Below are positions 1 to 64,000 of a DNA stretch of 64,000 nucleotides, piece after piece. Location of the stretch: assembly GCA_944384205.1 (NCBI GenBank), contig CALWSL010000012.1:1-64000 (forward strand), read 5' to 3'. Source of the DNA: an uncultured Acetatifactor sp. Its GTDB lineage: Bacteria > Bacillota > Clostridia > Lachnospirales > Lachnospiraceae. Every line of letters starts with the position of its first letter. The first letter of the stretch is position 1. Under the pieces are notes generated by a model. It worked only from the letters and a program-made list of their open reading frames with translations. It was not told the DNA's origin and made no database searches. Both the position numbers and the translations under genes were made by a program.

Positions 1-572
1 ACCACGCAGTAGGCAAAGGCGATCAGCGCAAGGATGTTAAACAGATTCATCTGAATGTTGGTGCTTACTGCAAAGCTGCCCTGCAGAACGCTGGTGCTTT
101 CTCCCGCAAGGTCGAGGGTTCGTCCGCCTGCAAAGAGCGCCGACAGGTCGTGGGAAAAGGTGTTTTGCAGGCTGATGCAGAACTTGTACAGTTCCACCGG
201 CACAATGCCGATGAGTGAGCAGGCGAAGAAGCCTTTTAGGATATTGACAGCGGTTGACTTGATATCTGCTCTGCCGTGCTGATACTCAATCGCCACATCA
301 AATATGGCGACAACCACACCCGCAACAAAGAGCGCCCAGCCGAACAGCGTGAAGAGCTTGATAGTTGCCTGAATCCAGTCAAGGTCAAAGATATCTGCGC
401 CCATATTGCCCATCATGCTGAAAAAATCGGCTACGGCGTTGTAGATAGTTTCGTACATCCATTTCAGCATCGTGTTCCAGATTACATTGGATATTTGCTC
501 TCCTAAAAAGTCGAACACGCCGCCAATGGCGTCGCCAATACCGGAGAATATATCTCCTAACCAATCGAAAAT
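1..572 (-). CDS. TrbL/VirB6-like conjugal transfer membrane protein (C-terminus cut by window edge)
   Basis: The reading frame runs leftward off the window, so only the first ~190 residues are seen. It opens with an amphipathic glycine-rich stretch (IFDWLGDIFSGIGDAIGG), followed by at least three hydrophobic segments (around residues 60-90, 105-125 and 165-190). This fits the TrbL/VirB6 polytopic channel proteins of Firmicute conjugative elements, inferred from hydropathy and neighbours rather than a motif. The start is odd: two in-frame TGA codons sit immediately upstream, and the only codon at proper distance (9 nt) from a GGAGG is ATT at 572-570, so an ATT start is inferred. It follows the small conjugation-associated genes in the same minus-strand operon. 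Confidence 0.6.
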   Translation of the reverse strand, partial: MFDWLGDIFSGIGDAIGGVFDFLGEQISNVIWNTMLKWMYETIYNAVADFFSMMGNMGADIFDLDWIQATIKLFTLFGWALFVAGVVVAIFDVAIEYQHGRADIKSTAVNILKGFFACSLIGIVPVELYKFCISLQNTFSHDLSALFAGGRTLDLAGESTSVLQGSFAVSTNIQMNLFNILALIAFAYCV

Positions 573-588
573 AGGTCATCACCTCCAG

Positions 589-1230
589 TTATATGCCTGT
601 TAATCCCTCAAGTCCAGATATTGGTTCATCAATCATTTCATCTTCTATAGGCTCGCATATTTCTAAAAATTCTTCTTCGGAAGGCAGTGCTGACAAATCA
701 AATGATTTAAAAAGCTTGACAGGGTACATACCGTTTTCATCTTCTTTTTGTCCTGCGGTATAGAACCGTTCAGACTTATCAAGCGGTGTTTCATTAAAGC
801 CCTGATACACCTCAAATGTGTTTTTGTCAAAGTCTATAACATATGCCCACTCGCAAAAAAGGCTATCCCGTGAAAAGTTTAAACTGTTCTGCAGCTTGAT
901 TTTGCCGGTCGCACCTGCTACTATTTCTAATATCCTTGCACCGGTATCTCTGCTCAGTTCAGGATGCTTATTGCAAAAATCCTGATAGACGTCATAGTCA
1001 ATCATTTCTTGCTTGGTATCCACACCGAATTCTTCCCACAGTTTTTCATATTCGGTGTTTGTGAGCCAAGTGCAGTTCTTCAAATTTTTCTTTAACTGTT
1101 CTGCCATCGGACTTTTCAAAAATTCGAGGATGGATGCACCCTGACCTTCCGGATATCCGTCCCATTGACCGTACTGTGCGATACGGTAATCGCCATTACT
1201 TACAACGCAGATTAAATGTCTTGTTCCCAT
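589..1230 (-). CDS. conserved hypothetical protein, MGTRHLICVV family
   Basis: This 213-residue soluble protein begins MGTRHLICVVSNGDYRIAQY and contains QWDGYPEGQG at about residues 22-31. That N-terminus recurs in mobile elements, phages and even fungi without an assigned function. The C-terminus is acidic (DEMIDEP). There is no signal peptide or membrane segment. The start is preceded by GGAGG at 7 nt. It sits between a small membrane protein and the TrbL-like gene in the conjugative-element operon, so it is probably cargo or an accessory protein of the element. Function unknown. Confidence 0.75.
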   Translation of the reverse strand: MGTRHLICVVSNGDYRIAQYGQWDGYPEGQGASILEFLKSPMAEQLKKNLKNCTWLTNTEYEKLWEEFGVDTKQEMIDYDVYQDFCNKHPELSRDTGARILEIVAGATGKIKLQNSLNFSRDSLFCEWAYVIDFDKNTFEVYQGFNETPLDKSERFYTAGQKEDENGMYPVKLFKSFDLSALPSEEEFLEICEPIEDEMIDEPISGLEGLTGI

Positions 1231-1244
1231 TTTCTCGCCTCCGG

Positions 1245-1577
1245 TTACAGGATCGTCCAGATATACAGCGGCGCGGTCAGCGTGAAAATGAGGCAGGCGA
1301 ACAGGATGCAGGGTGCGGCAAATTCAAACTGCCCGTGCTTGCGGTACTCAAAATATGCCGTGCCGACCTTCACGAAAAACAGGATCGCAAGGATCATGTC
1401 CACCACGGGGAACACGACATTATTAACCACTGTTTTTATCTGCGTCTGTGCTTGCGTCCATGTGTTTTCGATAGCTCCCGCCACATCGCCGGCGGCAAAG
1501 ACAGGCACGGCGGAAACAGTAACAATCAGCGCCACTACAGCGGCACAGACAAGAAGTCTTGTCCATTTCTTTTTCAT
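1245..1577 (-). CDS. small secreted/membrane protein of conjugative element (DUF3852-like, pilin-like layout)
   Basis: This 110-residue protein has a signal peptide (MKKKW, hydrophobic core, AFA at about residue 29), a short linker and two hydrophobic segments around residues 50-70 and 85-110, separated by a basic loop (EYRKHGQF). The layout resembles TrbC/VirB2 pilins of type IV secretion, and I recall the family as DUF3852 of Clostridia elements. The pilin role is inference. The start overlaps the stop of the upstream gene by four bases (ATGA), and an AGGAGG precedes it, so the two are translationally coupled. Confidence 0.65.
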   Translation of the reverse strand: MKKKWTRLLVCAAVVALIVTVSAVPVFAAGDVAGAIENTWTQAQTQIKTVVNNVVFPVVDMILAILFFVKVGTAYFEYRKHGQFEFAAPCILFACLIFTLTAPLYIWTIL

Positions 1578-1912
1578 CGGCGTTTTCCTCCTAACACTTT
1601 GTTGATTTCATTTTCCCGAACCTTTCGGATTGTCACATTGAGGTTTTTGCAAAATTGTATTTCAGCCGCCATACCCTCGGTCACCTCATCACCGAAGAGC
1701 CACATTTCATCACAGAACCATAAAAGCGACAGTCCTGCCGCTATGCCGATTTCTCTCTCTTTGGGGATGCTGTCATCAAGGCAGATCGCATAGAAATGCG
1801 GCACGACCGGAGCCGTGCCGCACAGCAATGCATATTTGGTGTACCGTCTGACTTTACGCAGATTTTCCTCTACATTACCGCCGAGGGGAGAGCAGATATA
1901 CACCTTTTTCAT
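1574..1912 (-). CDS. DUF4406/DUF7768-like protein (nucleoside deoxyribosyltransferase fold)
   Basis: This 112-residue protein has the pattern of the small nucleoside 2-deoxyribosyltransferase-like family carried by phages and mobile elements: KVYICSPLGG at the N-terminus, PVVPHFYA near residue 37, a central AAGLSLLWFCDEMWLFG and a GMAAEI stretch. An enzymatic role on nucleosides is typical of the fold but is not proven for this family. The ATG chosen overlaps the TGA of the adhesin gene (TGATG), implying coupling; a GTG one codon earlier is possible. No separate ribosome site is visible. Confidence 0.7.
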   Translation of the reverse strand: MKKVYICSPLGGNVEENLRKVRRYTKYALLCGTAPVVPHFYAICLDDSIPKEREIGIAAGLSLLWFCDEMWLFGDEVTEGMAAEIQFCKNLNVTIRKVRENEINKVLGGKRR

Positions 1913-4900
1913 CACTCGTCATCATCATCCTTTTTCTTTTTAATGAGGATGATCGCAGAGGCAACCGCACCGCCCACGGCTACTGCACCGAGTCCGATCC
2001 AAAAGCCGAGATTGCTCTCATCGCCGGTCTGCGGTACATCGGGGACAGGGGGTGTGATCTTCACCGTCTGACCTTCGTCCTCGATATCCGCATGGACAGC
2101 GATTTCAACATCGTCACGGTACAGACCTTCAAACACCACAATTTCGGCTGCACTTGTCAGTCCTGATGCGTCAAATACAAAGGTAACGGCAATTTCACCG
2201 TCCGGCGCATCGGGCTTAAAGGTGAAAGAGCTGCGGATTTCCTCTCCGTCAACAAGCAGAGGTTCTCCTGTGGATTTGTCCATAAGAACACCTTTTACCG
2301 TATACTCCTTGCCGGGAGTCAGATTGTTGTAGGATACAACATCCTCGATTTTCACTCTGCCGTTTGCCGTGATTTCTTTCTTTCCGTCTGCGGTCGCCTG
2401 CGTTCTGATTTCAGGGATTTTCACCTTGACGGTCTGTCCCTCGTCTTCGATATCTGCATGGACGGCGAGCTCTTTGCCGTCTTTATACAGGCTTTCAAAC
2501 ACCACAATGTCGGTATCTTCCTTGATATATTTGGAATCAAAGACGAATTCCACGATTGCTTCGCCTGTGGGCGCATCGGGTGTAAAGACCGTTTCGGAAC
2601 GGATTTCTTCGCCGTTAATCACAAGCGGCTTGCCTGTGGATTTATCCATAAGCACACCCTTGAGGACATATTCCTTGTCGGGGATCAGGTGCTTGTAGGA
2701 TACGGTATCGGTAAGGGTGAAGACCTCGGTCGCACAGATTTCCTTTTCGCCGTCCACGGCTGCCGTTGTTCCGATTTCAGGGATGCGGTCATTGACTACG
2801 GTGATTTCGATGATCTGTTCATGCTCGGATACGGTCACGGGATAGATTTCCTCATTCGGGAGGAAAGAGTCCGCAGGTCGCAGTTCCTTTATGAGCCAAT
2901 TTCCGTAAGGGATTTGCTCAAATGTGAAGACGCCGTCCGGCTGTGATTCGGCAGTAAGAACAGCCGTTTCTTCCGTAAACTCGGTTTCGTCCGAACGGAA
3001 CAAACCGAACAGAGCGCCGGCAATGGGTTCTTCTGTTTCACGGTCAATCTTCAAGCCCTTAATATTCCCGTAGATGAGATCGTTTTCAATCGCTTCGCCG
3101 TCATTGACCTGAATTTCCAAAACGGCGATATCCTGATCAGCATACACAAACTCTACAGGATATTTTTCGTCCGAGAGAAGATAGTGCTCGTCTACGGCAA
3201 TTTCCTTGACATAGAGTTTCGCGCCAACGGGGATGTCGGTCTTAAACACCGCCTTACCGTTTTCCGTACAATTGACGATTTCCAGCAGTCCGTCTTTCGG
3301 GATCACCGAGTCGTCTGCCGCCGTCAGATCCTCTGCGGCGAACAGTCCGAACTGCACCGAGAGGATTTCACCGTTTCCGCCGATGCCAAACAGCTCGTTC
3401 TGCTCCAAAATTTTGGAGAGACTGATTTCTGCCTTTTGACGCTCGTTGTAAAACGAGACTTCAGTGGAAGTCACCTCAACATTTTCGCCGGCATAGGTCA
3501 GTTCCACTGTTTTAATTTCGCTGCTGATCACCATACCATAGGCGGCTTTTTCCTCACAAATTTTGAAAGTTCCAAGATACAACGGTTCTGTGGTCGCAGT
3601 GCCGTCCCGGCCTGTCTGTAAACGAGCCACAACCTGTTCATCCTGATATCGGAGTGTTCCATCCGGCGTATAGATATCTCCGACCGCCGTAATGACATAG
3701 TGAGTATCCGGTACATTGCCTACCGCGTAAACCGGCTGATAGATGCCGTCTGTTTCCGTCACGGAAGAGAACACCTCGCCGGTCTTGCCGACCGTGATGG
3801 TGCCTTTCTGTGCGATATTATGCTTTTCGACCACAACGGTGGTTTGTGTGCCGTCCACCTTGAACGGTACGGGCGTGGAGTCAAGGACATACCCGTATGC
3901 GCTGCACTGCTCAATTAACTCGTAATTTCCGAAGCCGAGGGGTTCGGGCATCATCAGCTTACCTGTGGTATCGGTGTAATAGGTGTCGATATCCATCGGC
4001 GTTGGGTAATTGATATGCTGGACGATATATTCGCCTGTGTCCGTATTTCTGACCTTGAACCCTACACCTGCGGCAGGGATAACCTTACCGGTTTCCGCAT
4101 CCTTTTTCACGATTTCGATCAGGGATTCAAATGTGGCATTGTTGATAAGATAGCGGTAAACCTCGTTGTTTTCACTTACAAACACATCAAAGGCAGGCAT
4201 CAGCTCCTTGCCGTCCCAGCCTTTGGTTTGTTTCACCGTGTATATTCCGTATGGGAGCAGTTTAGACTCGGCGAAACCATACGAATCACAAATAAGGATA
4301 TCTCGCTCAGTCTCCTTTGCATCCGCATAACTTCCGGCGCTTTTTAAGAACACCTGAAATTCTGCGCCCTCTTCGGGTGTTTCGATCTGTGTTTCGCCGT
4401 CATCGCAATGCTTTATGACGGCAATTTTTCCTTTCTTGACCGTTTCGTAAGAGTCAAGCGGCGGCGCAAGATTGAACTCTGCCGTATAGAGCTTCGCTTC
4501 TGCGCCGATATGCAAAGATTCTGTGTTGAGCAGATACCCCTCGCTTGGCTCGATCTCGCGCAGGCTCCAATCGGGATCACAGATATAGAACTTGGTCGTG
4601 AACTGCCCATTGGCGTCTGTGGTATAGGTGTCAATTAACTGATCACCCTTAAAAATACCGTAGACAGCGCCGCCAAGCGTTGCATCGCCCTGCGCGGTTC
4701 CGGTTTCCTTATCGCTCTTGGTTACGGTGAGCTGCCATTTCTTGAGGATATTCTCAAAGGATTTGTTCGTCACCTTGTTCCACTCAACTGCCGCCGTCTG
4801 ATCTTCAGGAATAACATAACGGATTGCGGTATCCACTTCTTCGAGGGTATAGCCTGTGCCAATAAGAACATCCCTAAAATACGCCTTGCCATCTTTGCCG

Positions 4901-6339
4901 ACCACAGCATATTCATCGACTGCCAAGCCGGAGAGCGATGTGCCGAACAAGTGAAACTTTGCGCCCTCGCTGAATCCGTCCTCGCTGGTTTTGGTGACCG
5001 TCAAATCGCCGCGCTTTAACACATTGCTGAAAGTAACGGTTGCCGTCTGACCGCTGACTACGGTAACGCGGCGAACCTCCTGCGGCTCGTATTTTTCCTC
5101 TGTCAGTTCGGTTACGGTGTAAATTCCGGGCATGAGGTTGTCGATCTGAATCTGACCGCCGTTTTTGGTCTGTACGGTTTGATCAATACCGTTGCCCTGT
5201 ACATGGAAAGACACACCGTCCACCTTGCCATCCTCAGAAGTTTTTACGATTTTGGCAGAACCGGGGATCAGCGTATTAACTGCATTTATCGTCACAGTTG
5301 CATTCGGCGTATTTTTATCCAGTGTAACTGTCCATTCGCTTTTGCCGGATGCCTGATAATTCGCCGGAAATACCGTTTCTACGATTTTGTAAGTGCCGAA
5401 GGGGATTTTCGCTTCGCTGACTGCATAGCCCGAATTGTTGGTCGGGCCGATACGATAGGATTTTCCGCTTTTCGTATTCGTTGCAATAAAGACAGCACCC
5501 GCAAGGGCTTTTCCGTTTTCATCTGTTTTGTGGACTTCGATTAACCCGTCTTCTTGAAAAATATCGTCGGGCAGGTGATAGAAACCGTTGGGAAAGGATG
5601 CTTTATCTCCGTTTGAGGAATGTCCCATTCCTTCCACGGTGGAAATTTCGGGGCCACGCTCATTGCCGACATGAATGACAAAGTGTGTGCCGTTATAGGT
5701 TCCGGCATAGATCGCCGTGTGAACATGGCTGTTTGTACTGTTTCCGAAAATGATAATATCGCCGGGAACGAGCTTGTTGTAATCTACATTGGAGGAATTT
5801 GTTCCAACCTTTTCGATTTTTCCTTGAGAAGCCAGTCCTTCCAATGCCTTTTGCCATGTGACAACCGCCTGTGAATTCATACCGGTAGCATTGACTGCAT
5901 CGGTAATGAACTGTGTATCTGCGCCCTCAATGTTCGGCAGATAGTTGCAGATGAAATAGGTGACGAAAGAGGCACAGCAAAGACCGTCCTTTTCAAACCG
6001 TGCAATATCCGGTGCAAGTCCGGTAACGGTGGAACTGTCGGCAACTGTTTCCTTACCGGAACGGGAAAGCCCGTAGGAAATGTCCGACAGGATATCCGGT
6101 GCATTGCTCTGAAGTCTTGAACCGTAATATCCACTTTGATAGAGTGTTCCGTTATCCTTTTGCTTCTGTACATTGTATCCGGTATATTCCAATGCTCGAA
6201 GAATAGCGTTGTCCTGCATGATTTCCGGAATATCCGAGGCCATAGCGGCAAACGCCGAAATGGGCAGAATAGAAAATACCATGACAAGCGCAAGAAGCAT
6301 GGCGATCAGCTTCGGCACTTTTTTCTTTTTTATATCCAT
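1912..6339 (-). CDS. giant sortase-anchored adhesin: NlpC/P60-like domain + SpaA/Cna-B repeats + two VaFE repeats
   Basis: This 1,475-residue cell-wall protein starts at an ATG (6,339) behind AAAGGAAAGG; the frame continues 41 codons upstream but without a better site. Residues 1-32 are a signal peptide. Residues about 110-235 resemble a cysteine-histidine amidase of the NlpC/P60 or CHAP type (CCASFV at 121, HVHTAIYAG at 205). From 265 onward come about eight SpaA/Cna-B (prealbumin-like) modules with the recurrent KT.E.G..L.GA pattern. Two near-identical VaFE-type repeats follow (KEYVLKGVLMDKSTG and KEYTVKGVLMDKSTG; both end HADIEDEGQTVK). The C-terminus has VPQTG at 1,435, a membrane helix and KKKKDDDDE, a classical sortase signal. 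Likely an adhesin helping mating-pair contact, or cargo of the element. Confidence 0.9.
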   Translation of the reverse strand: MDIKKKKVPKLIAMLLALVMVFSILPISAFAAMASDIPEIMQDNAILRALEYTGYNVQKQKDNGTLYQSGYYGSRLQSNAPDILSDISYGLSRSGKETVADSSTVTGLAPDIARFEKDGLCCASFVTYFICNYLPNIEGADTQFITDAVNATGMNSQAVVTWQKALEGLASQGKIEKVGTNSSNVDYNKLVPGDIIIFGNSTNSHVHTAIYAGTYNGTHFVIHVGNERGPEISTVEGMGHSSNGDKASFPNGFYHLPDDIFQEDGLIEVHKTDENGKALAGAVFIATNTKSGKSYRIGPTNNSGYAVSEAKIPFGTYKIVETVFPANYQASGKSEWTVTLDKNTPNATVTINAVNTLIPGSAKIVKTSEDGKVDGVSFHVQGNGIDQTVQTKNGGQIQIDNLMPGIYTVTELTEEKYEPQEVRRVTVVSGQTATVTFSNVLKRGDLTVTKTSEDGFSEGAKFHLFGTSLSGLAVDEYAVVGKDGKAYFRDVLIGTGYTLEEVDTAIRYVIPEDQTAAVEWNKVTNKSFENILKKWQLTVTKSDKETGTAQGDATLGGAVYGIFKGDQLIDTYTTDANGQFTTKFYICDPDWSLREIEPSEGYLLNTESLHIGAEAKLYTAEFNLAPPLDSYETVKKGKIAVIKHCDDGETQIETPEEGAEFQVFLKSAGSYADAKETERDILICDSYGFAESKLLPYGIYTVKQTKGWDGKELMPAFDVFVSENNEVYRYLINNATFESLIEIVKKDAETGKVIPAAGVGFKVRNTDTGEYIVQHINYPTPMDIDTYYTDTTGKLMMPEPLGFGNYELIEQCSAYGYVLDSTPVPFKVDGTQTTVVVEKHNIAQKGTITVGKTGEVFSSVTETDGIYQPVYAVGNVPDTHYVITAVGDIYTPDGTLRYQDEQVVARLQTGRDGTATTEPLYLGTFKICEEKAAYGMVISSEIKTVELTYAGENVEVTSTEVSFYNERQKAEISLSKILEQNELFGIGGNGEILSVQFGLFAAEDLTAADDSVIPKDGLLEIVNCTENGKAVFKTDIPVGAKLYVKEIAVDEHYLLSDEKYPVEFVYADQDIAVLEIQVNDGEAIENDLIYGNIKGLKIDRETEEPIAGALFGLFRSDETEFTEETAVLTAESQPDGVFTFEQIPYGNWLIKELRPADSFLPNEEIYPVTVSEHEQIIEITVVNDRIPEIGTTAAVDGEKEICATEVFTLTDTVSYKHLIPDKEYVLKGVLMDKSTGKPLVINGEEIRSETVFTPDAPTGEAIVEFVFDSKYIKEDTDIVVFESLYKDGKELAVHADIEDEGQTVKVKIPEIRTQATADGKKEITANGRVKIEDVVSYNNLTPGKEYTVKGVLMDKSTGEPLLVDGEEIRSSFTFKPDAPDGEIAVTFVFDASGLTSAAEIVVFEGLYRDDVEIAVHADIEDEGQTVKITPPVPDVPQTGDESNLGFWIGLGAVAVGGAVASAIILIKKKKDDDDE

Positions 6340-6368
6340 ATACAATCGTCCTTTCCTTTTTGAGAAAT

Positions 6369-6397
6369 AAAAAAACGCTTGATGAAAATCAAGCGTT
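6369..6397 (-). terminator. rho-independent terminator after CAP lipoprotein gene
   Basis: On the minus strand, ACGCTTGAT and ATCAAGCGT form a 9-bp stem (6,375-6,383 with 6,388-6,396) around a 4-nt loop, followed by a run of seven T. It separates the lipoprotein gene from the adhesin gene, so the adhesin probably depends on read-through or its own promoter. Confidence 0.85.
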
Positions 6398-6416
6398 CTG
6401 CTGTGTGCGGATAGGT

Positions 6417-7280
6417 TTATCCACCATAATTTTGACTGCTCATACAGATACAGCAGTACCAATGTGAATCCGAGGGATTAAAGGTGATTCCCACCGCCAT
6501 ATATCCGTATTCAGAACTGCCGACATATGACCAATGATCTTTGCTGTTTTTGAAGCCTGCGGCGATCTTTTGTCCGATTTCATCAGCTGTTCCCGTCCAG
6601 TTTCCTTTTGCGATAGCCTCACGATTGAACCCCTGATAGTAGTTGGCACTTTCCGGCAGTCCGTATTGCGTCATATCCACAAGCTCCCCATATTTCAGCA
6701 CAGTACAGGCGTCTATATCTTCGTCATGTGAAAAATTTGTAATGAGCTGGCTTGCACGGAATCGCGCCACCTCGGTCAGTCCGGGCAGAACAATCACAGC
6801 GGTATCTCCCTGTACCAGACGGTATTCGTTTATATATTTCGCCACCGCTTTTTCCACTTCATCGGCGCTCGGGCGCACATAGGGCATTTCCGCGACCACA
6901 GGTGGCGGTGTTGGTTTTGGTTCTTCGGGCTTCGGCGTTTCTGTCTGCCGGGGCGGCTGGGTTTCGCGAGGCTGTTCGCTCTGTGCAGGAGGCGCTGTAA
7001 CCGCGTTCTCTTTTGGGGCGGTTTCCTGCGTTTTTTCCTCTGCCGTCTGTGATGGGACAGGCTCTGTTATTGCAGGCTGTTCCGGTTCGGCAACAGGAGG
7101 CGCTGATTCTTCGGCAATGATGTCATCGCTTATTTCAGTGGCCGATGGTACATCTGCCGGGGTATCAGCAAAAGACGGGTTATCCTTTGCAGTCGATGGC
7201 GTTTGAGCCGTACCGCATCCCGCAAAGCTTAGGAGCATCAGACCTGCGAGGAGGAGCGCGTATCGTTTCATTTTTATCAT
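6417..7280 (-). CDS. lipoprotein with C-terminal CAP (SCP-like) domain
   Basis: This 287-residue lipoprotein begins with a short signal and a lipobox-like FAGC near residue 22. Residues 25-140 are a low-complexity Pro/Glu/Thr/Ala spacer (PKPEEPKPTPPP). The C-terminal half resembles the CAP/SCP fold found in SCP-like bacterial proteins: RFRASQLI and FSHD in the first helix, KNSKDHW in the middle, YMAVGITF and HWYCCICM at the end. The ATG at 7,280 has AGAGGTGA at 8 nt, better than the GTG three codons upstream. It lies in the conjugative element ahead of the adhesin and would sit on the outer membrane face. CAP proteins have varied roles, so no activity is assigned. Confidence 0.8.
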   Translation of the reverse strand: MIKMKRYALLLAGLMLLSFAGCGTAQTPSTAKDNPSFADTPADVPSATEISDDIIAEESAPPVAEPEQPAITEPVPSQTAEEKTQETAPKENAVTAPPAQSEQPRETQPPRQTETPKPEEPKPTPPPVVAEMPYVRPSADEVEKAVAKYINEYRLVQGDTAVIVLPGLTEVARFRASQLITNFSHDEDIDACTVLKYGELVDMTQYGLPESANYYQGFNREAIAKGNWTGTADEIGQKIAAGFKNSKDHWSYVGSSEYGYMAVGITFNPSDSHWYCCICMSSQNYGG

Positions 7281-7355
7281 ACTGATCACCTCTGACTATA
7301 AGGATACGGAAAAAAGCCCGAAAGTCCAGCGAGAATCGGCTGTTTTTTGAAAAAA

Positions 7356-7697
7356 TCACATTCTCTGCTCAAAAACCGGGGCTTCATCTTCCTCCTGATC
7401 TTCCAAGCCCTGCGATTCATCTTCTTCCATTTGAAGTCGCTGTTCATAGACTTCCAAAACCGCGTCATTGACAGCATTGCGGGAGGTTTCATTCAGAGCA
7501 AACGCTACATCCGAATACTGCATATTGCCGTTTCGGTCTTTGTAGGAACGGAACGGCATTCTTGCGAACAGACCGTTTTTGCTGTCCATAACGGCAATAT
7601 CCCTGATCACATACTCGCCGCCGAGGATTACGCTGGCGTATGCCTTGATGCGGTTGTCTTTTCCGATAAAACGGTCAATTTGTGCTTTTACTTTCAT
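7356..7697 (-). CDS. SpoVG-like regulator
   Basis: This 113-residue protein matches the SpoVG family layout: a beta strand with KAYASVILGGEYVIRDIAVMD, then GLFARMPFRSYKDRNG and YSDVAFALN, then a helix ending in VLEVYEQRL. SpoVG proteins bind DNA or RNA and act as global regulators. This one has an acidic tail (about residues 93-108) that chromosomal SpoVG lacks. The start lies 23 bases inside the preceding AbrB gene. Copies like this are common in Clostridia conjugative elements, so it is likely an element regulator rather than the host sporulation gene. Confidence 0.8.
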   Translation of the reverse strand: MKVKAQIDRFIGKDNRIKAYASVILGGEYVIRDIAVMDSKNGLFARMPFRSYKDRNGNMQYSDVAFALNETSRNAVNDAVLEVYEQRLQMEEDESQGLEDQEEDEAPVFEQRM

Positions 7698-8025
7698 TCT
7701 GCAAATTCCTTTCTACTATAGTCGTTTTTTCACAGCCTTGCTTTTCCGCCCATTTAACTGATAAATGAATGAGGGCGGCTCGCTGTTCATCGGCGGAGAG
7801 ACCGTCAAGAAATTGCAGCAGCGTGATTCCGTCCGCCTGTTTATTGACAGCAGGCCGTGTTCCTTTGCAGTTATCGCAGATTTTCTCTCGTCTGACCATA
7901 ATGGTTCGATCATCCTGCTCGGTAAAGGACAGTACATCATTATACTGAAAGCCGGCACGCCTGCGAATTTCATAGGGAATCGTAATTCTTCCTCGTTTTC
8001 CGAGAATGCGGTACAGCTTATTCAT
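7675..8025 (-). CDS. AbrB/SpoVT-type transition regulator
   Basis: This 116-residue protein carries an N-terminal swapped-hairpin AbrB domain (LYRILGKRGRITIPYEIRRR, then NDVLSFTEQDDRTIMVRR). A CDNC pair near residue 49 and a helical C-terminal region follow. It would bind DNA as a dimer or tetramer. The ATG at 8,025 has GGAGAGG at 9 nt; two upstream ATGs lie too close to that site. It overlaps both neighbours, pointing to a tight regulatory cassette with the SpoVG-like gene at the head of the element operon. Confidence 0.8.
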   Translation of the reverse strand: MNKLYRILGKRGRITIPYEIRRRAGFQYNDVLSFTEQDDRTIMVRREKICDNCKGTRPAVNKQADGITLLQFLDGLSADEQRAALIHLSVKWAEKQGCEKTTIVERNLQNESKSTN

Positions 8026-8269
8026 CGCCATCATCCTCTCCGAAGCATTCGTTCATTTGCTCTTTCAGGCATTCGCCGCAACAGGGGCAGCAGTAAGGAC
8101 AGCCTTCGCAGTCATCGTTATATGCTTCACAGAAGTCATCCTCCGGCGCCTTCTGAATGACGATGCGGCTGCCGTCTGCAAATGCTTCCACCGTTACGCC
8201 GGGAGTAATTCCCGCAGAGGTAAGTGCTTCTGCAGGTACGGGGATCATTTCAAATTCATATCGTTCCAT
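8018..8269 (-). CDS. small AbrB-like protein with cysteine-rich tail
   Basis: This 83-residue protein has a first half that fits an AbrB hairpin (IPVPAEALTSAGITPGVTVEAF, then SRIVIQKA). Its second half is acidic and very cysteine-rich (CEGCPYCCPCCGEC, residues about 54-67), which looks able to bind a metal or to be redox active; this is inference. An AAGGA lies 9 nt before the ATG, but only about 15 bp separate the start from the broken serine hydrolase frame. No promoter is visible there, so the native upstream part of this operon may be missing. Confidence 0.65.
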   Translation of the reverse strand: MERYEFEMIPVPAEALTSAGITPGVTVEAFADGSRIVIQKAPEDDFCEAYNDDCEGCPYCCPCCGECLKEQMNECFGEDDGDE

Positions 8270-8290
8270 TATAAATTATCCTTGGTATTG
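8270..8290. other. junction between conjugative-element DNA and truncated host gene
   Basis: The minus-strand AbrB-like gene begins at 8,269 and its ribosome site lies at 8,279-8,283. The plus-strand serine hydrolase frame opens after a TAA at 8,272-8,274 and reads as authentic hydrolase sequence (LGIVIERVSG) from about 8,281. The two therefore abut with almost no spacer. This marks an element end, a deletion scar or an assembly join. No flanking direct repeat can be tested within the window. Confidence 0.55.
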
Positions 8291-9909
8291 TAATTGAGCG
8301 TGTCTCAGGATTGTCTTACACGGAATACATACAAGAAGAAATCGCGAAACCTTTGGGGATTCAGGTGCATTTTCTTTTGAAAGAGGAAGACAGACATCCG
8401 TTTACATCATCAGTTTCCTTATGCTATGACAAAAAGGGAAAAGCAGTAGAGGATAATTTGTCAACGTTGCTTCCGGCAGGTTCTAATACCTATATGTCGC
8501 TTTCAGATTTTATAAAGTTTGGACAGATGTTTTTAAAGAAAGATGGTGTTCTGATGAAGAAAGAAACGTTGGAACTTATGGAGACGTTAGATTTAGAAGA
8601 GCCGATTGATCAGGAAGTGTATAATGTAGGTTTTGGTTTGATTCATCAACAGTATGATATGGGAGAACAGGTGGGGAAGATACTTGGACATGGAGGAAAT
8701 ACCACATGTCATCATTCCATGTTTAACTATATTCCGGAACTTGATGTTGGTATTGTAGTAATGACAAATAGTCAGAGAGCGATTGGATTCTATGCAACGG
8801 TAGGCATGACTGTTTTAGTGGAATATCTGAAAGAAAAAGGAATTGCCGTAGGGGGAAGTAAGGTAGAGCAGGAGCACGTAAAGTGTGACAGTGCCAATAT
8901 GGTTGGAAAATATGCAACCGGTCTTGGCATGATGGAGATCAAACAAAACAATAAAAATGAATTGGTTACGAAGGTGTCAAAAATCCCGATTCGCTTGTGC
9001 TTATGTAAGGATGGATATTATCAATGCATGCCTGTAAAAGCAATACATAAAATTCCGATTTTCAAAAGTTCTATTCAGGGGATGCGTTTAAGACCAGCAG
9101 CGTATATGGGCGAAGATATCATGCTCTTTGAACAGGCCGATAAATATCATAAAACAAAGGGTGTTATCGGCTGTAAGTATGAACAGACAGATATTCCAGA
9201 TTGTTTTAGAGCGGCTTGTGGTAATTACATGATTGCGGATGAAATGTTCAAGGATATAAAGTGTAAATGCCAGCTCAAGGTGGAAGGTGAAGTTTTAATG
9301 CTGGAGATTGCAGCTTTAAATGTAAAACTCAATAGTTGCCTGAAAGTAGTTGGTGAAGACCTTGCGATTTTACAAGGTTTTGGCAGACTGGCGAGAGAAA
9401 TGGTAAAATTACAAAAGAGGGATGGAATACTAAAAGCGGCGCTTGCTCCATATATCATTCAACCCACAACGTTTGCTGAAATAAATGGAAACCGTATAGA
9501 GCGTTTGGATAAATTGTCTAAAAGCTTTAAAAAATCAAAAGTACCATATCAGATAGTAAAAGATATGCAGGACTGGCAACTGTGTCACCTTGCTATGGTT
9601 GTACCTATAGCCGATGCTTATTACATGGCTAAAAATGCACAAAAGGCATGGAAAGAATCTGAGGTGATGAAGAAAACTGCGGTGCAGATGAAGAATAATT
9701 TTCAGACGTTACACAAATCAGGAATTACTCTATCTCCAAGTAAAATGAATATATTTCGTTTATTACCAACTTGGATAATAAAAATCGGTTTAACACTGGT
9801 GTTTAAGAGTAATTTTGGTGAGGTGTTTATGTATCAGCATTCAATGAACGCACCAGACGAAATGAGAACTTTGCATGAGCAATTCTATGGATATTTGGGT
9901 GGTAAGTAA
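8275..9909 (+). pseudogene. serine hydrolase (beta-lactamase/class C PBP-like), 5' truncated
   Basis: The open frame starts without a usable ATG directly after the element junction and reads as the middle of a class C beta-lactamase-like hydrolase: LGIVIERVSGLSYTEYI, KPLG, then LGHGGNTTCHHS (the HxG-type KTG equivalent, near residue 140) and VVMTNSQ. The N-terminal third with the catalytic SxxK and YxN motifs is missing. About 330 C-terminal residues form an additional beta-rich and helical domain. Translation might start at TTG 8,311, but without the nucleophile the product could not be a working hydrolase. Truncation by the neighbouring element is the simplest cause. Confidence 0.75.
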
Positions 9910-10064
9910 TTACATTTAGCGGGTAAGTGAAAATTCAGATTTCCAGTGAGTTTGAAATTCACACTAATTTGAATATTTTACGAGTTATCAAAGATGTTTC
10001 ATCAAAAAATGAGTGATGAGACATCTTTTTTAAATTTTTTTAGGAATAATATATATAAATGTTA

Positions 10065-10103
10065 TTGAAAAAATGTCACGAAAATTATATAATAATCGTG
10101 ACA
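10065..10103 (+). promoter_or_regulatory. promoter with overlapping palindromic operator of the AbiE module
   Basis: TTGAAA (10,065-10,070), a 17-bp spacer and TATAAT (10,088-10,093) form a near-consensus promoter 30 bp before abiEi. Arms TGTCACGA (10,074-10,081) and TCGTGACA (10,096-10,103) are perfect inverted repeats that bracket the -10 element. AbiEi antitoxins are known to repress their own operons through inverted repeats, so this is the expected operator. Confidence 0.75.
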
Positions 10104-10122
10104 AAACAAGGAGAGTGGTTTT

Positions 10123-10728
10123 ATGGCAAGCGGCATTTACACAGAAATAAAGAAGAGAATAGAGTTGGCTGAACCGGGAACAGTTTTTTTGACATCGGAT
10201 TTTACAGATATTGCTACTACAACGACTGTTAGAAAATGTCTTGGAAGGCAGGTTGAAGAAAAGAACATTCGTAGAATTATGGATGGAGTATATGAAAAGC
10301 CGGTATATGGTAATCTGCTTAAAGAATATATTCCTGCAAATCCCGATGCAATAGCATATGCTATTGCCAGAAGTTTTCGTTGGACCATTGCTCCATGCGG
10401 AGATGTAGCATTAAATAAGCTGGGATTATCTACACAGGTTCCGGTTGTTTGGTCCTATATCAGTGACGGACCTTATAGAAAATTTTCGTGGGATAATATA
10501 ACATTGTCTTTTAAACACCGTGCAAATAGAGAGATTTCATTTATGTCTGAGACAACCACTTTGGTTGTTGAGGCATTAAAGACATTGGGAAAAGAGCGGA
10601 TTGATGAGAGTATTATCTTGAGCTTAAAAAACAGATTACCTGAGGCGGAAAAGAAAAAGATGTTAGAGGAAGCAACAGGTGTAAGTGAATGGATATATGC
10701 AGTGATCAGAAAGGTGTGTGCTGAATAG
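10123..10728 (+). CDS. AbiEi-like type IV antitoxin (DUF6088)
   Basis: This 201-residue protein has an N-terminal winged-helix region (VFLTSDFTDIATTTTVRKCL, then NIRRIMDGVYEKP) and a C-terminal domain with PCGDVALNKLGLS and FKHRANREISFM, the DUF6088/AbiEi pattern. Antitoxins of this family bind their own promoter and counter the nucleotidyltransferase toxin without direct protein contact. A strong AAGGAGAG precedes the ATG. The stop codon overlaps the toxin start by one base (TAGTG), so the two are coupled. Confidence 0.85.
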   Translation: MASGIYTEIKKRIELAEPGTVFLTSDFTDIATTTTVRKCLGRQVEEKNIRRIMDGVYEKPVYGNLLKEYIPANPDAIAYAIARSFRWTIAPCGDVALNKLGLSTQVPVVWSYISDGPYRKFSWDNITLSFKHRANREISFMSETTTLVVEALKTLGKERIDESIILSLKNRLPEAEKKKMLEEATGVSEWIYAVIRKVCAE

Positions 10729-11726
10729 TGAAAGAAGTTGCTAAATTACAGATAAAAGATAGAACAGAATTGTTTCAGGCTACTGCAATTTCCATGGGAA
10801 TGCAGCCAAATGTAATTGAGAAAGACTTTTGGGTATGTTTTATGCTGGACCATCTGTTTCATGATTGTAAGTACAAGGATGCATTTGTTTTCAAAGGTGG
10901 TACAAGCTTATCTAAATCGTACCATGTTATCGAAAGGTTTTCCGAGGATATAGATTTGATTTTGGATTGGCGAAAAATAATAAATGACGAGGTGAATCCT
11001 TGGGAAGAAAGGTCAAAAACCAAGCAGGATATATTTAATAAGCAGATTAACGCTGAAGCGGCAAAATTCTATAAAGAGGAATTGGTTCCTCAGTTAAATT
11101 TAGAAATGAAAGAAAAACTGGGAGACGGAGAATGGATTTCAGTTGATACAGAAGATGAGATGGTGGTTAATTTTTATTATCCGCAGATATTTGAAGCAGA
11201 GTATCTACGTTCCTGCGTAAGATTGGAGATTGGACCATTGGCTGAATGGATGCCGTCTCACGAGACAACAGTAACTCCGTTTGCAGCCGAAAAATATCCG
11301 GATATATTTTCTCAAAAAGAAACCTCGGTTTTAACCATTGATGTTGAGAGAACTTTTTGGGAAAAACTCACCATATTACATAAAATTGCAAATTTCCCGG
11401 AGGGAAAGCCGTTGTCTGCCAGATATGCAAGACATCTATATGATGTATATAATATGGGTAATTCATGGGTAAAGGAAAGAGCATTTAAACGAAAAGAGTT
11501 GTTAGAAAAAGATGTGGCATTTAAGCAGAAATTCTATTATGCCAAAGGTGCACATTATGAAACTGCAACTTTAGAAACCATTATGCTTGTACCAGGAGAG
11601 CGGATACATAAAGAATTAGAAGATGATTATCAGGCTATGCGGAATATGATATATGGAAATATACCGGAATTTAAAGATATCCTTGTGTTTCTTGAAAAGC
11701 TGCAGGAAGAAATACATGGGTTGTAG
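10728..11726 (+). CDS. AbiEii/AbiGii-type nucleotidyltransferase toxin
   Basis: This 332-residue protein starts at GTG (10,728) overlapping the antitoxin stop. It shows the DNA polymerase beta-like nucleotidyltransferase signature of AbiEii: FKGGTSLSK at residues 55-63 and SEDIDL at 72-77, giving the acidic metal-binding pair, followed by a helical C-terminal half. AbiEii toxins transfer nucleotides (GTP-dependent; related MenT enzymes modify tRNA) and stop growth, giving phage abortive infection. The reading frame is intact with all key residues, so the module is probably active. Confidence 0.9.
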   Translation: MKEVAKLQIKDRTELFQATAISMGMQPNVIEKDFWVCFMLDHLFHDCKYKDAFVFKGGTSLSKSYHVIERFSEDIDLILDWRKIINDEVNPWEERSKTKQDIFNKQINAEAAKFYKEELVPQLNLEMKEKLGDGEWISVDTEDEMVVNFYYPQIFEAEYLRSCVRLEIGPLAEWMPSHETTVTPFAAEKYPDIFSQKETSVLTIDVERTFWEKLTILHKIANFPEGKPLSARYARHLYDVYNMGNSWVKERAFKRKELLEKDVAFKQKFYYAKGAHYETATLETIMLVPGERIHKELEDDYQAMRNMIYGNIPEFKDILVFLEKLQEEIHGL

Positions 11727-11771
11727 TAACTTGATAGCTTGAGGAACATGATGCAACAGGAGGAGAAAGCT

Positions 11772-12146
11772 GTGTTTATATTTAAAAAATGTTCTTATGA
11801 AGAGTTGCAGGCAATACAACACAGAGAAGATTTGTTACTAAGCGGTTGGACACTGCTTGAAAAGGAATATATGGATGTAACTGAAAAAGTATATGATGAA
11901 GATGGAACAATGGTGGCTCTGCTCAATTATTACTTTTTAAATGAGAACAAAGATAGAATGATGATTGCATTGTTCGAGGTGTTTAAACCATATCGAGACA
12001 GAGGACTGGGGAAAAGAATTATTGCTCAGTTTTTACAAGACTATTATGGAGAAGTAAATTTAGAACCATCTGGAGAACAAAGTGAATCTTTTTGGAAACA
12101 GTGCGGATTTGAGAGTGGATGTTACTTAGACAGGAGATGCAAATGA
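11772..12146 (+). CDS. GNAT-family N-acetyltransferase
   Basis: This is a protein of about 124 residues with an acetyl-CoA loop RDRGLGKRII near residue 77 and a C-terminal SFWKQCGF, typical of GNAT. The GTG at 11,772 is preferred because AGGAGGAG ends 6 nt before it; TTG and ATG codons upstream in the frame lack a site. The last four bases overlap the start of the next gene (ATGA). The acyl acceptor is unknown. Coupling with the arginase-like gene suggests the two act on the same small molecule or peptide. Confidence 0.75.
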   Translation: MFIFKKCSYEELQAIQHREDLLLSGWTLLEKEYMDVTEKVYDEDGTMVALLNYYFLNENKDRMMIALFEVFKPYRDRGLGKRIIAQFLQDYYGEVNLEPSGEQSESFWKQCGFESGCYLDRRCK

Positions 12147-12949
12147 AACTTCTTGATTTGGATATGGACTATTTTATGGAGAATATAGCTATCGGGATTA
12201 CGGAAAGCAGAGAAGAACGTTTGTCAGAAGATGAGTATGGATATTGTGTTTGGAGTGAGCAGCGAATAAGGAGTTTTCTGGAAGATAACCTTGGACTTTC
12301 AAAAGATAGAAAAATCAAGGGAAGAATTGTGACCGGACACAACGAAGCACTATTCTTTTGGCAGGAGTTGATAACAAAAGAAAGTTTGGAAACGCCATTT
12401 GAAGTTGTGCATATAGATTCACATGCGGATTTAGGTTTGGGTTATCTTTCATGGACATATATTTTAGATGATTTGCTTCAATATCCGGTTGAAGAACGGC
12501 GTATGCATACAAAATATTTGGATAGCTTTGGGCAGTTGAATGATGTTGGAATAGGAGATTACCTGTTGTATGCCATTGCCTTTCGCTGGATAAATAGTTT
12601 GACCTATTGTGCTAATCCCAATGGCGACAAAAATGATTATGTGTGGGAGACACTGAAAGATTTTGAAGAGAAGTTCATTTGGGACAAACCGGTTGAGAAT
12701 ACTATACAGCTTGTGTGTAATCCAGATATGGAATTTCCTTCGTATAATGCAGATGAACAAGAAAAGCAAGCATATTTGAAGAATGCTGTAAAAGAGCCAG
12801 AGGTTCCTCTATTAATTATTCCGTCTATTCAAGATGTAAAGTATGATGGGGATTTTGACTTTGTTGTAATGGCGCAATCTCCCAATTATACACCCGCAAG
12901 TGCTGATTTTATAATGGATATAGTTAGGGAGTATATTGTGGAAATCTAA
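12143..12949 (+). CDS. UPF0489 / peptide-arginase-like protein
   Basis: This 268-residue protein starts DLDMDYF and contains GHNEALFFW and HIDSHADLG. The DSHAD string is the DxHxD metal-binding motif of ureohydrolases, and DFDFVV near the C-terminus is a second acidic pair. This is the UPF0489 family, which includes the manganese-dependent peptide arginase OspR that turns arginine into ornithine in ribosomal peptides. Such a reaction is possible here but no precursor peptide gene is visible nearby. GGAG lies 6 nt before the ATG, which overlaps the GNAT stop. Confidence 0.75.
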   Translation: MKLLDLDMDYFMENIAIGITESREERLSEDEYGYCVWSEQRIRSFLEDNLGLSKDRKIKGRIVTGHNEALFFWQELITKESLETPFEVVHIDSHADLGLGYLSWTYILDDLLQYPVEERRMHTKYLDSFGQLNDVGIGDYLLYAIAFRWINSLTYCANPNGDKNDYVWETLKDFEEKFIWDKPVENTIQLVCNPDMEFPSYNADEQEKQAYLKNAVKEPEVPLLIIPSIQDVKYDGDFDFVVMAQSPNYTPASADFIMDIVREYIVEI

Positions 12950-12972
12950 AATTGTTACATTGGAGATTAAGG

Positions 12973-13446
12973 ATGAAAAAGATAGAAAGAATTGCAAGAC
13001 AATTTCGAAATGCATTAGTTGCGGCATGGGAAGATGATATGTTTAGAAATTTATATCCGTTTAATAACTTCCCAAATGACTGTTGTGGGCATACCTGTGA
13101 TTTGTTAAGTCAATATTTGCTGGAACATGGAATAGAAACGAGGCAGGTAAATGGAACATGCAGGAAAGATAGTCAGTGGCATCATGTGTGGTTGGAAACA
13201 GAGGATGGAATTGTAATAGATATTACCGGAGATCAGTTTATTGGAAGATTGGTAACAGCAAAAGAGGTTGAGGCAGTTCATGTGGGGCAAGAAGGTACAG
13301 TACATAAAATATTTTGCGTGAATAGAGTTCCTGAGTTAACTACTATCTTTACAGATCCAGATAAATATACGGATTTTGGAGGTCGTCCAAGTGCATATCA
13401 GCAGAGGCTAATTGATGTATATGAAATTCTGTATTCATATTTGTAA
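12973..13446 (+). CDS. papain/transglutaminase-fold cysteine protein
   Basis: This 157-residue cytoplasmic protein contains NDCCGHTCDLL (residues 36-46), WHHVWLE (69-75) and IDITGDQF (82-89). The order Cys, His, Asp fits a transglutaminase-like or NlpC-like catalytic triad. There is no signal peptide. The ATG at 12,973 has GGAG at 7 nt; the earlier in-frame ATG at 12,952 does not. It lies 23 bp after the arginase-like gene, forming a three-gene cassette. Family and substrate are not recognised. Confidence 0.65.
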   Translation: MKKIERIARQFRNALVAAWEDDMFRNLYPFNNFPNDCCGHTCDLLSQYLLEHGIETRQVNGTCRKDSQWHHVWLETEDGIVIDITGDQFIGRLVTAKEVEAVHVGQEGTVHKIFCVNRVPELTTIFTDPDKYTDFGGRPSAYQQRLIDVYEILYSYL

Positions 13447-13578
13447 AGAGTAGAATATTTTTATTAAAACTGTCAGAGGTAAATAAAGAAAAGCTCCTGA
13501 AAAATACTGGTAGGAAATTCGGCTTGATGGAGTTCCGGTAAATTAGAAAATAATGTAGCAGGAAGGATAAAGGATATT

Positions 13579-13968
13579 ATGGTCAAGAAATATTTTTATG
13601 AAACATTTAACCTGTTATATGAGGGTGTGGCAGATAGTTTGAATATTTATCAAAAAGAAGAATTGTACCGCTTGATATTTGCGACATCATATGAAGCTGT
13701 TGATTTTGGATACATGTATAATGATATGGTAAGAAAGATAACTTCAGGTAATTTACCAGTTCATAGAAAAGTAGCCAAGAGAATATATACAATAGAGGGA
13801 TTTGAAGAATTAAGAAAATCTATAGAGGATAATTTATATGAGAAGATAAAGGATAAAAAGGATCTATTTGAAACTCTTAAAAAAACTATAGAAAAAAAGG
13901 ATTTTGTTCCGGTAGCGTATAAAAATAGGATTATGAGAGCTTCATATGACGATTCATATGAGGCATGA
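13579..13968 (+). CDS. hypothetical helical protein upstream of TPR gene
   Basis: This 129-residue protein is lysine- and tyrosine-rich and predicted helical (LRKSIEDNLYEKIKDKKDLFETL). No known motif is visible. The ribosome site AGGAAGGAT precedes the ATG. Its 3' end overlaps the next frame by 23 bases. The next frame continues with helical repeats, so the two may be subunits of one system or pieces of one decayed gene. Function unknown. Confidence 0.55.
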   Translation: MVKKYFYETFNLLYEGVADSLNIYQKEELYRLIFATSYEAVDFGYMYNDMVRKITSGNLPVHRKVAKRIYTIEGFEELRKSIEDNLYEKIKDKKDLFETLKKTIEKKDFVPVAYKNRIMRASYDDSYEA

Positions 13969-14842
13969 AAGAGATGTAAACTTCTTGATGAATCTGTTTC
14001 ATGTGTGCTTTGCTTGTAGTCATTACAGACTTTGTGCCAAACTGATTGATTTGGTAATAAGTATTCAGTCCAAGGGTCAAGAGTTTGATTATAATGATCT
14101 TGCATACAGCTATCGTAATAAAGTAGATTTGCTTTTGCAGTTTGATATGGCAGGACAAGCAGAAAATTTAATGCAAGAAATAGAAACCCTGTTTGATGAG
14201 AATGATGCATCTCCGGCAGAACGGGATATACTTAAATATCAGTATGCTATTCTGTATCAAGTGAAAGGCGAGTATAAAAAATCAAGAGAATATTTTCAGC
14301 AATGCATTGATGAATCCGAGTCATCAGATTTTGAGTATTCTGATCGTGATAAATCAACTGCGTATGCGAATATGGGAAGGATGCTTATTGATAGCACGCT
14401 TTTGGCGAGTATTAAAATGCCATTAGACTTGTTTGTTGGAAAATCAAATGCGCAGACTTATATATATGTTTTTAGAGTTGGAGAAGCACATCAAAATGAT
14501 GATATTGTAAAATTTATTGATTTTTCTAATGATGGCTATACTCGTACTAACCGAAGAAAATCAAGTTGTAACTTGAGAGATACGGACCATGCAAAGGAAC
14601 GCTATCAGGAAGTTGTTGATTTGGTTCGTTTTGGTAAATCCAAATTGAAAATATTTACTGAGAAGGAATATTACGAGGGAACAATTGACGTGGAAAGCGG
14701 TGCAGATTGGAATCAGACTGCCCCGATAGACACTAAACCGACTCTTGATGATTTTAAAAAGACAGTTAGTGATTATTTGGCGTGGGAAGTATCAAATTTG
14801 CTTAAAACGCAGAGCACGGAGGATGAACGCCTGGGAAAATAA
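13946..14842 (+). CDS. chimeric ORF: TPR-like N-terminus fused to tail of an N6-adenine DNA methylase
   Basis: The 298-residue frame is a join of two unrelated pieces. Residues 1 to about 148 form TPR-like helices (KGEYKKSREYFQQCIDESE, then STAYANMGRML). From about residue 150 (TLLASIKMPLDLF) the sequence is the C-terminal segment of a BcgI/type I-like SAM-dependent DNA methylase (TYIYVFRVGEAH, FIDFSNDGYTRT, TVSDYLAWEV). The SAM motif and NPPY catalytic box are absent. The junction near base 14,390 implies an in-frame deletion between a TPR gene and a methylase gene. The product could not methylate DNA. Confidence 0.7.
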   Translation: MTIHMRHERDVNFLMNLFHVCFACSHYRLCAKLIDLVISIQSKGQEFDYNDLAYSYRNKVDLLLQFDMAGQAENLMQEIETLFDENDASPAERDILKYQYAILYQVKGEYKKSREYFQQCIDESESSDFEYSDRDKSTAYANMGRMLIDSTLLASIKMPLDLFVGKSNAQTYIYVFRVGEAHQNDDIVKFIDFSNDGYTRTNRRKSSCNLRDTDHAKERYQEVVDLVRFGKSKLKIFTEKEYYEGTIDVESGADWNQTAPIDTKPTLDDFKKTVSDYLAWEVSNLLKTQSTEDERLGK

Positions 14843-15945
14843 ATGCCTCACTCGACAAAAAACTGAATGAAGTTGAGTGGGGCGAATACAGACTGGGTGA
14901 TTTGTTTGATATTGAAAACACATTAAGCTTTAATGCTGATAAACTTGTTGAAGGGAATACATATGATTATGTAACAAGAACTTCTGCAAATCAGGGGATA
15001 TTAAGAACAACAGGATTTGTTAATAGGGAGAATATTAATCAGGCGGGCGTATGGAGTTTGGGTCTTTTACAAATGGACTTTTTTTATCGGAAAAATGAAT
15101 GGTATGCGGGTCAATTTGTAAGAAAAATAGTTCCAAAAATAAATTTATCACCACGAACAATTCCTTTTTTTACAACTGTTCTAAACATGCAGAAATCTAT
15201 TTTGTTATCTGTATTGGTGCGTCATGTTGATGAAACTTTCAAAGAATTAAAAATTAAACTGCCAATAACGGAAGCTAAAGAAATTAATTATGATTTTATG
15301 GAAAGCTTTATAGCGGAGCTGGAAGCGGAGCGTGCGGCAGAGCTGTCCGCTTATCTACAGATAAGTGGATTAGAGGATTATAGTCTTACTGATGCAGAGC
15401 AAGAAGCCATTAATAATTATGGTAATCTTGAATGGGAGAGATTTAACTTAGAAAGGCTATTCGGGAAATCGACGAGAGGAAAACGTCTTAAAAGTGCGGA
15501 TAGGATTTTAGGTGATTTACCATTCGTTACAGCAGGTGAAGCAGATGAGGGTATATCTGATTTTATTGGCAATAATGTTCGGGTTTTCTCAAAGAATACA
15601 ACCACAATAGATATGTTTGGTTCCGCAAAATATAGAAATTACAACTATGGTGGTGACGACCATGTTGCTGTTGTGCATACAGAAAAACTGCCAATGAATG
15701 CAGCTATCTTTGTAACATCTGCTATTCACAAAGCTTCACATAACGGACAGTTTGATTATGGCAAGAATTTTTATGCAAAGGATGCCGATGAGCTTTGTAT
15801 ATCTTTGCCTGTAAAGAGTGGAAAACCAGATTATGACGCAATGGCATCGATTATATCTGCCGTTCATAAATTAGTTATTAAGGATGTAGTTTTGTATGCA
15901 GACAAGAAAATTGAGTCCACAAAGTCTGTAGTAAATAAAAGATAA
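14827..15945 (+). CDS. restriction-modification specificity subunit (HsdS-like), start uncertain
   Basis: The frame encodes two target-recognition halves. The first opens NEVEWGEYRLGDLFDIE and ends in the coiled segment FIAELEAERAAELSAYL; the second opens NLEWERFNLERLFGKS. This is typical of type I or BcgI-like S subunits, which set DNA target specificity. The frame is open from 14,827, but the first recognised start is TTG at 14,902, inside the conserved N-terminus. The true start is non-canonical or was lost by a one-base shift (ATG 14,823 lies in another frame). No intact methylase or nuclease partner is present, so it is probably orphaned. Confidence 0.65.
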   Translation, partial: TPGKINASLDKKLNEVEWGEYRLGDLFDIENTLSFNADKLVEGNTYDYVTRTSANQGILRTTGFVNRENINQAGVWSLGLLQMDFFYRKNEWYAGQFVRKIVPKINLSPRTIPFFTTVLNMQKSILLSVLVRHVDETFKELKIKLPITEAKEINYDFMESFIAELEAERAAELSAYLQISGLEDYSLTDAEQEAINNYGNLEWERFNLERLFGKSTRGKRLKSADRILGDLPFVTAGEADEGISDFIGNNVRVFSKNTTTIDMFGSAKYRNYNYGGDDHVAVVHTEKLPMNAAIFVTSAIHKASHNGQFDYGKNFYAKDADELCISLPVKSGKPDYDAMASIISAVHKLVIKDVVLYADKKIESTKSVVNKR

Positions 15946-16003
15946 TAGGCGCTTTTTCTTTTATGATAATAATGTCCTTAGTTTTTTGGAATATTGCAAT
16001 CTA

Positions 16004-16032
16004 TTTACTCCTCACAAAAAATAGATTATAAT
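16004..16032 (+). promoter_or_regulatory. candidate housekeeping promoter for the DUF262 gene
   Basis: TTTACT (16,004-16,009), a 17-bp spacer and TATAAT (16,027-16,032) lie about 60 bp before the DUF262 start. The -10 box is perfect and the -35 box matches 4 of 6. Confidence 0.5.
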
Positions 16033-16093
16033 ATTTTTAAGACTGGGTAAGATGATATTAATAGATACATAAGAGCCAAAGTGAGGAACGCAT

Positions 16094-17869
16094 ATGCAAA
16101 CAAATGACAGACAAATAACAGAACTGATGAAATCTATAAATGAAGGGCATGCCCAGCTTCCGGATTTTCAGCGCGGCTGGGTTTGGGACGATAGCAGAAT
16201 CAAATCACTGATTGCCAGTATTACCAATAATTTCCCCGTTGGTGCGGCAATGTTTTTGGAATACGGAAACGATAATATCAGATTCAAATATAGAACAATT
16301 GAAGGAGTGGATATCCAAAATACGACACCTTCCGAATTGATTCTTGATGGGCAGCAAAGACTGACTTCTATTTATTCCTCTTTGTACAGCAGTAAGCCGG
16401 TACATACGAGAACCGATAAGGGTAAAGATATTTTAAGATATTATTATATTGATATACAAAAAGCCTTAGACCCATCTGTAGACAGAGTAGATGCAATTAT
16501 CTCTGTTCCTGAGACAAGAGTTATTACATCTAATTTTGGCAGAGATATTGACCTGGATATTTCCACTCAGGACAAGGAATTTGAAAAGAAACTTTTTCCT
16601 TTAAATATCATTCTTGATTACATAAAGATACAAGATTGGCAGAATAAATACTATGCTTATTATGATTACGATGTAAATATAATTCAGGAATTTACGAAGT
16701 TCAACAATCTGCTTGTAATGCCGACAATGCAGTATAAAATGCCCGTAATCCTACTGGGAAAGGAAACTCCGAAGGAAGCGGTATGTCAGGTGTTTGAGAA
16801 TGTAAATACCGGTGGAGTATCGCTGACAGTATTTGAACTGGTAACGGCTATCTTTGCAATGGATGATTTTGAATTAAGAAAAGATTGGGAAGAAAGACAG
16901 GCTGCATATTTTTCCGGAGATTTATTATCTATTATGAATGCAACCGACTTTTTGACAGCGTGTACATTGCTTTCCGCATACAAAAAGGGAGGCACTGTGA
17001 GCTGTAAGAAAAAAGATGTATTAAATTTGTCCCTTACAGAATACAAAAAGTATGCAGATGATTTGACCGCTGGTTTTGTAGAGGCAGAGAAAATCTTACA
17101 GGAAGAAAGAATTTTTGTAAGCAGAGACCTGCCATACTCTACCCAGCTCATTCCCCTTGCTGTTTTATGTACTCTGCTGGCAGAGGGGAATAGAATTAAA
17201 ATTACCAATATTAAAAATAAGATAAAACAGTGGTACTGGTGCGGTGTATTTGGCGAATTGTATGGCAGTGCGAATGAAACGCGATATGTCAATGACGTTG
17301 TTGGCGTGATGGACTGGATTAATGATGAGAGAAATCTTCCAAAAACAGTACAGGATGCGTATTTTAATCCAATGCGCTTATTAACGCTCCAGTCAAGACA
17401 GAGTGCTGCATATAAAGGTATCATGGCATTAATCCTGAAAAATCATTGCATGGATTTTATCTCTGGAAGAGAAATGGATTTTACCGTTTACAAATCAGAA
17501 AATATCGATATCCATCACGTTTTTCCAAAGGATTATTGCGAAAAACAAGGTTATCCAAAGGCTAAGTGGAATTCTATTGTAAACAAAACGCCTCTTACAT
17601 ATTCCACCAATAGAGAAATAGGCGGTGTGGCTCCAAGCAAATATTTAGCCAAGATTGAAGCGAAAGGAGAGGTGACATCGAACACTTTAGATATCTATTT
17701 AGAATCACATTTTCTTGATGTTTCCGATTGCAGAAATGATGATTTTGATAAATTCATCATTCATAGAGCAAAAACCTTGCTAAATGTTATCGAAACAGCC
17801 ACAGGAAAAGCTATTTCCGGCAGGGACAGTGAAGATGTTATCAATGCGTTTGGAGACAAATTGATTTAA
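16094..17869 (+). CDS. DUF262 + HNH (GmrSD-like) endonuclease
   Basis: This 591-residue protein has the DUF262 NTP-binding domain at the N-terminus (QLPDFQRGWVW at about 21-31, ILDGQQRLTS near 85). Its C-terminal DUF1524 HNH domain has DIHHVFPK at about 472-479 and NIVNKTPL-like sequence after it (NSIVNKTPLTY). This is the architecture of GmrSD-type IV restriction enzymes, which cut modified phage DNA after NTP hydrolysis. GAGG precedes the ATG. It stands first in a run with the methyltransferase and nuclease-helicase genes on the same strand. Both active regions look intact. Confidence 0.85.
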   Translation: MQTNDRQITELMKSINEGHAQLPDFQRGWVWDDSRIKSLIASITNNFPVGAAMFLEYGNDNIRFKYRTIEGVDIQNTTPSELILDGQQRLTSIYSSLYSSKPVHTRTDKGKDILRYYYIDIQKALDPSVDRVDAIISVPETRVITSNFGRDIDLDISTQDKEFEKKLFPLNIILDYIKIQDWQNKYYAYYDYDVNIIQEFTKFNNLLVMPTMQYKMPVILLGKETPKEAVCQVFENVNTGGVSLTVFELVTAIFAMDDFELRKDWEERQAAYFSGDLLSIMNATDFLTACTLLSAYKKGGTVSCKKKDVLNLSLTEYKKYADDLTAGFVEAEKILQEERIFVSRDLPYSTQLIPLAVLCTLLAEGNRIKITNIKNKIKQWYWCGVFGELYGSANETRYVNDVVGVMDWINDERNLPKTVQDAYFNPMRLLTLQSRQSAAYKGIMALILKNHCMDFISGREMDFTVYKSENIDIHHVFPKDYCEKQGYPKAKWNSIVNKTPLTYSTNREIGGVAPSKYLAKIEAKGEVTSNTLDIYLESHFLDVSDCRNDDFDKFIIHRAKTLLNVIETATGKAISGRDSEDVINAFGDKLI

Positions 17870-17935
17870 TTTATGGGATTATCTCCGTGAAATATTTGTT
17901 TTATAAAAATAGATTGTTTTTGAGGAAGATTGTAA

Positions 17936-18529
17936 ATGGAAACAAGTCAAACCTTATTATACTACAACACCAATGCCGCAACGTTCACCGAAACCACCAT
18001 AAACGTAGACTTTTCAAGCACCCAGAACAAGTTTCTGAATAAATTAACGGTAGGCGCATCCATCCTCGATTTCGGCTGCGGTTCCGGACGCGACACAAAA
18101 TATTTCCTCGAAAAAGGCTATTCCGTAGAAGCGATTGACGGCTCCGAAGAACTATGCAAAATCGCCAGCAACTACACCGGAATCAAAGTAAAAAACATGC
18201 TTTTCCAAGACTTACAGGAAAACAAAAAATACGATGCAATCTGGGCATGTTCCTCCATACTGCACCTTCCATATGCAGACCTGGTAGATGTCATGAAGAA
18301 AATGATAATTGCGTTGAAAGACAAGGGGCTAATTTACACCTCCTTCAAATATGGAACCTTTGAAGGCATCCGAAATGGCAGATATTTCCTCGATATGACA
18401 GAAGACAACATAGAGAAGCTGTTACAGGATATAGGCGGAATTGCGGCGGAAGAAATGTGGATAACATCTGACGTAAGACCGGGACGAGGTGAAGAAAAAT
18501 GGTTGAATCTCTTTCTCCGAAAGAAATAG
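17936..18529 (+). CDS. class I SAM-dependent methyltransferase
   Basis: This 197-residue Rossmann methyltransferase has ILDFGCGSGRDTKYF (motif I, residues about 41-55), VEAIDGSEE (motif II) and DAIWACSSILHL (motif IV). It resembles the small-molecule TehB/UbiE-like group more than DNA methylases, since NPPY or DPPY is absent. The last 31 bases overlap the helicase gene, so the two are translationally coupled. What it methylates is unknown. Base composition is slightly GC-richer than in neighbouring genes, which hints at a separate origin. Confidence 0.8.
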   Translation: METSQTLLYYNTNAATFTETTINVDFSSTQNKFLNKLTVGASILDFGCGSGRDTKYFLEKGYSVEAIDGSEELCKIASNYTGIKVKNMLFQDLQENKKYDAIWACSSILHLPYADLVDVMKKMIIALKDKGLIYTSFKYGTFEGIRNGRYFLDMTEDNIEKLLQDIGGIAAEEMWITSDVRPGRGEEKWLNLFLRKK

Positions 18530-20979
18530 TAGAATATCCAAACGGTGGAAAAAGCTATTTCTATGTCATGAATCAGACGGTTATTATCGTGGATGAAGGA
18601 ATCTGTAATTGCATTTCCAAAGAAGATGTGTTTCCATATACTCTGATTACGGACAAGCAGAATTACTATATGCACCGCTATGAAAATGTTTATCGTTTCC
18701 TGGCGGAAGATGCGGAAACGATAGAAGAAGTGGTACACAATTCCAAGATAAACACAGATGTTGATTTTACAATACGTGTTGCGAACCGTGAGGAAAATGC
18801 GGATGTGTCGCCGTTGGAGTTATTGTTTGAAAAAAACTTTACGAATGTATATGGAATGAACGCTTTGAAGTACCTTTGGAAAGAATACGGCATAATTGAT
18901 GCTGATGGACACAATTACTTTTTGGATTACTATGTCCGAATGGGTAACGGCGGCATAGCGGTAGAAGAGAACGGAGTTTCCTATCATCACCCGCAAATTA
19001 TTGGCGTGGAGAAATATCGAAAGCAGCTTCACAAGCAGAATACCTGTACCCAGTGGGGAATCAAGCTGTACCGTTTCTCCACAGAGGACTGTCAGTTTGA
19101 GAGTAGAATAGAGGATGACATTCGTACCTTTTTCGGGGATGATGTAAGCAGATTTCAGGAAAATGGTCTCCTGATTGACAGACGGGTTGAACTGTACGAA
19201 CATCAGATAACAACGTTGCATGATATCGGGCAGAAAAGAGCGGATGGTGTAAATACCTTTCTGGTTGTTTTCCCGACTGCCAGCGGAAAGTCGAGGATTG
19301 TAGAAGAAGACATACGTGCCTTTGCAGCTAATAATCCTGATTTTAAAGCCTTGGTGCTTGCTCCCAATACGGATATTATCAAAGATTGGTATCGTAGAAT
19401 TGAGGAATCCTTACGCGAATATAAGAATAGAATCGAGGTCAACACCTTTGCCTATATGGTAAGAAATTATACCAGGCTGTCACCGGACGAATATTCTTAC
19501 ATCGTGATAGATGAAGCGCATCACGCAGTTGCACCGATGTTAAAAAGAGTGATTCAGTATTTTACACCGGAGTTTATGATTGGTCTGACGGCGACAGACA
19601 AAAGACCGGATAAGAAAAAGCTGGAGAGTGTCTTCGGCAGCTACAAAACAGGCTTGTCTCTGATTCAGGCAATGGAAGAGGGCATTGTTGCTCAGGCGAA
19701 TGTATATCGTATCGAAACCAATATTGATTTAAGTCATGTGCGTTTCAATGGAAAAGACTATATCAATGCGGATTTGGAAAAGAACATACGAGTTACCTCC
19801 AGAAATGAATTGATTGTGAATGTATTGCAGGAATATTTTTGTGACGAAGAAATGGCAAAACGACAGGGAATTATTTTCTGTATCAATACAAAACATACTG
19901 TAGAGATGGAAAAGCTGCTGAATGCTGCCGGTATAAGTGCAAAATCCTACACTGGGCAGACGAAAAACGCAGATAAGATTATGAGCAGCTTTAAGGAGAA
20001 GAAAATCCGTTTCCTATGCGCCTGTAATATGATTTCTGAAGGCTGGGATTATCCGGAACTTGGGATTCTTGTCATGGCAAGACCAACACTGTCCAAGGTG
20101 CTTTATTTGCAGCAGATTGGCAGAGGACTCCGCAAGACGAATACAAAGAAAAATGTGTTTGTAATCGACGTTGTGGATGAGTATGGTGCTATGGCACGTC
20201 CATGCTCCATGCACAGTATTTTCCAAAATGCCATGTATGTTCCCTTTGGAAATATCGCATGCAGAAGCTATTCTGTCGGAGATTTAATAGAGATAGATGG
20301 CTTTCAGGAGTGTGTAGAACGTATTGTAGAGATTGACATTAACAGCTTTGAGGATAAATACGGCGATTATCTGAGTCAGGAGCAGTTGGCACGGGAGTAT
20401 TATGTCAGTACAGGAACTATTACTAGCTGGATTAAAAAAGGAAAAATTAAGCCGACTGTTACATATTCTTTTGGCAGCAAACAAATATATCTATTCAGCC
20501 CCGAAGATGTGAAAACAATAAGACAAAATATGGGAATCCCTGAACATACTGAAGAAACTATAAAGCAAGATTTCTTTGATTTTTTGGAGGAACGGGATTA
20601 TTCCCTGTCTTATAAAATGCCGTTCTTGCTTTCGTTTTTGAAAAATATGAATTCCATTGGTGATGCTAATATAGAAGAGGTGTTGAATGATTACATTGCT
20701 TTTTATGAGGAGAGGATAAAGCGTGGCTTGCCGGTAGACAGACCGTCCTGTCCGTATAATGAAGAAACCTTGAAAGAAAGGAAGCTGATAAAAGCCAATA
20801 TGCTGACTAATCCCTTTGAAAAGTTTGAGCGAAAGAGATTTTTATATCATTCCAGGGATTTGGGCGTGATTTCCATGAATCATGCGCTGTTTTCGAGAAT
20901 GGAGGAAATGGATTTTCAGAGGGTAAAGGAGCAGATGCTGGAGGATATCAGAAATTACTATCGGGATATGGGAGTATAA
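18499..20979 (+). CDS. nuclease-helicase fusion: DUF559/Vsr-like nuclease + SF2 helicase + HTH
   Basis: This protein of 826 residues is probably composed of four parts. Residues 1-100 are a beta-rich leader. Residues about 105-210 look like a Vsr/DUF559 PD-(D/E)xK nuclease (FLDYYV, AVEENGVSYHHP, then GIKLYRFS). Residues 230-610 are an SF2 helicase with PTASGKSR (259-266), DEAHH, a GLTATDKRPD stretch and a final QQIGRGLRK motif VI. Near 630-680 is a MerR/excisionase-like helix-turn-helix (LAREYYVSTGTITSWIKKGK). Such fusions resemble restriction or defence effectors. AGGTGA lies before the ATG inside the methyltransferase gene. The nuclease call is from pattern reading only. Confidence 0.75.
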   Translation: MVESLSPKEIVEYPNGGKSYFYVMNQTVIIVDEGICNCISKEDVFPYTLITDKQNYYMHRYENVYRFLAEDAETIEEVVHNSKINTDVDFTIRVANREENADVSPLELLFEKNFTNVYGMNALKYLWKEYGIIDADGHNYFLDYYVRMGNGGIAVEENGVSYHHPQIIGVEKYRKQLHKQNTCTQWGIKLYRFSTEDCQFESRIEDDIRTFFGDDVSRFQENGLLIDRRVELYEHQITTLHDIGQKRADGVNTFLVVFPTASGKSRIVEEDIRAFAANNPDFKALVLAPNTDIIKDWYRRIEESLREYKNRIEVNTFAYMVRNYTRLSPDEYSYIVIDEAHHAVAPMLKRVIQYFTPEFMIGLTATDKRPDKKKLESVFGSYKTGLSLIQAMEEGIVAQANVYRIETNIDLSHVRFNGKDYINADLEKNIRVTSRNELIVNVLQEYFCDEEMAKRQGIIFCINTKHTVEMEKLLNAAGISAKSYTGQTKNADKIMSSFKEKKIRFLCACNMISEGWDYPELGILVMARPTLSKVLYLQQIGRGLRKTNTKKNVFVIDVVDEYGAMARPCSMHSIFQNAMYVPFGNIACRSYSVGDLIEIDGFQECVERIVEIDINSFEDKYGDYLSQEQLAREYYVSTGTITSWIKKGKIKPTVTYSFGSKQIYLFSPEDVKTIRQNMGIPEHTEETIKQDFFDFLEERDYSLSYKMPFLLSFLKNMNSIGDANIEEVLNDYIAFYEERIKRGLPVDRPSCPYNEETLKERKLIKANMLTNPFEKFERKRFLYHSRDLGVISMNHALFSRMEEMDFQRVKEQMLEDIRNYYRDMGV

Positions 20980-21018
20980 AAATTATGCTACTTAAAGTAT
21001 ACTACTCATTAGTAGTAA

Positions 21019-21471
21019 TATAAGGGATGCGAGAAGAAAGCAGATTTAGATATATTTTATGATGAATATATGTCACATGATACAGGATTGCTTGCCAAGG
21101 TCACGGATAGCGTGAAGAAACTCTCCGATGCAAGTCATAAAATCGTTACCTTTTTGGATGAAGTGGTTCTGAAAGACTATGACAAGCTGGAAAATTTTGC
21201 GGAAAGCTACAAGGAGGATGCAGCTTACTATGTCAGCGTCAGCGGCGTGTTAGGAGCGCATACGGAAGAATTGAGTGCATCCATCACCAATATCAACCGG
21301 ATCTTAAATACCATTGATGTTTCACAGAAGGAGTTGGACGGAGCGGTTCAGTCGGTCAATGAGAATTTGCAGCTCATTACCAATGCCAGCGAGAATGTTT
21401 CGGCAGAAACAAAGGATGTCATGAGGAGTATCACTTCCCTGCAATCCACAGTGGAACAGTTCAATATATAA
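21019..21471 (+). pseudogene. methyl-accepting chemotaxis protein, C-terminal remnant
   Basis: The open frame follows a TAA and has no convincing start before ATG 21,070. It encodes about 150 residues of coiled-coil sequence (KVTDSVKKLSDASHKI, then LGAHTEELSASITNIN and SLQSTVEQFNI) typical of the C-terminal arm of a chemotaxis receptor. The sensory domain, membrane segments and the conserved hairpin tip are missing. It is most likely the truncated 3' end of a receptor gene left by insertion or deletion of the island. Confidence 0.65.
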
Positions 21472-21555
21472 CAGCAATGTTAAAAAAATACTAAGGAAAC
21501 AGCCATAGCAGCGATTGTTGGAGCAATCATTTCTAAAGTGAAGTTCATGAAATAA

Positions 21556-21580
21556 AAAGAACCTGTCACATGACAGATTC
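21556..21580 (-). terminator. weak terminator after ParE-like toxin gene
   Basis: On the minus strand CTGTC-ATGT-GACAG is followed within three bases by a T-rich tract (TTCTTTTTATTTC). The stem is only 5 bp, so strength is doubtful. Confidence 0.35.
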
Positions 21581-21588
21581 CCCAATAA

Positions 21589-21921
21589 TCAGATAAGGGA
21601 TATTCCCTGATGAAGAATGGCATTCCAATCGCTCTTTTGGTATAGAAAACGAACAATGATTACGATGTTTTTCTGATTGTCAATGATGTAGAAAGCAAGG
21701 TAATTATTCACAATAACAAATCGGATACCCCACGATGATAGAACCGGGTCATCCACCAGACGAAATTTTTCGGGAAAATCAGTGAGGCTGTTGATTTGTT
21801 TTTCGGCTTCATCCAAAAGCTCATCAGTAGCTTTTGGATTTTTTAGGACAAATTCAATGTAGTCTGCAGCATTTAGCAGGTCCCGCTGTGCTGCGTTTGT
21901 GATATGGATATTATAGCTCAT
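21589..21921 (-). CDS. RelE/ParE-family toxin
   Basis: This 110-residue protein has the RelE/ParE layout: MSYNIHITNAAQRDL, a helix pair (ADYIEFVLKNP, LLDEAEKQINSL), FPEKFRLVDDP and a C-terminal strand run VIIVRFLYQKSDW. Members either cleave ribosome-bound mRNA or poison gyrase; which one cannot be told from sequence. The start overlaps the antitoxin stop by four bases. The gene appears intact and is the second gene of a Phd-ParE operon. Confidence 0.85.
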   Translation of the reverse strand: MSYNIHITNAAQRDLLNAADYIEFVLKNPKATDELLDEAEKQINSLTDFPEKFRLVDDPVLSSWGIRFVIVNNYLAFYIIDNQKNIVIIVRFLYQKSDWNAILHQGISLI

Positions 21922-22181
21922 CGTTTGCGGCGGCTCCTTATTTCAGACATTGCTTCTGAGAATGGTTTTGTGTTGCCAGCGGCGACATCATCCAATCCCT
22001 CTTTTAACAGACCATATAATTCAAAGCGGCTTGTAAGTTCTTCATAAGCTTCAATGCTCATTACAGCAAGATCGCCTTTACCATTCTTCGTAATGAATAC
22101 TGGTTCAGGATAATTATGACAAAAAGTAGATATTTCATTGTAATTGTTTCTGAGTTCGGCACTGGATTTTATAGTTGGCAT
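21918..22181 (-). CDS. Phd/YefM-family antitoxin
   Basis: This 87-residue protein has the Phd/YefM fold pattern: IKSSAELRNNYNEIS, PVFITKNGKGDLAVMSIEAYEEL and a basic C-terminal tail (RSRRKR) that would wrap the toxin. It binds the toxin and represses the operon. A strong GGAGGTG precedes the ATG. The promoter upstream carries a long palindrome that is the likely operator. Confidence 0.88.
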   Translation of the reverse strand: MPTIKSSAELRNNYNEISTFCHNYPEPVFITKNGKGDLAVMSIEAYEELTSRFELYGLLKEGLDDVAAGNTKPFSEAMSEIRSRRKR

Positions 22182-22197
22182 AGTAACACCTCCTTAA

Positions 22198-22236
22198 TCA
22201 TAACAAAATTATACACAAATTTTGTTATGACGTCAA
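22198..22236 (-). promoter_or_regulatory. promoter-operator of the Phd/ParE operon
   Basis: On the minus strand TTGACG (22,236-22,231), a 17-bp spacer and TATAAT (22,213-22,208) form a near-perfect promoter. Arms TCATAACAAAA and TTTTGTTATGA (22,220-22,230 and 22,198-22,208) are perfect inverted repeats flanking the -10 region, a typical autoregulatory site. Confidence 0.8.
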
Positions 22237-22375
22237 TTGGGATTTGTATTAGTATTGGCAAAAATAGTAGTAAATTATTCAACCTGACTTATTTGTCGGG
22301 GCAACTGAAGGCATTAGTGGGGTTGTCCCGGCAGGGGAATTTTACTAGAAAATGTAGAAAGTGAGGGTAAATAAT

Positions 22376-22714
22376 ATGGGGTTATTTAAAGATGGATTTA
22401 AATTCTTGAAAAAGGCAAGTTAACCTTTATACAAGGAACCAAAATCCAGGAAACCATAGAAATTATGGCGGCTGAAAACGTCGTCGAGAATATTGGTTTA
22501 ACTACACATACAGTTGCCGTAAGAATCCAATTACGCAAAATACATCAGCCGGTTAGTGAATGAAACTTATGGGAATAATATAAAGATAATTGAACACAAT
22601 ATTTCTAATTCTGCAAGAGCAGCAAAGATTTCCGCAGTAAGGGGTAGTATCTATGCCTATGACGAAAAAGCAGCGTATGCTTATGAAGCGTGGAAGAGAA
22701 ACGGTGTAAAGTGA
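22376..22714 (+). pseudogene. small unknown gene broken by two frameshifts
   Basis: A good ribosome site (GAGGG, 8 nt) precedes ATG 22,376. The first frame gives MGLFKDGFKF and stops. A +1 shifted frame continues LEKGKLTFIQGTKIQE to IQLRK, and a third frame continues YISRLVNETYGNN to AWKRNGVK before TGA at 22,714. Joined, they make one coherent helical protein of about 110 residues. The family is not recognised. The rest of 22,240-22,860 holds no intact gene. Confidence 0.5.
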
Positions 22715-22766
22715 AAGTGGAGAGGTGTTGGCAGGGTGAAAATAGGTTGTTGATGCCTTAATTTAG

Positions 22767-22795
22767 TTGACTTTAAAGGGGAATTTTAGTATACT
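22767..22795 (+). promoter_or_regulatory. housekeeping promoter for the small membrane-protein operon
   Basis: TTGACT (22,767-22,772), a 17-bp spacer and TATACT (22,790-22,795) match the consensus at 5 of 6 in each box, about 64 bp before the first small gene. Confidence 0.7.
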
Positions 22796-22858
22796 GTTTA
22801 TTGTAAAATGCAGATTGCATTTGATATACCAAAAATACTTATGAGAGAGGTTTTGAAT

Positions 22859-22951
22859 ATGGCTAATAATAATAACGGTGGCGGTTTATCTTTTTGGGGA
22901 ATGGTTGGAGCGGTATTAGTTGCGCTTATTATTTTTGCAGTGATTGGATAA
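22859..22951 (+). CDS. 30-residue membrane peptide
   Basis: The ATG is preceded by AGAGAGG at 8 nt and encodes MANNNNGGGLSFWGMVG, then a single hydrophobic helix ending FAVIG. The stop codon overlaps the next start by one base (TAATG). The promoter, ribosome site and coupling argue that this very short frame is a real gene. Its role is unknown; single-helix peptides of this sort can be toxins, regulators or subunits of membrane complexes. Confidence 0.6.
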   Translation: MANNNNGGGLSFWGMVGAVLVALIIFAVIG

Positions 22952-23325
22952 TGTCAAAAAAGAAGAATCTTCTTATTATAGGAATTACTATTGTCTTATA
23001 CATAACAAATCAGATTATTAAGACTAAGATTCCTATTAAGCCGATAAGATGGTTTATGTCTTGTTATTTTAATGATACTATTGGTGGCATAACCTTTTTA
23101 GCATATTGTAATATAGTGTTCAGCTTTTATAACAGGAAAATAGTTAAACTGTGGCAGATGGAATTATTAATGTTTCTTTCTGGATTATTTTGGGAATATG
23201 TGACACCAATATTTAGACAGAATACTGTATCTGATGTGTGGGATATTTTTGCATATATGGTAGGTGGATTTTTATATTGGCTAATTATCAGGAAGGAACA
23301 AAATGGAAGTAAAGAAAAATCTTAA
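22951..23325 (+). CDS. polytopic membrane protein, unknown family
   Basis: This 124-residue protein starts MSKKKNLLIIG at the ATG overlapping the previous stop. It has about four hydrophobic segments (residues 7-20, 43-60, 70-85 and 98-115) and a charged tail (KEQNGSKEKS). A conserved-looking segment FWEYVTPIFRQNTVSDVWDI lies between helices three and four. The layout is loosely like small VanZ-type membrane proteins, but I do not recognise the family. It is coupled to the genes before and after. Confidence 0.6.
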   Translation: MSKKKNLLIIGITIVLYITNQIIKTKIPIKPIRWFMSCYFNDTIGGITFLAYCNIVFSFYNRKIVKLWQMELLMFLSGLFWEYVTPIFRQNTVSDVWDIFAYMVGGFLYWLIIRKEQNGSKEKS

Positions 23326-23476
23326 AGAACCCCAAGGATTAGGAGATTTTATAAAGATAGTCTTGTTAATCTTATTGGCAGGGGGGGGTGTTATCTCTGT
23401 TTTGAGGAGAGATGTATGTTATTCATGCTCAAAACCATTAGGAATAGAGAATTACTGTAAAATAAGGATGATTTAA
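23303..23476 (+). CDS. 57-residue membrane protein with CxxC
   Basis: AAGGA precedes an ATG lying 23 bases inside the previous gene. The frame encodes a basic leader (MEVKKNLKEPQG), one hydrophobic helix and a C-terminal CYSCSKPLG with a third Cys near residue 52. An eight-G run (about 23,382-23,389) inside the gene is a likely spot for slippage or sequencing error, so the downstream frame is uncertain. Function unknown. Confidence 0.45.
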   Translation: MEVKKNLKEPQGLGDFIKIVLLILLAGGGVISVLRRDVCYSCSKPLGIENYCKIRMI

Positions 23477-23607
23477 GTTTTTTAGGTTAAACTTTAGGAT
23501 TTGAGCAAGAAAAAGCTTCTCTTTTAGAGGTTAGAATAAGGAAAATGTAGCAACAGGACTTGGTGTGAATGACCAGTCCTGTTGTTGTGATGCGGCGCTG
23601 CAACCTC

Positions 23608-24199
23608 TCACGAATCCCTTCCCCCGGCTTTAAAGTTATACACCGGCTTAATAATCCTATCAACGTGTACAGTATCCTGAATAACATCAACAATATCTTC
23701 CATCCTCCGATAAGCAAACGGAGCTTCATCCAAGGTATCCTTATTAACACAGACAGAATGAATCCCTTCCATAGCCTTTTTAAATTCGGAAACAGTATGG
23801 TGTTCCTTCACCTCACTGCGTCGATAGACACGACCGGAACCATGGGGAGCGGAGCAGTTCCAGTCCTCATTCCCAAGCCCGGTGCCAAGAATAATACCGT
23901 CACGCATATTGACAGGGATAATAACTTTCTCCCCCGCATTTGCGCAAATCCCCCTCCAGGCAAGTCATTTCATATGAAGCATGCCCCTGTTTCTTCATCT
24001 GTGATTCATGCTGCCCTTCCTTTAAATAATATTCCCTCACTTCCATACCAAGATGGCGGCTGCCGGAATGAATCACAATATAAAATACCCCTTCGGAATC
24101 CCTGTCAACTTCAATAAAATGATTTCCGCCGCCCAGTGTGCCGATGCTTAAACCTGCCTTTCTCTCGTCAATCGCTTTGAAGCAATGAAGCCTGCTCAA
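23608..24199 (-). pseudogene. RtcB-type RNA ligase, truncated and frameshifted
   Basis: Two minus-strand frames read as consecutive pieces of RtcB. The first has LGGGNHFIEVD and IHSGSRHLG (metal-binding histidines), ending at about 23,900. The second has NMRDGIILGTG, NCSAPHGSGR (nucleotidylated-histidine region) and RRMEDIVDVIQDTV to the C-terminus. The N-terminal third and about 80 residues between the pieces are lost and the frames do not match, so the gene is dead. RtcB seals RNA with 2',3'-cyclic phosphate ends and depends on GTP and manganese. Confidence 0.8.
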
Positions 24200-24330
24200 A
24201 TCGATTGTTTTCTAAAAAGTCAATAAGTTGATTCATTTATTCTCGTTGAAGTGATTCTCAAATTGGAATATAATATATAATTGTCTTGCCGGAGCTGGGA
24301 AAGAAATGATTGATAAAGGACTGAAGCAAA

Positions 24331-26472
24331 ATGACATACGAGGAATTTCAAACGAGATTTCCAATCAAATTAAACAAACAACAGCAAAAAGCGGTGCTTT
24401 CCGTGGACGGTCCCACACTGCTGCTGGCAGTGCCGGGAAGCGGCAAGACAACCGTGCTGATTACCCGGTTGGGATATATGATATACTGTCTGGGAATTGC
24501 ACCGGAAAGCATACTGACACTGACCTATACCATAGCGGCGACCAGAGACATGTCAGAACGTTTTCGCAGTTTTTTCGGAGAAGAGCTAAGCGACAGGCTG
24601 GAATTTCGGACTATCAACGGTATCTGCGCCAGGATTATTGCCTATTACGGAAGACTGATTGGCAAAAATCCTTTTGAACTGGTGACAGATGAAAAGGATA
24701 CCGGCGCAATGCTCTCCGCAATTTATCATGAGGTTGAGGGCGGCTACGCCACGGAAAGCGATTTAAAAGACATCCGTACCTTAATTACCTACATCAAAAA
24801 TAGGATGCTGGACGAAGCGGAAATTCGCAAACTGGAGGAAAAAGTAGGCTTCCGTATTTCCGAAATTTATCAGAAATACCGTGCCAAAATGCGCGAAAAA
24901 AATCTGATGGACTACGACGACCAGATGGTCTATGCCATGAATATACTGAAAAATCACCCCCAGACCTTACAGTATTTTCAGCAAAAATACGCCTACATCT
25001 GCGTGGATGAAGCGCAGGATACTTCCAAAATCCAGCATGAAATCATAGCCCTGCTTGCAAAAAATAACGAAAATCTTTTTATGGTAGGGGATGAAGACCA
25101 AAGCATTTACGGCTTCAGGGCGGCTTACCCGGAGGCACTGCTATCTTTCGAGCAGAATCATCCACAGGCGAAGGTGCTGCTGATGGAAGAAAATTTCCGC
25201 TCTAACGCAAAAATCGTTGCAGCCGCAGATTCCTTCATCCAGAAAAACAGCTTTCGCCACGAAAAGCATATGCAGGCTAACCGGAATGCAGGAGCGGATA
25301 TCCGCGAAATCGGCTTAAATTCCAGAAGGGCGCAATATACCTATCTGCTAAAGGCAGCAAGTGAATGTGAGAAGCAGACAGCCATTCTTTACAGAGACAA
25401 TGAGAGTATCCTTCCCTTGGTGGATATCCTGGAGCGCAGCGAAATCCCTTATAAAATGCGAAACGCCGACCTCTCTTTTTTTACTAATCGCGTGGTGCTG
25501 GACATCCGCAATATTATCCGGTTGGCCCAAAATCCATATGATACCGAATTATTTATGCTGGTATATTACAAGCTTGCAACCTATATCAATAAGGAAAATG
25601 CTATCAGGATTTGTGAAATCAGTGAAAGCAGAACACTTCCCGTACTGGATGCGGCAATTGAGTACGGACATTTACCATCCTATACGGAGAAAAATGTGCG
25701 TTCCATCCAGACGCATCTGAAGAATCTGCTGGAGGAGCGGGCAGATAGGGCAATCTACCGCATTGTAAAATTCATGGGCTACGGAGATTACATGGAACGG
25801 GTAAACATGAATGACAGCAAAATCTTTATTCTAAAAGAGATAGGTTCCAAGTGTGGAACGCCGGAATTGTTTTTGGAGCGAATGGACGAATTGCAAACCC
25901 TTATCCGCGAAAAGGAAAATGACCGAAGCTGCCTATTGACCTTATCCACGATTCATGCCAGCAAGGGTTTGGAATATGAGCGGGTTTTCCTGCTGGATGT
26001 GGCAGATGGAATTTTTCCGGAAAATGTAGTGACAAATCCAAAGAAAGCGGCGCCCGAAGAGTTGAAGCAATATGAAGAGGAGCGGCGGCTGTTTTATGTC
26101 GGCGTTACCAGAGCAAAGGATGAGTTAAACCTCTTCGGCATAGATAAGACTTCCACCTTCATCCGCCAGTTGCTGAATAAATCCGAACCGGAAAGCAAAC
26201 AGCAATGGAAGCAGGAATGGAAATCAGAATGCAAGTCAATGCAACAGGCAGCAGGCTTCCGTCCGGCTTCTGCACCGAAAAAGCAATATTCAGAAAGTGA
26301 GTATAAGCAATTCTGCGACGCAATCCGGGAAGGTTTGTCAGTGACCCACAAGGTATTCGGAGAAGGGGTGATTATCCGGATACAGCAGGAAATCGTTACG
26401 ATTCAATTTTCAGAAGGAATAAAGAAATTGGGACTTAGGATTTTGTTTGAGAAGAAACTGCTTGAGATATGA
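24331..26472 (+). CDS. UvrD/PcrA-like ATP-dependent DNA helicase
   Basis: This 713-residue SF1A helicase has LNKQQQKAV (Q motif, ~14), GSGKTT (Walker A, 36-41), DEAQD (226-230), DEDQSIYGFR (motif III) and STIHASKGLEYE plus FYVGVTRAKDEL (motifs V and VI) near 545-595. The family unwinds DNA 3' to 5' in repair and replication. The C-terminus ends in a short domain (THKVFGEGVIIRIQ) like that of PcrA, possibly for RNA polymerase contact. It stands alone after the RtcB remnant. Whether it is the main PcrA or an accessory copy cannot be told. Confidence 0.88.
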   Translation: MTYEEFQTRFPIKLNKQQQKAVLSVDGPTLLLAVPGSGKTTVLITRLGYMIYCLGIAPESILTLTYTIAATRDMSERFRSFFGEELSDRLEFRTINGICARIIAYYGRLIGKNPFELVTDEKDTGAMLSAIYHEVEGGYATESDLKDIRTLITYIKNRMLDEAEIRKLEEKVGFRISEIYQKYRAKMREKNLMDYDDQMVYAMNILKNHPQTLQYFQQKYAYICVDEAQDTSKIQHEIIALLAKNNENLFMVGDEDQSIYGFRAAYPEALLSFEQNHPQAKVLLMEENFRSNAKIVAAADSFIQKNSFRHEKHMQANRNAGADIREIGLNSRRAQYTYLLKAASECEKQTAILYRDNESILPLVDILERSEIPYKMRNADLSFFTNRVVLDIRNIIRLAQNPYDTELFMLVYYKLATYINKENAIRICEISESRTLPVLDAAIEYGHLPSYTEKNVRSIQTHLKNLLEERADRAIYRIVKFMGYGDYMERVNMNDSKIFILKEIGSKCGTPELFLERMDELQTLIREKENDRSCLLTLSTIHASKGLEYERVFLLDVADGIFPENVVTNPKKAAPEELKQYEEERRLFYVGVTRAKDELNLFGIDKTSTFIRQLLNKSEPESKQQWKQEWKSECKSMQQAAGFRPASAPKKQYSESEYKQFCDAIREGLSVTHKVFGEGVIIRIQQEIVTIQFSEGIKKLGLRILFEKKLLEI

Positions 26473-26531
26473 ATCTGACGCAGAACAAATTTTGTGATAA
26501 TTTTGCGATATAGAAATGGAGCAGCCTGGCT

Positions 26532-27320
26532 ATGAACAGAAACGACAAGAATAACATCGGACTTGCCATGTATACAGTCTATCAGTCGGTGAAGAAAGAT
26601 ATGACAACAAGCTTTACTCATCTGGCGCAGATGGGTTATAGCGGAATAGAATTTTACGGAGAGCCGCGGGAGTTCCCAAAGGAAGAGGTATGTTTTGCCT
26701 TGCGGGAAAGCGGTCTGCGGCTTGCCGGATGGCATGTGGAATGGCGTAATTTGCAGGAGCATTTCCTTGGAGAAACAGTAAACTATCTGCATTCCGTGGA
26801 CTGTCCTATTGCGATTGTCCCCTGTTTGGGCGGCAAATGGAAGGTAGGACACGACAGTCGTCAGGAGTGCAGGGATAGATGGCTCTACTACATCGACAAC
26901 CTGAATCAGATAAATGATTGTCTGCAAAAGGAAGGCATCCGATTGGGATATCACAATCATGAGCATGAATTTCAACTGCAATATGAGGGACAGAGTGTAT
27001 TTGATTTGCTTTATGGGAATCTTGCTCCCTCTGTCATTATGGAGCTGGACAGCGGCAATTGTATTGAAGGAGGCGGCAACCCCCTGACAATATTGCAAAA
27101 ATATCGCAATCGCCAGGTTATTTTACACCTAAAACCCTATTCACAAGTAAAAGGATTCAACGTCATCCTGGGCGAAGAAGGCGATGACAATAACTGGCAG
27201 GAGCTTCTGCATCAGTCAGAAAAAGATTTTCTGTGGCTGTTGATTGAAAGTGAGAACCATACCCTTCCGGAAATGGAAAATGCAAGACTGTGTATGGAAG
27301 GTCTGCACAAATACCTATAG
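26532..27320 (+). CDS. sugar phosphate isomerase/epimerase (xylose isomerase-like TIM barrel)
   Basis: This 262-residue protein of the AP endonuclease-2/xylose isomerase-like fold has GYSGIEFYG near residue 36, LGYHNHEHEF near 140, IMELDSGNCIEGG near 175 and a final LLIESENH. The histidines and acidic residues would bind a divalent metal. Family members isomerise or epimerise sugars such as inositol derivatives; the substrate here is open. The gene ends in a strong terminator and has its own start region 60 bp after the helicase. Confidence 0.82.
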   Translation: MNRNDKNNIGLAMYTVYQSVKKDMTTSFTHLAQMGYSGIEFYGEPREFPKEEVCFALRESGLRLAGWHVEWRNLQEHFLGETVNYLHSVDCPIAIVPCLGGKWKVGHDSRQECRDRWLYYIDNLNQINDCLQKEGIRLGYHNHEHEFQLQYEGQSVFDLLYGNLAPSVIMELDSGNCIEGGGNPLTILQKYRNRQVILHLKPYSQVKGFNVILGEEGDDNNWQELLHQSEKDFLWLLIESENHTLPEMENARLCMEGLHKYL

Positions 27321-27324
27321 GCAT

Positions 27325-27357
27325 AAAAATCCGCCCACTTTAAACGGGCGGATTTTT
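27325..27357. terminator. bidirectional rho-independent terminator
   Basis: AAAAATCCGCCC and GGGCGGATTTTT form a 12-bp stem with a 9-nt loop between convergent genes. A and T runs on both sides allow it to work on both strands. Confidence 0.92.
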
Positions 27358-27372
27358 GTGTAATGAAAACAA

Positions 27373-28293
27373 TTACATCGCAGCATTGCTATACTGTTTT
27401 TCCTCTTCCTGTCCCTTATTGAACAGATTTTTAAATTTACCGGACAGCTTGCAGAGTTTTTCATACAGGTCGAAGGTGATTTCTGTGGAAGGAGCTACTT
27501 CCATATAAGATACCATCATCTTAACCATCATATAGCTGTCCACGAAAGCGCTTCTGATTACCATTGCACACATCAAGGCAATAAAGAATGCAAAAATCCA
27601 ATGTACACCAAATGCACCGAGAATGCCGGAAAAGATTACAAAAGGAACTACCCATGCCAGAAAAGAAATAACCATTACAATCAGTGTGGTAACGGCTGCA
27701 TCCTTCAACAGCTTTTTCCAGTTCTGAAAATAAATAACCACACCGTCCGCCGCACTTTTGAAGGCTGACTGTTCCTTATGTAAAAAGGTATAACCCAGAC
27801 AGCACTCATCAATATAACCCAATGCAATGCGGATAAATAGTTGCGCAAAATTTACCAGTGTGCTCACACCGGGAATGTTGCCTAATATGTTATCGATTCT
27901 TTCAAAGGTTTTTTGAAGCTGGCTTACGGCGCCGCTGACCAGACTGTCAACCGCAAAGTAGACATTGGCGGTTATGAAGCGTTCCTTTACCATTTCCTTT
28001 GCCGCCTCAAGCTGATTGTCGGGTACGGATCCGGTTGTCACCGCAGTGGTTACCATTGCCACATGTCCTGCTTTAATCATATAACCGATATAGCGGTTGA
28101 TCCACAGAGAAACGCCGCATACAACCACCAGCCAGATCCAGAAGGCAATCACCATACCGCCTCCGCTGCCTATGCTTCCGATTCCAAGGAAAATTGCCAG
28201 GGTCAGTAAGGAAAACAGAATCATTGCACCGCCCAGCGCCAGTTTCAGCCACACAAATTTCATTGTTTTTAAATATACATCTCTTGTTTTCAT
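27373..28293 (-). CDS. multi-pass membrane protein, unknown function
   Basis: This 306-residue protein has two strong N-terminal helices (residues 16-35 and 43-62), a soluble middle with LGNIPGVSTLVNFAQLF, and two further long helices around 200-250, then a charged tail (KGQEEEKQYSNAAM). The pattern is common in Lachnospiraceae genomes without an assigned role, as far as I can recall. GGAGGG lies 8 nt before the ATG. It is transcribed away from the flagellar region and toward the terminator. Confidence 0.7.
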   Translation of the reverse strand: MKTRDVYLKTMKFVWLKLALGGAMILFSLLTLAIFLGIGSIGSGGGMVIAFWIWLVVVCGVSLWINRYIGYMIKAGHVAMVTTAVTTGSVPDNQLEAAKEMVKERFITANVYFAVDSLVSGAVSQLQKTFERIDNILGNIPGVSTLVNFAQLFIRIALGYIDECCLGYTFLHKEQSAFKSAADGVVIYFQNWKKLLKDAAVTTLIVMVISFLAWVVPFVIFSGILGAFGVHWIFAFFIALMCAMVIRSAFVDSYMMVKMMVSYMEVAPSTEITFDLYEKLCKLSGKFKNLFNKGQEEEKQYSNAAM

Positions 28294-28454
28294 ATCGTTC
28301 CCTCCATCATGAAAAATTGTTTACAAGACGATTGTAGCAGAGAAAACAGAAAAGTGCTACAGAAGAAGACGCACACTTTCGGTTGAAAAAGAAGCAAAAT
28401 CTGCACGATAAACGATGGTTTTACAAAAAAAGCATGAGAAATAGGAGGAAAGTA

Positions 28455-28483
28455 CTAAATATTTTTTGGAATTGTGCCGAAAT
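28455..28483 (+). promoter_or_regulatory. possible sigma-28-like promoter
   Basis: CTAAA (28,455-28,459), a 17-bp spacer and CCGAAAT (28,477-28,483) resemble the sigma-28 consensus CTAAA-N16-CCGATAT, with one base extra spacing and one mismatch. It lies about 80 bp before the small gene at 28,565. Confidence 0.4.
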
Positions 28484-28564
28484 ATATAATACAAAGAAAC
28501 ATACACTATTGAAATACGTTTCCAAGGAGGGATAATCGCAGAAAAAGGAATTACAGGTATTTTT

Positions 28565-28798
28565 ATGGTGAATTCAGTATTGGCAGTCTCATCGGTTGGT
28601 AAGATAAAGCGTGAAGGCGTAAGAAAAGAAAAATCACCGGGGAAGGGCGGGGCGAATCCCAATCCCCTGTTCTCGCAGCTTCTGCAGGAAGAGATGGAGA
28701 GTCAGGGAAAAGCGCCTCTGAGCTGCAGCGCCACTACCTACGGGCAGGACAGCAGGCTTCATACCTTTGAATATCAAAAGAGAGAATATCACTACTGA
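28565..28798 (+). CDS. small conserved hypothetical protein, possibly flagellum-linked
   Basis: This 77-residue basic soluble protein (VNSVLAVSSVGKIKREG, NPLFSQLLQEEM) ends in an aromatic EYQKREYHY. There is no signal peptide. The FSQLLQEEM stretch resembles short N-terminal stretches of flagellar substrates, and a weak sigma-28-like promoter lies upstream, so a flagellar link is possible but is only inference. An AGG lies about 8 nt before the ATG. Confidence 0.5.
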   Translation: MVNSVLAVSSVGKIKREGVRKEKSPGKGGANPNPLFSQLLQEEMESQGKAPLSCSATTYGQDSRLHTFEYQKREYHY

Positions 28799-28909
28799 AA
28801 CGGACGGGAGACAGATTTATATACGCTGTCTCCTGTTTCGTTGTATTCGTATTTCAGAAGAAAAGTGAAATTAAAAATTTCGTGTTAAATAGATATGTAA
28901 AAAATAATA

Positions 28910-28937
28910 CTTAAGTTTTTTTCTGCGCTGCCGATAC
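28910..28937 (+). promoter_or_regulatory. sigma-28 (SigD) promoter of the glycan operon
   Basis: CTTAA (28,910-28,914), exactly 16 bp and CCGATAC (28,931-28,937) match CTAAA-N16-CCGATAT with one mismatch in each box. The same consensus is present perfectly before flgM and flagellin in this window. It is about 240 bp before the ATP-grasp gene and points toward it. Confidence 0.75.
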
Positions 28938-28997
28938 AATATAGGTAATGGTTAGTAAATCAGGCAGGGAAAAGACAGGGACAGTCATTTGAGAATC

Positions 28998-29159
28998 ATG
29001 GAGGATGTCAAAACTATAAATATTTGTTTGAAAGGCGTAATACTACATACTGTAGCGCGCGATAGAAGACTGATAAATATGAGAATTCATAGAGTCAGTC
29101 TTTTTATTTTACATGAATTACAACACCATTTGCCTATGGGAACAGGCAGAGAAGATTAG
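28998..29159 (+). other. 53-codon leader ORF overlapping a terminator-like hairpin
   Basis: Between the sigma-28 promoter and the ATP-grasp gene an ATG-started frame runs from 28,998 to TAG at 29,159. It lacks a good ribosome site. Inside it AAGACTGA (29,066-29,073) can pair with TCAGTCTT (29,095-29,102), followed by a T-rich run (TTTTATTTT). The layout could be an attenuator, or the frame may be chance. Confidence 0.3.
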
Positions 29160-29177
29160 TGGAAAGGAAGTGTTGTA

Positions 29178-30404
29178 TTGAAAAAGATATTAATTTTGGG
29201 AGGGGCACAAGTACACTGCAAATTGGTGGAAGCGGCACATGAAATGAATCTTTATGTTATAGTGACGGATTATTTGAAGAAAGACGAGTCTCCGGCAAAA
29301 TTAATTGCTGATAAAAGCTATGATATTGATATAAACGATACGCAGGAAATAGTCAGAGTATGCCGGGAAGAAGGGATAGATGGCGTTCTTACAACACATT
29401 TGGACCCATGTCAGAAGCCATATCAAAAAATATGCAGGAAATTAGGATTGCCATGCTTCGGCACAGAGAGACAGTTTGAATATCTGACAAATAAGCATAT
29501 GTTTAAAAAAATCTGCCGGAAGTATGGCGTTGATATCATTCCCGAATATACAGAGCAGGATGTTTATGAAGACAGAATAGCTTATCCTGTATTTGTGAAG
29601 CCGGTGGACAGCAGAGGGTCCAGGGGACAGCGTAAATGTGAAAATAAAGAGCAGACCCTGGAAGCCATAAAAATAGCAGGTGCGGAATCGTCGAATGGAG
29701 ATTTCATAATTGAAAAATACCTTGGTGATAAAGAAGAAATACAAGTGACATATTTTTTTATAAATGGGACGCCCTATCTGATAAGAACAACGGATAGTTT
29801 TCACGGAAGCGGGAAAATGAGGAATGTGATTACACATTCCGTTTCGCCGTCAAGGCACACGAGGGAGCTAAAAGAAGACGCTCATAAAAAAATCGTGAAA
29901 ATGTTAAAAGAAATAGGGATAATGAACGGACCGGTGATGATGCAGGGATTTTACGATGATGGAATCTTTCGGGTTTTTGACCCCGGACTGCGATTTCCCG
30001 GTGTAGATTATGAAAGAATCTATAAGAAAGTATATAAGATTGATCTTTTGAAGCTTATGCTGGAATATTCTTTAACCGGCAGTATGCCGCAGGTCGTTTT
30101 GGACGAAGACAGTGTATTTTTAAATGGAAAACAGGCTGGAATTTTATTTCCGCTAATCTCTGCCGGAACAATCGGAAAAATAGAAGGCTTCACTGAGCTA
30201 AAAGAAGATAGAAGAGTAATATCCATACTGCCCAGGCATAAAGAAGGCGATACTGTAGAATGGACATACGATATCAGCCAGCGGTTGTGCGAGGTTGATG
30301 TTTTGTTTGAGCAGCAGAAGGATTCTGAGGTACTGGAAGAAATCGCTGCAAAGATAAAGGTGCTTGATGAGAACGGACAGGATATGTTATGGAACTGTTG
30401 CTAA
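29178..30404 (+). CDS. ATP-grasp family ligase
   Basis: This protein of 408 residues starts at TTG behind GGAAAGGAAG. It has an N-terminal Rossmann-like part (ILILGGAQVHCKLVEAA) and the ATP-grasp core: PVFVKPVDSRGSRG near 135-150, FIIEKYL near 175 and VFDPGLRFPG near 270, where a metal-binding Asn/Glu is usual. These enzymes join a carboxylate to an amine or thiol using ATP. As first gene of an operon with an aminotransferase and methyltransferases, it may attach an amino acid or acyl group to an amino sugar or related precursor. The substrate is unknown. Confidence 0.8.
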   Translation: MKKILILGGAQVHCKLVEAAHEMNLYVIVTDYLKKDESPAKLIADKSYDIDINDTQEIVRVCREEGIDGVLTTHLDPCQKPYQKICRKLGLPCFGTERQFEYLTNKHMFKKICRKYGVDIIPEYTEQDVYEDRIAYPVFVKPVDSRGSRGQRKCENKEQTLEAIKIAGAESSNGDFIIEKYLGDKEEIQVTYFFINGTPYLIRTTDSFHGSGKMRNVITHSVSPSRHTRELKEDAHKKIVKMLKEIGIMNGPVMMQGFYDDGIFRVFDPGLRFPGVDYERIYKKVYKIDLLKLMLEYSLTGSMPQVVLDEDSVFLNGKQAGILFPLISAGTIGKIEGFTELKEDRRVISILPRHKEGDTVEWTYDISQRLCEVDVLFEQQKDSEVLEEIAAKIKVLDENGQDMLWNCC

Positions 30405-30420
30405 AGGAGAGGAGAAAGGA

Positions 30421-31512
30421 ATGAATTTTTGGGAACAGATAGATAAACAAGGAACCCGTATCAATATTTTAATGAAAATAAAAGAAAGTTCATTGCCGCT
30501 ATATCTGTACGGAGCCGGAAATCTGGCAGAAAACATTTTAAAAAAGTTAAATGAGTACGGAATAAAACTGGAAGGGTGTATCACGGATTCGGGTGAGGAA
30601 AGCTTTGGTCAGTATAAGGTATATAAATATAATGATTTTATAAAAAAGAAAGAAAAGGCTTCCTGCAATCTGTTGATTGGTTTTGCCTCCGCGTATGAAA
30701 GAAAGCCACTTTTGGAAAAGGAAACGGTTTTTGCAGAGGTGTTTGAAATAGCGAATCCCTTTGAACATCATGCTCACTTTGACTATCAGTTTGTGGAAGA
30801 ACATAGAATGCAATTAGAGGAAGCGTATCAACAACTGGAGGACGAATATAGTAAGCAGTGTTTTTGTGCTTTTATCAATGCGCGGATATGGGAAAACAGT
30901 GATTATGTGCGGGAAGTTTTCCGCGGTGAAATAGACGAATTTAATAATGATGTGATTGGTACGGACATTCATGAGGTGTTTCTGGATGTGGGGGCATATA
31001 ATGGCGGCTCCATAAACAGATTTTTGAAATCCAATAACGGACATTACGGCAAAATCATAGGAATAGAACCGGAAAGCGTTAATTTTGAAAAATTAAAAGC
31101 GAATTGTAAGCGGAACGGAATTTGTGCTGAGTTATACCAAATCGGGTGTTGGAATAAAAAGGATAAGCTTTTTTTCAACGGTTCCGATGATAAGTGCTGC
31201 AGACTGGATGAGAATGGAACCGATTACATTGAGGTTGATGCGATAGATAATATTATATCAAGTGATACAGAAGTGAGTATGCTTAATTTGGGAATCAGTA
31301 CAGCCGAGAAAGAAATTCTGGAGGGTGCATACAAAACAATAAAAAATAATCTGCCCAAAATGCTGGTTTTTATGGGCAGCGCAAAAGAAGAATTATATAC
31401 GATTCCCCAATATATAAAAGAAATCGATGAATCCTACAAATTGTATTTAAGATTCATACAATCAATGCCGTCAAGAATATTTCTGTATGCAGTTCCACAA
31501 AAAAAGGAGTAA
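30421..31512 (+). CDS. FkbM-like methyltransferase with N-terminal Rossmann extension and altered motif
   Basis: This 363-residue protein starts at ATG 30,421 behind GGAGAGGAGAAAGG. Residues 1-120 form a nucleotide-binding-like domain (LPLYLYGAGNLAENILKKL) found on many glycan FkbM proteins. The methyltransferase part begins with FLDVGAYNGGS near 187 and IGIEPE near 214. In place of the usual acidic DIEG stretch it reads LNLGISTAEKEILEGA near 290, so its activity may be altered or lost. FkbM enzymes O-methylate sugars and polyketides. It pairs with the second FkbM gene at the operon end. Confidence 0.75.
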   Translation: MNFWEQIDKQGTRINILMKIKESSLPLYLYGAGNLAENILKKLNEYGIKLEGCITDSGEESFGQYKVYKYNDFIKKKEKASCNLLIGFASAYERKPLLEKETVFAEVFEIANPFEHHAHFDYQFVEEHRMQLEEAYQQLEDEYSKQCFCAFINARIWENSDYVREVFRGEIDEFNNDVIGTDIHEVFLDVGAYNGGSINRFLKSNNGHYGKIIGIEPESVNFEKLKANCKRNGICAELYQIGCWNKKDKLFFNGSDDKCCRLDENGTDYIEVDAIDNIISSDTEVSMLNLGISTAEKEILEGAYKTIKNNLPKMLVFMGSAKEELYTIPQYIKEIDESYKLYLRFIQSMPSRIFLYAVPQKKE

Positions 31513-31516
31513 GCGG

Positions 31517-32518
31517 ATGAAAAAAGCGGTTGAAGTGACAGTGCTCTCCGGCGGGGAGATAGAGACGATTCTTAACGGCAATGAACTCTGTGGGATTCAG
31601 GTGATAGAAGAAGCTTTTTTAAAAAGACTAAAGGGAACTGTTATGCTTCCAGATAAAATATCACAGATATTTGAACAGGAAACGCAGAAACGGATTAACT
31701 GTATGCCGGCATCCATTTTGGACGAAAAGATTAGCGGCGTGAAGTGGGTTTCAGTGTTTCCGATGAACCCGGAGGAAGGGTATGCGAATGTCACAGGACA
31801 GATTCTCTTGTCGGAATTAGAACATGGTTATCCGATTGCTTTTATGGACGGAACCTATCTGACAGCATTCAGGACCGCTGCGGTTGGCGCGATTGCAAGC
31901 AAATATCTTGGAAAAGACAGATGTGAGGATATAGGATTTATTGGTGCGGGACAGCAAGCCAGAAAACATTTCAGAATGATGAAACTGATTCATCCCGAAA
32001 TCAAACGGTGCAGTGTTGCATCACCTAAAAATGAAACCGTTACATCCTTTATAACAGAAATGAAAGAAAGTTATTCCGATGTTGAATTTATTAATTGCCG
32101 TTTTGACTGTGGCAGGGCAGTAAGTGATGCTGATATTATCGTGACGGCGACAAGTACGCAGGCGGATTTATTAAAGGCTGACTGGATAAAGAGAGGCGCA
32201 TTATATATCCATGTAGGAGGCTGGGAGGATGAATTTGCAGTTCCCGAGCTGGCAGATAAAATCATTTGTGATGAATGGGAAGCGGTGAAGCATAGGGCGC
32301 AGACGCTAAGCCGCATGTATGCTGCGGGCAGAATTAAGGACTCGGATATCTATTGTGATTTGGGAGAAATCATTGCGGGAAAGAAAGCGGGACGGGTTGA
32401 CGATGAAGAATTTATCTATTTTAATTCTGTCGGACTTGGTTTTGTAGATGTATATCTTGCGTATAGAGTTTATCAGACAGCATGTAAATTGGGAATGGGA
32501 GTAAAGGTATGGCTGTGA
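31517..32518 (+). CDS. ornithine cyclodeaminase/mu-crystallin family dehydrogenase (SbnB-like)
   Basis: This 333-residue protein has AFRTAAVGAIASKYLG near 115 and a Rossmann dinucleotide motif IGFIGAGQQARKHF near 140, followed by VTATSTQADLL and VGGWEDEF. This is the OCD/mu-crystallin family, NAD(P)-dependent enzymes that include ornithine cyclodeaminase, SbnB and ketimine reductases. AAAGGAG precedes ATG 31,517, which sits 4 bp after the FkbM stop. With an ATP-grasp ligase and an aminotransferase it could make an unusual amino acid or imino sugar for attachment to a glycan; this is inference. Confidence 0.78.
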   Translation: MKKAVEVTVLSGGEIETILNGNELCGIQVIEEAFLKRLKGTVMLPDKISQIFEQETQKRINCMPASILDEKISGVKWVSVFPMNPEEGYANVTGQILLSELEHGYPIAFMDGTYLTAFRTAAVGAIASKYLGKDRCEDIGFIGAGQQARKHFRMMKLIHPEIKRCSVASPKNETVTSFITEMKESYSDVEFINCRFDCGRAVSDADIIVTATSTQADLLKADWIKRGALYIHVGGWEDEFAVPELADKIICDEWEAVKHRAQTLSRMYAAGRIKDSDIYCDLGEIIAGKKAGRVDDEEFIYFNSVGLGFVDVYLAYRVYQTACKLGMGVKVWL

Positions 32519-32557
32519 TGGATACAATGGCTTTTGCCGATACGAAGGAGATTTAAG

Positions 32558-33733
32558 ATGAACGATAAGGTACTGGTTACAAGAAGCTCCATGCCGGAAT
32601 TTGAAGAGTATGTGCAGATGATAAAGCCCTTGTGGGAGTCGCATTGGCTGACGAATATGGGGGACTATCATGGGCGCTTAGAGCGGGAGCTGAAAGAATA
32701 TATGGGAGTTCCCCAATTATCCCTGATGGTAAACGGTCACATGGCTTTGGAGCTGGCAATACAGGCGATGGGATTTCCAGAAGGGGCGGAAATCATTACC
32801 ACACCCTTTACCTTCATATCAACGACCCATGCAATCATACGAAACAAATTAATTCCGGTATTCTGCGATATTAAACTGTCAGACTATACCATTGATGAAG
32901 AAAAGATAGAAGAACTGATTACGGAGAGGACAGTAGCGATTCTTCCGGTTCATGTATATGGAAATATCTGCAATGTGAAGCGGATACAGGAGATTGCAGA
33001 GAAATATAATCTTAAGGTAATCTATGATGCAGCTCATGCGTTTGGTGAGACGGTGGATGGAACCGGCGTTGGCAATTTCGGAGATGTATCGGTGTTCAGC
33101 TTTCATGCCACAAAGGTTTACAACACGATTGAAGGAGGCGCCGTTACCTTCCATGAGGAGAGCCTCTATAAAAAGCTATATAATCTGAAAAATTTTGGAA
33201 TACGCTCCGAGGAGATTGTAGCGGAGGTCGGAGCGAATGCGAAGATGAATGAGTTCTGTGCGGCGATGGGATTGTGTAATCTGAGATATATCGGAGATAA
33301 TATCCGGGAGAGGAAAAAGCGTTGTGAATATTATGCAAAGCGGTTACAAGGAATATCGGGACTGAAATTGTGCGAGAGAGATGGGGATAACATTACATAT
33401 TCCTATGGATATTTTCCCGTATTATTTCAGGCTGGAAAAGACACGGGAGTATTACGGGATTTTGTCTATGATGAACTAAGGAAAGCTGGAATATATGCAC
33501 GGAAATACTTTTATCCGATTACAGCGGATGCAGCGTGTTTTAAAAATAAGTACAAAAAGGTTTTGCTGGAGAACGCAAGATATGTGGGAGATAATATTCT
33601 CGTATTGCCGCTTTACCCTGAGCTTTCTTATGAAACGATAGACCAAATAACAGAAATTGTTAAAACGTGTGTTGTCGGCGAAAATGGAACTGCGCAGAAT
33701 ATGACAAAGCTGCGCTTAGATGAGGAGGAATAA
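32558..33733 (+). CDS. DegT/DnrJ/EryC1/StrS sugar aminotransferase
   Basis: This 391-residue PLP enzyme has TPFTFISTTHAI near 87, YDAAHAFGE near 158 and the Schiff-base lysine in FHATKVYNTIEGG near 185. The family transfers an amino group to keto-sugar nucleotides, giving amino sugars such as those in pseudaminic acid, legionaminic acid and viosamine pathways. GAAGGAG lies before ATG 32,558. It sits in a sigma-28 controlled operon, which suggests an amino sugar for flagellin decoration. No sugar dehydratase is visible in the window, so the keto-sugar source would be elsewhere. Confidence 0.85.
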   Translation: MNDKVLVTRSSMPEFEEYVQMIKPLWESHWLTNMGDYHGRLERELKEYMGVPQLSLMVNGHMALELAIQAMGFPEGAEIITTPFTFISTTHAIIRNKLIPVFCDIKLSDYTIDEEKIEELITERTVAILPVHVYGNICNVKRIQEIAEKYNLKVIYDAAHAFGETVDGTGVGNFGDVSVFSFHATKVYNTIEGGAVTFHEESLYKKLYNLKNFGIRSEEIVAEVGANAKMNEFCAAMGLCNLRYIGDNIRERKKRCEYYAKRLQGISGLKLCERDGDNITYSYGYFPVLFQAGKDTGVLRDFVYDELRKAGIYARKYFYPITADAACFKNKYKKVLLENARYVGDNILVLPLYPELSYETIDQITEIVKTCVVGENGTAQNMTKLRLDEEE

Positions 33734-33734
33734 G

Positions 33735-34814
33735 GTGGTCAGCGTAATTATATGTACATATAATGGCGAAAAATATCTGCGGCAATGCCTGGATTCTGTC
33801 ATTAACCAGTCGGTTGGACTTGAGAATGTGGAAATGATTATCGTGGATGATGCGTCCACGGATTCTACGGTAGAAATATTAAAGGAATATGAGAGCAGAT
33901 ATACGGAAAATATCTGCCTGATTTTACGGGAGGTAAATTCCACCAAAACCCCGGAGCATAATGTGAATGTGGCGATGGAGTATGTGTCCGGAGAATATAT
34001 TCTTGTCCTGGATCAGGACGACTGGTATGAGCAGGACGCGGTGGAGACATTGCTGAAATTGATGCAGGAACATCCGGGGCTGGATTATATCGAATACGGT
34101 ATCCGTTATGTGGATGCGGACGGAAGGCAGACGGCGTCATCGTGCAGAGGCGAGGGCGGTTTTTGGATATATGAGGTGGAAAATGAGGAGGTGCGGAATG
34201 ATTATGCCAAAAGGGGCATTCTTCCCGGAGCGACATTTGCGTGGAGTAAGATATATAGAAAGAAGTTTTTGGAAGATAATCAGATACATTATAATGACGG
34301 AGAGCTGCGGACAGGATTTTCAGATAACTTTTTTTCGGGATTAGTTACGATGTATTGCAAAAGAATCGGAGTATTGGACAGGCTGTTAATCAATTACAGA
34401 AAGTATGTCGGAAGCTGGTCCCATGACTCTGTTGTCAACAGTAAGACACAATTTGAGAGATGCAGAGCGGGAATTGCATTTTATACGGAATGTGAACGAC
34501 GCGGAATATTAGATAATCAGAGAGACATGGCAGAATATATTTTTGTCAGGATATTTCTGCTGAAAACCTTTTGGAAGTTTTTACTGAAGTATGATCCGAT
34601 TCCCTTTGACATATTGGATTTTATGCAAAAGGAAATGGAGAAACGCTGCCTGAAAATAGAAGAAAATCCAATTATGAAGGAACGCGTCGATATGATGCTG
34701 CTTTCAGTGGCGATGGGAACGGAATGGACGCCGGAGTTTCTGCTGGAACTGCGGAAAGGGATGATAGTACAGATAAATGAGGGAAAAATCAGTCCTGCGT
34801 TACTGTTTCTTTAA
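33735..34814 (+). CDS. GT2 family glycosyltransferase
   Basis: This protein has the GT-A opening VSVIICTYNGEKYL, VDDASTDST near 37 and DQDDWYE (metal-binding acidic cluster) near 95. The C-terminal half is helical and specific to this protein (FWKFLLKYDP). The GTG at 33,735 has GGAGG at a fitting distance and lies 1 bp after the DegT stop; the ATG at 33,720 would place that site inside the gene. The acceptor may be flagellin or a growing flagellar glycan, judged from the operon. Confidence 0.82.
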   Translation: MVSVIICTYNGEKYLRQCLDSVINQSVGLENVEMIIVDDASTDSTVEILKEYESRYTENICLILREVNSTKTPEHNVNVAMEYVSGEYILVLDQDDWYEQDAVETLLKLMQEHPGLDYIEYGIRYVDADGRQTASSCRGEGGFWIYEVENEEVRNDYAKRGILPGATFAWSKIYRKKFLEDNQIHYNDGELRTGFSDNFFSGLVTMYCKRIGVLDRLLINYRKYVGSWSHDSVVNSKTQFERCRAGIAFYTECERRGILDNQRDMAEYIFVRIFLLKTFWKFLLKYDPIPFDILDFMQKEMEKRCLKIEENPIMKERVDMMLLSVAMGTEWTPEFLLELRKGMIVQINEGKISPALLFL

Positions 34815-34867
34815 TTGTTATACCGGCTATATATGGCGGCAGCGTGTGAAAAGGAGAAAAAGCGAAG

Positions 34868-36016
34868 ATGAGTGAAAATTCCTATGTAGAGAAAATTGAG
34901 AATGGCAGTGATGTAGTACTGTATGGAGTTTCGGAAAACGGCTTCATGAAGTATCAGCAGTTGAAAAGCGCAGGCATAGAAGCGACGTTCTTCTGGTGTG
35001 ATACCGAAAGTGCAGGCGGGGAAGTGGAGGGCATGCCGATTCTGTCTTTATGTGAATTATATGCAATGGATAAGGAAAAGACCGTTGTATTTGTATATTC
35101 CGATACAGAACCGATAGCGGAGAAAAAGGAACGGCTTGAATTGGCTGGCTTTAAGGATATTCGCTGCTGTACACCGGGGATAGAAGATTATTATGGAATT
35201 ATTTCGCAGATTCCCGGAATCCGAAGCGAGCTGAAAGAACTGTTTTATGAACTGTTTATGGATATTTATTTTCAGAAGCCTCCGGTAAGATTAAGGAGAA
35301 AACATAATAGTATGCTGATTCTGGCAAAGATAATGGAAATCAGTGAGGCATATAATCTGCTTGCAGATGAAGAATCGCGCGATACATTCCGCAATATTCT
35401 GCAGTATCGTGTCACGGGAAATGCGGAATATTTAAAAGAGTGCGCCGTTTATCCGCAGTATTTTATGCCCGGAATTTATGAGTTTTCTGAGGATGAGGTG
35501 TATGTAGATGCGGGGGCGGCACAGGGAGATTCGATTCTTGCTTTCATCCGCCAGGTTAATGGCAAATACGGGAAAATATACGGATTTGAAGCAAAAAAGA
35601 GCTACCGTGCAGGAATGAGCGCGCTTTTTGCAAATGAAAATGTAGAAATTATTCCCAGCGGACTGCATGAAAAACCCGGAAAATTGTATTTTCATGAAGG
35701 TCAGCACGGTTCTAAGGTATCTACTACGGTGGTTTCGGCAAATGAGATTGATGTCACCTCGCTGGATGCTGCAATAACAGGAAGAGTTTCGTTTATAAAA
35801 ATGGATATTGAAGGATCCGAAATACCTGCGCTGAAAGGCGGCGTGCGGACGATTCAGGAGAACAAACCGAAGCTGGCAATCTGCGCGTATCATTTGGAGG
35901 ATGATTTGTGGAACATCCCCATATTGATTAAGAAATTAGTGCCGGAATATAAAATATATATGCGGCAGCATTATGAAACGGTTGATTGGGAGACGGTATG
36001 TTATGCCACGCTATAG
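34868..36016 (+). CDS. FkbM family methyltransferase with N-terminal domain
   Basis: This 382-residue protein is paralogous in layout to the FkbM-like gene at 30,421. It has an N-terminal nucleotide-binding-like part (DVVLYGVSENGF), a helical linker, then VYVDAGAAQGDS (SAM motif, near 211), IYGFEAKK and FIKMDIEGSEIPALKGG near 310. Unlike its sister it keeps the DIEG motif and so should be an active O-methyltransferase. An AAAGGAG precedes the ATG. It is the last gene of the operon and is followed by a sigma-28 promoter for flgM. Confidence 0.82.
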   Translation: MSENSYVEKIENGSDVVLYGVSENGFMKYQQLKSAGIEATFFWCDTESAGGEVEGMPILSLCELYAMDKEKTVVFVYSDTEPIAEKKERLELAGFKDIRCCTPGIEDYYGIISQIPGIRSELKELFYELFMDIYFQKPPVRLRRKHNSMLILAKIMEISEAYNLLADEESRDTFRNILQYRVTGNAEYLKECAVYPQYFMPGIYEFSEDEVYVDAGAAQGDSILAFIRQVNGKYGKIYGFEAKKSYRAGMSALFANENVEIIPSGLHEKPGKLYFHEGQHGSKVSTTVVSANEIDVTSLDAAITGRVSFIKMDIEGSEIPALKGGVRTIQENKPKLAICAYHLEDDLWNIPILIKKLVPEYKIYMRQHYETVDWETVCYATL

Positions 36017-36065
36017 CAGCGTTTGCAAAAGCCGGAGGAATCCGCAGGAAAGTTTTTAACGCAGA

Positions 36066-36093
36066 CTAAAGTATTTTTTAAAGCAACCGATAA
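36066..36093 (+). promoter_or_regulatory. sigma-28 promoter of the flgM operon
   Basis: CTAAA (36,066-36,070), 16 bp and CCGATAA (36,087-36,093) match the SigD consensus at all but the last base, about 50 bp before flgM. Confidence 0.88.
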
Positions 36094-36144
36094 ACATATT
36101 GAAACTTAAAATGAGAAACGAAAATGTGAAAGGAGGAGTCCGAT

Positions 36145-36420
36145 ATGCGTATAGAGGCTTATACACAGGTACAGCAGGTATATCAGTCACAGGCGGCGAG
36201 CAAGAATCAGATGAAGGAAAAGGTCGGCAAATCTGATAAGCTTCAAATCAGCAGTTTTGGCAAGGATATTCAGACGGCAAAAGCTGCGATAGAAGGAAGC
36301 CCTGATATTCGGGAGGAATTGACGGCTCCTATTAAAATGAAGATTCAAAACGGTACCTATGAAGTGAGCAATGAGAGCTTTGCTGATAAATTGCTGGAGA
36401 AATACGAAGAAACGAGGTAA
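36145..36420 (+). CDS. flgM: anti-sigma-28 factor FlgM
   Basis: This is a 91-residue protein of FlgM size. The C-terminal half carries the sigma-binding helices (IKMKIQNGTYEVSNESFADKL, then LLEKYEE), and the N-terminal half is polar and disordered, as needed for export. FlgM binds sigma-28 until the hook is complete and is then exported, releasing late genes. Having its own sigma-28 promoter gives a negative feedback loop. AAAGGAGGAG precedes the ATG. It is the first of eleven genes in one operon. Confidence 0.9.
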   Translation: MRIEAYTQVQQVYQSQAASKNQMKEKVGKSDKLQISSFGKDIQTAKAAIEGSPDIREELTAPIKMKIQNGTYEVSNESFADKLLEKYEETR

Positions 36421-36425
36421 ATCAA

Positions 36426-36941
36426 GTGGCAAGTCTGATGGAAAACCTGATAGATGTACTGGGGGAGGAAAGCAGTGAATATGAGGTGCTACTTGAATTA
36501 TCAATGAAGAAGACGCCGATTATCGTAAGCGGTAATCTGGAAAACTTACAAAAAATCACGGATGAGGAACAAGAGGCAGTAAGCAGGGTTGTTAACCTTG
36601 ATAAAAAGAGGATGGAAATTCTTACGGATATTGCCAATGTGTTGAACAAGGATGTTGCATCGCTGAAGCTTGCAAATCTCATAGAGATGCTGGACGGCAG
36701 ACCCACAGAGCAGGAAGCTCTTGCAGTAAGCCATGACAGACTGCAGGCGGCAGTCAGGGAATTACAGAAAATCAATGAACAGAACCGGGCGCTGCTTACC
36801 AATGCTTTGGAAATGGTAGAATTTGAAATGAACATGTTCCAGGCGATGAAAACGGCGCCGGAAACTGCCAATTATAACCGGGACGCTTATAGTGCGGGCG
36901 ACATTATGGGTGTGAACAGAGGATTTGATACAAGGCAGTAA
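36426..36941 (+). CDS. flgN: FlgN-type export chaperone for hook-associated proteins
   Basis: This all-helical protein of 171 residues starts at GTG (36,426), with GAGG at 8 nt and only 5 bp after flgM. It has the long coiled first helix (LMENLIDVLGEESSEYEVLLELS) and the later NALEMVEFEMNMFQAM typical of FlgN. FlgN holds FlgK and FlgL monomers for the type III export gate. The C-terminal tail is loose and polar (NRGFDTRQ). Its position right before two flgK genes and flgL fits. Confidence 0.85.
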   Translation: MASLMENLIDVLGEESSEYEVLLELSMKKTPIIVSGNLENLQKITDEEQEAVSRVVNLDKKRMEILTDIANVLNKDVASLKLANLIEMLDGRPTEQEALAVSHDRLQAAVRELQKINEQNRALLTNALEMVEFEMNMFQAMKTAPETANYNRDAYSAGDIMGVNRGFDTRQ

Positions 36942-36984
36942 AACAGGAACTTTTAAATCCGAGTGAAATGCAGAGGTGGATATT

Positions 36985-38712
36985 ATGTCATTAATGGGTA
37001 GTTTATATATAGGCTCATCCGGATTGCAGACCAGTCAGAATGCGCTGAATACAGTGGCGCATAATCTTTCTAACGTGGACACTACAGGCTATACCAGACA
37101 GCAGGTACAGCAGTCAGATAGAAGTTATCTTACATTATCAACGAATCCGTCGTCTGTTAATAACAAACAGACAGGTATGGGTGTTATCTATTCCCGTGTA
37201 AAACAGGTAAGAGATTATTTCCTGGATAAGACATTCCGCAAGGAATCCGGGCGCAGTATGTTTTATGAGGTATCCACAGAGGTGCTTGAAGAAGCGGAAA
37301 GCCTGTTGGGAGAACTGGAAGGCGAAGCGTTCGAGAACACGATTCAGGATTTATGGACCGCAGTGCAGGAGCTTGCAAAGGATCCCTGCAGTTCTGTTGC
37401 CCAGGGACTTTTGGTGCAGCGCGCGTCAGAGTTCGTGGAGCGCGCTTCTTCGGTTTATGACGGGCTTTCGTCCTATCAGGATAATTTAAACGCACAAATA
37501 AAACAACAGGTAGATAAAATTAATGCCTATGGACAGCAGCTTCTGGCATTGAACGATCAGATTCGTGCCATTGAAAGCGGCGGTATAGAGAAAGCCAACG
37601 ATTTGCGTGATACAAGAAATCTGATTTTGGATGAACTGGCAGAGCTGGTTGATATCACTTATGCGGAGGATGTTTACGGTTCCGTATCCGTAAAAATCGA
37701 AGGCGTGGATTTTGTAAATGGCAGCACGTGCTATGAGATTGGTATGGACTTGGATGAGGTAACCGGATTTTATACACTGTTCTGGCCTCAGAACGCATCC
37801 TATTATATAAACGACGAGGGCGTCAGGGTATATAATACCGATGGCGCAGAGGTATTTGATTTAACCAGAGAAATTTCAACGGATTTGAATACGGATATAG
37901 GCGGTCTGAAAGCAATGCTCTGGGCAAGAGGAGACCACAGGGCTGATTATACCGATATAACGGGAGGCAATTATGACAGCATTTCCCAGTCCATTATTAT
38001 GAACCTGCAGGCAGAGTTCGACCAGCTGATTCATAGTGTGGCGACAAAGATTAACGGCATTCTGGAGAACGCGGCAGGTGTTGTCACCGGAGACATTGTT
38101 CTGGCGGACGGCAGCATTCTTGAAAACGTAAAATATTGTGAAGCAGATAGCAATGGCTATATGCGCAATGAAGATGGCAGTCCGATTCAGATATTTGATA
38201 AAATTACCACCGACAGCTACACGAAGGTAACTGATGTAAACGGTGTGGAATATTGGGTATATGCAGAGGAGGTTGCGGGAAAGACAGATAGCCTGTATTC
38301 CGTAAAGAATCTGCAGATTTCTGCAGAACTGATGCAGAACCCGTCAAAGCTTTCCTTCAGACTGGAGGACGGCTCTGAAGATACCGAAACGGCAGAGGCT
38401 TTGAAAGCGGCGTTTACGGAGGAGATTTACACATTAAATCCTAATGTAAAGAAAAAGACTACTTTTATAAACTATTATTCGGATCTTGTGGCACAGGTAG
38501 CTAATACCGGATATGTATACAGCAGTATCTATGATAATCAGTGCGACACTGTGGAGGCGGTACAAAATGCAAGAGAACAGGTTATCGGAGTATCCTCTGA
38601 TGATGAATTGGCAAGTATGATTAAGTTTCAGAATGCGTATAATGCCTCCAGCCGGTATATCAATGTTATCAGTGAGATGCTTGAACATATTATCAGTACG
38701 CTAGGAGTGTAG
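36985..38712 (+). CDS. flgK: flagellar hook-associated protein 1 (FlgK), copy 1
   Basis: This 575-residue protein has the FlgK N-terminal rod-hook motif (GSLYIGSSGLQTSQNALNT, HNLSNVDTTGYTRQ) and the C-terminal GVSSDDELASMIKFQNAYNA with SRYINVISEMLEHI. FlgK is the first junction protein between hook and filament. ATG 36,985 is preferred over GTG 36,976 because GAGGTGG lies about 6-8 nt before it. A second, distinct FlgK follows at once. The middle domain differs fully between the copies, so they are not a recent duplication. Confidence 0.92.
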   Translation: MSLMGSLYIGSSGLQTSQNALNTVAHNLSNVDTTGYTRQQVQQSDRSYLTLSTNPSSVNNKQTGMGVIYSRVKQVRDYFLDKTFRKESGRSMFYEVSTEVLEEAESLLGELEGEAFENTIQDLWTAVQELAKDPCSSVAQGLLVQRASEFVERASSVYDGLSSYQDNLNAQIKQQVDKINAYGQQLLALNDQIRAIESGGIEKANDLRDTRNLILDELAELVDITYAEDVYGSVSVKIEGVDFVNGSTCYEIGMDLDEVTGFYTLFWPQNASYYINDEGVRVYNTDGAEVFDLTREISTDLNTDIGGLKAMLWARGDHRADYTDITGGNYDSISQSIIMNLQAEFDQLIHSVATKINGILENAAGVVTGDIVLADGSILENVKYCEADSNGYMRNEDGSPIQIFDKITTDSYTKVTDVNGVEYWVYAEEVAGKTDSLYSVKNLQISAELMQNPSKLSFRLEDGSEDTETAEALKAAFTEEIYTLNPNVKKKTTFINYYSDLVAQVANTGYVYSSIYDNQCDTVEAVQNAREQVIGVSSDDELASMIKFQNAYNASSRYINVISEMLEHIISTLGV

Positions 38713-38727
38713 TAAGGAGGGAATATC

Positions 38728-40632
38728 ATGCCATCACAGTTTTTTGGATTAAATATAGCATATACAGGACTGCTGGCAAGCAATGCTGCCCTGAATACTA
38801 CGGCAAACAATATTGCAAATGTTCAGACGGAAGGATACAGCAGACAGCAGGTAAGCCAACAGGCGGCAGACGCCCTGCGGGTCTTCCAGAAGTACGGATG
38901 CGCAGGCGGCGGTGTAGAAACTTTGGCAATTGAACGTATCAGAGATGAATTTTATGATGCGAAATATCGGGCAAACAATACCAATGTAGGCGAGTACGAT
39001 ATGAAGCAGTACTATATGAAGCAGGTGGAGACCTACTTTGATGATAATGGTGTAAATGCAGGTTTTAAAACTGTTTTTGATCAATTAATGGTTACCGGAA
39101 TGGAGGAGCTTTTAAAGGACCCATCCAGTACGACGGCAAAAGCACAGTTTTTGGGTTATGCAGGAGCGCTTACGGAATACTTTAACGGTCTTGCAGGCAA
39201 CCTGGAAGCTTTGCAGAAGGATATTAATCAGGAGATTAAATTGCGGGTAGATGAGATTAATTCCCTGGCAGGAGAAATTGCTACCCTGAATAAACAGATT
39301 AATACAATTGAATTAGGCGGTAACAAGGCAAATGAACTTCGTGACAGAAGAGACTTACTGATAGACCGGTTGTCTGAGATTGTTGATGTGGAGATAAATG
39401 AGACGCCCATTACAGACCCTTATCATCCGGAGACAGAGACCGGAGCCACCCGTTATGTGGTGAAGATAGCCAGCGGTCAGCTTTTGGTGGACGGAAATGA
39501 GTACAGAGGCTTGTCCTGCGTTGCCAGAACCAGCTATGAGAAGACGAATCAGACCGATATCGACGGTCTTTATGATGTTTACTGGGAGGACGGGCAGCAG
39601 TTCAATCTCTACAATGCGGCAATGGGCGGTGAGCTGAAAGGTCTGGTTCAACTGCGTGACGGTAATAACGGTGAAAATTTTCAGGGCGAAATCATTGCCA
39701 CCGGACTTACAAACGGCGGTATGCAGGATACCGTTACAATCCGTGTAGATAAGGGCTATTTACAGGATTTGAATAAATGCAATCTGTCAGATCAGGGCGG
39801 TATCATTAATTTGGGGAATCAGGAATTCTATTACGATTCCTGGGAATATTCCTGTACCTATGATGCGGACGGCAATGCCACCTATACATATACCTTTACC
39901 CTCTCCGACAGCGAGAAGAACGACAACAGAGTGACCAATGACCGTGTGGGAAAGACGGCAACGATTGGCGCCGGCATTTTCTATCAGGGAATTCCTTATT
40001 ATATGAGCCAGATGAATGAATGGGTAAGAACCTTTTCCCAGAAGTTTAATGACATTCTTGTCAGCGGTTATGATAACAACGGCAATTCCGGTTCGATGAT
40101 GTTTACTGCAAACAAAGCTTCGGATGACGACCAGTTTGATTTCCCTGACGGTACAAGATACGATTTGGGTGCAGCGCATGGCGATGTGACTGTCAAAGTG
40201 AACGATGACAGCTACTATCGTATGACGGCAAAGAATTTTGATATACTGGTTGCCATGGAACTGGATCCGGATCTCCTGGCAACAAAGGTGGATCCCGCTG
40301 ACGGTGTGGAACAGAATGATTTGCTTGAGAGTCTCCGCGAGATGGTTTATGACAAGGAGAAAATGAGTTTCCGTGGAGCTTCCGCTTCGGAATTTCTGCA
40401 ATGTATTTTATCGGACGTGGCATTGAATGCTTCAAGTGCAAATATATTTTATTCCAGCTATACAGGTATTGCAAATGCGATTGACACCCAGAGAATTTCC
40501 ATATCCGGTGTAGATGAGGACGAAGAGGCAGTAAATCTGGTAAAATATCAGAATGGGTACAATCTCGCATCTAAGATGATACAGACGTTGACAGAAGTGT
40601 ATGACAGGTTGATATTGGAAACCGGTGTATAA
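38728..40632 (+). CDS. flgK: flagellar hook-associated protein 1 (FlgK), copy 2
   Basis: This 634-residue FlgK homologue has GLNIAYTGLLASNAALNTT and NNIANVQTEGYSRQQ at the N-terminus and GVDEDEEAVNLVKYQNGYNLASKM with YDRLILETGV at the C-terminus. It is 59 residues longer than copy 1, mostly in the variable middle, and its N-terminus reads SQFFGLNIA. Both copies keep full polymerisation ends. They may form two layers of the hook-filament junction, or one may act under other conditions. GGAGGG precedes the ATG, 16 bp after copy 1. Confidence 0.9.
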   Translation: MPSQFFGLNIAYTGLLASNAALNTTANNIANVQTEGYSRQQVSQQAADALRVFQKYGCAGGGVETLAIERIRDEFYDAKYRANNTNVGEYDMKQYYMKQVETYFDDNGVNAGFKTVFDQLMVTGMEELLKDPSSTTAKAQFLGYAGALTEYFNGLAGNLEALQKDINQEIKLRVDEINSLAGEIATLNKQINTIELGGNKANELRDRRDLLIDRLSEIVDVEINETPITDPYHPETETGATRYVVKIASGQLLVDGNEYRGLSCVARTSYEKTNQTDIDGLYDVYWEDGQQFNLYNAAMGGELKGLVQLRDGNNGENFQGEIIATGLTNGGMQDTVTIRVDKGYLQDLNKCNLSDQGGIINLGNQEFYYDSWEYSCTYDADGNATYTYTFTLSDSEKNDNRVTNDRVGKTATIGAGIFYQGIPYYMSQMNEWVRTFSQKFNDILVSGYDNNGNSGSMMFTANKASDDDQFDFPDGTRYDLGAAHGDVTVKVNDDSYYRMTAKNFDILVAMELDPDLLATKVDPADGVEQNDLLESLREMVYDKEKMSFRGASASEFLQCILSDVALNASSANIFYSSYTGIANAIDTQRISISGVDEDEEAVNLVKYQNGYNLASKMIQTLTEVYDRLILETGV

Positions 40633-40642
40633 AGGAGTGCCT

Positions 40643-42229
40643 ATGCGAATTACAAATAAGATTATACAGAATAATAACCTGAACAATATTAATACGAATA
40701 AAATTTATCAGGACAAGCTGAGTACACAGATGTCCACGCAGAAAAAGATAAACCGCCCTTCCGACGACCCTGTTGTGGCAATCAGGGCATTGCGTCTGCG
40801 CAGCAGCGTAAGTGAGGTAACGCAGTACTACAGTAAGAATATTCCCGATGCGGAGAGCTGGCTGAGCGTAACGGAGGATGCTTTGAAAAATCTGACGGAA
40901 GTGATTACCAGTATGATTGAGCAGTGCACCAAAGGCTCTAACGGTGATTTAAAGACGACGGACCGTGAGATTATTCTGGAGCAGCTTCAGGCATTGGCGG
41001 ATGAAGTATATACCACGGGCGATGCGGATTATGCCGGAAGGTATGTTTTTACCGGTTATCGTACAGACACTGCTTTGCGCTTTGACAAGGCGGAGACCAG
41101 GAATTATACAATTACTGAGCAGTTGGATAATTCTGCAATCGAGTTGATGACGAAAGTCAATACGGGGGATTTGCTGAGCTGGACCGGCAATAATTTTGGC
41201 AGTACGGAGATGGACGGATTGGATGAGAGTGCAATTACGTCTGTGGATGTTTATCGCATCCGTCTGGCATACAGCGACTGTTATGAAGGATATACGCCGA
41301 GTATTTCCTTTAAACAGCAGCGGACAGATGGGGCAGGAAACGGAGTTGTGGATGCGGACGGAAACCCTGTATACGACACCGTGACATGGCCCAGTGCCGA
41401 CGGTTCCGTCCAGATTCAGACCATGCACAGCTATCAGGATCCTTATACGGCGGTTTCCCAGGATCCGGATGCCATTATTTATGTCCCCGAAACGGGAGAA
41501 CTGCTGTTGGGCAGCAATCGCTATGAGACGCTGATGGCAGTGAGAGACAATGTTATTACCGCCACGGACGAGAGTGAGATTCGGATAACCTATCAGAAAG
41601 AGGAGTGGATTGCGGGAAATCTTCGCCCGGAGCATTATTTTGCCTGTGAGGCGGACGGCATTGCGTATAATCAATCCTATCTGACCGGAAATGCGGAGCG
41701 TCAGGATATTGAATATGATGTCGGGTTTAATCAGACAATCCGTGTGAATTCTACTGCGGATGAGTGTTTTGATCCCGGAATCGGCAGAACAGTGGATGAT
41801 CTGATTACTGCCATGCAGAATGTGTTGGACATTGAGAGTGTGAAGGCGGCTATAGAGACAAAGCTGGAGAATGCTTCAGGCGCAGATGCGGAAAGACTGC
41901 AGACACAGCTTGATGCGGCAGAGAAAGCATATACATTGGCAAAGGATAAGTGCCAGAAGATGTTTGAGAGCGGCATTACCACATTTCAGGGATATCTGGA
42001 CGCTGCAAATCTGAGCGTTACCAACTGCGGTACAAGAAGCAGCAAGCTGGAACTGATTAAAAACCGTATGCAGAATCAGAAAACAACCTTTGAGACATTG
42101 AAGAGTGAGAACGAAGATGTTGATATCACAGAGGTTGCAATTCAGCTAAGCAGTGCTGAGCTGACTTATGAGGCGGCGCTGATGGCAACCGGTAAAGTGA
42201 TTCAGACAAGTCTGCTTAACTTTATTTAA
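40643..42229 (+). CDS. flgL: flagellar hook-associated protein 3 (FlgL), long form
   Basis: The 528-residue protein has the flagellin-like FlgL N-terminus (RITNKIIQNNNLNN, INRPSDDPVVAIRALRLRSS) and C-terminal coiled region (SKLELIKNRMQNQKTTFE, VDITEVAIQLSSAELTYEAAL). It is about 200 residues longer than enterobacterial FlgL because of a large central domain (about residues 130-380). FlgL is the second junction protein, next to flagellin. AAAGGAG before ATG 40,643 fixes the start six codons after an upstream in-frame ATG. Confidence 0.9.
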   Translation: MRITNKIIQNNNLNNINTNKIYQDKLSTQMSTQKKINRPSDDPVVAIRALRLRSSVSEVTQYYSKNIPDAESWLSVTEDALKNLTEVITSMIEQCTKGSNGDLKTTDREIILEQLQALADEVYTTGDADYAGRYVFTGYRTDTALRFDKAETRNYTITEQLDNSAIELMTKVNTGDLLSWTGNNFGSTEMDGLDESAITSVDVYRIRLAYSDCYEGYTPSISFKQQRTDGAGNGVVDADGNPVYDTVTWPSADGSVQIQTMHSYQDPYTAVSQDPDAIIYVPETGELLLGSNRYETLMAVRDNVITATDESEIRITYQKEEWIAGNLRPEHYFACEADGIAYNQSYLTGNAERQDIEYDVGFNQTIRVNSTADECFDPGIGRTVDDLITAMQNVLDIESVKAAIETKLENASGADAERLQTQLDAAEKAYTLAKDKCQKMFESGITTFQGYLDAANLSVTNCGTRSSKLELIKNRMQNQKTTFETLKSENEDVDITEVAIQLSSAELTYEAALMATGKVIQTSLLNFI

Positions 42230-42277
42230 TTAGAAAACGGAAAAACTGACAGCGCAGGCGGCGCAGATAGGAGCCTT

Positions 42278-42736
42278 ATGAAGATTAGTACAAAAATATT
42301 CGGTGAAATCGAGATTGCAGATGAGAAAATTATTACGTTTGAAAACGGCATTATTGGATTCCCCGATTTAAAGCGATTCACGTTGCTTCATGACGTGGAG
42401 AAGGGTACGAATGCAGGAATCCGATTTTTACAGTCTCTGGATGAGCCGGCTTTCGCAATGCCGGTAATGGATCCGTTTGTGGTAAAAGAGGACTATGCTC
42501 CGGAGGTGGATGACGAACTGCTTGCAAAACTTGGCGATCTTACGGAGGAGAATATTCTGATACTGGTGACGGTGACGATTCCCAAAGATTTGACCAAAAT
42601 GACGGTTAACCTGCAGGGACCGATTATTATTAATGTAGATGAGCGCAAAGCAAGCCAGATTATTGTAGAGGGAAATACCTATCCGGTAAAATTCCCGATT
42701 TATGATATCCTGCAGAGCAGAAAGGCAGGTGAGTAG
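42278..42736 (+). CDS. fliW: flagellar assembly factor FliW
   Basis: This 152-residue protein has the FliW beta-barrel pattern (FGEIEIADEKIITFENGIIGFPDLKRF, split here as FENGIIGFPDL near 22-32) and FLQSLDEPAFAMPVMDP near 50-66. FliW binds flagellin and also CsrA; free FliW removes CsrA from flagellin mRNA, coupling flagellin translation to secretion. It is directly before csrA with one base between stop and start, as in Bacillus. The hag leader downstream shows the matching CsrA site. Confidence 0.93.
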   Translation: MKISTKIFGEIEIADEKIITFENGIIGFPDLKRFTLLHDVEKGTNAGIRFLQSLDEPAFAMPVMDPFVVKEDYAPEVDDELLAKLGDLTEENILILVTVTIPKDLTKMTVNLQGPIIINVDERKASQIIVEGNTYPVKFPIYDILQSRKAGE

Positions 42737-42737
42737 T

Positions 42738-42953
42738 ATGCTGGCATTGTCAAGAAAAAAGAATGAAGCAATCATTATTAATAACAATGTGGAAGTGACT
42801 ATTCTGGAGGTAAAAGGAGATCAGGTCAAAATCGGAATTGCTGCTCCCAAGGATGTGCCCATCTATCGCAAAGAGGTTTTTACGCAGATTCAGGAGGCAA
42901 ACAAAGACGCCGTCAATGTGGACGGTATCGAAGCATTAAAAAATTTACTGTAA
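42738..42953 (+). CDS. csrA: translational repressor CsrA
   Basis: This 71-residue CsrA has MLALSRKKNEAI, VEVTILEVKGDQVKIGI and APKDVPIYRKEV, the RNA-binding strands beta-1 and beta-5 with the conserved Arg in YRKEV. CsrA blocks the ribosome site of flagellin mRNA. It starts one base after fliW and is probably translated by coupling. Two inverted-repeat hairpins follow its stop. Confidence 0.95.
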   Translation: MLALSRKKNEAIIINNNVEVTILEVKGDQVKIGIAAPKDVPIYRKEVFTQIQEANKDAVNVDGIEALKNLL

Positions 42954-42970
42954 TGTAATTACGATACTGG

Positions 42971-43018
42971 GAAGTGCAATTTTTGCACTTCAGGGAAGTG
43001 TAAAAATTACACTTCCCT
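42971..43018 (+). repeat. tandem hairpins after csrA
   Basis: GAAGTGCAA/TTGCACTTC (42,971-42,991) and AGGGAAGTGTAA/TTACACTTCCCT (42,992-43,018) are two perfect adjacent hairpins sharing the GAAGTG core. No real T run follows, so they are more likely an mRNA stabiliser, partial terminator or binding site than a full terminator. Confidence 0.7.
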
Positions 43019-43117
43019 ATTAATATTTAGGCTAAATCTACCGATAAATGCAATAGAAACATTATTTTAACGGATTGGGGTGCCCGACGGCACCATATAC
43101 ACATGGAGGTGACTAAA

Positions 43118-43549
43118 ATGGCTATTGAACCATTAGGAAGTGTAATGAGCGCACAGGCGCAGGGTACAGTGACGGCAAAATCGGCTGCACCGGCTGAGAA
43201 ACCGGCAGAATATAGTTCGGCAAACGTACAGGCTGTTGAAAAGGTGGATGCAACAACTGTTGTTGTGGAGAACACCCAGAACGGGACGCAGTACAGCACT
43301 GGGGAACAGAGCGGCGAGCAGCAGGCAAGCAATGAACAGATTAAGAAAGCTGTAGAACAGTTAAACAAGAAACTGCTTGCAAATTCCGAGGCAATTTTTG
43401 GAATTCATGAGGCAACGAACCGGGTGACCATTAAAATTGTCGATAAATCCACAAAGGAAGTAATCAGAGAAATCCCGCCTGAGAAAACTTTGGATATGAT
43501 TGCAAAAGTGTGGGAAATTGCAGGTATTTTGGTGGATGAAAAGCGATAG
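43118..43549 (+). CDS. flaG: FlaG family protein
   Basis: This 143-residue protein has a variable, Ala/Glu/Gln-rich first half and the conserved FlaG C-terminus (VEQLNKKLLANSEAIF, HEATNRVTIKIVDKST, VIREIPPEKTLDMIAKVWE). FlaG influences filament length in several bacteria. GGAGGTG precedes ATG 43,118; an earlier ATG at 43,103 overlaps that ribosome site. The string ATGGA there fits the CsrA core ANGGA, so CsrA control is possible. Confidence 0.88.
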   Translation: MAIEPLGSVMSAQAQGTVTAKSAAPAEKPAEYSSANVQAVEKVDATTVVVENTQNGTQYSTGEQSGEQQASNEQIKKAVEQLNKKLLANSEAIFGIHEATNRVTIKIVDKSTKEVIREIPPEKTLDMIAKVWEIAGILVDEKR

Positions 43550-43561
43550 GAGGAAAATAAT

Positions 43562-45676
43562 ATGGCAATAAGATTGACAGGTCTGATGTCCGGCATGGAT
43601 ACGGAAAGCCTTATCCAACAGCTTGTGGAAGCAAGGCGGACTAAGGTGGATACTGCCGTGAAGGCGCAGACCAAACTTAGTTGGAAGCAGGATATATGGA
43701 GTGATTTAAGTAAAAAGTTAAAGAATCTTCAGGCGAAATATGTGAACAATATGAAATATTACTCTTCATACAGCAAGAAGACCACAAAGGTGTCCAATGA
43801 GTCTGCTGTCAGTGTAATTACGGGAACCAATGCGGTAAACGGCGTACAGTCCCTGGAGGTAAATCAACTGGCAAAGACTGCATATCTGACCGGTGGAGAG
43901 GTAAAGGGAACAAACGGTGACGTGACAGCGCTTTCCAAGCTTAGCGAACTGGGATTTACCGGATCGGGCGTTATCAACCTTACGACAAACGGAAAATCGG
44001 TAGATATTAAAGTTACAGGAGACACTACCATTTCGGATTTTCTGACCCAGGTGCAGAATGCAGGTCTGAATGCCAGCTTTGATGCGGGTAACCAGAGATT
44101 CTTTATCAGTGCAAAGGAATCCGGTGAAGAGAATGATTTCAGTTTTACCGCATCCGATGCAAATGGCGCTGCAGCCCTACAGAAACTTAAACTTCAGGTA
44201 GGTCTGGAACAGGATGCAGCCACTAAGGCAGAGTATGAGGAGTATGCTAAGTATTATGATGAGGCAGGCGGCAACAAGAATGCAACCATTGCCAATATGC
44301 AGTCTATGATTGATGCTACTACAGCGTCAAGAGTAAATTCCTATTTGGAGCAGTATAAATCTCTGATAACCTCTCGTGACAACGCGCAGAGCAAGATTGA
44401 TGAAATCAATGCGAAATATGCAGGGACAACTTTGGAATCCGCAGATACCTATTCCACACGTATTGACGGAATCAACGCTGAGCTTGAGACCCAGAAGACT
44501 GCTTTGGAAGAGGCGGATGAAGCGGATAAAGAAGCGATTCAGGAAAAAATAGACGCGCTGAATGAGGAACTGGAAGAGGTTACAGCAAAGAAAACCGATG
44601 CGCAGACCCTTGCAACCCAGACGGAAACCCTGAAGAGTCTGAATAATCAGATTGCAGAGGTTGAGACCTATGTAACGATTACGTCAACTGCTGATGCGGA
44701 TGGAAACATAACATACAGCGCTGACGCTAAAGCAAAGCTGACAGGCGAGGTAGAAGATAGTTATTTTAATAAGGCGGAATACGCATCATGGGTTATGAAG
44801 AATCAAAGTGCGATATCAGGAACGGGAGCAACCAAGATTTCAGGTCAGGATGCTATCATTACATTGAATGGGGCAACCTTTACCGGAAATGATAATGTGT
44901 TTGAAATCAATGGTCTTACGTTTACCGCTTTAAGCGAGACGAAAGCAGGAGAGGCAGTAACGATTACCACGCAGGATGACGTGGACGGCATCTATGATAT
45001 GGTAAAGAATTTCCTGAAAGAATACAATTCCATTATCAATGAGATGGATAAACTCTATAATGCCGATTCGGCAAAGGGATATGAACCTCTTACGGATGAA
45101 GAAAAGGATGCTATGTCCGAGAGTGAAATTGAGAAGTATGAGACCAAGATAAAGGACGCGTTGTTAAAAGGTGATAGTAATTTGTCCAGCATCAGTTCTA
45201 CACTGAAAACGATTATGTCCTCCGGTATTGAAGTAAACGGAAAAACCATGTATCTGAGTAGTTTTGGTATTGAAAAGCTCAGTTATTTTGAGGCGGATGA
45301 AAATGAAAGAAATGCGTACCACATCGCGGGTGACGAGGATGATTCCGCAAGCTCCAGTGATGCGGATGTCTTGAAAAGCATGATTTCTTCCGATCCTGAC
45401 ACGGTTATTTCTTTCTTTGCACAGTTGTCCAGAAATCTTGATACGGCAATGACCAATATGTCAAAGTCGGTGGATGGTTACCGCAGCTATGGAAGCTTCT
45501 ATGATGACAAGAAGATGAAAGCGGATTACGATGACTATACTACAAAGATTGCAGAGCTGGAAGAAAAATTGGCGGATTACGAGGATAAATGGTATTCCAA
45601 ATTTGCAGCCATGGAGACCGCATTAGCTAAGATGCAATCTAATGTGAATGCAATAACCGGTCTTTTGGGAGGTTGA
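43562..45676 (+). CDS. fliD: flagellar filament cap protein FliD
   Basis: This 704-residue FliD has N-terminal IRLTGLMSGMDTESLIQQLVEARR, here read as LTGLMSGMDTESL near 4-16, and C-terminal KIAELEEKLADYEDKWYSKF with MQSNVNAITGLLGG. A long coiled-coil insertion (residues about 255-370; TAKKTDAQTLATQTETL) makes it longer than the usual 450-500 residues. FliD caps the filament and folds incoming flagellin. GATAGGAGG precedes the ATG. Confidence 0.93.
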   Translation: MAIRLTGLMSGMDTESLIQQLVEARRTKVDTAVKAQTKLSWKQDIWSDLSKKLKNLQAKYVNNMKYYSSYSKKTTKVSNESAVSVITGTNAVNGVQSLEVNQLAKTAYLTGGEVKGTNGDVTALSKLSELGFTGSGVINLTTNGKSVDIKVTGDTTISDFLTQVQNAGLNASFDAGNQRFFISAKESGEENDFSFTASDANGAAALQKLKLQVGLEQDAATKAEYEEYAKYYDEAGGNKNATIANMQSMIDATTASRVNSYLEQYKSLITSRDNAQSKIDEINAKYAGTTLESADTYSTRIDGINAELETQKTALEEADEADKEAIQEKIDALNEELEEVTAKKTDAQTLATQTETLKSLNNQIAEVETYVTITSTADADGNITYSADAKAKLTGEVEDSYFNKAEYASWVMKNQSAISGTGATKISGQDAIITLNGATFTGNDNVFEINGLTFTALSETKAGEAVTITTQDDVDGIYDMVKNFLKEYNSIINEMDKLYNADSAKGYEPLTDEEKDAMSESEIEKYETKIKDALLKGDSNLSSISSTLKTIMSSGIEVNGKTMYLSSFGIEKLSYFEADENERNAYHIAGDEDDSASSSDADVLKSMISSDPDTVISFFAQLSRNLDTAMTNMSKSVDGYRSYGSFYDDKKMKADYDDYTTKIAELEEKLADYEDKWYSKFAAMETALAKMQSNVNAITGLLGG

Positions 45677-45680
45677 TGAG

Positions 45681-46067
45681 ATGGTGTTACCAAATGCTTA
45701 TGCGCAATACAATAACAGTAAAATTTTGACAGCATCTCCTGCGGAATTAACCCTGATGCTTTATGACGGCGCTATCAAATTTTGCAACATTGCAGAAGAG
45801 GCAATTGAACAGAAGGATGTGGAGAAGGCACATAATAATATTATAAAGGCGCAGAATATTATTGATTATCTGCGGCAGACGCTTGATATGAAATATCCGG
45901 TGGCGCAGGATTTTGAGAATATCTATGTGTATCTGGGACGGCGATTGGTGGAAGCCAATATAAAAAAAGATAAGGAAATTTTGGAGGAAGTTAATACGCA
46001 TCTACATTCCGTCCGCGATACGTGGAAAGAGGTTATGCGCATCAACAGGGAGAAAGGAACTGTTTAA
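45681..46067 (+). CDS. fliS: flagellin export chaperone FliS
   Basis: This 128-residue helical protein has NAYAQYNNSKILTASPAELTLMLYDGAIKF, split here as SPAELTLMLYDGAIKF near 20-35, the FliS signature. FliS holds flagellin until export and lies right after fliD as in most Firmicutes. The stop overlaps the next start (TAATG). Confidence 0.93.
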   Translation: MVLPNAYAQYNNSKILTASPAELTLMLYDGAIKFCNIAEEAIEQKDVEKAHNNIIKAQNIIDYLRQTLDMKYPVAQDFENIYVYLGRRLVEANIKKDKEILEEVNTHLHSVRDTWKEVMRINREKGTV

Positions 46068-46540
46068 TGGAAAATCAGTTGGCTATTCTGGCGGAAAGCC
46101 TGGAAAAGAAAGTTCAGGTCCTTGAGCAGATACAGGAATATAATAAGCGTCAGGAACAGATATTTATGGAAGAGTCCGTGGATATGGAGAAATTTGACGC
46201 CTCCGTGGAGGAAAAAGGAAGGCTGATTGAAGAGCTGACCAGACTGGATTCCGGTTTTGAAATCCTGTATGCCAAATTAGCAGAGCAGCTCAAAAATAAC
46301 CGACAAAAATATGCTGTGGAAATTAAAGCAATTCAGCAGCAGATTGCGGTTATTACGGAGATGAGCATGACGATTCAGGCACAGGAAAAACGCAATAAGA
46401 GTCTGATTGAACAGTACTTTTCCAAAGAGCGTACTGCATTGCGTGAGAATCGTAAGGCTTCCAAAGCGGCGTATGATTATTATAAGAAAATGAATCATAC
46501 GGAATATGCACCGCCGCAGTTCATGGACAGTAAACAATAG
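46067..46540 (+). CDS. FliT-like flagellar chaperone
   Basis: This 157-residue helical protein is rich in Glu, Gln and Lys (LEKKVQVLEQIQEYNKRQEQ at the N-terminus) and ends KKMNHTEYAPPQFMDSKQ. Its place after fliD-fliS and coiled-coil build fit FliT, the chaperone for FliD, but sequence similarity to known FliT is weak and FlgN-like is also possible. It starts at the ATG overlapping the fliS stop. It closes the flgM operon. Confidence 0.65.
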   Translation: MENQLAILAESLEKKVQVLEQIQEYNKRQEQIFMEESVDMEKFDASVEEKGRLIEELTRLDSGFEILYAKLAEQLKNNRQKYAVEIKAIQQQIAVITEMSMTIQAQEKRNKSLIEQYFSKERTALRENRKASKAAYDYYKKMNHTEYAPPQFMDSKQ

Positions 46541-46557
46541 CATAAGTTAAATGAAAG

Positions 46558-46592
46558 ACGCCGCTTCTGGTTAAGCAGAGGCGGCGTTTATA
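46558..46592. terminator. terminator closing the flgM operon (convergent)
   Basis: A 12-bp stem (46,558-46,569 with 46,576-46,587; ACGCCGC/GCGGCGT at its base) with a 6-nt loop lies between convergent genes. T-rich sequence flanks both sides. Confidence 0.8.
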
Positions 46593-46599
46593 AATCATA

Positions 46600-47673
46600 T
46601 TATTTGTTTAGAAAGCGGATTCGTTCGATAGCAGGTGCATAAGATTTGCATTTTGTATAATATTTTACAGCTTCTTCTGTGTTTCCCATACATTCATATA
46701 TAACGCCGATATTGTAGTTTGCGCTGTAGCTGTTTACACCTTCCACGGAATAGCTGGAAATCGTCGTAGCCTTTTGAAATTCCCCAATGGCTTCCGAAAA
46801 CATTGCATTATTCATATAAATCAGTCCCATGAGAAACACGAAGTCAGCTCTTTTAGAAAAGATTGGATAAATGCCTTCTAATTCCAATGCTTTTTGGTAC
46901 TGCTTCAAATTAAGAAGGCAATAACCATAGGATTCTACCAATGTCTGAACATATTCAGCGCGCTCATCCAGCTCCATTGATAAGGCAGTCTCAAAATAGG
47001 GCAAAGCATTTTCATAATTGGCTATACTGAAATAAGAACGTCCTAACTGATAATAAAGATAAGGATTGTCAGGGTGGGACGTCAGTTCTGCTTTCAAAAG
47101 AGGAATATTCCGGAGCGCTTTCTGCTTCTGCAGTGCAGGTGTCTGATATCCGGTATGATAAAAACTAAGAGGAATGGACACATAATTCTTCGCTTCTCCG
47201 GTTTTACTTGTCAGTTGTTCGTGTATGCTTCCCTCAAAGTGCATTTTACTTCTGTGAAAAAAGCGCGCGATATAGTCGGTGGTCATCACAGGAGCAGCGT
47301 CCGGCTGCGTATACACGGCAGTGGGATTATGAAGGGTGAATACACCAATTTGCCCCGGCGTGATGTAGGAGGGCAGATTGGAAATAATACGGGCAGTCTG
47401 TTCGTTCTCTTCCAGATATTCATCGCAATCCAGTATAAGAATGTAGTCGTTTTTGGCTTTTTGGATAGAGTAGTTTCTGGCAGCGCTAAAATCGTTTATC
47501 CAGGGAAAAGAGTAGACCGCAGAGGTATATTTGCGTGCGATTTCAACTGTTTTGTCCGTAGAACCGGTATCCACCACAACAATTTCCCAGTCATACTTTG
47601 CCAGACGCATTAAACATTCTTTGATGCAGTTTTCTTCGTTTTTTGCTATGATACAAACGGAAACAGGTAACAT
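46600..47673 (-). CDS. GT2 glycosyltransferase with TPR repeats
   Basis: This protein of about 357 residues has a GT-A domain (VSVCIIAKNEENCI, VDTGSTDKTVE near 33, ILDCDEYLEEN near 75 and a FSAARNYSIQKAK stretch), followed by TPR repeats (YYQLGRSYFSIANYENALPYF, near 210-230, here shortened; NIGVIYECMGNTEEAV near 325). This layout is common for transferases that act on flagellin or surface proteins in Clostridia. AAAGGA lies before two ATGs; the second is better spaced. It is placed between the flagellar operon and flagellin on the opposite strand. Confidence 0.85.
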   Translation of the reverse strand: MLPVSVCIIAKNEENCIKECLMRLAKYDWEIVVVDTGSTDKTVEIARKYTSAVYSFPWINDFSAARNYSIQKAKNDYILILDCDEYLEENEQTARIISNLPSYITPGQIGVFTLHNPTAVYTQPDAAPVMTTDYIARFFHRSKMHFEGSIHEQLTSKTGEAKNYVSIPLSFYHTGYQTPALQKQKALRNIPLLKAELTSHPDNPYLYYQLGRSYFSIANYENALPYFETALSMELDERAEYVQTLVESYGYCLLNLKQYQKALELEGIYPIFSKRADFVFLMGLIYMNNAMFSEAIGEFQKATTISSYSVEGVNSYSANYNIGVIYECMGNTEEAVKYYTKCKSYAPAIERIRFLNK

Positions 47674-47822
47674 CATAAATCCTTTCGCTGAGTGGACTAT
47701 AAGTAAAAAAGTAACTTATATTCATACTAACATAAGAAATAAGAGATTGCAAAAGATAAAATAATTGGTAGTTTTGTACAAAAAATATATATAAATTTGT
47801 GCAGAATTAAAATAAAAAAATG

Positions 47823-47850
47823 CTAAAGTAATCAATAAATCCTCCGATAT
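47823..47850 (+). promoter_or_regulatory. sigma-28 promoter of flagellin
   Basis: CTAAA (47,823-47,827), 16 bp and CCGATAT (47,844-47,850) are a perfect match to the SigD consensus, 190 bp before the flagellin ATG. Confidence 0.93.
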
Positions 47851-47857
47851 ACTTAAC

Positions 47858-48040
47858 AGGTAAAGCAAATAAAACAGAACAGTTTTATGCTTTTACAAAA
47901 AGGTAATCCGATGCAATCCGCACAATTGACAGGATTACCGTAACCGTTTACTGTAGGTGCGGCTTGTGCGAACCGGACAAACAGTAAACAAGTAAATTTG
48001 GCCGCAGGGAAGCGGCTTCATATTCAAGGAGGAATATATT
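47858..48040 (+). promoter_or_regulatory. structured flagellin 5' leader with two CsrA-type sites
   Basis: The leader can form GGTAATCC/GGATTACC (47,902-47,939), GTTTACTGT/ACAGTAAAC (47,946-47,989) and a short hairpin GCCGC-AGGGAA-GCGGC (48,001-48,016). The last shows AGGGA in its loop, a match to the CsrA core ANGGA. The ribosome site AAGGAGGA (48,026-48,033) holds a second match. Bacillus hag has the same two-site order, so CsrA repression relieved by FliW is expected. Confidence 0.72.
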
Positions 48041-48856
48041 ATGGCAATGATCGTAAAACACAACTTGCAGGCAATGAACGCTAACAGAATGTTAGGAGTT
48101 AACTCTTCTACATTATCCAAGTCCGTTGAGAAGTTATCTTCTGGTTACAGAGTAAACCGTGCAGCAGATGATGCAGCAGGACTGGCTATTTCCGAGAAGA
48201 TGAGACGTCAGATTCGTGGTCTGTCTCAGGCTTCCACCAATGCACAGGATGGTATCTCTATGGTACAGACCGCTGAAGGTGCTTTGAATGAAGTTCATGA
48301 TATGCTTCAGAGAATGAACGAGCTTGCTGTTCAGGCTGCAAACGGAACCAATCAGACAGAGGATCAGGGATACATCCAGCTTGAGATTCAGCAGTTAATT
48401 ACTGAGATTTCCAGAACTGCAAACGATACTACCTTCAACGAGAAGAAGCTGTTAAGCGCTGGCACAACAGTTAACCTTCAGGTTGGTACTGAGTCCGGTA
48501 ATACCATTCAGTTGGCAATGAGCGCAATGACCGCTACCAGTATTGGTGTAAACGACGTTGATGTAAGTGATGAAGCTAAAGCTCGTGGTTCATTGGATGA
48601 TATTAAGAACGGTATTAAGTCTGTATCTTCTCTTCGTGCTACTCTTGGTGCTGTTCAGAACAGACTTGAGCATACTGTAAACAACCTGGATAACGTTGTT
48701 GAGAATACCACTTCTTCTGAAGCTACTATCCGTGATACCGATATGGCTTCTGAGATGGTTACCTACTCCAACAACCAGATTCTTGCTCAGGCAGGTCAGG
48801 CTATGTTGGCTCAGGCTAACACATCTAATCAGGGTGTATTATCATTGTTACAGTAA
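48041..48856 (+). CDS. hag: flagellin
   Basis: This 271-residue flagellin has D0/D1 N- and C-terminal parts (MIVKHNLQAMNANRML; LEHTVNNLDNVVEN; NQILAQAGQAMLAQAN) and almost no variable D2/D3. The codon usage differs from its neighbours, with many GCT, TCT and CTT codons fitting high expression. The TLR5 contact segment reads LQRMNELAVQAANGTN (89-104), keeping the key Arg. Ser and Thr residues in the short middle (GTTVNLQVGTESGNT, then TATSIGVN) are candidate O-glycosylation sites. A strong terminator follows. Confidence 0.95.
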   Translation: MAMIVKHNLQAMNANRMLGVNSSTLSKSVEKLSSGYRVNRAADDAAGLAISEKMRRQIRGLSQASTNAQDGISMVQTAEGALNEVHDMLQRMNELAVQAANGTNQTEDQGYIQLEIQQLITEISRTANDTTFNEKKLLSAGTTVNLQVGTESGNTIQLAMSAMTATSIGVNDVDVSDEAKARGSLDDIKNGIKSVSSLRATLGAVQNRLEHTVNNLDNVVENTTSSEATIRDTDMASEMVTYSNNQILAQAGQAMLAQANTSNQGVLSLLQ

Positions 48857-48873
48857 TTCAGTAAAACAAATGA

Positions 48874-48903
48874 AGAGAGTCGGTTTTCCGGCTCTCTTTT
48901 TTG
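48874..48903 (+). terminator. flagellin terminator
   Basis: AGAGAGTCGG and CCGGCTCTCT pair around TTTT, with six T after the stem, 17 bp downstream of the stop. Confidence 0.92.
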
Positions 48904-48934
48904 TTTTGGCTGGTTGAAATAGGATAAATAAGAT

Positions 48935-50677
48935 ATGATTATATATTTTGAAACAGACGAAATCCAGCTACAGGATATTCCCAGGGTATTAAGTAAGATG
49001 GGATATTCTGTACAGAGTGCGGATTTGCAAATCAAGGCGCAGGAGTTTGACAGGGACGCTTGTGATAAGGTCATACAAATCTTAAAGCAGGAAGAAACAG
49101 AGTGCGCAATAACTTATAATTTTATAGAGACGATTTCCCAGGCATGTCTGGAGGCTGATGTGCCGTATATATCCTGGGTATATGACAATCCGCAGCAGGA
49201 GCTTTACAGCAGGTATGCACATTATCCATGTAATTATATATTTGTATTTGACAAGCTGCAGCAAAAGAGGCTGAAACAGACTGGTATCAGAAAGGTATAT
49301 CATATGCCTCTTGCAATTTATGGCGACAAAGTAGAAAGAGCGTTACAACAGAGAGAAAAATATGCCGGACAATACGAAGCGGAAGTTGCTTTTGTCGGGC
49401 AATTATATAGAATAGAGAGTCTGGAAAGAATTATTGAACAGGCAGGCTCAAAGGTACAGGCGGCTATGGAGGAAAGTATAGCGGGCTGTTTTTTGAATTG
49501 GAAGCGTGAAACCAGGATGCACGGAACAATGACGGATGCTTGCGTGCAGTATTTTAGTCAGGTGGATGGACGTAAGGTGCTGACACAATGCCCCTTTATA
49601 TCGGAACAGTTTTATTATGAGGCGGCGGTGCTTAGCAGAATACTGGCAAATAGAGAAAGAGTTGCTATTTTAAATGATTTGTCAAAGCAGTATGATGTCA
49701 GATTTTACACCTTTGACGAGGATGTAAAGGGTTTGCGTAAAGAGGTAAAGGTCTGTCCCGGTGCGAAATATGACATGGAGGTGTCACATGTCTATCAGCA
49801 AAGCAGGATTAATCTGAATATTACCCTGCATTGTATTGAAACCGGAATCTCGCAGCGGGTTTTTGATGTCATGGCGGCAGGCGGATTCCTTTTGAGTAAT
49901 TATCAGGAGGAACTGGAAGAATTATTTGTGCCGGGCGAAGATTTGGTACTCTATCATAATATGGAAGAATTGCACTATTATGTGGATTATTATCTCACCC
50001 ATGAGGAGGAACGGCAGCGGATTGCACGAAACGGACAAAGTAAGATTCTAAAATACCACGATTTTCAGAATCGCCTGAGAGCGGTTTTGGAAATTGTAGG
50101 CAAAGAGGAAGAAAAACGAACAGAAAGCTATTTGGATATTTTTCATCATGAAGAGGCAAAAATAGAAATGATGAAGGATTTGGCTTTGTGCCGTAATACA
50201 GAAATCAGATTGGGCATGGAGCGACTGTTTTATGGGATAGCGGATTTGGAGGATGCGGAGAACAGATATTTTGATGCCTGGGAATGCCTGCAGGGAATCA
50301 CAAAGCTGAGCGAAAAGGAACAATATACTTATTTATGTCAATTGATAAGCAAGAAAGAGATTCCGCGCTTATATATCATATGGCACATTTATATAAAAAA
50401 AGAAGACAGCGAGAGTATTCTGCTTAGATTGTGTGAGTGCATGAAGCGTCTTTCTATGGTGACTGCAATAGAGTTAGTGTCCTATGGACTGCTTATGACG
50501 CCCCAGTCCTCTGCGTTATTACTGAAAAAAGCGGAATGTCTCATGGAATTATCTATGTGGAAAGAGGCTTTGGAGACTTTAAGGCAAATGAAAGAGCCCC
50601 AGGGGGATATTTTGAAATTAATAAATACGCTGGAAAAGGCACTGGAAAGAAGGGGTGGAGATGGAAGCGAAATATAA
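48935..50677 (+). CDS. DUF3880/CgeB-type glycosyltransferase with helical C-terminus (copy 1)
   Basis: This 580-residue protein has an N-terminal GT-B half (DUF3880-like; VPYISWVYDNPQQEL near 70) and a second half with AEVAFVGQLYR near 150, RINLNITLHCIETGI near 290 and FDVMAAGGFLLSNYQEEL near 310. This pattern repeats in three further genes nearby. It differs from them by about 190 added residues of helical, TPR-like sequence at the C-terminus. CgeB-like proteins are retaining glycosyltransferases. Directly downstream of flagellin, it is a good candidate for adding sugars to flagellin. Confidence 0.82.
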   Translation: MIIYFETDEIQLQDIPRVLSKMGYSVQSADLQIKAQEFDRDACDKVIQILKQEETECAITYNFIETISQACLEADVPYISWVYDNPQQELYSRYAHYPCNYIFVFDKLQQKRLKQTGIRKVYHMPLAIYGDKVERALQQREKYAGQYEAEVAFVGQLYRIESLERIIEQAGSKVQAAMEESIAGCFLNWKRETRMHGTMTDACVQYFSQVDGRKVLTQCPFISEQFYYEAAVLSRILANRERVAILNDLSKQYDVRFYTFDEDVKGLRKEVKVCPGAKYDMEVSHVYQQSRINLNITLHCIETGISQRVFDVMAAGGFLLSNYQEELEELFVPGEDLVLYHNMEELHYYVDYYLTHEEERQRIARNGQSKILKYHDFQNRLRAVLEIVGKEEEKRTESYLDIFHHEEAKIEMMKDLALCRNTEIRLGMERLFYGIADLEDAENRYFDAWECLQGITKLSEKEQYTYLCQLISKKEIPRLYIIWHIYIKKEDSESILLRLCECMKRLSMVTAIELVSYGLLMTPQSSALLLKKAECLMELSMWKEALETLRQMKEPQGDILKLINTLEKALERRGGDGSEI

Positions 50678-51593
50678 TGTGCTTATCATGATAACAGAGC
50701 GGGATTTCCTGCGTCTGAAAAGCAATTACCATCGTCTTGTAAAAAATATGCCTGCGCAGAAATTGATATTTGTGGGAAGTGAAGAGGTTGGAAAAGAGGT
50801 AGAGCAGTTAAATTTAGGGGAACGGGTAGATTTTATCAATGAAAATGATATCCTTCCCTTTGCGGATGTGAATAAGGTGATACAGAAAGCCTTACAGATA
50901 GAAGAGGTGCCACGAGGCGTAACAGGCTGGTATTATCAGCAGTTTTTGAAAATGCAGTATAGCTTCCTGTGTGAGGATGATTATTATCTGGTATGGGATG
51001 GAGATACGATTCCCTGTAAGCCGTTCGATATGTTTTGGAAGGATGGTGTTACGCCGTTCTTTGATTTAAAGCGGGAATACCATGAAGAATATTTTGTGAC
51101 CCTGGGAAAACTTTTTCCGGGAATGCGTAAGTGTATTGAAGCCTCTTTTATCTCGGAGCATATGCTTATCAGACGGGATATTATGCAGAGCTTAATTGCG
51201 GATATTATGAAAAATGAGCAGCTATCGGGTGACAGCTTCTATGAGCGAATCATTCATTGTATTGATCCGTCCGGGCTGACCTCTAATAGCTTTAGTGAGT
51301 TTGAAACCTATGGAACCTATACCTGCTTTAAATACCTGAATTCTTACAGGCTGCGATACTGGCATTCCTTCCGGTATGCAGGCTATTTCTTCCAGCCCGA
51401 CGAAATCACAGACTCGGATTATGAGTGGCTGGGAAAGGATTTTGATGCGGTTTCCTTTGAACGGGGACATACCGTCAGAGAAGACCATAAGGATATCTTT
51501 ACCAAAAAAGAGTATCAGGAAAAGCTTTCCGCCAGACAGATACTTGAAATTGCCCAGGAGGAGTTCGAGGAGGGCTATCTGGAGATTTGGTAA
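50661..51593 (+). CDS. DUF6492-like glycosyltransferase
   Basis: This protein of 310 residues has GWYYQQFLKMQ near 90, YYLVWDGDTIPCKP near 105-118 (DxD acidic pair) and FEWHS-like YWHSFRYAGYFF near 235. The DGDT motif marks a GT-A fold. The start is ATG 50,661 behind AAGGGG; the gene overlaps the end of copy 1 by 17 bases, so the two are translated together. The sugar is unknown. A convergent gene follows 23 bp later without a terminator. Confidence 0.72.
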   Translation: MEAKYNVLIMITERDFLRLKSNYHRLVKNMPAQKLIFVGSEEVGKEVEQLNLGERVDFINENDILPFADVNKVIQKALQIEEVPRGVTGWYYQQFLKMQYSFLCEDDYYLVWDGDTIPCKPFDMFWKDGVTPFFDLKREYHEEYFVTLGKLFPGMRKCIEASFISEHMLIRRDIMQSLIADIMKNEQLSGDSFYERIIHCIDPSGLTSNSFSEFETYGTYTCFKYLNSYRLRYWHSFRYAGYFFQPDEITDSDYEWLGKDFDAVSFERGHTVREDHKDIFTKKEYQEKLSARQILEIAQEEFEEGYLEIW

Positions 51594-51615
51594 AGGAGGC
51601 TTCTCTAAGGCATAT

Positions 51616-52800
51616 TCAGTGAAACGAAGAAGAAATCACACGAATCATTTCTGCAGCCCGATGAGGATAAGTATGAAATTGCTTTACGGTTTCATAACCG
51701 TTTAGAGCGATTTGCTTTCTTTCCTCTTCGTGTTGCAGATAATAGGAACATTTGTCAATCAGCTCGTCCAGACTGCTATAAGCCTCTAAATCCCTTCCGA
51801 TTTCAAAATAATCTGTTAATTCCGCCTGATAGTTCGTCATCAGGAAACCGCCGCTTCCCATAATATCAAAGATACGAAGGGGGAGTCCGGTTTGAATGGG
51901 TTTAATGGTCATATTCAGATTGATTTTGCTCAAATGAAACACCTTGGGCATACCGGAAAGAGATTCGATGGCGTCGTGTGTGCGTACAAGGCGCAGAGGA
52001 GCGGTATCGCTGAAGGTGTACAAATCAACGCAGAAATGCTCAGCCAGTTTGTTCAGGGTTCGGATTCGTTCCGTTTCTGCGGTCTGGGCGCCGATATACT
52101 GGTGGGCAATGGTGTACTTATAAATATCTGTCAGTAATGGGAAAGGAGCTGCAAAATCGGGAATTACCTTTTTAAATTCAGAAATCAGGGTATCGGAGAT
52201 TGCCTCCTCTATAAAATTGTAACCGTATACCTGTAGGGAGGATTCCACGATGCCGTCAATACAGCCCTTTGCATAGGCGGACAAATCCGTAAGTTCTTTC
52301 AAAGGATTCTTTTCGGAGTATAAGGAGCCTACGAAAGAAATATCTGCGCAGTAGCCGGTAATATCCTCTGCCGTGATTAACTGGATAACAGAATCAAATC
52401 TGTCAACAGCGGAGGCAAGCGGCAGGTAAAAAACGCAGTCGGGATTGAAGGGATGAATACGGTTGTATTGTTCCTTATCAAACAGGAAAATGCGATTGGT
52501 AGGGTGCAGCAGCGGCTTTGTAAATAAGGACATCACAGGACTGTCCACGGTCCAGCATACATACAAAACATTATGAATATGGCATACTTCGGCTATGGCA
52601 GGAAAAAAGTTTATGGTAAACACAAAGAGAGGGGAATACTTACAAAGTAACTCATTCACCAGCTTTGTGCGTGCAGCAGGGGAAAATGCTTTGTCATATA
52701 TTTCTGTTTTTTCTTCGATAACAGTTATGCCGAGAGAGGAAAAGGCGGTTATCATATCGGGTTCGCAGATACTGCCATATCGATAAAATAGTATGTTCAT
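51616..52800 (-). CDS. DUF3880/CgeB-type glycosyltransferase (copy 2, inverted)
   Basis: This 394-residue protein has the same build as its neighbours (NILFYRYGS at the start, VCWTVDSPVMSLF near 75, ADISFVGSLYSE, INLNMTIKPIQTGLPLRIFD, GSGGFLMTNYQAEL). It is the only copy on the minus strand and faces the DUF6492-like gene. ATG 52,800 matches the start of the other copies, although its GAGG is 12 nt away; an ATG eight codons earlier is possible. The divergent promoter region upstream is shared with copy 3. Confidence 0.8.
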   Translation of the reverse strand: MNILFYRYGSICEPDMITAFSSLGITVIEEKTEIYDKAFSPAARTKLVNELLCKYSPLFVFTINFFPAIAEVCHIHNVLYVCWTVDSPVMSLFTKPLLHPTNRIFLFDKEQYNRIHPFNPDCVFYLPLASAVDRFDSVIQLITAEDITGYCADISFVGSLYSEKNPLKELTDLSAYAKGCIDGIVESSLQVYGYNFIEEAISDTLISEFKKVIPDFAAPFPLLTDIYKYTIAHQYIGAQTAETERIRTLNKLAEHFCVDLYTFSDTAPLRLVRTHDAIESLSGMPKVFHLSKINLNMTIKPIQTGLPLRIFDIMGSGGFLMTNYQAELTDYFEIGRDLEAYSSLDELIDKCSYYLQHEEERKQIALNGYETVKQFHTYPHRAAEMIRVISSSFH

Positions 52801-52817
52801 ATTGATTAAATACCTCA

Positions 52818-52846
52818 TTTCCATAGATGCTCAGATATGGTATAAT
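52818..52846 (+). promoter_or_regulatory. promoter of the phosphonate-glycan operon (extended -10)
   Basis: TTTCCA (52,818-52,823), a 17-bp spacer and TATAAT (52,841-52,846) with TGG before it form an extended -10 promoter of the housekeeping type. No sigma-28 box is seen here. Confidence 0.62.
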
Positions 52847-52910
52847 TGTAATATATTTTTGGGTACAAGGCAAGCTGCCTGTGAATGCGCAGCCTACTGG
52901 AGGAGAGAGC

Positions 52911-54065
52911 ATGAAGCTATTGATATATCACTGGGATTCTTATTTACAATACGACATCTTTCAGATATGCAGGGAAAAGAAGATAGATTTCCGCACCTTT
53001 GAATGGAAATTTAAGGATAAGAACCGTGATGAGGAATTTATCAAATGGTTTCAGGAAAATGTTGGCGAAGAATATGATGCGCTATTGAGCGTTAATTATT
53101 ATCCGTTATTATCGGAAGTGTGTATGAAGAAGGGGATGAAGTATATTGCATGGTGCTATGATACGCTCCTGAATGTGCAGAGAATAGAGGAAACATTAAA
53201 TAATCCGGTGAACTATGTGTTCCTTTTTGATAAAATCCAATGGTGGAAGTATGTCCAGCAGGGGTTTGAGACGGTATACCATCTGCCATTGGGAGTAAAC
53301 AGGACGCGCTATGAGAATCTGAAAATTTCTGATGCAGATTACGGCAAATATGCTGCTGAGGTTTCCTTTGTGGGCAAGCTGTATCAATCCCCGTTACAGG
53401 AAGTAATCTCGCCGTTGGATGATTATACAAGAGGATATCTGCAATCTCTTATTGATATTCAATTTCAGATATATGGAAATTTTATATTTGATAAGATGAT
53501 ATCAGAGGAATTGATTGACAATATAAATTCACAATATCTCAAAATAAATCCGGATACAACATTTCAACTCTGTAAGGCATCGTTGACCCAGGCAATGTCT
53601 GAAGAGGTTACCAGAAGAGAACGAATGATTCTGCTGAACCTGTGCGGGAAAAGATTTTGCACGAAATTTTATTCCTTTGACAAGGATCCCTTTGTAAAAA
53701 ATGTGATTGAATGTGGTCCGGTGGATTATGTACAGGAGATGCCTAAGGTATTTGCCTGTTCCAAAGTAAATTTGAACCCTTCCTTAAAGATTATACAGAC
53801 AGGTATCCCGTTAAGGGCATTTGATATTATGGGCGCGGGAGGATTTCTGTTATCCAACTATCAGGAGGAATTTCTTGATTATTATGAAAATGGAACGGAT
53901 ATGGTGATTTATGAAAGTATGGAGGATGCGGTAGAGAAGATACAGTTTTATCTGAAAGCAGAAGCTATCCGCTGTAAAATTGCAGAAAATGGAAGAAGAA
54001 AGACGTTAGAGGAGCACAGCTTGCAGGGATGTATGGCAAAAATCTTTGAAACAGCAGGAATTTAA
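52911..54065 (+). CDS. DUF3880/CgeB-type glycosyltransferase (copy 3)
   Basis: This 384-residue protein starts MKLLIYHWDSYLQYDIF at ATG 52,911 behind GGAGGAGAG. It has YIAWCYDTLLNVQRI near 75, AEVSFVGKLYQS near 140, VNLNPSLKIIQTGIPLRAFD near 290 and GAGGFLLSNYQEEF near 310. It is first in a run of eleven tightly spaced plus-strand genes ending beyond the window. Sugar and acceptor unknown; the shared operon suggests it builds the glycan that later receives the phosphonate. Confidence 0.82.
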   Translation: MKLLIYHWDSYLQYDIFQICREKKIDFRTFEWKFKDKNRDEEFIKWFQENVGEEYDALLSVNYYPLLSEVCMKKGMKYIAWCYDTLLNVQRIEETLNNPVNYVFLFDKIQWWKYVQQGFETVYHLPLGVNRTRYENLKISDADYGKYAAEVSFVGKLYQSPLQEVISPLDDYTRGYLQSLIDIQFQIYGNFIFDKMISEELIDNINSQYLKINPDTTFQLCKASLTQAMSEEVTRRERMILLNLCGKRFCTKFYSFDKDPFVKNVIECGPVDYVQEMPKVFACSKVNLNPSLKIIQTGIPLRAFDIMGAGGFLLSNYQEEFLDYYENGTDMVIYESMEDAVEKIQFYLKAEAIRCKIAENGRRKTLEEHSLQGCMAKIFETAGI

Positions 54066-54086
54066 GGTACAGGGCGGACAGGATAT

Positions 54087-55253
54087 ATGAAAATGAATTT
54101 TCAGAAAAAAATATTACTGATTATGACAAATATAACTACAAAGAATATGCGGGTATATTTGCAGCAGATAGGGTACGAAGTGACTGAGTGGATGGCGCCG
54201 TGTGAAGGCGATTCGGATAAATGTGGGGAGGCGCTGGCAGACGCGCTCGACGACAGCTATTACGGCGCGTTTTCCTATGACTATTTTCCCCAGTTTGCAC
54301 AGGCGTGTTATGAACGGAACAAGTATTATATTGCCTGGGTTGTGGACAACCCGCATTTTTCCTTATGGTCGAAGACAGTGAAATATCCGACGAACCGGAT
54401 ATTTGTTTTTGATAACAGTCAGTGTGGGCAGCTGGAGAAGCGGGGAGTGGAGAAGCTATTTTATCTGCCCCTTGGGGCTGACGTGGACGCCTTTTCCAAA
54501 GTAGATTATAGCAATCAGGATTTTACGGCGGATGTAGCCTTTGTAGGAAGCCTGTATAATGAAGATTCGAGAAATCTGTTTCAGCAAATTAAATTTCTTC
54601 CGCCATATACCAGGGGATATGTAGAGGGTTTGATTCGCTCGCAGCTCAATCTGTCTGAAAATATTCTTAACAAGGACATGATTTCAAATTCTGTCTGGCA
54701 GGATATAAAAAGATATGTGAATCTTTCGCAGGTCAATAGCTATGATTTTTCGTATGAAGAATGTTTTGTACATATTCTGCAGAAGGAAGTGACCAAAAGA
54801 GAGCGTTGTCAGGCGGTAACGTTATTAAATAAATTTTTTGACTTTAAATTATACAGCGCGTCTTCCACGGAATTTAATCCTGAATTGAAGAAAGCGGGAT
54901 ATGTTAATTACGAAACACAGATGCCTTTGGTGTTCCGTCAAAGCAGAGTGAATATCAATATCACACTGCGCTCCATTACCACAGGAATCCCGCTGAGGGC
55001 GCTGGATATTATGGCGTGCGGAGGGTTTCTGTTATCCAATTATCAGGTGGAACTGGCGGAATATTTTGAGGAAGATAAGGAATGTGTTTTCTACTATGAT
55101 TTGGAAGATATGGTAATGAAAACAGATTATTATCTGAAGCATGAAGAGGAAAGAAGAAAAATTGCGGAAGCCGGTTTGCGGAAGGTTCAAACCGAATTTT
55201 CTCTGAAAGGTCAGTTAAGTAAAATGAAGGCTATGCTGGAGGAGAATGAATGA
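54087..55253 (+). CDS. DUF3880/CgeB-type glycosyltransferase (copy 4)
   Basis: This 388-residue sister of copy 3 has YIAWVVDNPHFSLWS near 80, ADVAFVGSLYNE near 150, VNINITLRSITTGIPLRALD near 295 and ACGGFLLSNYQVEL near 318. The last four bases overlap the LicD fusion gene (ATGA). Divergence from copies 2 and 3 is high outside the motifs, so the copies probably have distinct donor or acceptor choice. Confidence 0.82.
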   Translation: MKMNFQKKILLIMTNITTKNMRVYLQQIGYEVTEWMAPCEGDSDKCGEALADALDDSYYGAFSYDYFPQFAQACYERNKYYIAWVVDNPHFSLWSKTVKYPTNRIFVFDNSQCGQLEKRGVEKLFYLPLGADVDAFSKVDYSNQDFTADVAFVGSLYNEDSRNLFQQIKFLPPYTRGYVEGLIRSQLNLSENILNKDMISNSVWQDIKRYVNLSQVNSYDFSYEECFVHILQKEVTKRERCQAVTLLNKFFDFKLYSASSTEFNPELKKAGYVNYETQMPLVFRQSRVNINITLRSITTGIPLRALDIMACGGFLLSNYQVELAEYFEEDKECVFYYDLEDMVMKTDYYLKHEEERRKIAEAGLRKVQTEFSLKGQLSKMKAMLEENE

Positions 55254-56617
55254 AACAGTTAATTTTTCCGGATGAGTATTTTAAGACAGAAGTCAGAGAC
55301 GGTTTTGCCGTAAATGAGTTGATGAAAAGAACCTGGGCGGCTCAGTTAGAGGTTTTGAATCAGATTATCGGGATATGTGATAAATATGGGTTGACTTATT
55401 ATGCCGATTGCGGAACGTTATTAGGGGCAGTGAGGCATAAAGGATATATTCCCTGGGATGATGACCTGGATATTGCAATGAAGAAAGAAGATTATATCAG
55501 ATTTCTGGAAGTGGCGAAGGAGGAATTTCCAAAGGATTACTGGATTGCCAATTGTTATACGACGGACGGCTATGAATATGTTACCACCAGAATATCAAAT
55601 ATCCATGCGACTGATTTTTCCGAAAAAACATTGTCAGAATATCATGGATGTCCTTTCCGGGTTGGAGTGGATATTTTTCCTTTGTATTATCTTTCTCGGG
55701 ACGCCCATGAGGCGGAAATGCAGAAAAATATCCTGCAAGATATTCTTGGGTTAATTCATTTGCTGGAGAATGAGCAAATGGAAGGTAATGTGCAGGTGGC
55801 GGAAGAACTGGTTAAACTGGAAAAGCTTACCGGTTATCGTTTTACGACAGACAGACCGTTAAAGACACAATTATGGATTCTGTTTGATCAGGTCAGCAGA
55901 TTGTTTGAAGAAGAGGAAAGTGATTCTTTAACCGTATTTACACGCCGGCTGAGAAATGGTTATTATGTAGAAAAAGAGCTGCTGGCAGAATGTATGCAGA
56001 TGCCTTTTGAAAATCTGATTGTGAATGTCCCGAAGGGATATGATGAAATTCTGAAAAGATTGTATGGCAATTACACGGTTCCCAGGCGAGTGTCGTTAGG
56101 GCATGATTATCCGTATTATAAAGGACAGTTGAAAAGACTGGGCGGATATATAGAAGAACAGGATTGTGCATGGAAAGCGGAGCAGAAGAAAGATTTGCCT
56201 GTGGAATGGCAGCGGAAGATAGGTTCCCGGAAAGTGGTACTGTACTATACCGGTGCAGATGCGCTTATGTGCCATAGCGAGTTTGCAGCGGATAAGCTGA
56301 AGGTTGTCTTTGAGAAATTCAAAAATGATTCAGATGTGATTTTATGGTGGTTTCCCTGTGTGCTTGATAATCCGAAGGCGCCTTTTATCCGGCAGATGTC
56401 GCCTCAATTAGTGAAGGATTACCATCAGATGATGGAGGAATATAAAAGGGAAGACTTCGGGATACTGGATCTTTCCGGCAACAGGCAGCGCGCGGTTTCT
56501 ATGGCAGATTCCTATTACGGAGATGAAAGCGAATTATCACAGATGTTTCGGAAAACCGGAAAATGCGTAACGATTCAGGATTATACAAAACTTGAGGAAA
56601 AGAAGGATTTAGTATGA
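55250..56617 (+). CDS. LicD-type phosphotransferase fused to a CDP-glycerol-transferase-like C-terminal domain
   Basis: This 455-residue protein has a LicD domain at residues 30-290 (YYADCGTLLGAVRHKGYIPW, then WDDDLDIAM at 69-77). LicD proteins move phosphocholine or similar phospho-groups from a CDP-carrier onto glycans. Residues about 325-450 (VVLYYTGADALMCHSE, ILWWFPCVLDN, MADSYYGDESELSQMF) match the C-terminal half of the transferase encoded at 61,859 (VFLLNTHLNSIINHSE, LLWRPHPLS, SNAYIGDWSSM). Such a fusion joins two phospho-ligand enzyme types. Overlaps both neighbours by 4 bp. Confidence 0.8.
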   Translation: MKQLIFPDEYFKTEVRDGFAVNELMKRTWAAQLEVLNQIIGICDKYGLTYYADCGTLLGAVRHKGYIPWDDDLDIAMKKEDYIRFLEVAKEEFPKDYWIANCYTTDGYEYVTTRISNIHATDFSEKTLSEYHGCPFRVGVDIFPLYYLSRDAHEAEMQKNILQDILGLIHLLENEQMEGNVQVAEELVKLEKLTGYRFTTDRPLKTQLWILFDQVSRLFEEEESDSLTVFTRRLRNGYYVEKELLAECMQMPFENLIVNVPKGYDEILKRLYGNYTVPRRVSLGHDYPYYKGQLKRLGGYIEEQDCAWKAEQKKDLPVEWQRKIGSRKVVLYYTGADALMCHSEFAADKLKVVFEKFKNDSDVILWWFPCVLDNPKAPFIRQMSPQLVKDYHQMMEEYKREDFGILDLSGNRQRAVSMADSYYGDESELSQMFRKTGKCVTIQDYTKLEEKKDLV

Positions 56618-57543
56618 CAGCAGAAAAAAAGATTATGCCGTCGAAGGATTTGCGAAAATTGCAACTGATTGAGCTGGAGATGCTGCTGGAAATAGACCGC
56701 ATCTGCAGGAAAAACGATATTGCGTATTCTATCTACGAGGGAACGGCATTGGGGGCAGTAAGGCACAAAGGCTTTATCCCCTGGGATGATGATGTGGACG
56801 TATGTATGTTCCGCAGAGAATTTGAGAAGTTTTTTGAGGTGTGTAAGACGCAGCTTAACACAGAGCGATTTTTTTTGCAGACGGATAAAACCGATCCCGG
56901 TTACCGATGGGGATACGCCAAGCTTAGAAGAAACGGAACGGAGTATTTGAGGGCGGGGCAGGAGGCGATTCAGTGTGTTTCGGGGGTGTCTGTTGATATT
57001 TTTATTCTGGATAATGTGCCGGACAGCGCCTTGGGAAGACTTGTCTATCATGTGATTCGCCGCGGCTGTATCAAGACACTGTGGTCCGTGATAGGTGTTA
57101 CCGCGGATCCCAATCCGCTCAAGCGGCTGTTATATCGCGGACTGCGGCATGTGAATAAACGGATTCCGTTAGGAATTATGGAGTGGTTGGCGCGGATGTC
57201 CGACAAAAGAGAGACAGAGAGGATGTACTGCATCTCTTTTTACCGGGTTGACGGGTTCGCGGCAAAGAGAAGCCTGTTTCAGGAAGGGGTCAGGTCAGAG
57301 TGGTTTCAGGAAAAAACAGAAATTGAATTTGAAGGATTTCCGTTATATATATGTAGGGATTATGACCAATATTTAAGTGAAAAGTACGGAGATTACTGGA
57401 AATATCCGCCGCAGTCCCAGCGGTACATACATCCCCCGAAGCGTTACGCGCTGGATGTGGATATTGACCTGCGGGGACGCAGCGTGGAAGAATATAGGAA
57501 TCGGGAATATATCTATCTGACAAAGGAAGAGAGGACGAAATAG
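56614..57543 (+). CDS. LicD family phosphotransferase
   Basis: This 309-residue LicD protein has SIYEGTALGAVRHKGFIPWD, with WDDDVDV at 57-63, and GVSVDIFILDNVP near 125. The C-terminal YLSEKYGDYWKYPP with a later HPPKR is typical of the family. It lies directly before the PEP mutase gene (1 bp), so its likely donor is a CMP-linked phosphonate rather than CDP-choline. No choline uptake or kinase genes are visible here. Confidence 0.85.
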   Translation: MTAEKKIMPSKDLRKLQLIELEMLLEIDRICRKNDIAYSIYEGTALGAVRHKGFIPWDDDVDVCMFRREFEKFFEVCKTQLNTERFFLQTDKTDPGYRWGYAKLRRNGTEYLRAGQEAIQCVSGVSVDIFILDNVPDSALGRLVYHVIRRGCIKTLWSVIGVTADPNPLKRLLYRGLRHVNKRIPLGIMEWLARMSDKRETERMYCISFYRVDGFAAKRSLFQEGVRSEWFQEKTEIEFEGFPLYICRDYDQYLSEKYGDYWKYPPQSQRYIHPPKRYALDVDIDLRGRSVEEYRNREYIYLTKEERTK

Positions 57544-57544
57544 A

Positions 57545-58825
57545 ATGGCGAAGACGGCATTTTTGAGTATTGGAGCTGAGTTTATTCATGGCGGTCATTT
57601 GGCGATTATTGAAAAAGCGGCAGCATTGGGGGAATTGACAGTCGGAGTGTTGTCTGATGAAGCGATTATGTCCTACAGAGGGTATCCAATCCTGACCTTT
57701 GAAGAACGGTGCAATGTCATCCGTCACATTAAGGGGGTTTCTAAGGTGGTAAAAAAGGATTCCCTTAGCTATGAAAAGGTAATCCGCGAGTTGAGACCGG
57801 ATTATGTGGTACACAGTGACCGCTGGCGTGGAAAGACAAAGGAAAAAATTGAAGCCCTGTTGCAGCAGTATGGCGGTGAGCTGGTGGAATTTCCCTATAC
57901 GGATAAGAGCGAATATGAGGTGTTTGACAGGCAGGCAGAGCAGCTTCGTTATATGCCGGAGGTGCGGAGAGGAAAGCTGCGGAGGGCATTGCAACTGACA
58001 GACAGACCGCTTCGGGTATTGGAAGCACATAACGGAATCACCGGTTTAATTGTGGAGAAGGCGCATGTGGAAAAAGAAGGTGAAATCCGACAATTCGATG
58101 CCATGTGGATATCCAGCTTGTGTGATTCTACCGCTAAGGGAAAGCCGGATATCGAACTGGTGGACATGACCTCCCGTGAAAATACGATTAATGAGATTAT
58201 GGAGGTTACGACCAAGCCAATTATATTGGATGGTGATACCGGCGGAATTACGGAGCATTTTGTGTACAGGGTAAAAACATTGGAACGAATGGGTGTATCT
58301 GCAATTATCATTGAGGATAAGGTGGGACTGAAAAAAAATTCCCTGTTTGGAACGGAGGTACTGCAGCAACAGGATTCTATCGAGCATTTCAGCAATAAAA
58401 TCCGGGCTGGGAAAGCAGCGCAGACAACAAGGGATTTTATGATTATTGCGAGAATTGAGAGCCTGATTTTGGAACAGGGGATGGACGATGCGCTGACCAG
58501 GGCATTTGCTTATGTGGAAGCCGGCGCTGACGGGATTATGATTCACTCTAAGAAAAAAGAACCGGATGAGGTTTTGGAATTTTGCAGAAAATTCAGGGAG
58601 AAGTGTGAGAGGATACCCCTTATAGTGGTGCCGACCACATACAATCATGTTACAGAGACGGAGCTTGGAAAGTACGGAGTGAATATTATCATTTATGCAA
58701 ATCATTTAATCCGAAGCGCGTTTCCGGCAATGAATAATGTGGCGCATATGATTTTGGAAAATGAGAGGTCGCTGGAAGCAAGCGAAAATTGTATGCCGAT
58801 TAAGGAAATTTTAACGCTGATTTAA
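57545..58825 (+). CDS. pepM: phosphoenolpyruvate mutase with N-terminal cytidylyltransferase-like domain
   Basis: This is a protein of 426 residues. Residues 1-130 form a nucleotidyltransferase fold (SIGAEFIHGGHLAIIEKAA; HGGH at 15-18). Residues 145-426 form the PEP mutase barrel: WISSLCDSTAKG near 188, LDGDTGG at 228-234 and the signature EDKVGLKKNS at 257-266. PepM moves phosphate within PEP to give phosphonopyruvate, the first C-P bond step. PepM with an N-terminal nucleotidyltransferase is a known arrangement. The decarboxylase gene follows at 16 bp, which pulls the unfavourable equilibrium forward. Confidence 0.95.
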   Translation: MAKTAFLSIGAEFIHGGHLAIIEKAAALGELTVGVLSDEAIMSYRGYPILTFEERCNVIRHIKGVSKVVKKDSLSYEKVIRELRPDYVVHSDRWRGKTKEKIEALLQQYGGELVEFPYTDKSEYEVFDRQAEQLRYMPEVRRGKLRRALQLTDRPLRVLEAHNGITGLIVEKAHVEKEGEIRQFDAMWISSLCDSTAKGKPDIELVDMTSRENTINEIMEVTTKPIILDGDTGGITEHFVYRVKTLERMGVSAIIIEDKVGLKKNSLFGTEVLQQQDSIEHFSNKIRAGKAAQTTRDFMIIARIESLILEQGMDDALTRAFAYVEAGADGIMIHSKKKEPDEVLEFCRKFREKCERIPLIVVPTTYNHVTETELGKYGVNIIIYANHLIRSAFPAMNNVAHMILENERSLEASENCMPIKEILTLI

Positions 58826-58841
58826 GTTCGGAGGACAGTAC

Positions 58842-59972
58842 ATGAAGGCACAGGAATTTGTCGATACCTTAGAAGGGATTTTGGAAATAGAATTTTATGC
58901 GGGAGTCCCGGATTCACTGCTCAGTCCTTTGACAGGAGAGATTATGAACCGATACGGTATCTCAGAGAAGCATATTGTGGCAGCGAATGAAGGAAATGCA
59001 GCCGGACTTGCGGCAGGTTATCATCTGGCGACAGGAAAGATACCTTGTGTTTATATGCAGAACAGCGGAGAAGGAAATATGTTGAATCCCTATGCCTCTC
59101 TGCTGGCGCCGGAGGTATATAAGATACCTTGTGTCTTTGTAATTGGATGGCGCGGAGAGCCGGGAACCAAGGATGAACCCCAGCATGTATTTCAAGGGGA
59201 GATTACGCAGACTTTAATGGAGCTTCTGACCATTCAGACCGTGGTGATTACGGAAGATATGAAAGCGGAAGATTTACAGGAGAGTTGTCAGGTATTTAAA
59301 CGGCTGCTGTCAGAGGGAAAATGTGTTGCCTTTCTTGTAGAAAAGGGAGCTTTGACAAGCGATGTCAAGGTGAAATACGCGAATTCCTATACGATGAAGA
59401 GAGAGGATGCGCTGCGGGAGATTGTAAAGGGAACGGGAGAGGATATCCTTGTGTCAACCACAGGGAAGGCATCCAGAGAATTATTTGAAATCAGAGAGCA
59501 GAATGGGCAGTCTCACCAATATGATTTCCTGACGGTTGGCTCCATGGGACACAGCTCTTCTATCGCGCTGAGTATCGCCCTGGCTAAGAAGGAGCAAAAG
59601 GTATGGTGCATAGACGGGGACGGTGCAATGCTGATGCACATGGGCGCAATGGCGGTCATAGGAGCCAATGCCCCCCGCAATTTTGTGCATATTCTGATTA
59701 ATAACGAATCTCATGAAACAGTGGGAGGAATGCCTACGGTTGCCGGCAGTATCGATTTTGCAAAGGTTGCGGAGGGCTGCGGATATCAAAGGATTTTAAA
59801 GGCATCCACACCGGAGGAGGTTGCGCGGGTCGTAGAAGAGGCAAAAGGAGCGGACGAATTAACGTTTATCGAAATCAAAGCGGCTCTGGGGGCGCGGAGC
59901 GATTTAGGACGTCCTACCACGACTGCGGAGGAGAATAAAAAGAGTTTTATGCAGTATGTAAAGGAGATGTAA
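58842..59972 (+). CDS. ppd: phosphonopyruvate decarboxylase
   Basis: This 376-residue thiamine diphosphate enzyme has the active-site Glu in AANEGNAAGLAAGY (E50), QNSGEGNMLNP near 73-83 and the cofactor motif IDGDGAMLMHMGAM (257-270) ending in NNESHETVGG. It turns phosphonopyruvate into phosphonoacetaldehyde and CO2. The single-chain length is the usual one for this family (sulfopyruvate decarboxylases are split). It sits between pepM and the nucleotidyltransferase with short spacers. Confidence 0.94.
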   Translation: MKAQEFVDTLEGILEIEFYAGVPDSLLSPLTGEIMNRYGISEKHIVAANEGNAAGLAAGYHLATGKIPCVYMQNSGEGNMLNPYASLLAPEVYKIPCVFVIGWRGEPGTKDEPQHVFQGEITQTLMELLTIQTVVITEDMKAEDLQESCQVFKRLLSEGKCVAFLVEKGALTSDVKVKYANSYTMKREDALREIVKGTGEDILVSTTGKASRELFEIREQNGQSHQYDFLTVGSMGHSSSIALSIALAKKEQKVWCIDGDGAMLMHMGAMAVIGANAPRNFVHILINNESHETVGGMPTVAGSIDFAKVAEGCGYQRILKASTPEEVARVVEEAKGADELTFIEIKAALGARSDLGRPTTTAEENKKSFMQYVKEM

Positions 59973-59974
59973 GG

Positions 59975-60679
59975 GTGAAGGCTTTGATACTGAATTCCGG
60001 CTTAGGAAAGAGAATGGGAAAATATACGGCGGAGGCTCCCAAATGTATGGTTCCCCTGTTATGTGGCGATACCATTGTGGCAAGGCAGTTGCGCCTCATT
60101 CAGAAAATGGGAATTCATGAGGTGGTCATGACAACGGGACCTTACGCGGAATTGCTGGAAAATTATATAAAATCATTGGGATTGTCTCTTGCGATACAAT
60201 ATGTAAATAATCCGAGATATCAGGAGACGAATTATATTTACTCCATTTATCTTGCCGGAGAGTATCTTCATTCAGAAATGATTTTACTGCACGGCGATCT
60301 GGTGTTTGAGGAGGAAGTGCTTCGACGGGTGACAGAGGCAAAGCAGGATTGTATGGCGGTTAGTTCGACAGTGGAATTGCCGGAGAAAGATTTTAAAGCG
60401 GTGATAAAAAACGGAAGGATTCAGGCGGTGGGGATTGAGTTTATGCAGGACTGTGTTGCAGCACAACCGCTTTATCACTTTTCACAAGAGGCGTGGGAAA
60501 TCTGGCTGAATCAAATCATAAGCTTTTGTGAAGCGGGAGAAGTCACCTGTTATGCAGAGAATGCCTTGAATCAAGTGACGGATCAGATGAAGCTGTATCC
60601 ATATGATTTTAAGGAAATGCTGTGTCAGGAAGTGGACAAAGAGGAGGATTTGCTTGCAGTGAGAGCGCTTTTAAAGTAG
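59975..60679 (+). CDS. LicC-like CTP-dependent nucleotidyltransferase
   Basis: This 234-residue protein starts at GTG, 2 bp after ppd. It has the nucleotidyltransferase N-terminus (LILNSGLGKRMGKYT, then APKCMVPL), PRYQETNYIYSIYLA near 80 and HGDLVFEE at 106, where Asp binds metal. LicC and the CTP:2-aminoethylphosphonate cytidylyltransferase PntC belong to this group. It probably activates the phosphonate as a CMP ester for the LicD proteins. ATP or other NTP use cannot be ruled out. Confidence 0.85.
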   Translation: MKALILNSGLGKRMGKYTAEAPKCMVPLLCGDTIVARQLRLIQKMGIHEVVMTTGPYAELLENYIKSLGLSLAIQYVNNPRYQETNYIYSIYLAGEYLHSEMILLHGDLVFEEEVLRRVTEAKQDCMAVSSTVELPEKDFKAVIKNGRIQAVGIEFMQDCVAAQPLYHFSQEAWEIWLNQIISFCEAGEVTCYAENALNQVTDQMKLYPYDFKEMLCQEVDKEEDLLAVRALLK

Positions 60680-60712
60680 ACGGCAAAAAAGTGCAAAGCT
60701 GAGGAATGTGGA

Positions 60713-61831
60713 ATGAAGTATAATGATTTTTGCAGGACGGATATAGAATTTGTAAATGTAGAGCAGATGAAAGAAGCCTGCCTTCATTTTGATTATAAAA
60801 AACTGGTATTGGTCATGTCAAAGCGGGCAGGTGTCAGGTACGAACTGGAGCGCTTTGTGAGAGACCTCGAAAGCCGATATGAATTACTGTGGCTTGGGGA
60901 ATCCGTTAGTTATCCAACGCAGAAAACCCTGAAGGAAGGACTGGATGCGCTAAAGGGGTTTGAGCCGGAGGCAATCCTTGCCATAGGCGGCGGCAGCGCC
61001 ATTGATTACGCCAAAGGAATGAAAGCTTTTTACCACAGTACAGAGTACCAGACGGTGGAGACAATTACAGAGTTATTACAGAAAAAGGAGATTCGGAGGA
61101 ATCCCATAGATATTATTGCAGTGCCGACCACTGCGGGAACAGGTGCGGAAGTGACAAAATGGGCTACTATCTGGGATAGTGAAAGTAAGTGTAAATATTC
61201 CATCGATAGGGAGGAACTAAAGCCGGATAAGGCATTTATCGTACCGGAATTTACCGCAAGGGCAGGCGGAGAACTGACGATAACGACTGGTTTGGATTCC
61301 TTGGCACATGCGATGGAAAGCTATTGGTCGAAAAAGACTTCCCCGTTGGTGCGGCAGTTAGCAGTCAGATCGATAGGCATTACAATAGAATATCTGGATC
61401 AGATTATAAAAGAACCGGAAAATATAAGCTTAAGAGAAAAGCAATGTCTGGCGTCGGTGCTTTCAGGACTGGCATTTTCCATGACAAGGACCACAGCGTG
61501 TCATTCTATTTCCTATCCGCTTACCATGCAATATCAGATTCCCCACGGAACGGCTGTCGCTATGACATTGGCACAGGTGGCGGAGAAGAACAGCGGAAGC
61601 TTTCCGGAGGCGGAGGATTTATTTGCCCTTTTTGCAGGCTGCGGCGGCATACGAAATTATTTAGAGCAGGTGTGCGGTGAAACGGTATCACTGCGGCTGC
61701 GGGACTATGGAATTGCGAGGGATAAGCTTCCCGTGATAGCGCAAAGCGCATTTACGCTGGGAAGAATGGACAATAATCCTGTGGAGTTTAACAGGCAGGA
61801 TGTTGTTGAAATATTAAAGCAAACATTTTGA
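60713..61831 (+). CDS. iron-containing alcohol dehydrogenase, phosphonoacetaldehyde reductase-like
   Basis: This 372-residue group III alcohol dehydrogenase has AIGGGSAIDYAKG at 90-102 (NAD(P) site), PTTAGTGAEVT at 138-148 and metal ligands D195, H199 (GLDSLAHAMESYW), H264 (CHSISYPL) and H278 (IPHG). Related reductases (PhpC, FomC, DhpG) make 2-hydroxyethylphosphonate from phosphonoacetaldehyde. Its place right after pepM-ppd-nucleotidyltransferase supports that role. No 2-aminoethylphosphonate transaminase is seen in the operon. Confidence 0.87.
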   Translation: MKYNDFCRTDIEFVNVEQMKEACLHFDYKKLVLVMSKRAGVRYELERFVRDLESRYELLWLGESVSYPTQKTLKEGLDALKGFEPEAILAIGGGSAIDYAKGMKAFYHSTEYQTVETITELLQKKEIRRNPIDIIAVPTTAGTGAEVTKWATIWDSESKCKYSIDREELKPDKAFIVPEFTARAGGELTITTGLDSLAHAMESYWSKKTSPLVRQLAVRSIGITIEYLDQIIKEPENISLREKQCLASVLSGLAFSMTRTTACHSISYPLTMQYQIPHGTAVAMTLAQVAEKNSGSFPEAEDLFALFAGCGGIRNYLEQVCGETVSLRLRDYGIARDKLPVIAQSAFTLGRMDNNPVEFNRQDVVEILKQTF

Positions 61832-61858
61832 TGAAGAGTCATTGGAAGGGAGGACGAT

Positions 61859-63301
61859 ATGAGTAAAAAATGGAAGCAGAATATCAAGGAATTATTAGGA
61901 ACAGTGAAGGACGGATTTGCAGTTCTGGAAACAATGGATTCGGCGGCACTCATTGAGTTCTTGCAGACGATGCAGGAAGCAGTTATACATATCGGTAACT
62001 CAATTGAGAAGCAAATTGCAGATTGTGAACAGATCATAGAGACATTGACGGAATTGGCAGAAAGGATTTATGAGTTAAGTTTTGATGGCAATCATTTGAA
62101 ATATAAAAATCTGGAAAAAGCCAAAACCCTGTGTGAAAAGGCAGAAAAAGAAATGGATATAGGAATCCCGGATGTCTATGAGATTCTCTTTCTGCCTTAT
62201 AAGGTGTCTATGTGGGATGCCTTGGAAACTATATATGAGGCAGCGATATTGGAAAAGGATTGTCATGTAACGGTTATGCCGATACCGTATTATCATATGA
62301 CGGAAGATAGGAGTAATGTGGAACTGGAGTACGAAGGAAATCAATTTCCGCGTAATATTGAGATTACTGATTATAGAAAATATGATATTCCGGAAAAATT
62401 TCCGGACGTGATATTTATTCACAATCCTTATGACGATCACAATCTTGTTACGCAGGTACCGCGTTGTTATTTTAGTTCAGAACTGATGAAATATACAGAT
62501 CATTTGGTATACATCCCTTATAAAGTATGCGCTGAAAGAGTGAGAGATAGTTTTTGTGTTATGTCGGGAGTGAGAAATGCATGGAGAGTGTTTGTACAGT
62601 CGGAGACGGTACGTGAGGTATATATAAAATATAATCCTCAGGAGAAAATCGTTGTAACCGGGTCACCGAAGATTGACAAGGTAATTCGGAATGCGCAATA
62701 TCCGCCCCAAATGCCTGAGGAATGGAAATCAGCGCTTGATGGCAAAATTGTATTCCTGCTGAATACTCATTTGAATAGTATTATTAATCATTCAGAAGAA
62801 ATGATTAAGGAAGTAGAGGGACTAATTGCGTTTTTTGAGAAAAGAGAGGATATAGCCCTGTTATGGAGACCACATCCTCTTAGCGTAGAAACAGCAAAGA
62901 CAATGAATATTAAGACGGTACGGGCGTATCAGCAGCTTGTGGAAAGATTCAAAGAACTGAAAAATGGTGTATTCGACCAAACGTCAGATCCCCATCAGGC
63001 AATTGCACTTTCCAATGCGTATATTGGGGACTGGAGTTCCATGGTGATGATGTTTGGTGTGACAGGGAAACCGATATTTATCAGAACGACTGCGTTAGAC
63101 TGGAATATGGCGGGAAAAAGATTAAAATCGATAGATTATGAGGACACAGTCAAGCTTGAGACATTTATCGATATGATTGTAACGGGTAAGGATACCGGCA
63201 GAGAGGACAGAAAGGAAGAGTTTGCAGGTCTTTTTGCGAGAACAGACGGTAATTCGGGAAAGCAAATTTGGGAGTATGTGAAGAATGCTTTGGAAGAGTG
63301 A
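61859..63301 (+). CDS. CDP-glycerol glycerophosphotransferase-like (TagB/TagF-type) transferase
   Basis: This 480-residue protein has a long coiled N-terminus (residues 1-100), then a GT-B-like region: VIFIHNPYDDHN near 182, VTGSPKIDK near 265, LLWRPHPLS near 335 and SNAYIGDWSSMVMMFG near 385. The last two motifs are those of poly(glycerol phosphate) transferases. It could transfer the CMP-activated phosphonate or glycerol phosphate to the glycan. GGGAGG precedes the ATG. The C-terminal half is related to the tail of the LicD fusion at 55,250. Confidence 0.8.
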   Translation: MSKKWKQNIKELLGTVKDGFAVLETMDSAALIEFLQTMQEAVIHIGNSIEKQIADCEQIIETLTELAERIYELSFDGNHLKYKNLEKAKTLCEKAEKEMDIGIPDVYEILFLPYKVSMWDALETIYEAAILEKDCHVTVMPIPYYHMTEDRSNVELEYEGNQFPRNIEITDYRKYDIPEKFPDVIFIHNPYDDHNLVTQVPRCYFSSELMKYTDHLVYIPYKVCAERVRDSFCVMSGVRNAWRVFVQSETVREVYIKYNPQEKIVVTGSPKIDKVIRNAQYPPQMPEEWKSALDGKIVFLLNTHLNSIINHSEEMIKEVEGLIAFFEKREDIALLWRPHPLSVETAKTMNIKTVRAYQQLVERFKELKNGVFDQTSDPHQAIALSNAYIGDWSSMVMMFGVTGKPIFIRTTALDWNMAGKRLKSIDYEDTVKLETFIDMIVTGKDTGREDRKEEFAGLFARTDGNSGKQIWEYVKNALEE

Positions 63302-63315
63302 GGAGAGGACACTGT

Positions 63316-63909
63316 ATGATAGAACCATATAAAAAATGCCTGAAAAAGATACCGGCTTCAATCGAAGAGCTGCAAAGGCTTACAGACGAGCTGTACGAGC
63401 AGATAGGGGAGGAGACCAGACAGGCAAGGGCAGAAAAAGGCAGAGTTGTGAAAGTCATTGATATGGTATTAAAACTGAAGGGTACAGAAATGTTTTCACA
63501 GTTGAAGAGAATCGTATCCGGTGATCTTTTTCAAAGTATTCAGAGGTATGATGACGAGTTTCTAACCTTCGAGAGAGTGCTGTCCATTTATGAGGAAGAG
63601 AAAAGTGCAGGGAAAACTTCCCTTTTAGACTGGGTGAGCTCTGTAGCAGAGCTGCAGGAAATCTATGCGAAGACCTTTTTTGGAATGCGCAGATTAGAGC
63701 TGGATATGCCGAAGGCAAGTAAAGAGGAATTCCTTCAACTGATTGTACAGTATGATATGTCTGCAATCTATCTGACAAATATGTGGAATTGGCATCCTTT
63801 TTATAACCCTGGTTATTTGGTGCAGCAGTTGATGATATTGCTGAGTGAAAATGGGAAGGAAGCTTTGTGTGAAGAGATATATGGGCGAATAGAGGAAATG
63901 GATAAGTAG
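63316..63909 (+). CDS. hypothetical helical protein in phosphonate operon
   Basis: This 197-residue protein has no signal peptide or membrane span. It is highly charged and helical (CLKKIPASIEELQRLTDELY, QARAEKGRVVKV) and contains NMWNWHPFYNPGYL near 165. AGGAGAGG precedes ATG 63,316, 14 bp after the transferase. I do not recognise the family. Its place suggests a partner or regulator of the transferases. Confidence 0.6.
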   Translation: MIEPYKKCLKKIPASIEELQRLTDELYEQIGEETRQARAEKGRVVKVIDMVLKLKGTEMFSQLKRIVSGDLFQSIQRYDDEFLTFERVLSIYEEEKSAGKTSLLDWVSSVAELQEIYAKTFFGMRRLELDMPKASKEEFLQLIVQYDMSAIYLTNMWNWHPFYNPGYLVQQLMILLSENGKEALCEEIYGRIEEMDK

Positions 63910-63924
63910 AGGAAGTACATATAC

Positions 63925-64000
63925 ATGGATGATAAAAAAATATGTTTTATTATTTGTTCTAATAATCAATTATATCTGGATGAATGTTTGTTTTATATCA
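63925..64000 (+). CDS. glycosyltransferase, N-terminal fragment (cut by window end)
   Basis: The ATG at 63,925 follows GAGGAAG and opens MDDKKICFIICSNNQLYLDE with CLFYI at the edge. This start is typical of a GT2-like group in Lachnospiraceae surface loci that reads ICFIICVNDE. Only 25 residues are in view, so the call rests on that N-terminus and on the operon. Confidence 0.55.
   Translation, partial: MDDKKICFIICSNNQLYLDECLFYI

Follow-up and report, generated by a model that had tools for sequence, protein, structure and literature searches.

The question raised by this locus is whether the phosphonate genes lying near flagellin serve to decorate it, and with which phosphonate. The locus was found in a 64,000-nucleotide stretch of DNA (the window) from an uncultured Acetatifactor sp. 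The original prediction was that PEP mutase (PepM), phosphonopyruvate decarboxylase (Ppd), a nucleotidyltransferase (NTPt) and an iron-containing alcohol dehydrogenase (Fe-ADH), in one operon with LicD and CDP-glycerol-type transferases, place 2-hydroxyethylphosphonate (HEP) on a flagellar or surface glycan. On balance, we lean towards reading the region as a flagellin-associated glycan island containing a phosphonate-tailoring pathway, the direct basis being gene identities, active-site residues, gene order, fusions and co-location.

The four phosphonate genes occupy 57545..61831 as open reading frames, and Pfam and NCBIfam searches agree with the identities first given to them. All four belong to a forward-strand run of 11 co-directional genes, ending at 65250, with intergenic gaps of -4 to 33 bp. 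Within the window this run comprises two DUF3880/Glyco_trans_1_2 glycosyltransferases assigned by Pfam (52827..54065, the longest frame, with a later ATG at 52911 as the likely start; 54087..55253), LicD1 (55250..56617), LicD2 (56614..57543), the PepM fusion (57545..58825), Ppd (58842..59972), the NTPt (59975..60679; Pfam NTP_transf_3), the Fe-ADH (60713..61831; Pfam Fe-ADH), a CDP-glycerol-type glycerophosphotransferase domain protein (61859..63301; Pfam Glyphos_transf, 38 bits) and a protein with no Pfam or NCBIfam match (63316..63909, with its ATG at 63316, scanned in frame from 63307). A sigma70-like promoter candidate at the head of the run (52818..52846, forward; 10/12 match, TG extension) is weak, because such matches number 46 against 38.7 (sd 5.9) in shuffles.

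Upstream on the forward strand, at 38728..46067, are reading frames for FlgK, FlgL, FliW, CsrA, FlaG, FliD and FliS; Pfam identifies FliD, the FlgL frame is matched by Flagellin_N, and the other five names are our reading of the translations. A family 2 glycosyltransferase with TPR repeats follows on the reverse strand (46600..47676; Pfam PF00535 and TPR), and then fliC itself (48041..48856, forward; Pfam Flagellin_N and Flagellin_C), 8.7 kb upstream of the phosphonate genes. Between fliC and the 11-gene run are a DUF3880/Glyco_trans_1_2 glycosyltransferase (48935..50677, forward; Pfam), a DUF6492 protein (50655..51593, forward; Pfam PF20102) and one opposite-strand gene, a further DUF3880/Glyco_trans_1_2 glycosyltransferase (51616..52824; Pfam). 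Because of this opposite-strand gene, a forward-strand pattern match upstream of fliC (47824..47849) to what we take to be the sigma28 consensus, and a terminator-like hairpin 3' of it (48872..48899, forward; 12-pair stem, T tail), fliC appears to be a transcription unit separate from the phosphonate run. The proposed single operon thus stands for the LicD and CDP-glycerol-type transferase genes, but apparently does not extend to flagellin.

PepM and Ppd are members of the equivalog families TIGR02320 (412.9 bits, cut-off 319.55) and TIGR03297 (451.8 bits, cut-off 312.5), with their motifs intact. When the window was aligned with related loci, EDKxxxKxNS was kept in 81/81 PepMs, Ppd E50 in 71 of 72 rows (one gap) and GDG in all 72, in agreement with the active-site residues originally noted. 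PepM would convert PEP to phosphonopyruvate, which Ppd would decarboxylate to phosphonoacetaldehyde.

The PepM protein carries its mutase at residues ~147-426, behind an N-terminal domain (residues ~5-120) whose best PDB match is 5x3d (E=1.9e-29; 50/116 residues identical), a 160-aa entry annotated as PEP phosphomutase and presumably the Fom1 domain. The original prediction did not mention this domain. Its HxGH motif is kept in 79/79 rows reaching that position and, together with the similarity to the solved domain, places it among Fom1-type cytidylyltransferase domains. The same fused domain is also found in transaminase-type loci (e.g., L052 and L059), and is therefore not diagnostic of HEP. 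The Fom1 cytidylyltransferase domain makes CMP-HEP, according to the available part of PMC6697681. PDB matches of the separate NTPt include LicC (1jyk) and a Treponema denticola fusion (6pd1); it reads GLGKR-8-PK, with Lys where the PntC/LicC consensus, given in PMC6697681 as GXG(T/S)RX4-8PK, has Thr/Ser. HEP is the predicted substrate of both enzymes; either the PepM-fused domain or the separate LicC/PntC-like protein, or the two together, would activate it to CMP-HEP.

Both LicD proteins belong to PF04991 (LicD2 134.9 and LicD1 125.4 bits, cut-off 22.6). In a tree, LicD2 fell into a clade of 12 rows, 10 of them adjoining PepM (support 99/95), and the rows of the LicD1 clade came mostly from flagellin islands; the tree was built from pepM-bearing loci only, with the LicD of L145 left out as too divergent, and so speaks for LicD2 within such loci alone. 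In the window's own genome, 4/4 DUF3880 matches and 2/3 LicD matches lie between flagellin and PepM. With four DUF3880/Glyco_trans_1_2 enzymes and one TPR-bearing family 2 enzyme beside fliC, the region qualifies as a flagellin-glycosylation island, although not one of the Maf/nonulosonate type, as the genome gave neither a Maf-like nor a NeuB match. LicD2, a predicted CMP-HEP phosphonotransferase, would transfer the phosphonyl group of HEP to a sugar assembled by the adjacent glycosyltransferases of the DUF3880 type and family 2, which we infer to act on flagellin; the acceptor glycan would most likely be on flagellin, before export.

Comparison across genomes bears on this choice of target. 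Flagellin lay within 15 kb of PepM in 8 of the 40 flagellated PepM genomes, where 1.13 were expected, and a second genome set gave a flagellin link in 7/27. At 25 kb the count was 9/40; in the other 31, flagellin was farther away on the same contig (6) or on another contig (25). There was no flagellin match in 14/54 PepM genomes or in 23/50 named relatives. PepM clusters also occur on contigs labelled Methanobrevibacter. In four loci (L145, L030, L016 and L017), fliC and the phosphonate pathway are joined by co-directional runs. Two of these, L145 and L030, represent other genera, and in both the pathway forms one uninterrupted stretch with fliC and with Maf-like and nonulosonate genes: L145 has two Maf-like proteins and PseB, PseC, PseF and PseI above cut-offs, and L030 has one Maf-like protein, with NeuB- and PseF-family proteins below cut-offs. 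Since these relatives keep the pathway inside flagellin-decorating islands, their flagella may well be phosphonate-tagged.

An alternative, which we consider unlikely but worth serious attention, is that HEP is made but ends up on a capsule, a polymer of the teichoic-acid type or a glycolipid, and that proximity to flagellin reflects only a general clustering of surface-glycan genes. The Glyphos_transf and LicD families, both present in the run, are typical of wall polymers. The apparently separate transcription of fliC, the 31 of 40 flagellated genomes lacking linkage, the PepM clusters without any flagellin match and those on Methanobrevibacter-labelled contigs all point in the same direction. 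However, rmlB, a surface-sugar gene used as control, was within 15 kb of flagellin in 0/38 genomes and within 25 kb in 2/38, against 8/40 and 9/40 for PepM. The continuous L145 and L030 islands also argue for flagellin, and no flippase, polymerase or exporter was found among the Pfam-scanned proteins of 46600-63909 and the five following frames, three of which proteins had no match. The flagellar target originally proposed is strengthened by comparative genomics, although it is unproven and fliC is apparently a unit of its own. We consider it fairly probable, judging from gene content and context, that flagellin is the target in this Acetatifactor sp., and the pathway, a general surface device, was probably recruited to flagella.

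The phosphonate itself is probably HEP, a rare C-P compound, which the Fe-ADH, as a predicted phosphonoacetaldehyde reductase, would form from phosphonoacetaldehyde. At 220.4 bits, this protein falls outside the phosphonate-linked equivalog TIGR03405 (cut-off 423.7), although that is still the best of all models; the substrate assignment therefore rests on context, namely replacement of the transaminase and fusion to NTPt and LicD. An Fe-ADH was found within 6 kb of PepM in 53 of 80 related loci, and a close relative of a protein resembling 2-aminoethylphosphonate (AEP) transaminase in 6, never with an Fe-ADH (chance 0.001). The exclusion is a tendency, not strict: L066 and L091 have a remote transaminase homologue (25-27%) 3-4 kb from PepM in addition to Fe-ADH (counting these, P = 0.016 for an overlap of 2/8 or less), and in G027 PepM has a transaminase beside it and a weak (26%) Fe-ADH nearby. 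The Fe-ADHs of many loci are only 25-33% like that of the window. NTPt and Fe-ADH form a single protein in 25/80 related loci, and Pfam shows longer fusions: NTPt-FeADH-LicD-GT2 in L032 and L057, NTPt-FeADH-LicD-LicD in L083 and NTPt-FeADH-GT2 in L092.

It is improbable that the product is instead AEP, as on Clostridium difficile flagellin, with the Fe-ADH acting on another substrate. For bacterial surfaces, the phosphonate considered in the available part of PMC6697681 is AEP, which is also the one found on flagellin in that of PMC8861647, and the Fe-ADH is below its cut-off. AEP-type loci near flagellin also exist: in G217 a transaminase accompanies fliC and Maf-, PseB- and PseI-like genes, and G195 is another example. 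Among 19 loci with flagellin within 25 kb, Fe-ADH was present in 7, AEP transaminase in 2 and neither in 10. However, Pfam and NCBIfam detected no aminotransferase in the proteins scanned from 46600-63909 and the five frames that follow. Among related loci, Fe-ADH has for the most part taken the place of the transaminase, and it is fused to NTPt just as AEP transaminase (AEPT) is in T. denticola 6pd1. A small diffusible, antibiotic-like phosphonate, suggested by the Fom1-like fusion on PepM and by HEP being a known intermediate of fosfomycin biosynthesis, is highly improbable given the LicD and glycosyltransferase genes around the cluster, fused to it in relatives, and given that no known later enzyme of the fosfomycin route turned up in those proteins of the run that were scanned.

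The originally predicted route from PEP through HEP and CMP-HEP to LicD transfer thus gains support from the Fom1-like domain, the Fe-ADH/transaminase pattern, the fusions and the PepM-adjoining LicD clade, and we regard the CMP-HEP/LicD chemistry as very probable. A wider proposal has about an even chance of being correct: that in gut Clostridia, Roseburia-like and others, flagellins are phosphonylated through dedicated pathways at the flagellin locus, with HEP in window-type loci, AEP in others such as G217, and perhaps more phosphonates in radical-SAM-type Oscillospiraceae loci, LicD proteins attaching them to pseudaminic-type or other sugars. Flagellin modification of this kind, with its own de novo C-P biosynthesis, would form a recurrent class, and the bacteria concerned could be a source of the phosphonate carried by C. 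difficile flagella. Finding such a pathway at flagellin loci of gut commensals makes the question of phosphonates on flagella directly testable. If flagella are modified in this way, motility, recognition by antibodies or host receptors, and phage adsorption could depend on a phosphatase-resistant C-P group. The NTPt-FeADH-LicD-GT fusions provide a sequence marker separating likely HEP-type from AEP-type phosphonoglycan clusters.

Several known systems resemble parts of this one. Phosphonates on surface sugars include AEP on the Bacteroides fragilis capsule, and a marine phosphonoglycoprotein hypothesis links a phosphonate set to O-glycosylation genes (PMC8931226); in the available text, these concern capsules or unspecified glycoproteins, with no flagellin loci. 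Fom1 of fosfomycin biosynthesis shares the domain order of the window PepM and, in the source as available, the route through HEP, but serves a small-molecule antibiotic, whereas the window fusion is surrounded by LicD and glycosyltransferase genes. PntC (Rice 2019, PMC6697681; PDB 6pd1) is likewise a LicC-like nucleotidyltransferase near PepM and with LicD, and its fusion to AEPT parallels the NTPt-FeADH fusion of the window's relatives; the available part of that paper also describes clusters in which one nucleotidyltransferase is fused to PepM and another lies close by. There PntC prefers AEP, whereas the window enzyme is predicted to use HEP, and the string "flagell" does not occur in the paper. 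Pseudaminic acid/Maf islands are matched by L145, whereas the window genome has DUF3880 glycosyltransferases instead.

The closest counterpart is C. difficile. AEP on the type A glycan of its FliC was reported in 2022 (PMC8861647), which contradicts the original statement that phosphonate on flagella was not described. It was the only flagellar phosphonate among the matches listed from the open-licence literature, none of which described flagellin bearing HEP or placed a pepM pathway at flagellin genes. What is new here is a dedicated phosphonate pathway at flagellin loci, together with a reductive HEP branch. As far as the available text of PMC8861647 goes, both systems have clustered modification genes (cd0240-cd0244 in C. 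difficile) and, on our prediction for the window, a phosphonate on a flagellin-linked sugar. However, C. difficile uses AEP and was scored negative for pepM, whereas the window holds a pepM pathway at the flagellin locus itself, with a branch that looks reductive.

All four genes on which the original prediction of a flagellin-linked 2-hydroxyethylphosphonate (HEP) pathway was built are present as reading frames at 57545-61831. They encode PEP mutase (PepM), phosphonopyruvate decarboxylase (Ppd), a nucleotidyltransferase (NTPt) and an iron-containing alcohol dehydrogenase (Fe-ADH), and belong to a co-directional run of 11 genes that extends from about 52911 to 65250 and has intergenic gaps of -4 to 33 bp. 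In order, the run encodes two DUF3880 glycosyltransferases, LicD1 (55250-56617), LicD2 (56614-57543), PepM, Ppd, NTPt, Fe-ADH, a CDP-glycerol-type transferase (Glyphos_transf), the protein at 63316-63909 and a GT2-type glycosyltransferase. The flagellin gene (48041-48856), with a terminator-like hairpin on its 3' side, lies 8.7 kb upstream of PepM, and one of the genes in the interval before the run is on the opposite strand. The window covers the first 64 kb of its 110.6 kb contig, within a genome of 3.15 Mb that has a single match to the PepM family. All four DUF3880 matches in this genome, and two of its three LicD matches, lie between flagellin and PepM. The window PepM is nearest to those of two Roseburia metagenome genomes (L014 and L017; 88-89% identity).

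Chance resemblance or misannotation of PepM and Ppd is ruled out, since both exceed the curated equivalog cut-offs. Family and structure-database matches identify the NTPt as LicC/PntC-like. The Fe-ADH has the two domains of an iron dehydrogenase, and of the NCBIfam models it matches TIGR03405, which is linked to phosphonates, best, at a score well under cut-off. In the Fe-ADHs of the window and its relatives, 53 of 56 carry Tyr at a position that we take to be held by His in other iron dehydrogenases, and 29 of 56 carry Gln at one expected metal-ligand His position.

The N-terminus of PepM is a cytidylyltransferase domain, absent from the original prediction. Among solved structures the domain's best match is 5x3d (E=1.9e-29; 50 of 116 residues identical), presumably the Fom1 domain, an identity for which our literature search returned no printed confirmation. 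The HxGH motif is intact in 79 of 81 PepM rows, that is, in all rows that cover it. Fom1 converts HEP to CMP-HEP, according to PMC6697681. The fused domain alone is no proof of HEP, because it is also fused to PepM in the transaminase-type loci L052 and L059; paired cytidylyltransferases like those of the window are also noted for 2-aminoethylphosphonate (AEP) clusters in the same paper (PMC6697681). AEP is an unlikely product of the window, because family-model scans found no aminotransferase among the window-region proteins scanned.

The distribution of Fe-ADH and transaminase was followed in the best 80 of 84 related loci, many on short contigs; these were picked by similarity to the whole PepM fusion protein, so that selection partly accounts for finding the N-terminal domain in them. 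Among these best 80 of 84, 53 have an Fe-ADH gene no more than 6 kb from PepM (in L015 and L090 it is just beyond this limit), 6 have a close relative of an AEP-transaminase-like protein, and the two never occur together (chance 0.001). L066 and L091 have Fe-ADH and, 3-4 kb from PepM, a remote transaminase homologue (25-27%); with these counted, 2 of 8 transaminase-bearing loci also carry Fe-ADH (P 0.016). Sixteen further loci had a transaminase in 7 and an Fe-ADH by PepM in 5. A weak Fe-ADH relative accompanies the transaminase near PepM in genome G027, and another lies 11 kb from PepM in G441.

NTPt and Fe-ADH form a single protein in 25 of the best 80 of 84 loci, which parallels the PntC-transaminase fusion 6pd1. 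This fusion extends into LicD and GT2 in L032 and L057, into two LicD domains in L083, and into GT2 in L092. Judged from sequence and on inferred substrates, such fusions would make reduction, activation, transfer and sugar assembly steps of a single pathway.

In the proposed HEP pathway, LicD2 is the predicted CMP-HEP phosphonotransferase. A tree of 56 LicD rows (matches below 60 bits or 180 aa left out) places it in a 12-row clade with support of 99/95, where 10 of the 12 rows adjoin PepM. The two others come from L148, whose LicD belongs to the PepM run and is encoded 5.6 kb downstream of PepM, and from L154, where the row is a duplicate of an adjoining one, cut at the stretch end. Three of the 13 PepM-adjacent LicDs fall outside this clade. 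Every sampled locus has pepM or adjoins it on the same contig, so the tree shows seating by PepM, not absence elsewhere. LicD1 belongs to a separate clade, most rows of which come from flagellin islands; the fused LicDs take positions outside both clades. Searches of the PDB gave one uninformative match for LicD2 (E=0.023) and none for the Glyphos_transf protein. By eye, some 150 additional residues at the C-terminus of LicD1 resemble the end of the Glyphos_transf protein.

PepM exceeded its cut-off in 45 of 397 Lachnospiraceae genomes, which together with nine others gave 54 genomes screened for flagellin; among the matches listed, flagellin was found in 40 and not matched in 14. Co-occurrence across the 397 is modest: among the matches listed, 32 of 45 PepM-positive genomes had a flagellin-family match versus 181 of 352 others (p=0.017, a value that ignores kinship). 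There was no flagellin match in 23 of 50 PepM genomes taken from the best 80 of 84 loci.

Linkage was counted in the 40 flagellated genomes of the 54 (among the matches listed), with FlgL-like flagellin matches below 80 bits removed, the surface-sugar gene rmlB as control, and the random expectation computed with rounded genome sizes. PepM lay within 10 kb of flagellin in 4 of 40 genomes versus 0 of 38 for rmlB (p=0.064), within 15 kb in 8 versus 0 (p=0.0033; random expectation 1.13), within 20 kb in 9 versus 0 (p=0.0015; random expectation 1.49), and within 25 kb in 9 versus 2 (p=0.029). A second set of 27 relatives with a flagellin-family match, which includes some FlgL-like-only or below-cut-off matches and related Oscillospiraceae and overlaps the first by one genome (G468, identical to G373 by coordinates), had PepM at most 15 kb from the match in 7 genomes and at most 20 kb from it in 9. 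Mere nearness is rejected as proof of a flagellar role: 31 of the 40 genomes show no flagellin gene within 25 kb of PepM on its contig, although contig breaks may hide some, because in 25 of these 31 the genes are on different contigs.

More telling than distances are the gene layouts. For example, L145 (genome G199) has a co-directional series in which no gap exceeds 75 bp, in the order fliC, a small protein, Maf-like, PseB, PseC, a second Maf-like, PseF, PseI, an ATP-grasp protein, LicD, NTPt-PepM, Fe-ADH and Ppd. The Herbinix locus L030, also co-directional, has fliC, Maf-like, a cytidylyltransferase, a NeuB-family protein, two other proteins, NTPt, PepM, Ppd and Fe-ADH. In L017 the order is LicD2, PepM, Ppd, NTPt, Fe-ADH, Glyphos, GT2 and fliC, and in G458 (L154 plus L015) an island runs from flgL to fliS and fliC, and on through genes for DUF3880 and LicD proteins as far as LicD2 and PepM. 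L016 has fliC, two GT2-TPR genes, Glyphos, LicD2, PepM, NTPt and Fe-ADH, and Ppd could not be found on its 21 kb stretch. Its Fe-ADH is divergent (28%; PepM, NTPt and Fe-ADH at L016:9986-13133), and direct reduction of phosphonopyruvate is possible there. Five proteins of ~620 aa encoded near fliC were scanned, and all are Maf-like (PF01973, which we take to include the flagellin Maf proteins); in one of the five, L157, PepM is 36 kb away on the contig. The window's own genome gave no match to Maf-like or NeuB proteins. Between the LicD1 and DUF3880 genes of the L154 flagellin island, a 618-aa fusion of NTP_transf_3 and class I/II aminotransferase (8748-10604) may provide another CDP-linked amino-alcohol group for LicD1.

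Nineteen loci have flagellin within 25 kb (9 from the 40-genome set and 10 from the 27 relatives): Fe-ADH is recognisable in 7, an AEP transaminase in 2 and neither in 10, the last including 4 of radical-SAM type and 2 with an aspartate-aminotransferase-like gene. From this mixture, and from the PepM genomes in which flagellin is unlinked or gave no match, it follows that the phosphonate module is a general surface-tailoring device with several chemical versions, which some lineages place in flagellin islands.

On the Oscillospiraceae-type contig L028, a radical-SAM and cytidylyltransferase-like fusion (11367-12812, by Pfam) directly follows PepM, and by similarity L018, L019 and L021 share this layout; flagellin is ~20 kb away in L028 and 5-7 kb away in the other three, whose flagellins are large. 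The fusion perhaps tailors a CMP-phosphonate by radical chemistry. Five Methanobrevibacter-labelled contigs (L024, L029, L034, L035 and L084) carry the pathway in an archaeal surface context, four with Fe-ADH. In genome G217 (L146/L147), an AEP-type set of transaminase, PepM, NTPt-like and Ppd genes is separated from fliC by ~19 kb that include Maf-like, PseB-like (74%) and PseI-like (62%) genes; this locus is a candidate counterpart to the AEP-flagellin of C. difficile.

Phosphonate on flagella, which the original prediction held to be undescribed, has in fact been published: in C. difficile the FliC type A glycan carries 2-AEP, which gave an ion at m/z 126.031, and the authors give C. difficile as pepM-negative (PMC8861647). 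PepM-linked cytidylyltransferases and LicD near PepM have already been described for AEP (PMC6697681). Among the open-licence papers listed by our searches, none dealt with HEP on flagellin or with pepM pathways located beside flagellin genes. Relative to the C. difficile AEP-flagellin, what appears to be new is thus the predicted HEP version and the pepM pathway at the flagellin locus, through which it would become possible to test where flagellar phosphonates come from and what they do.
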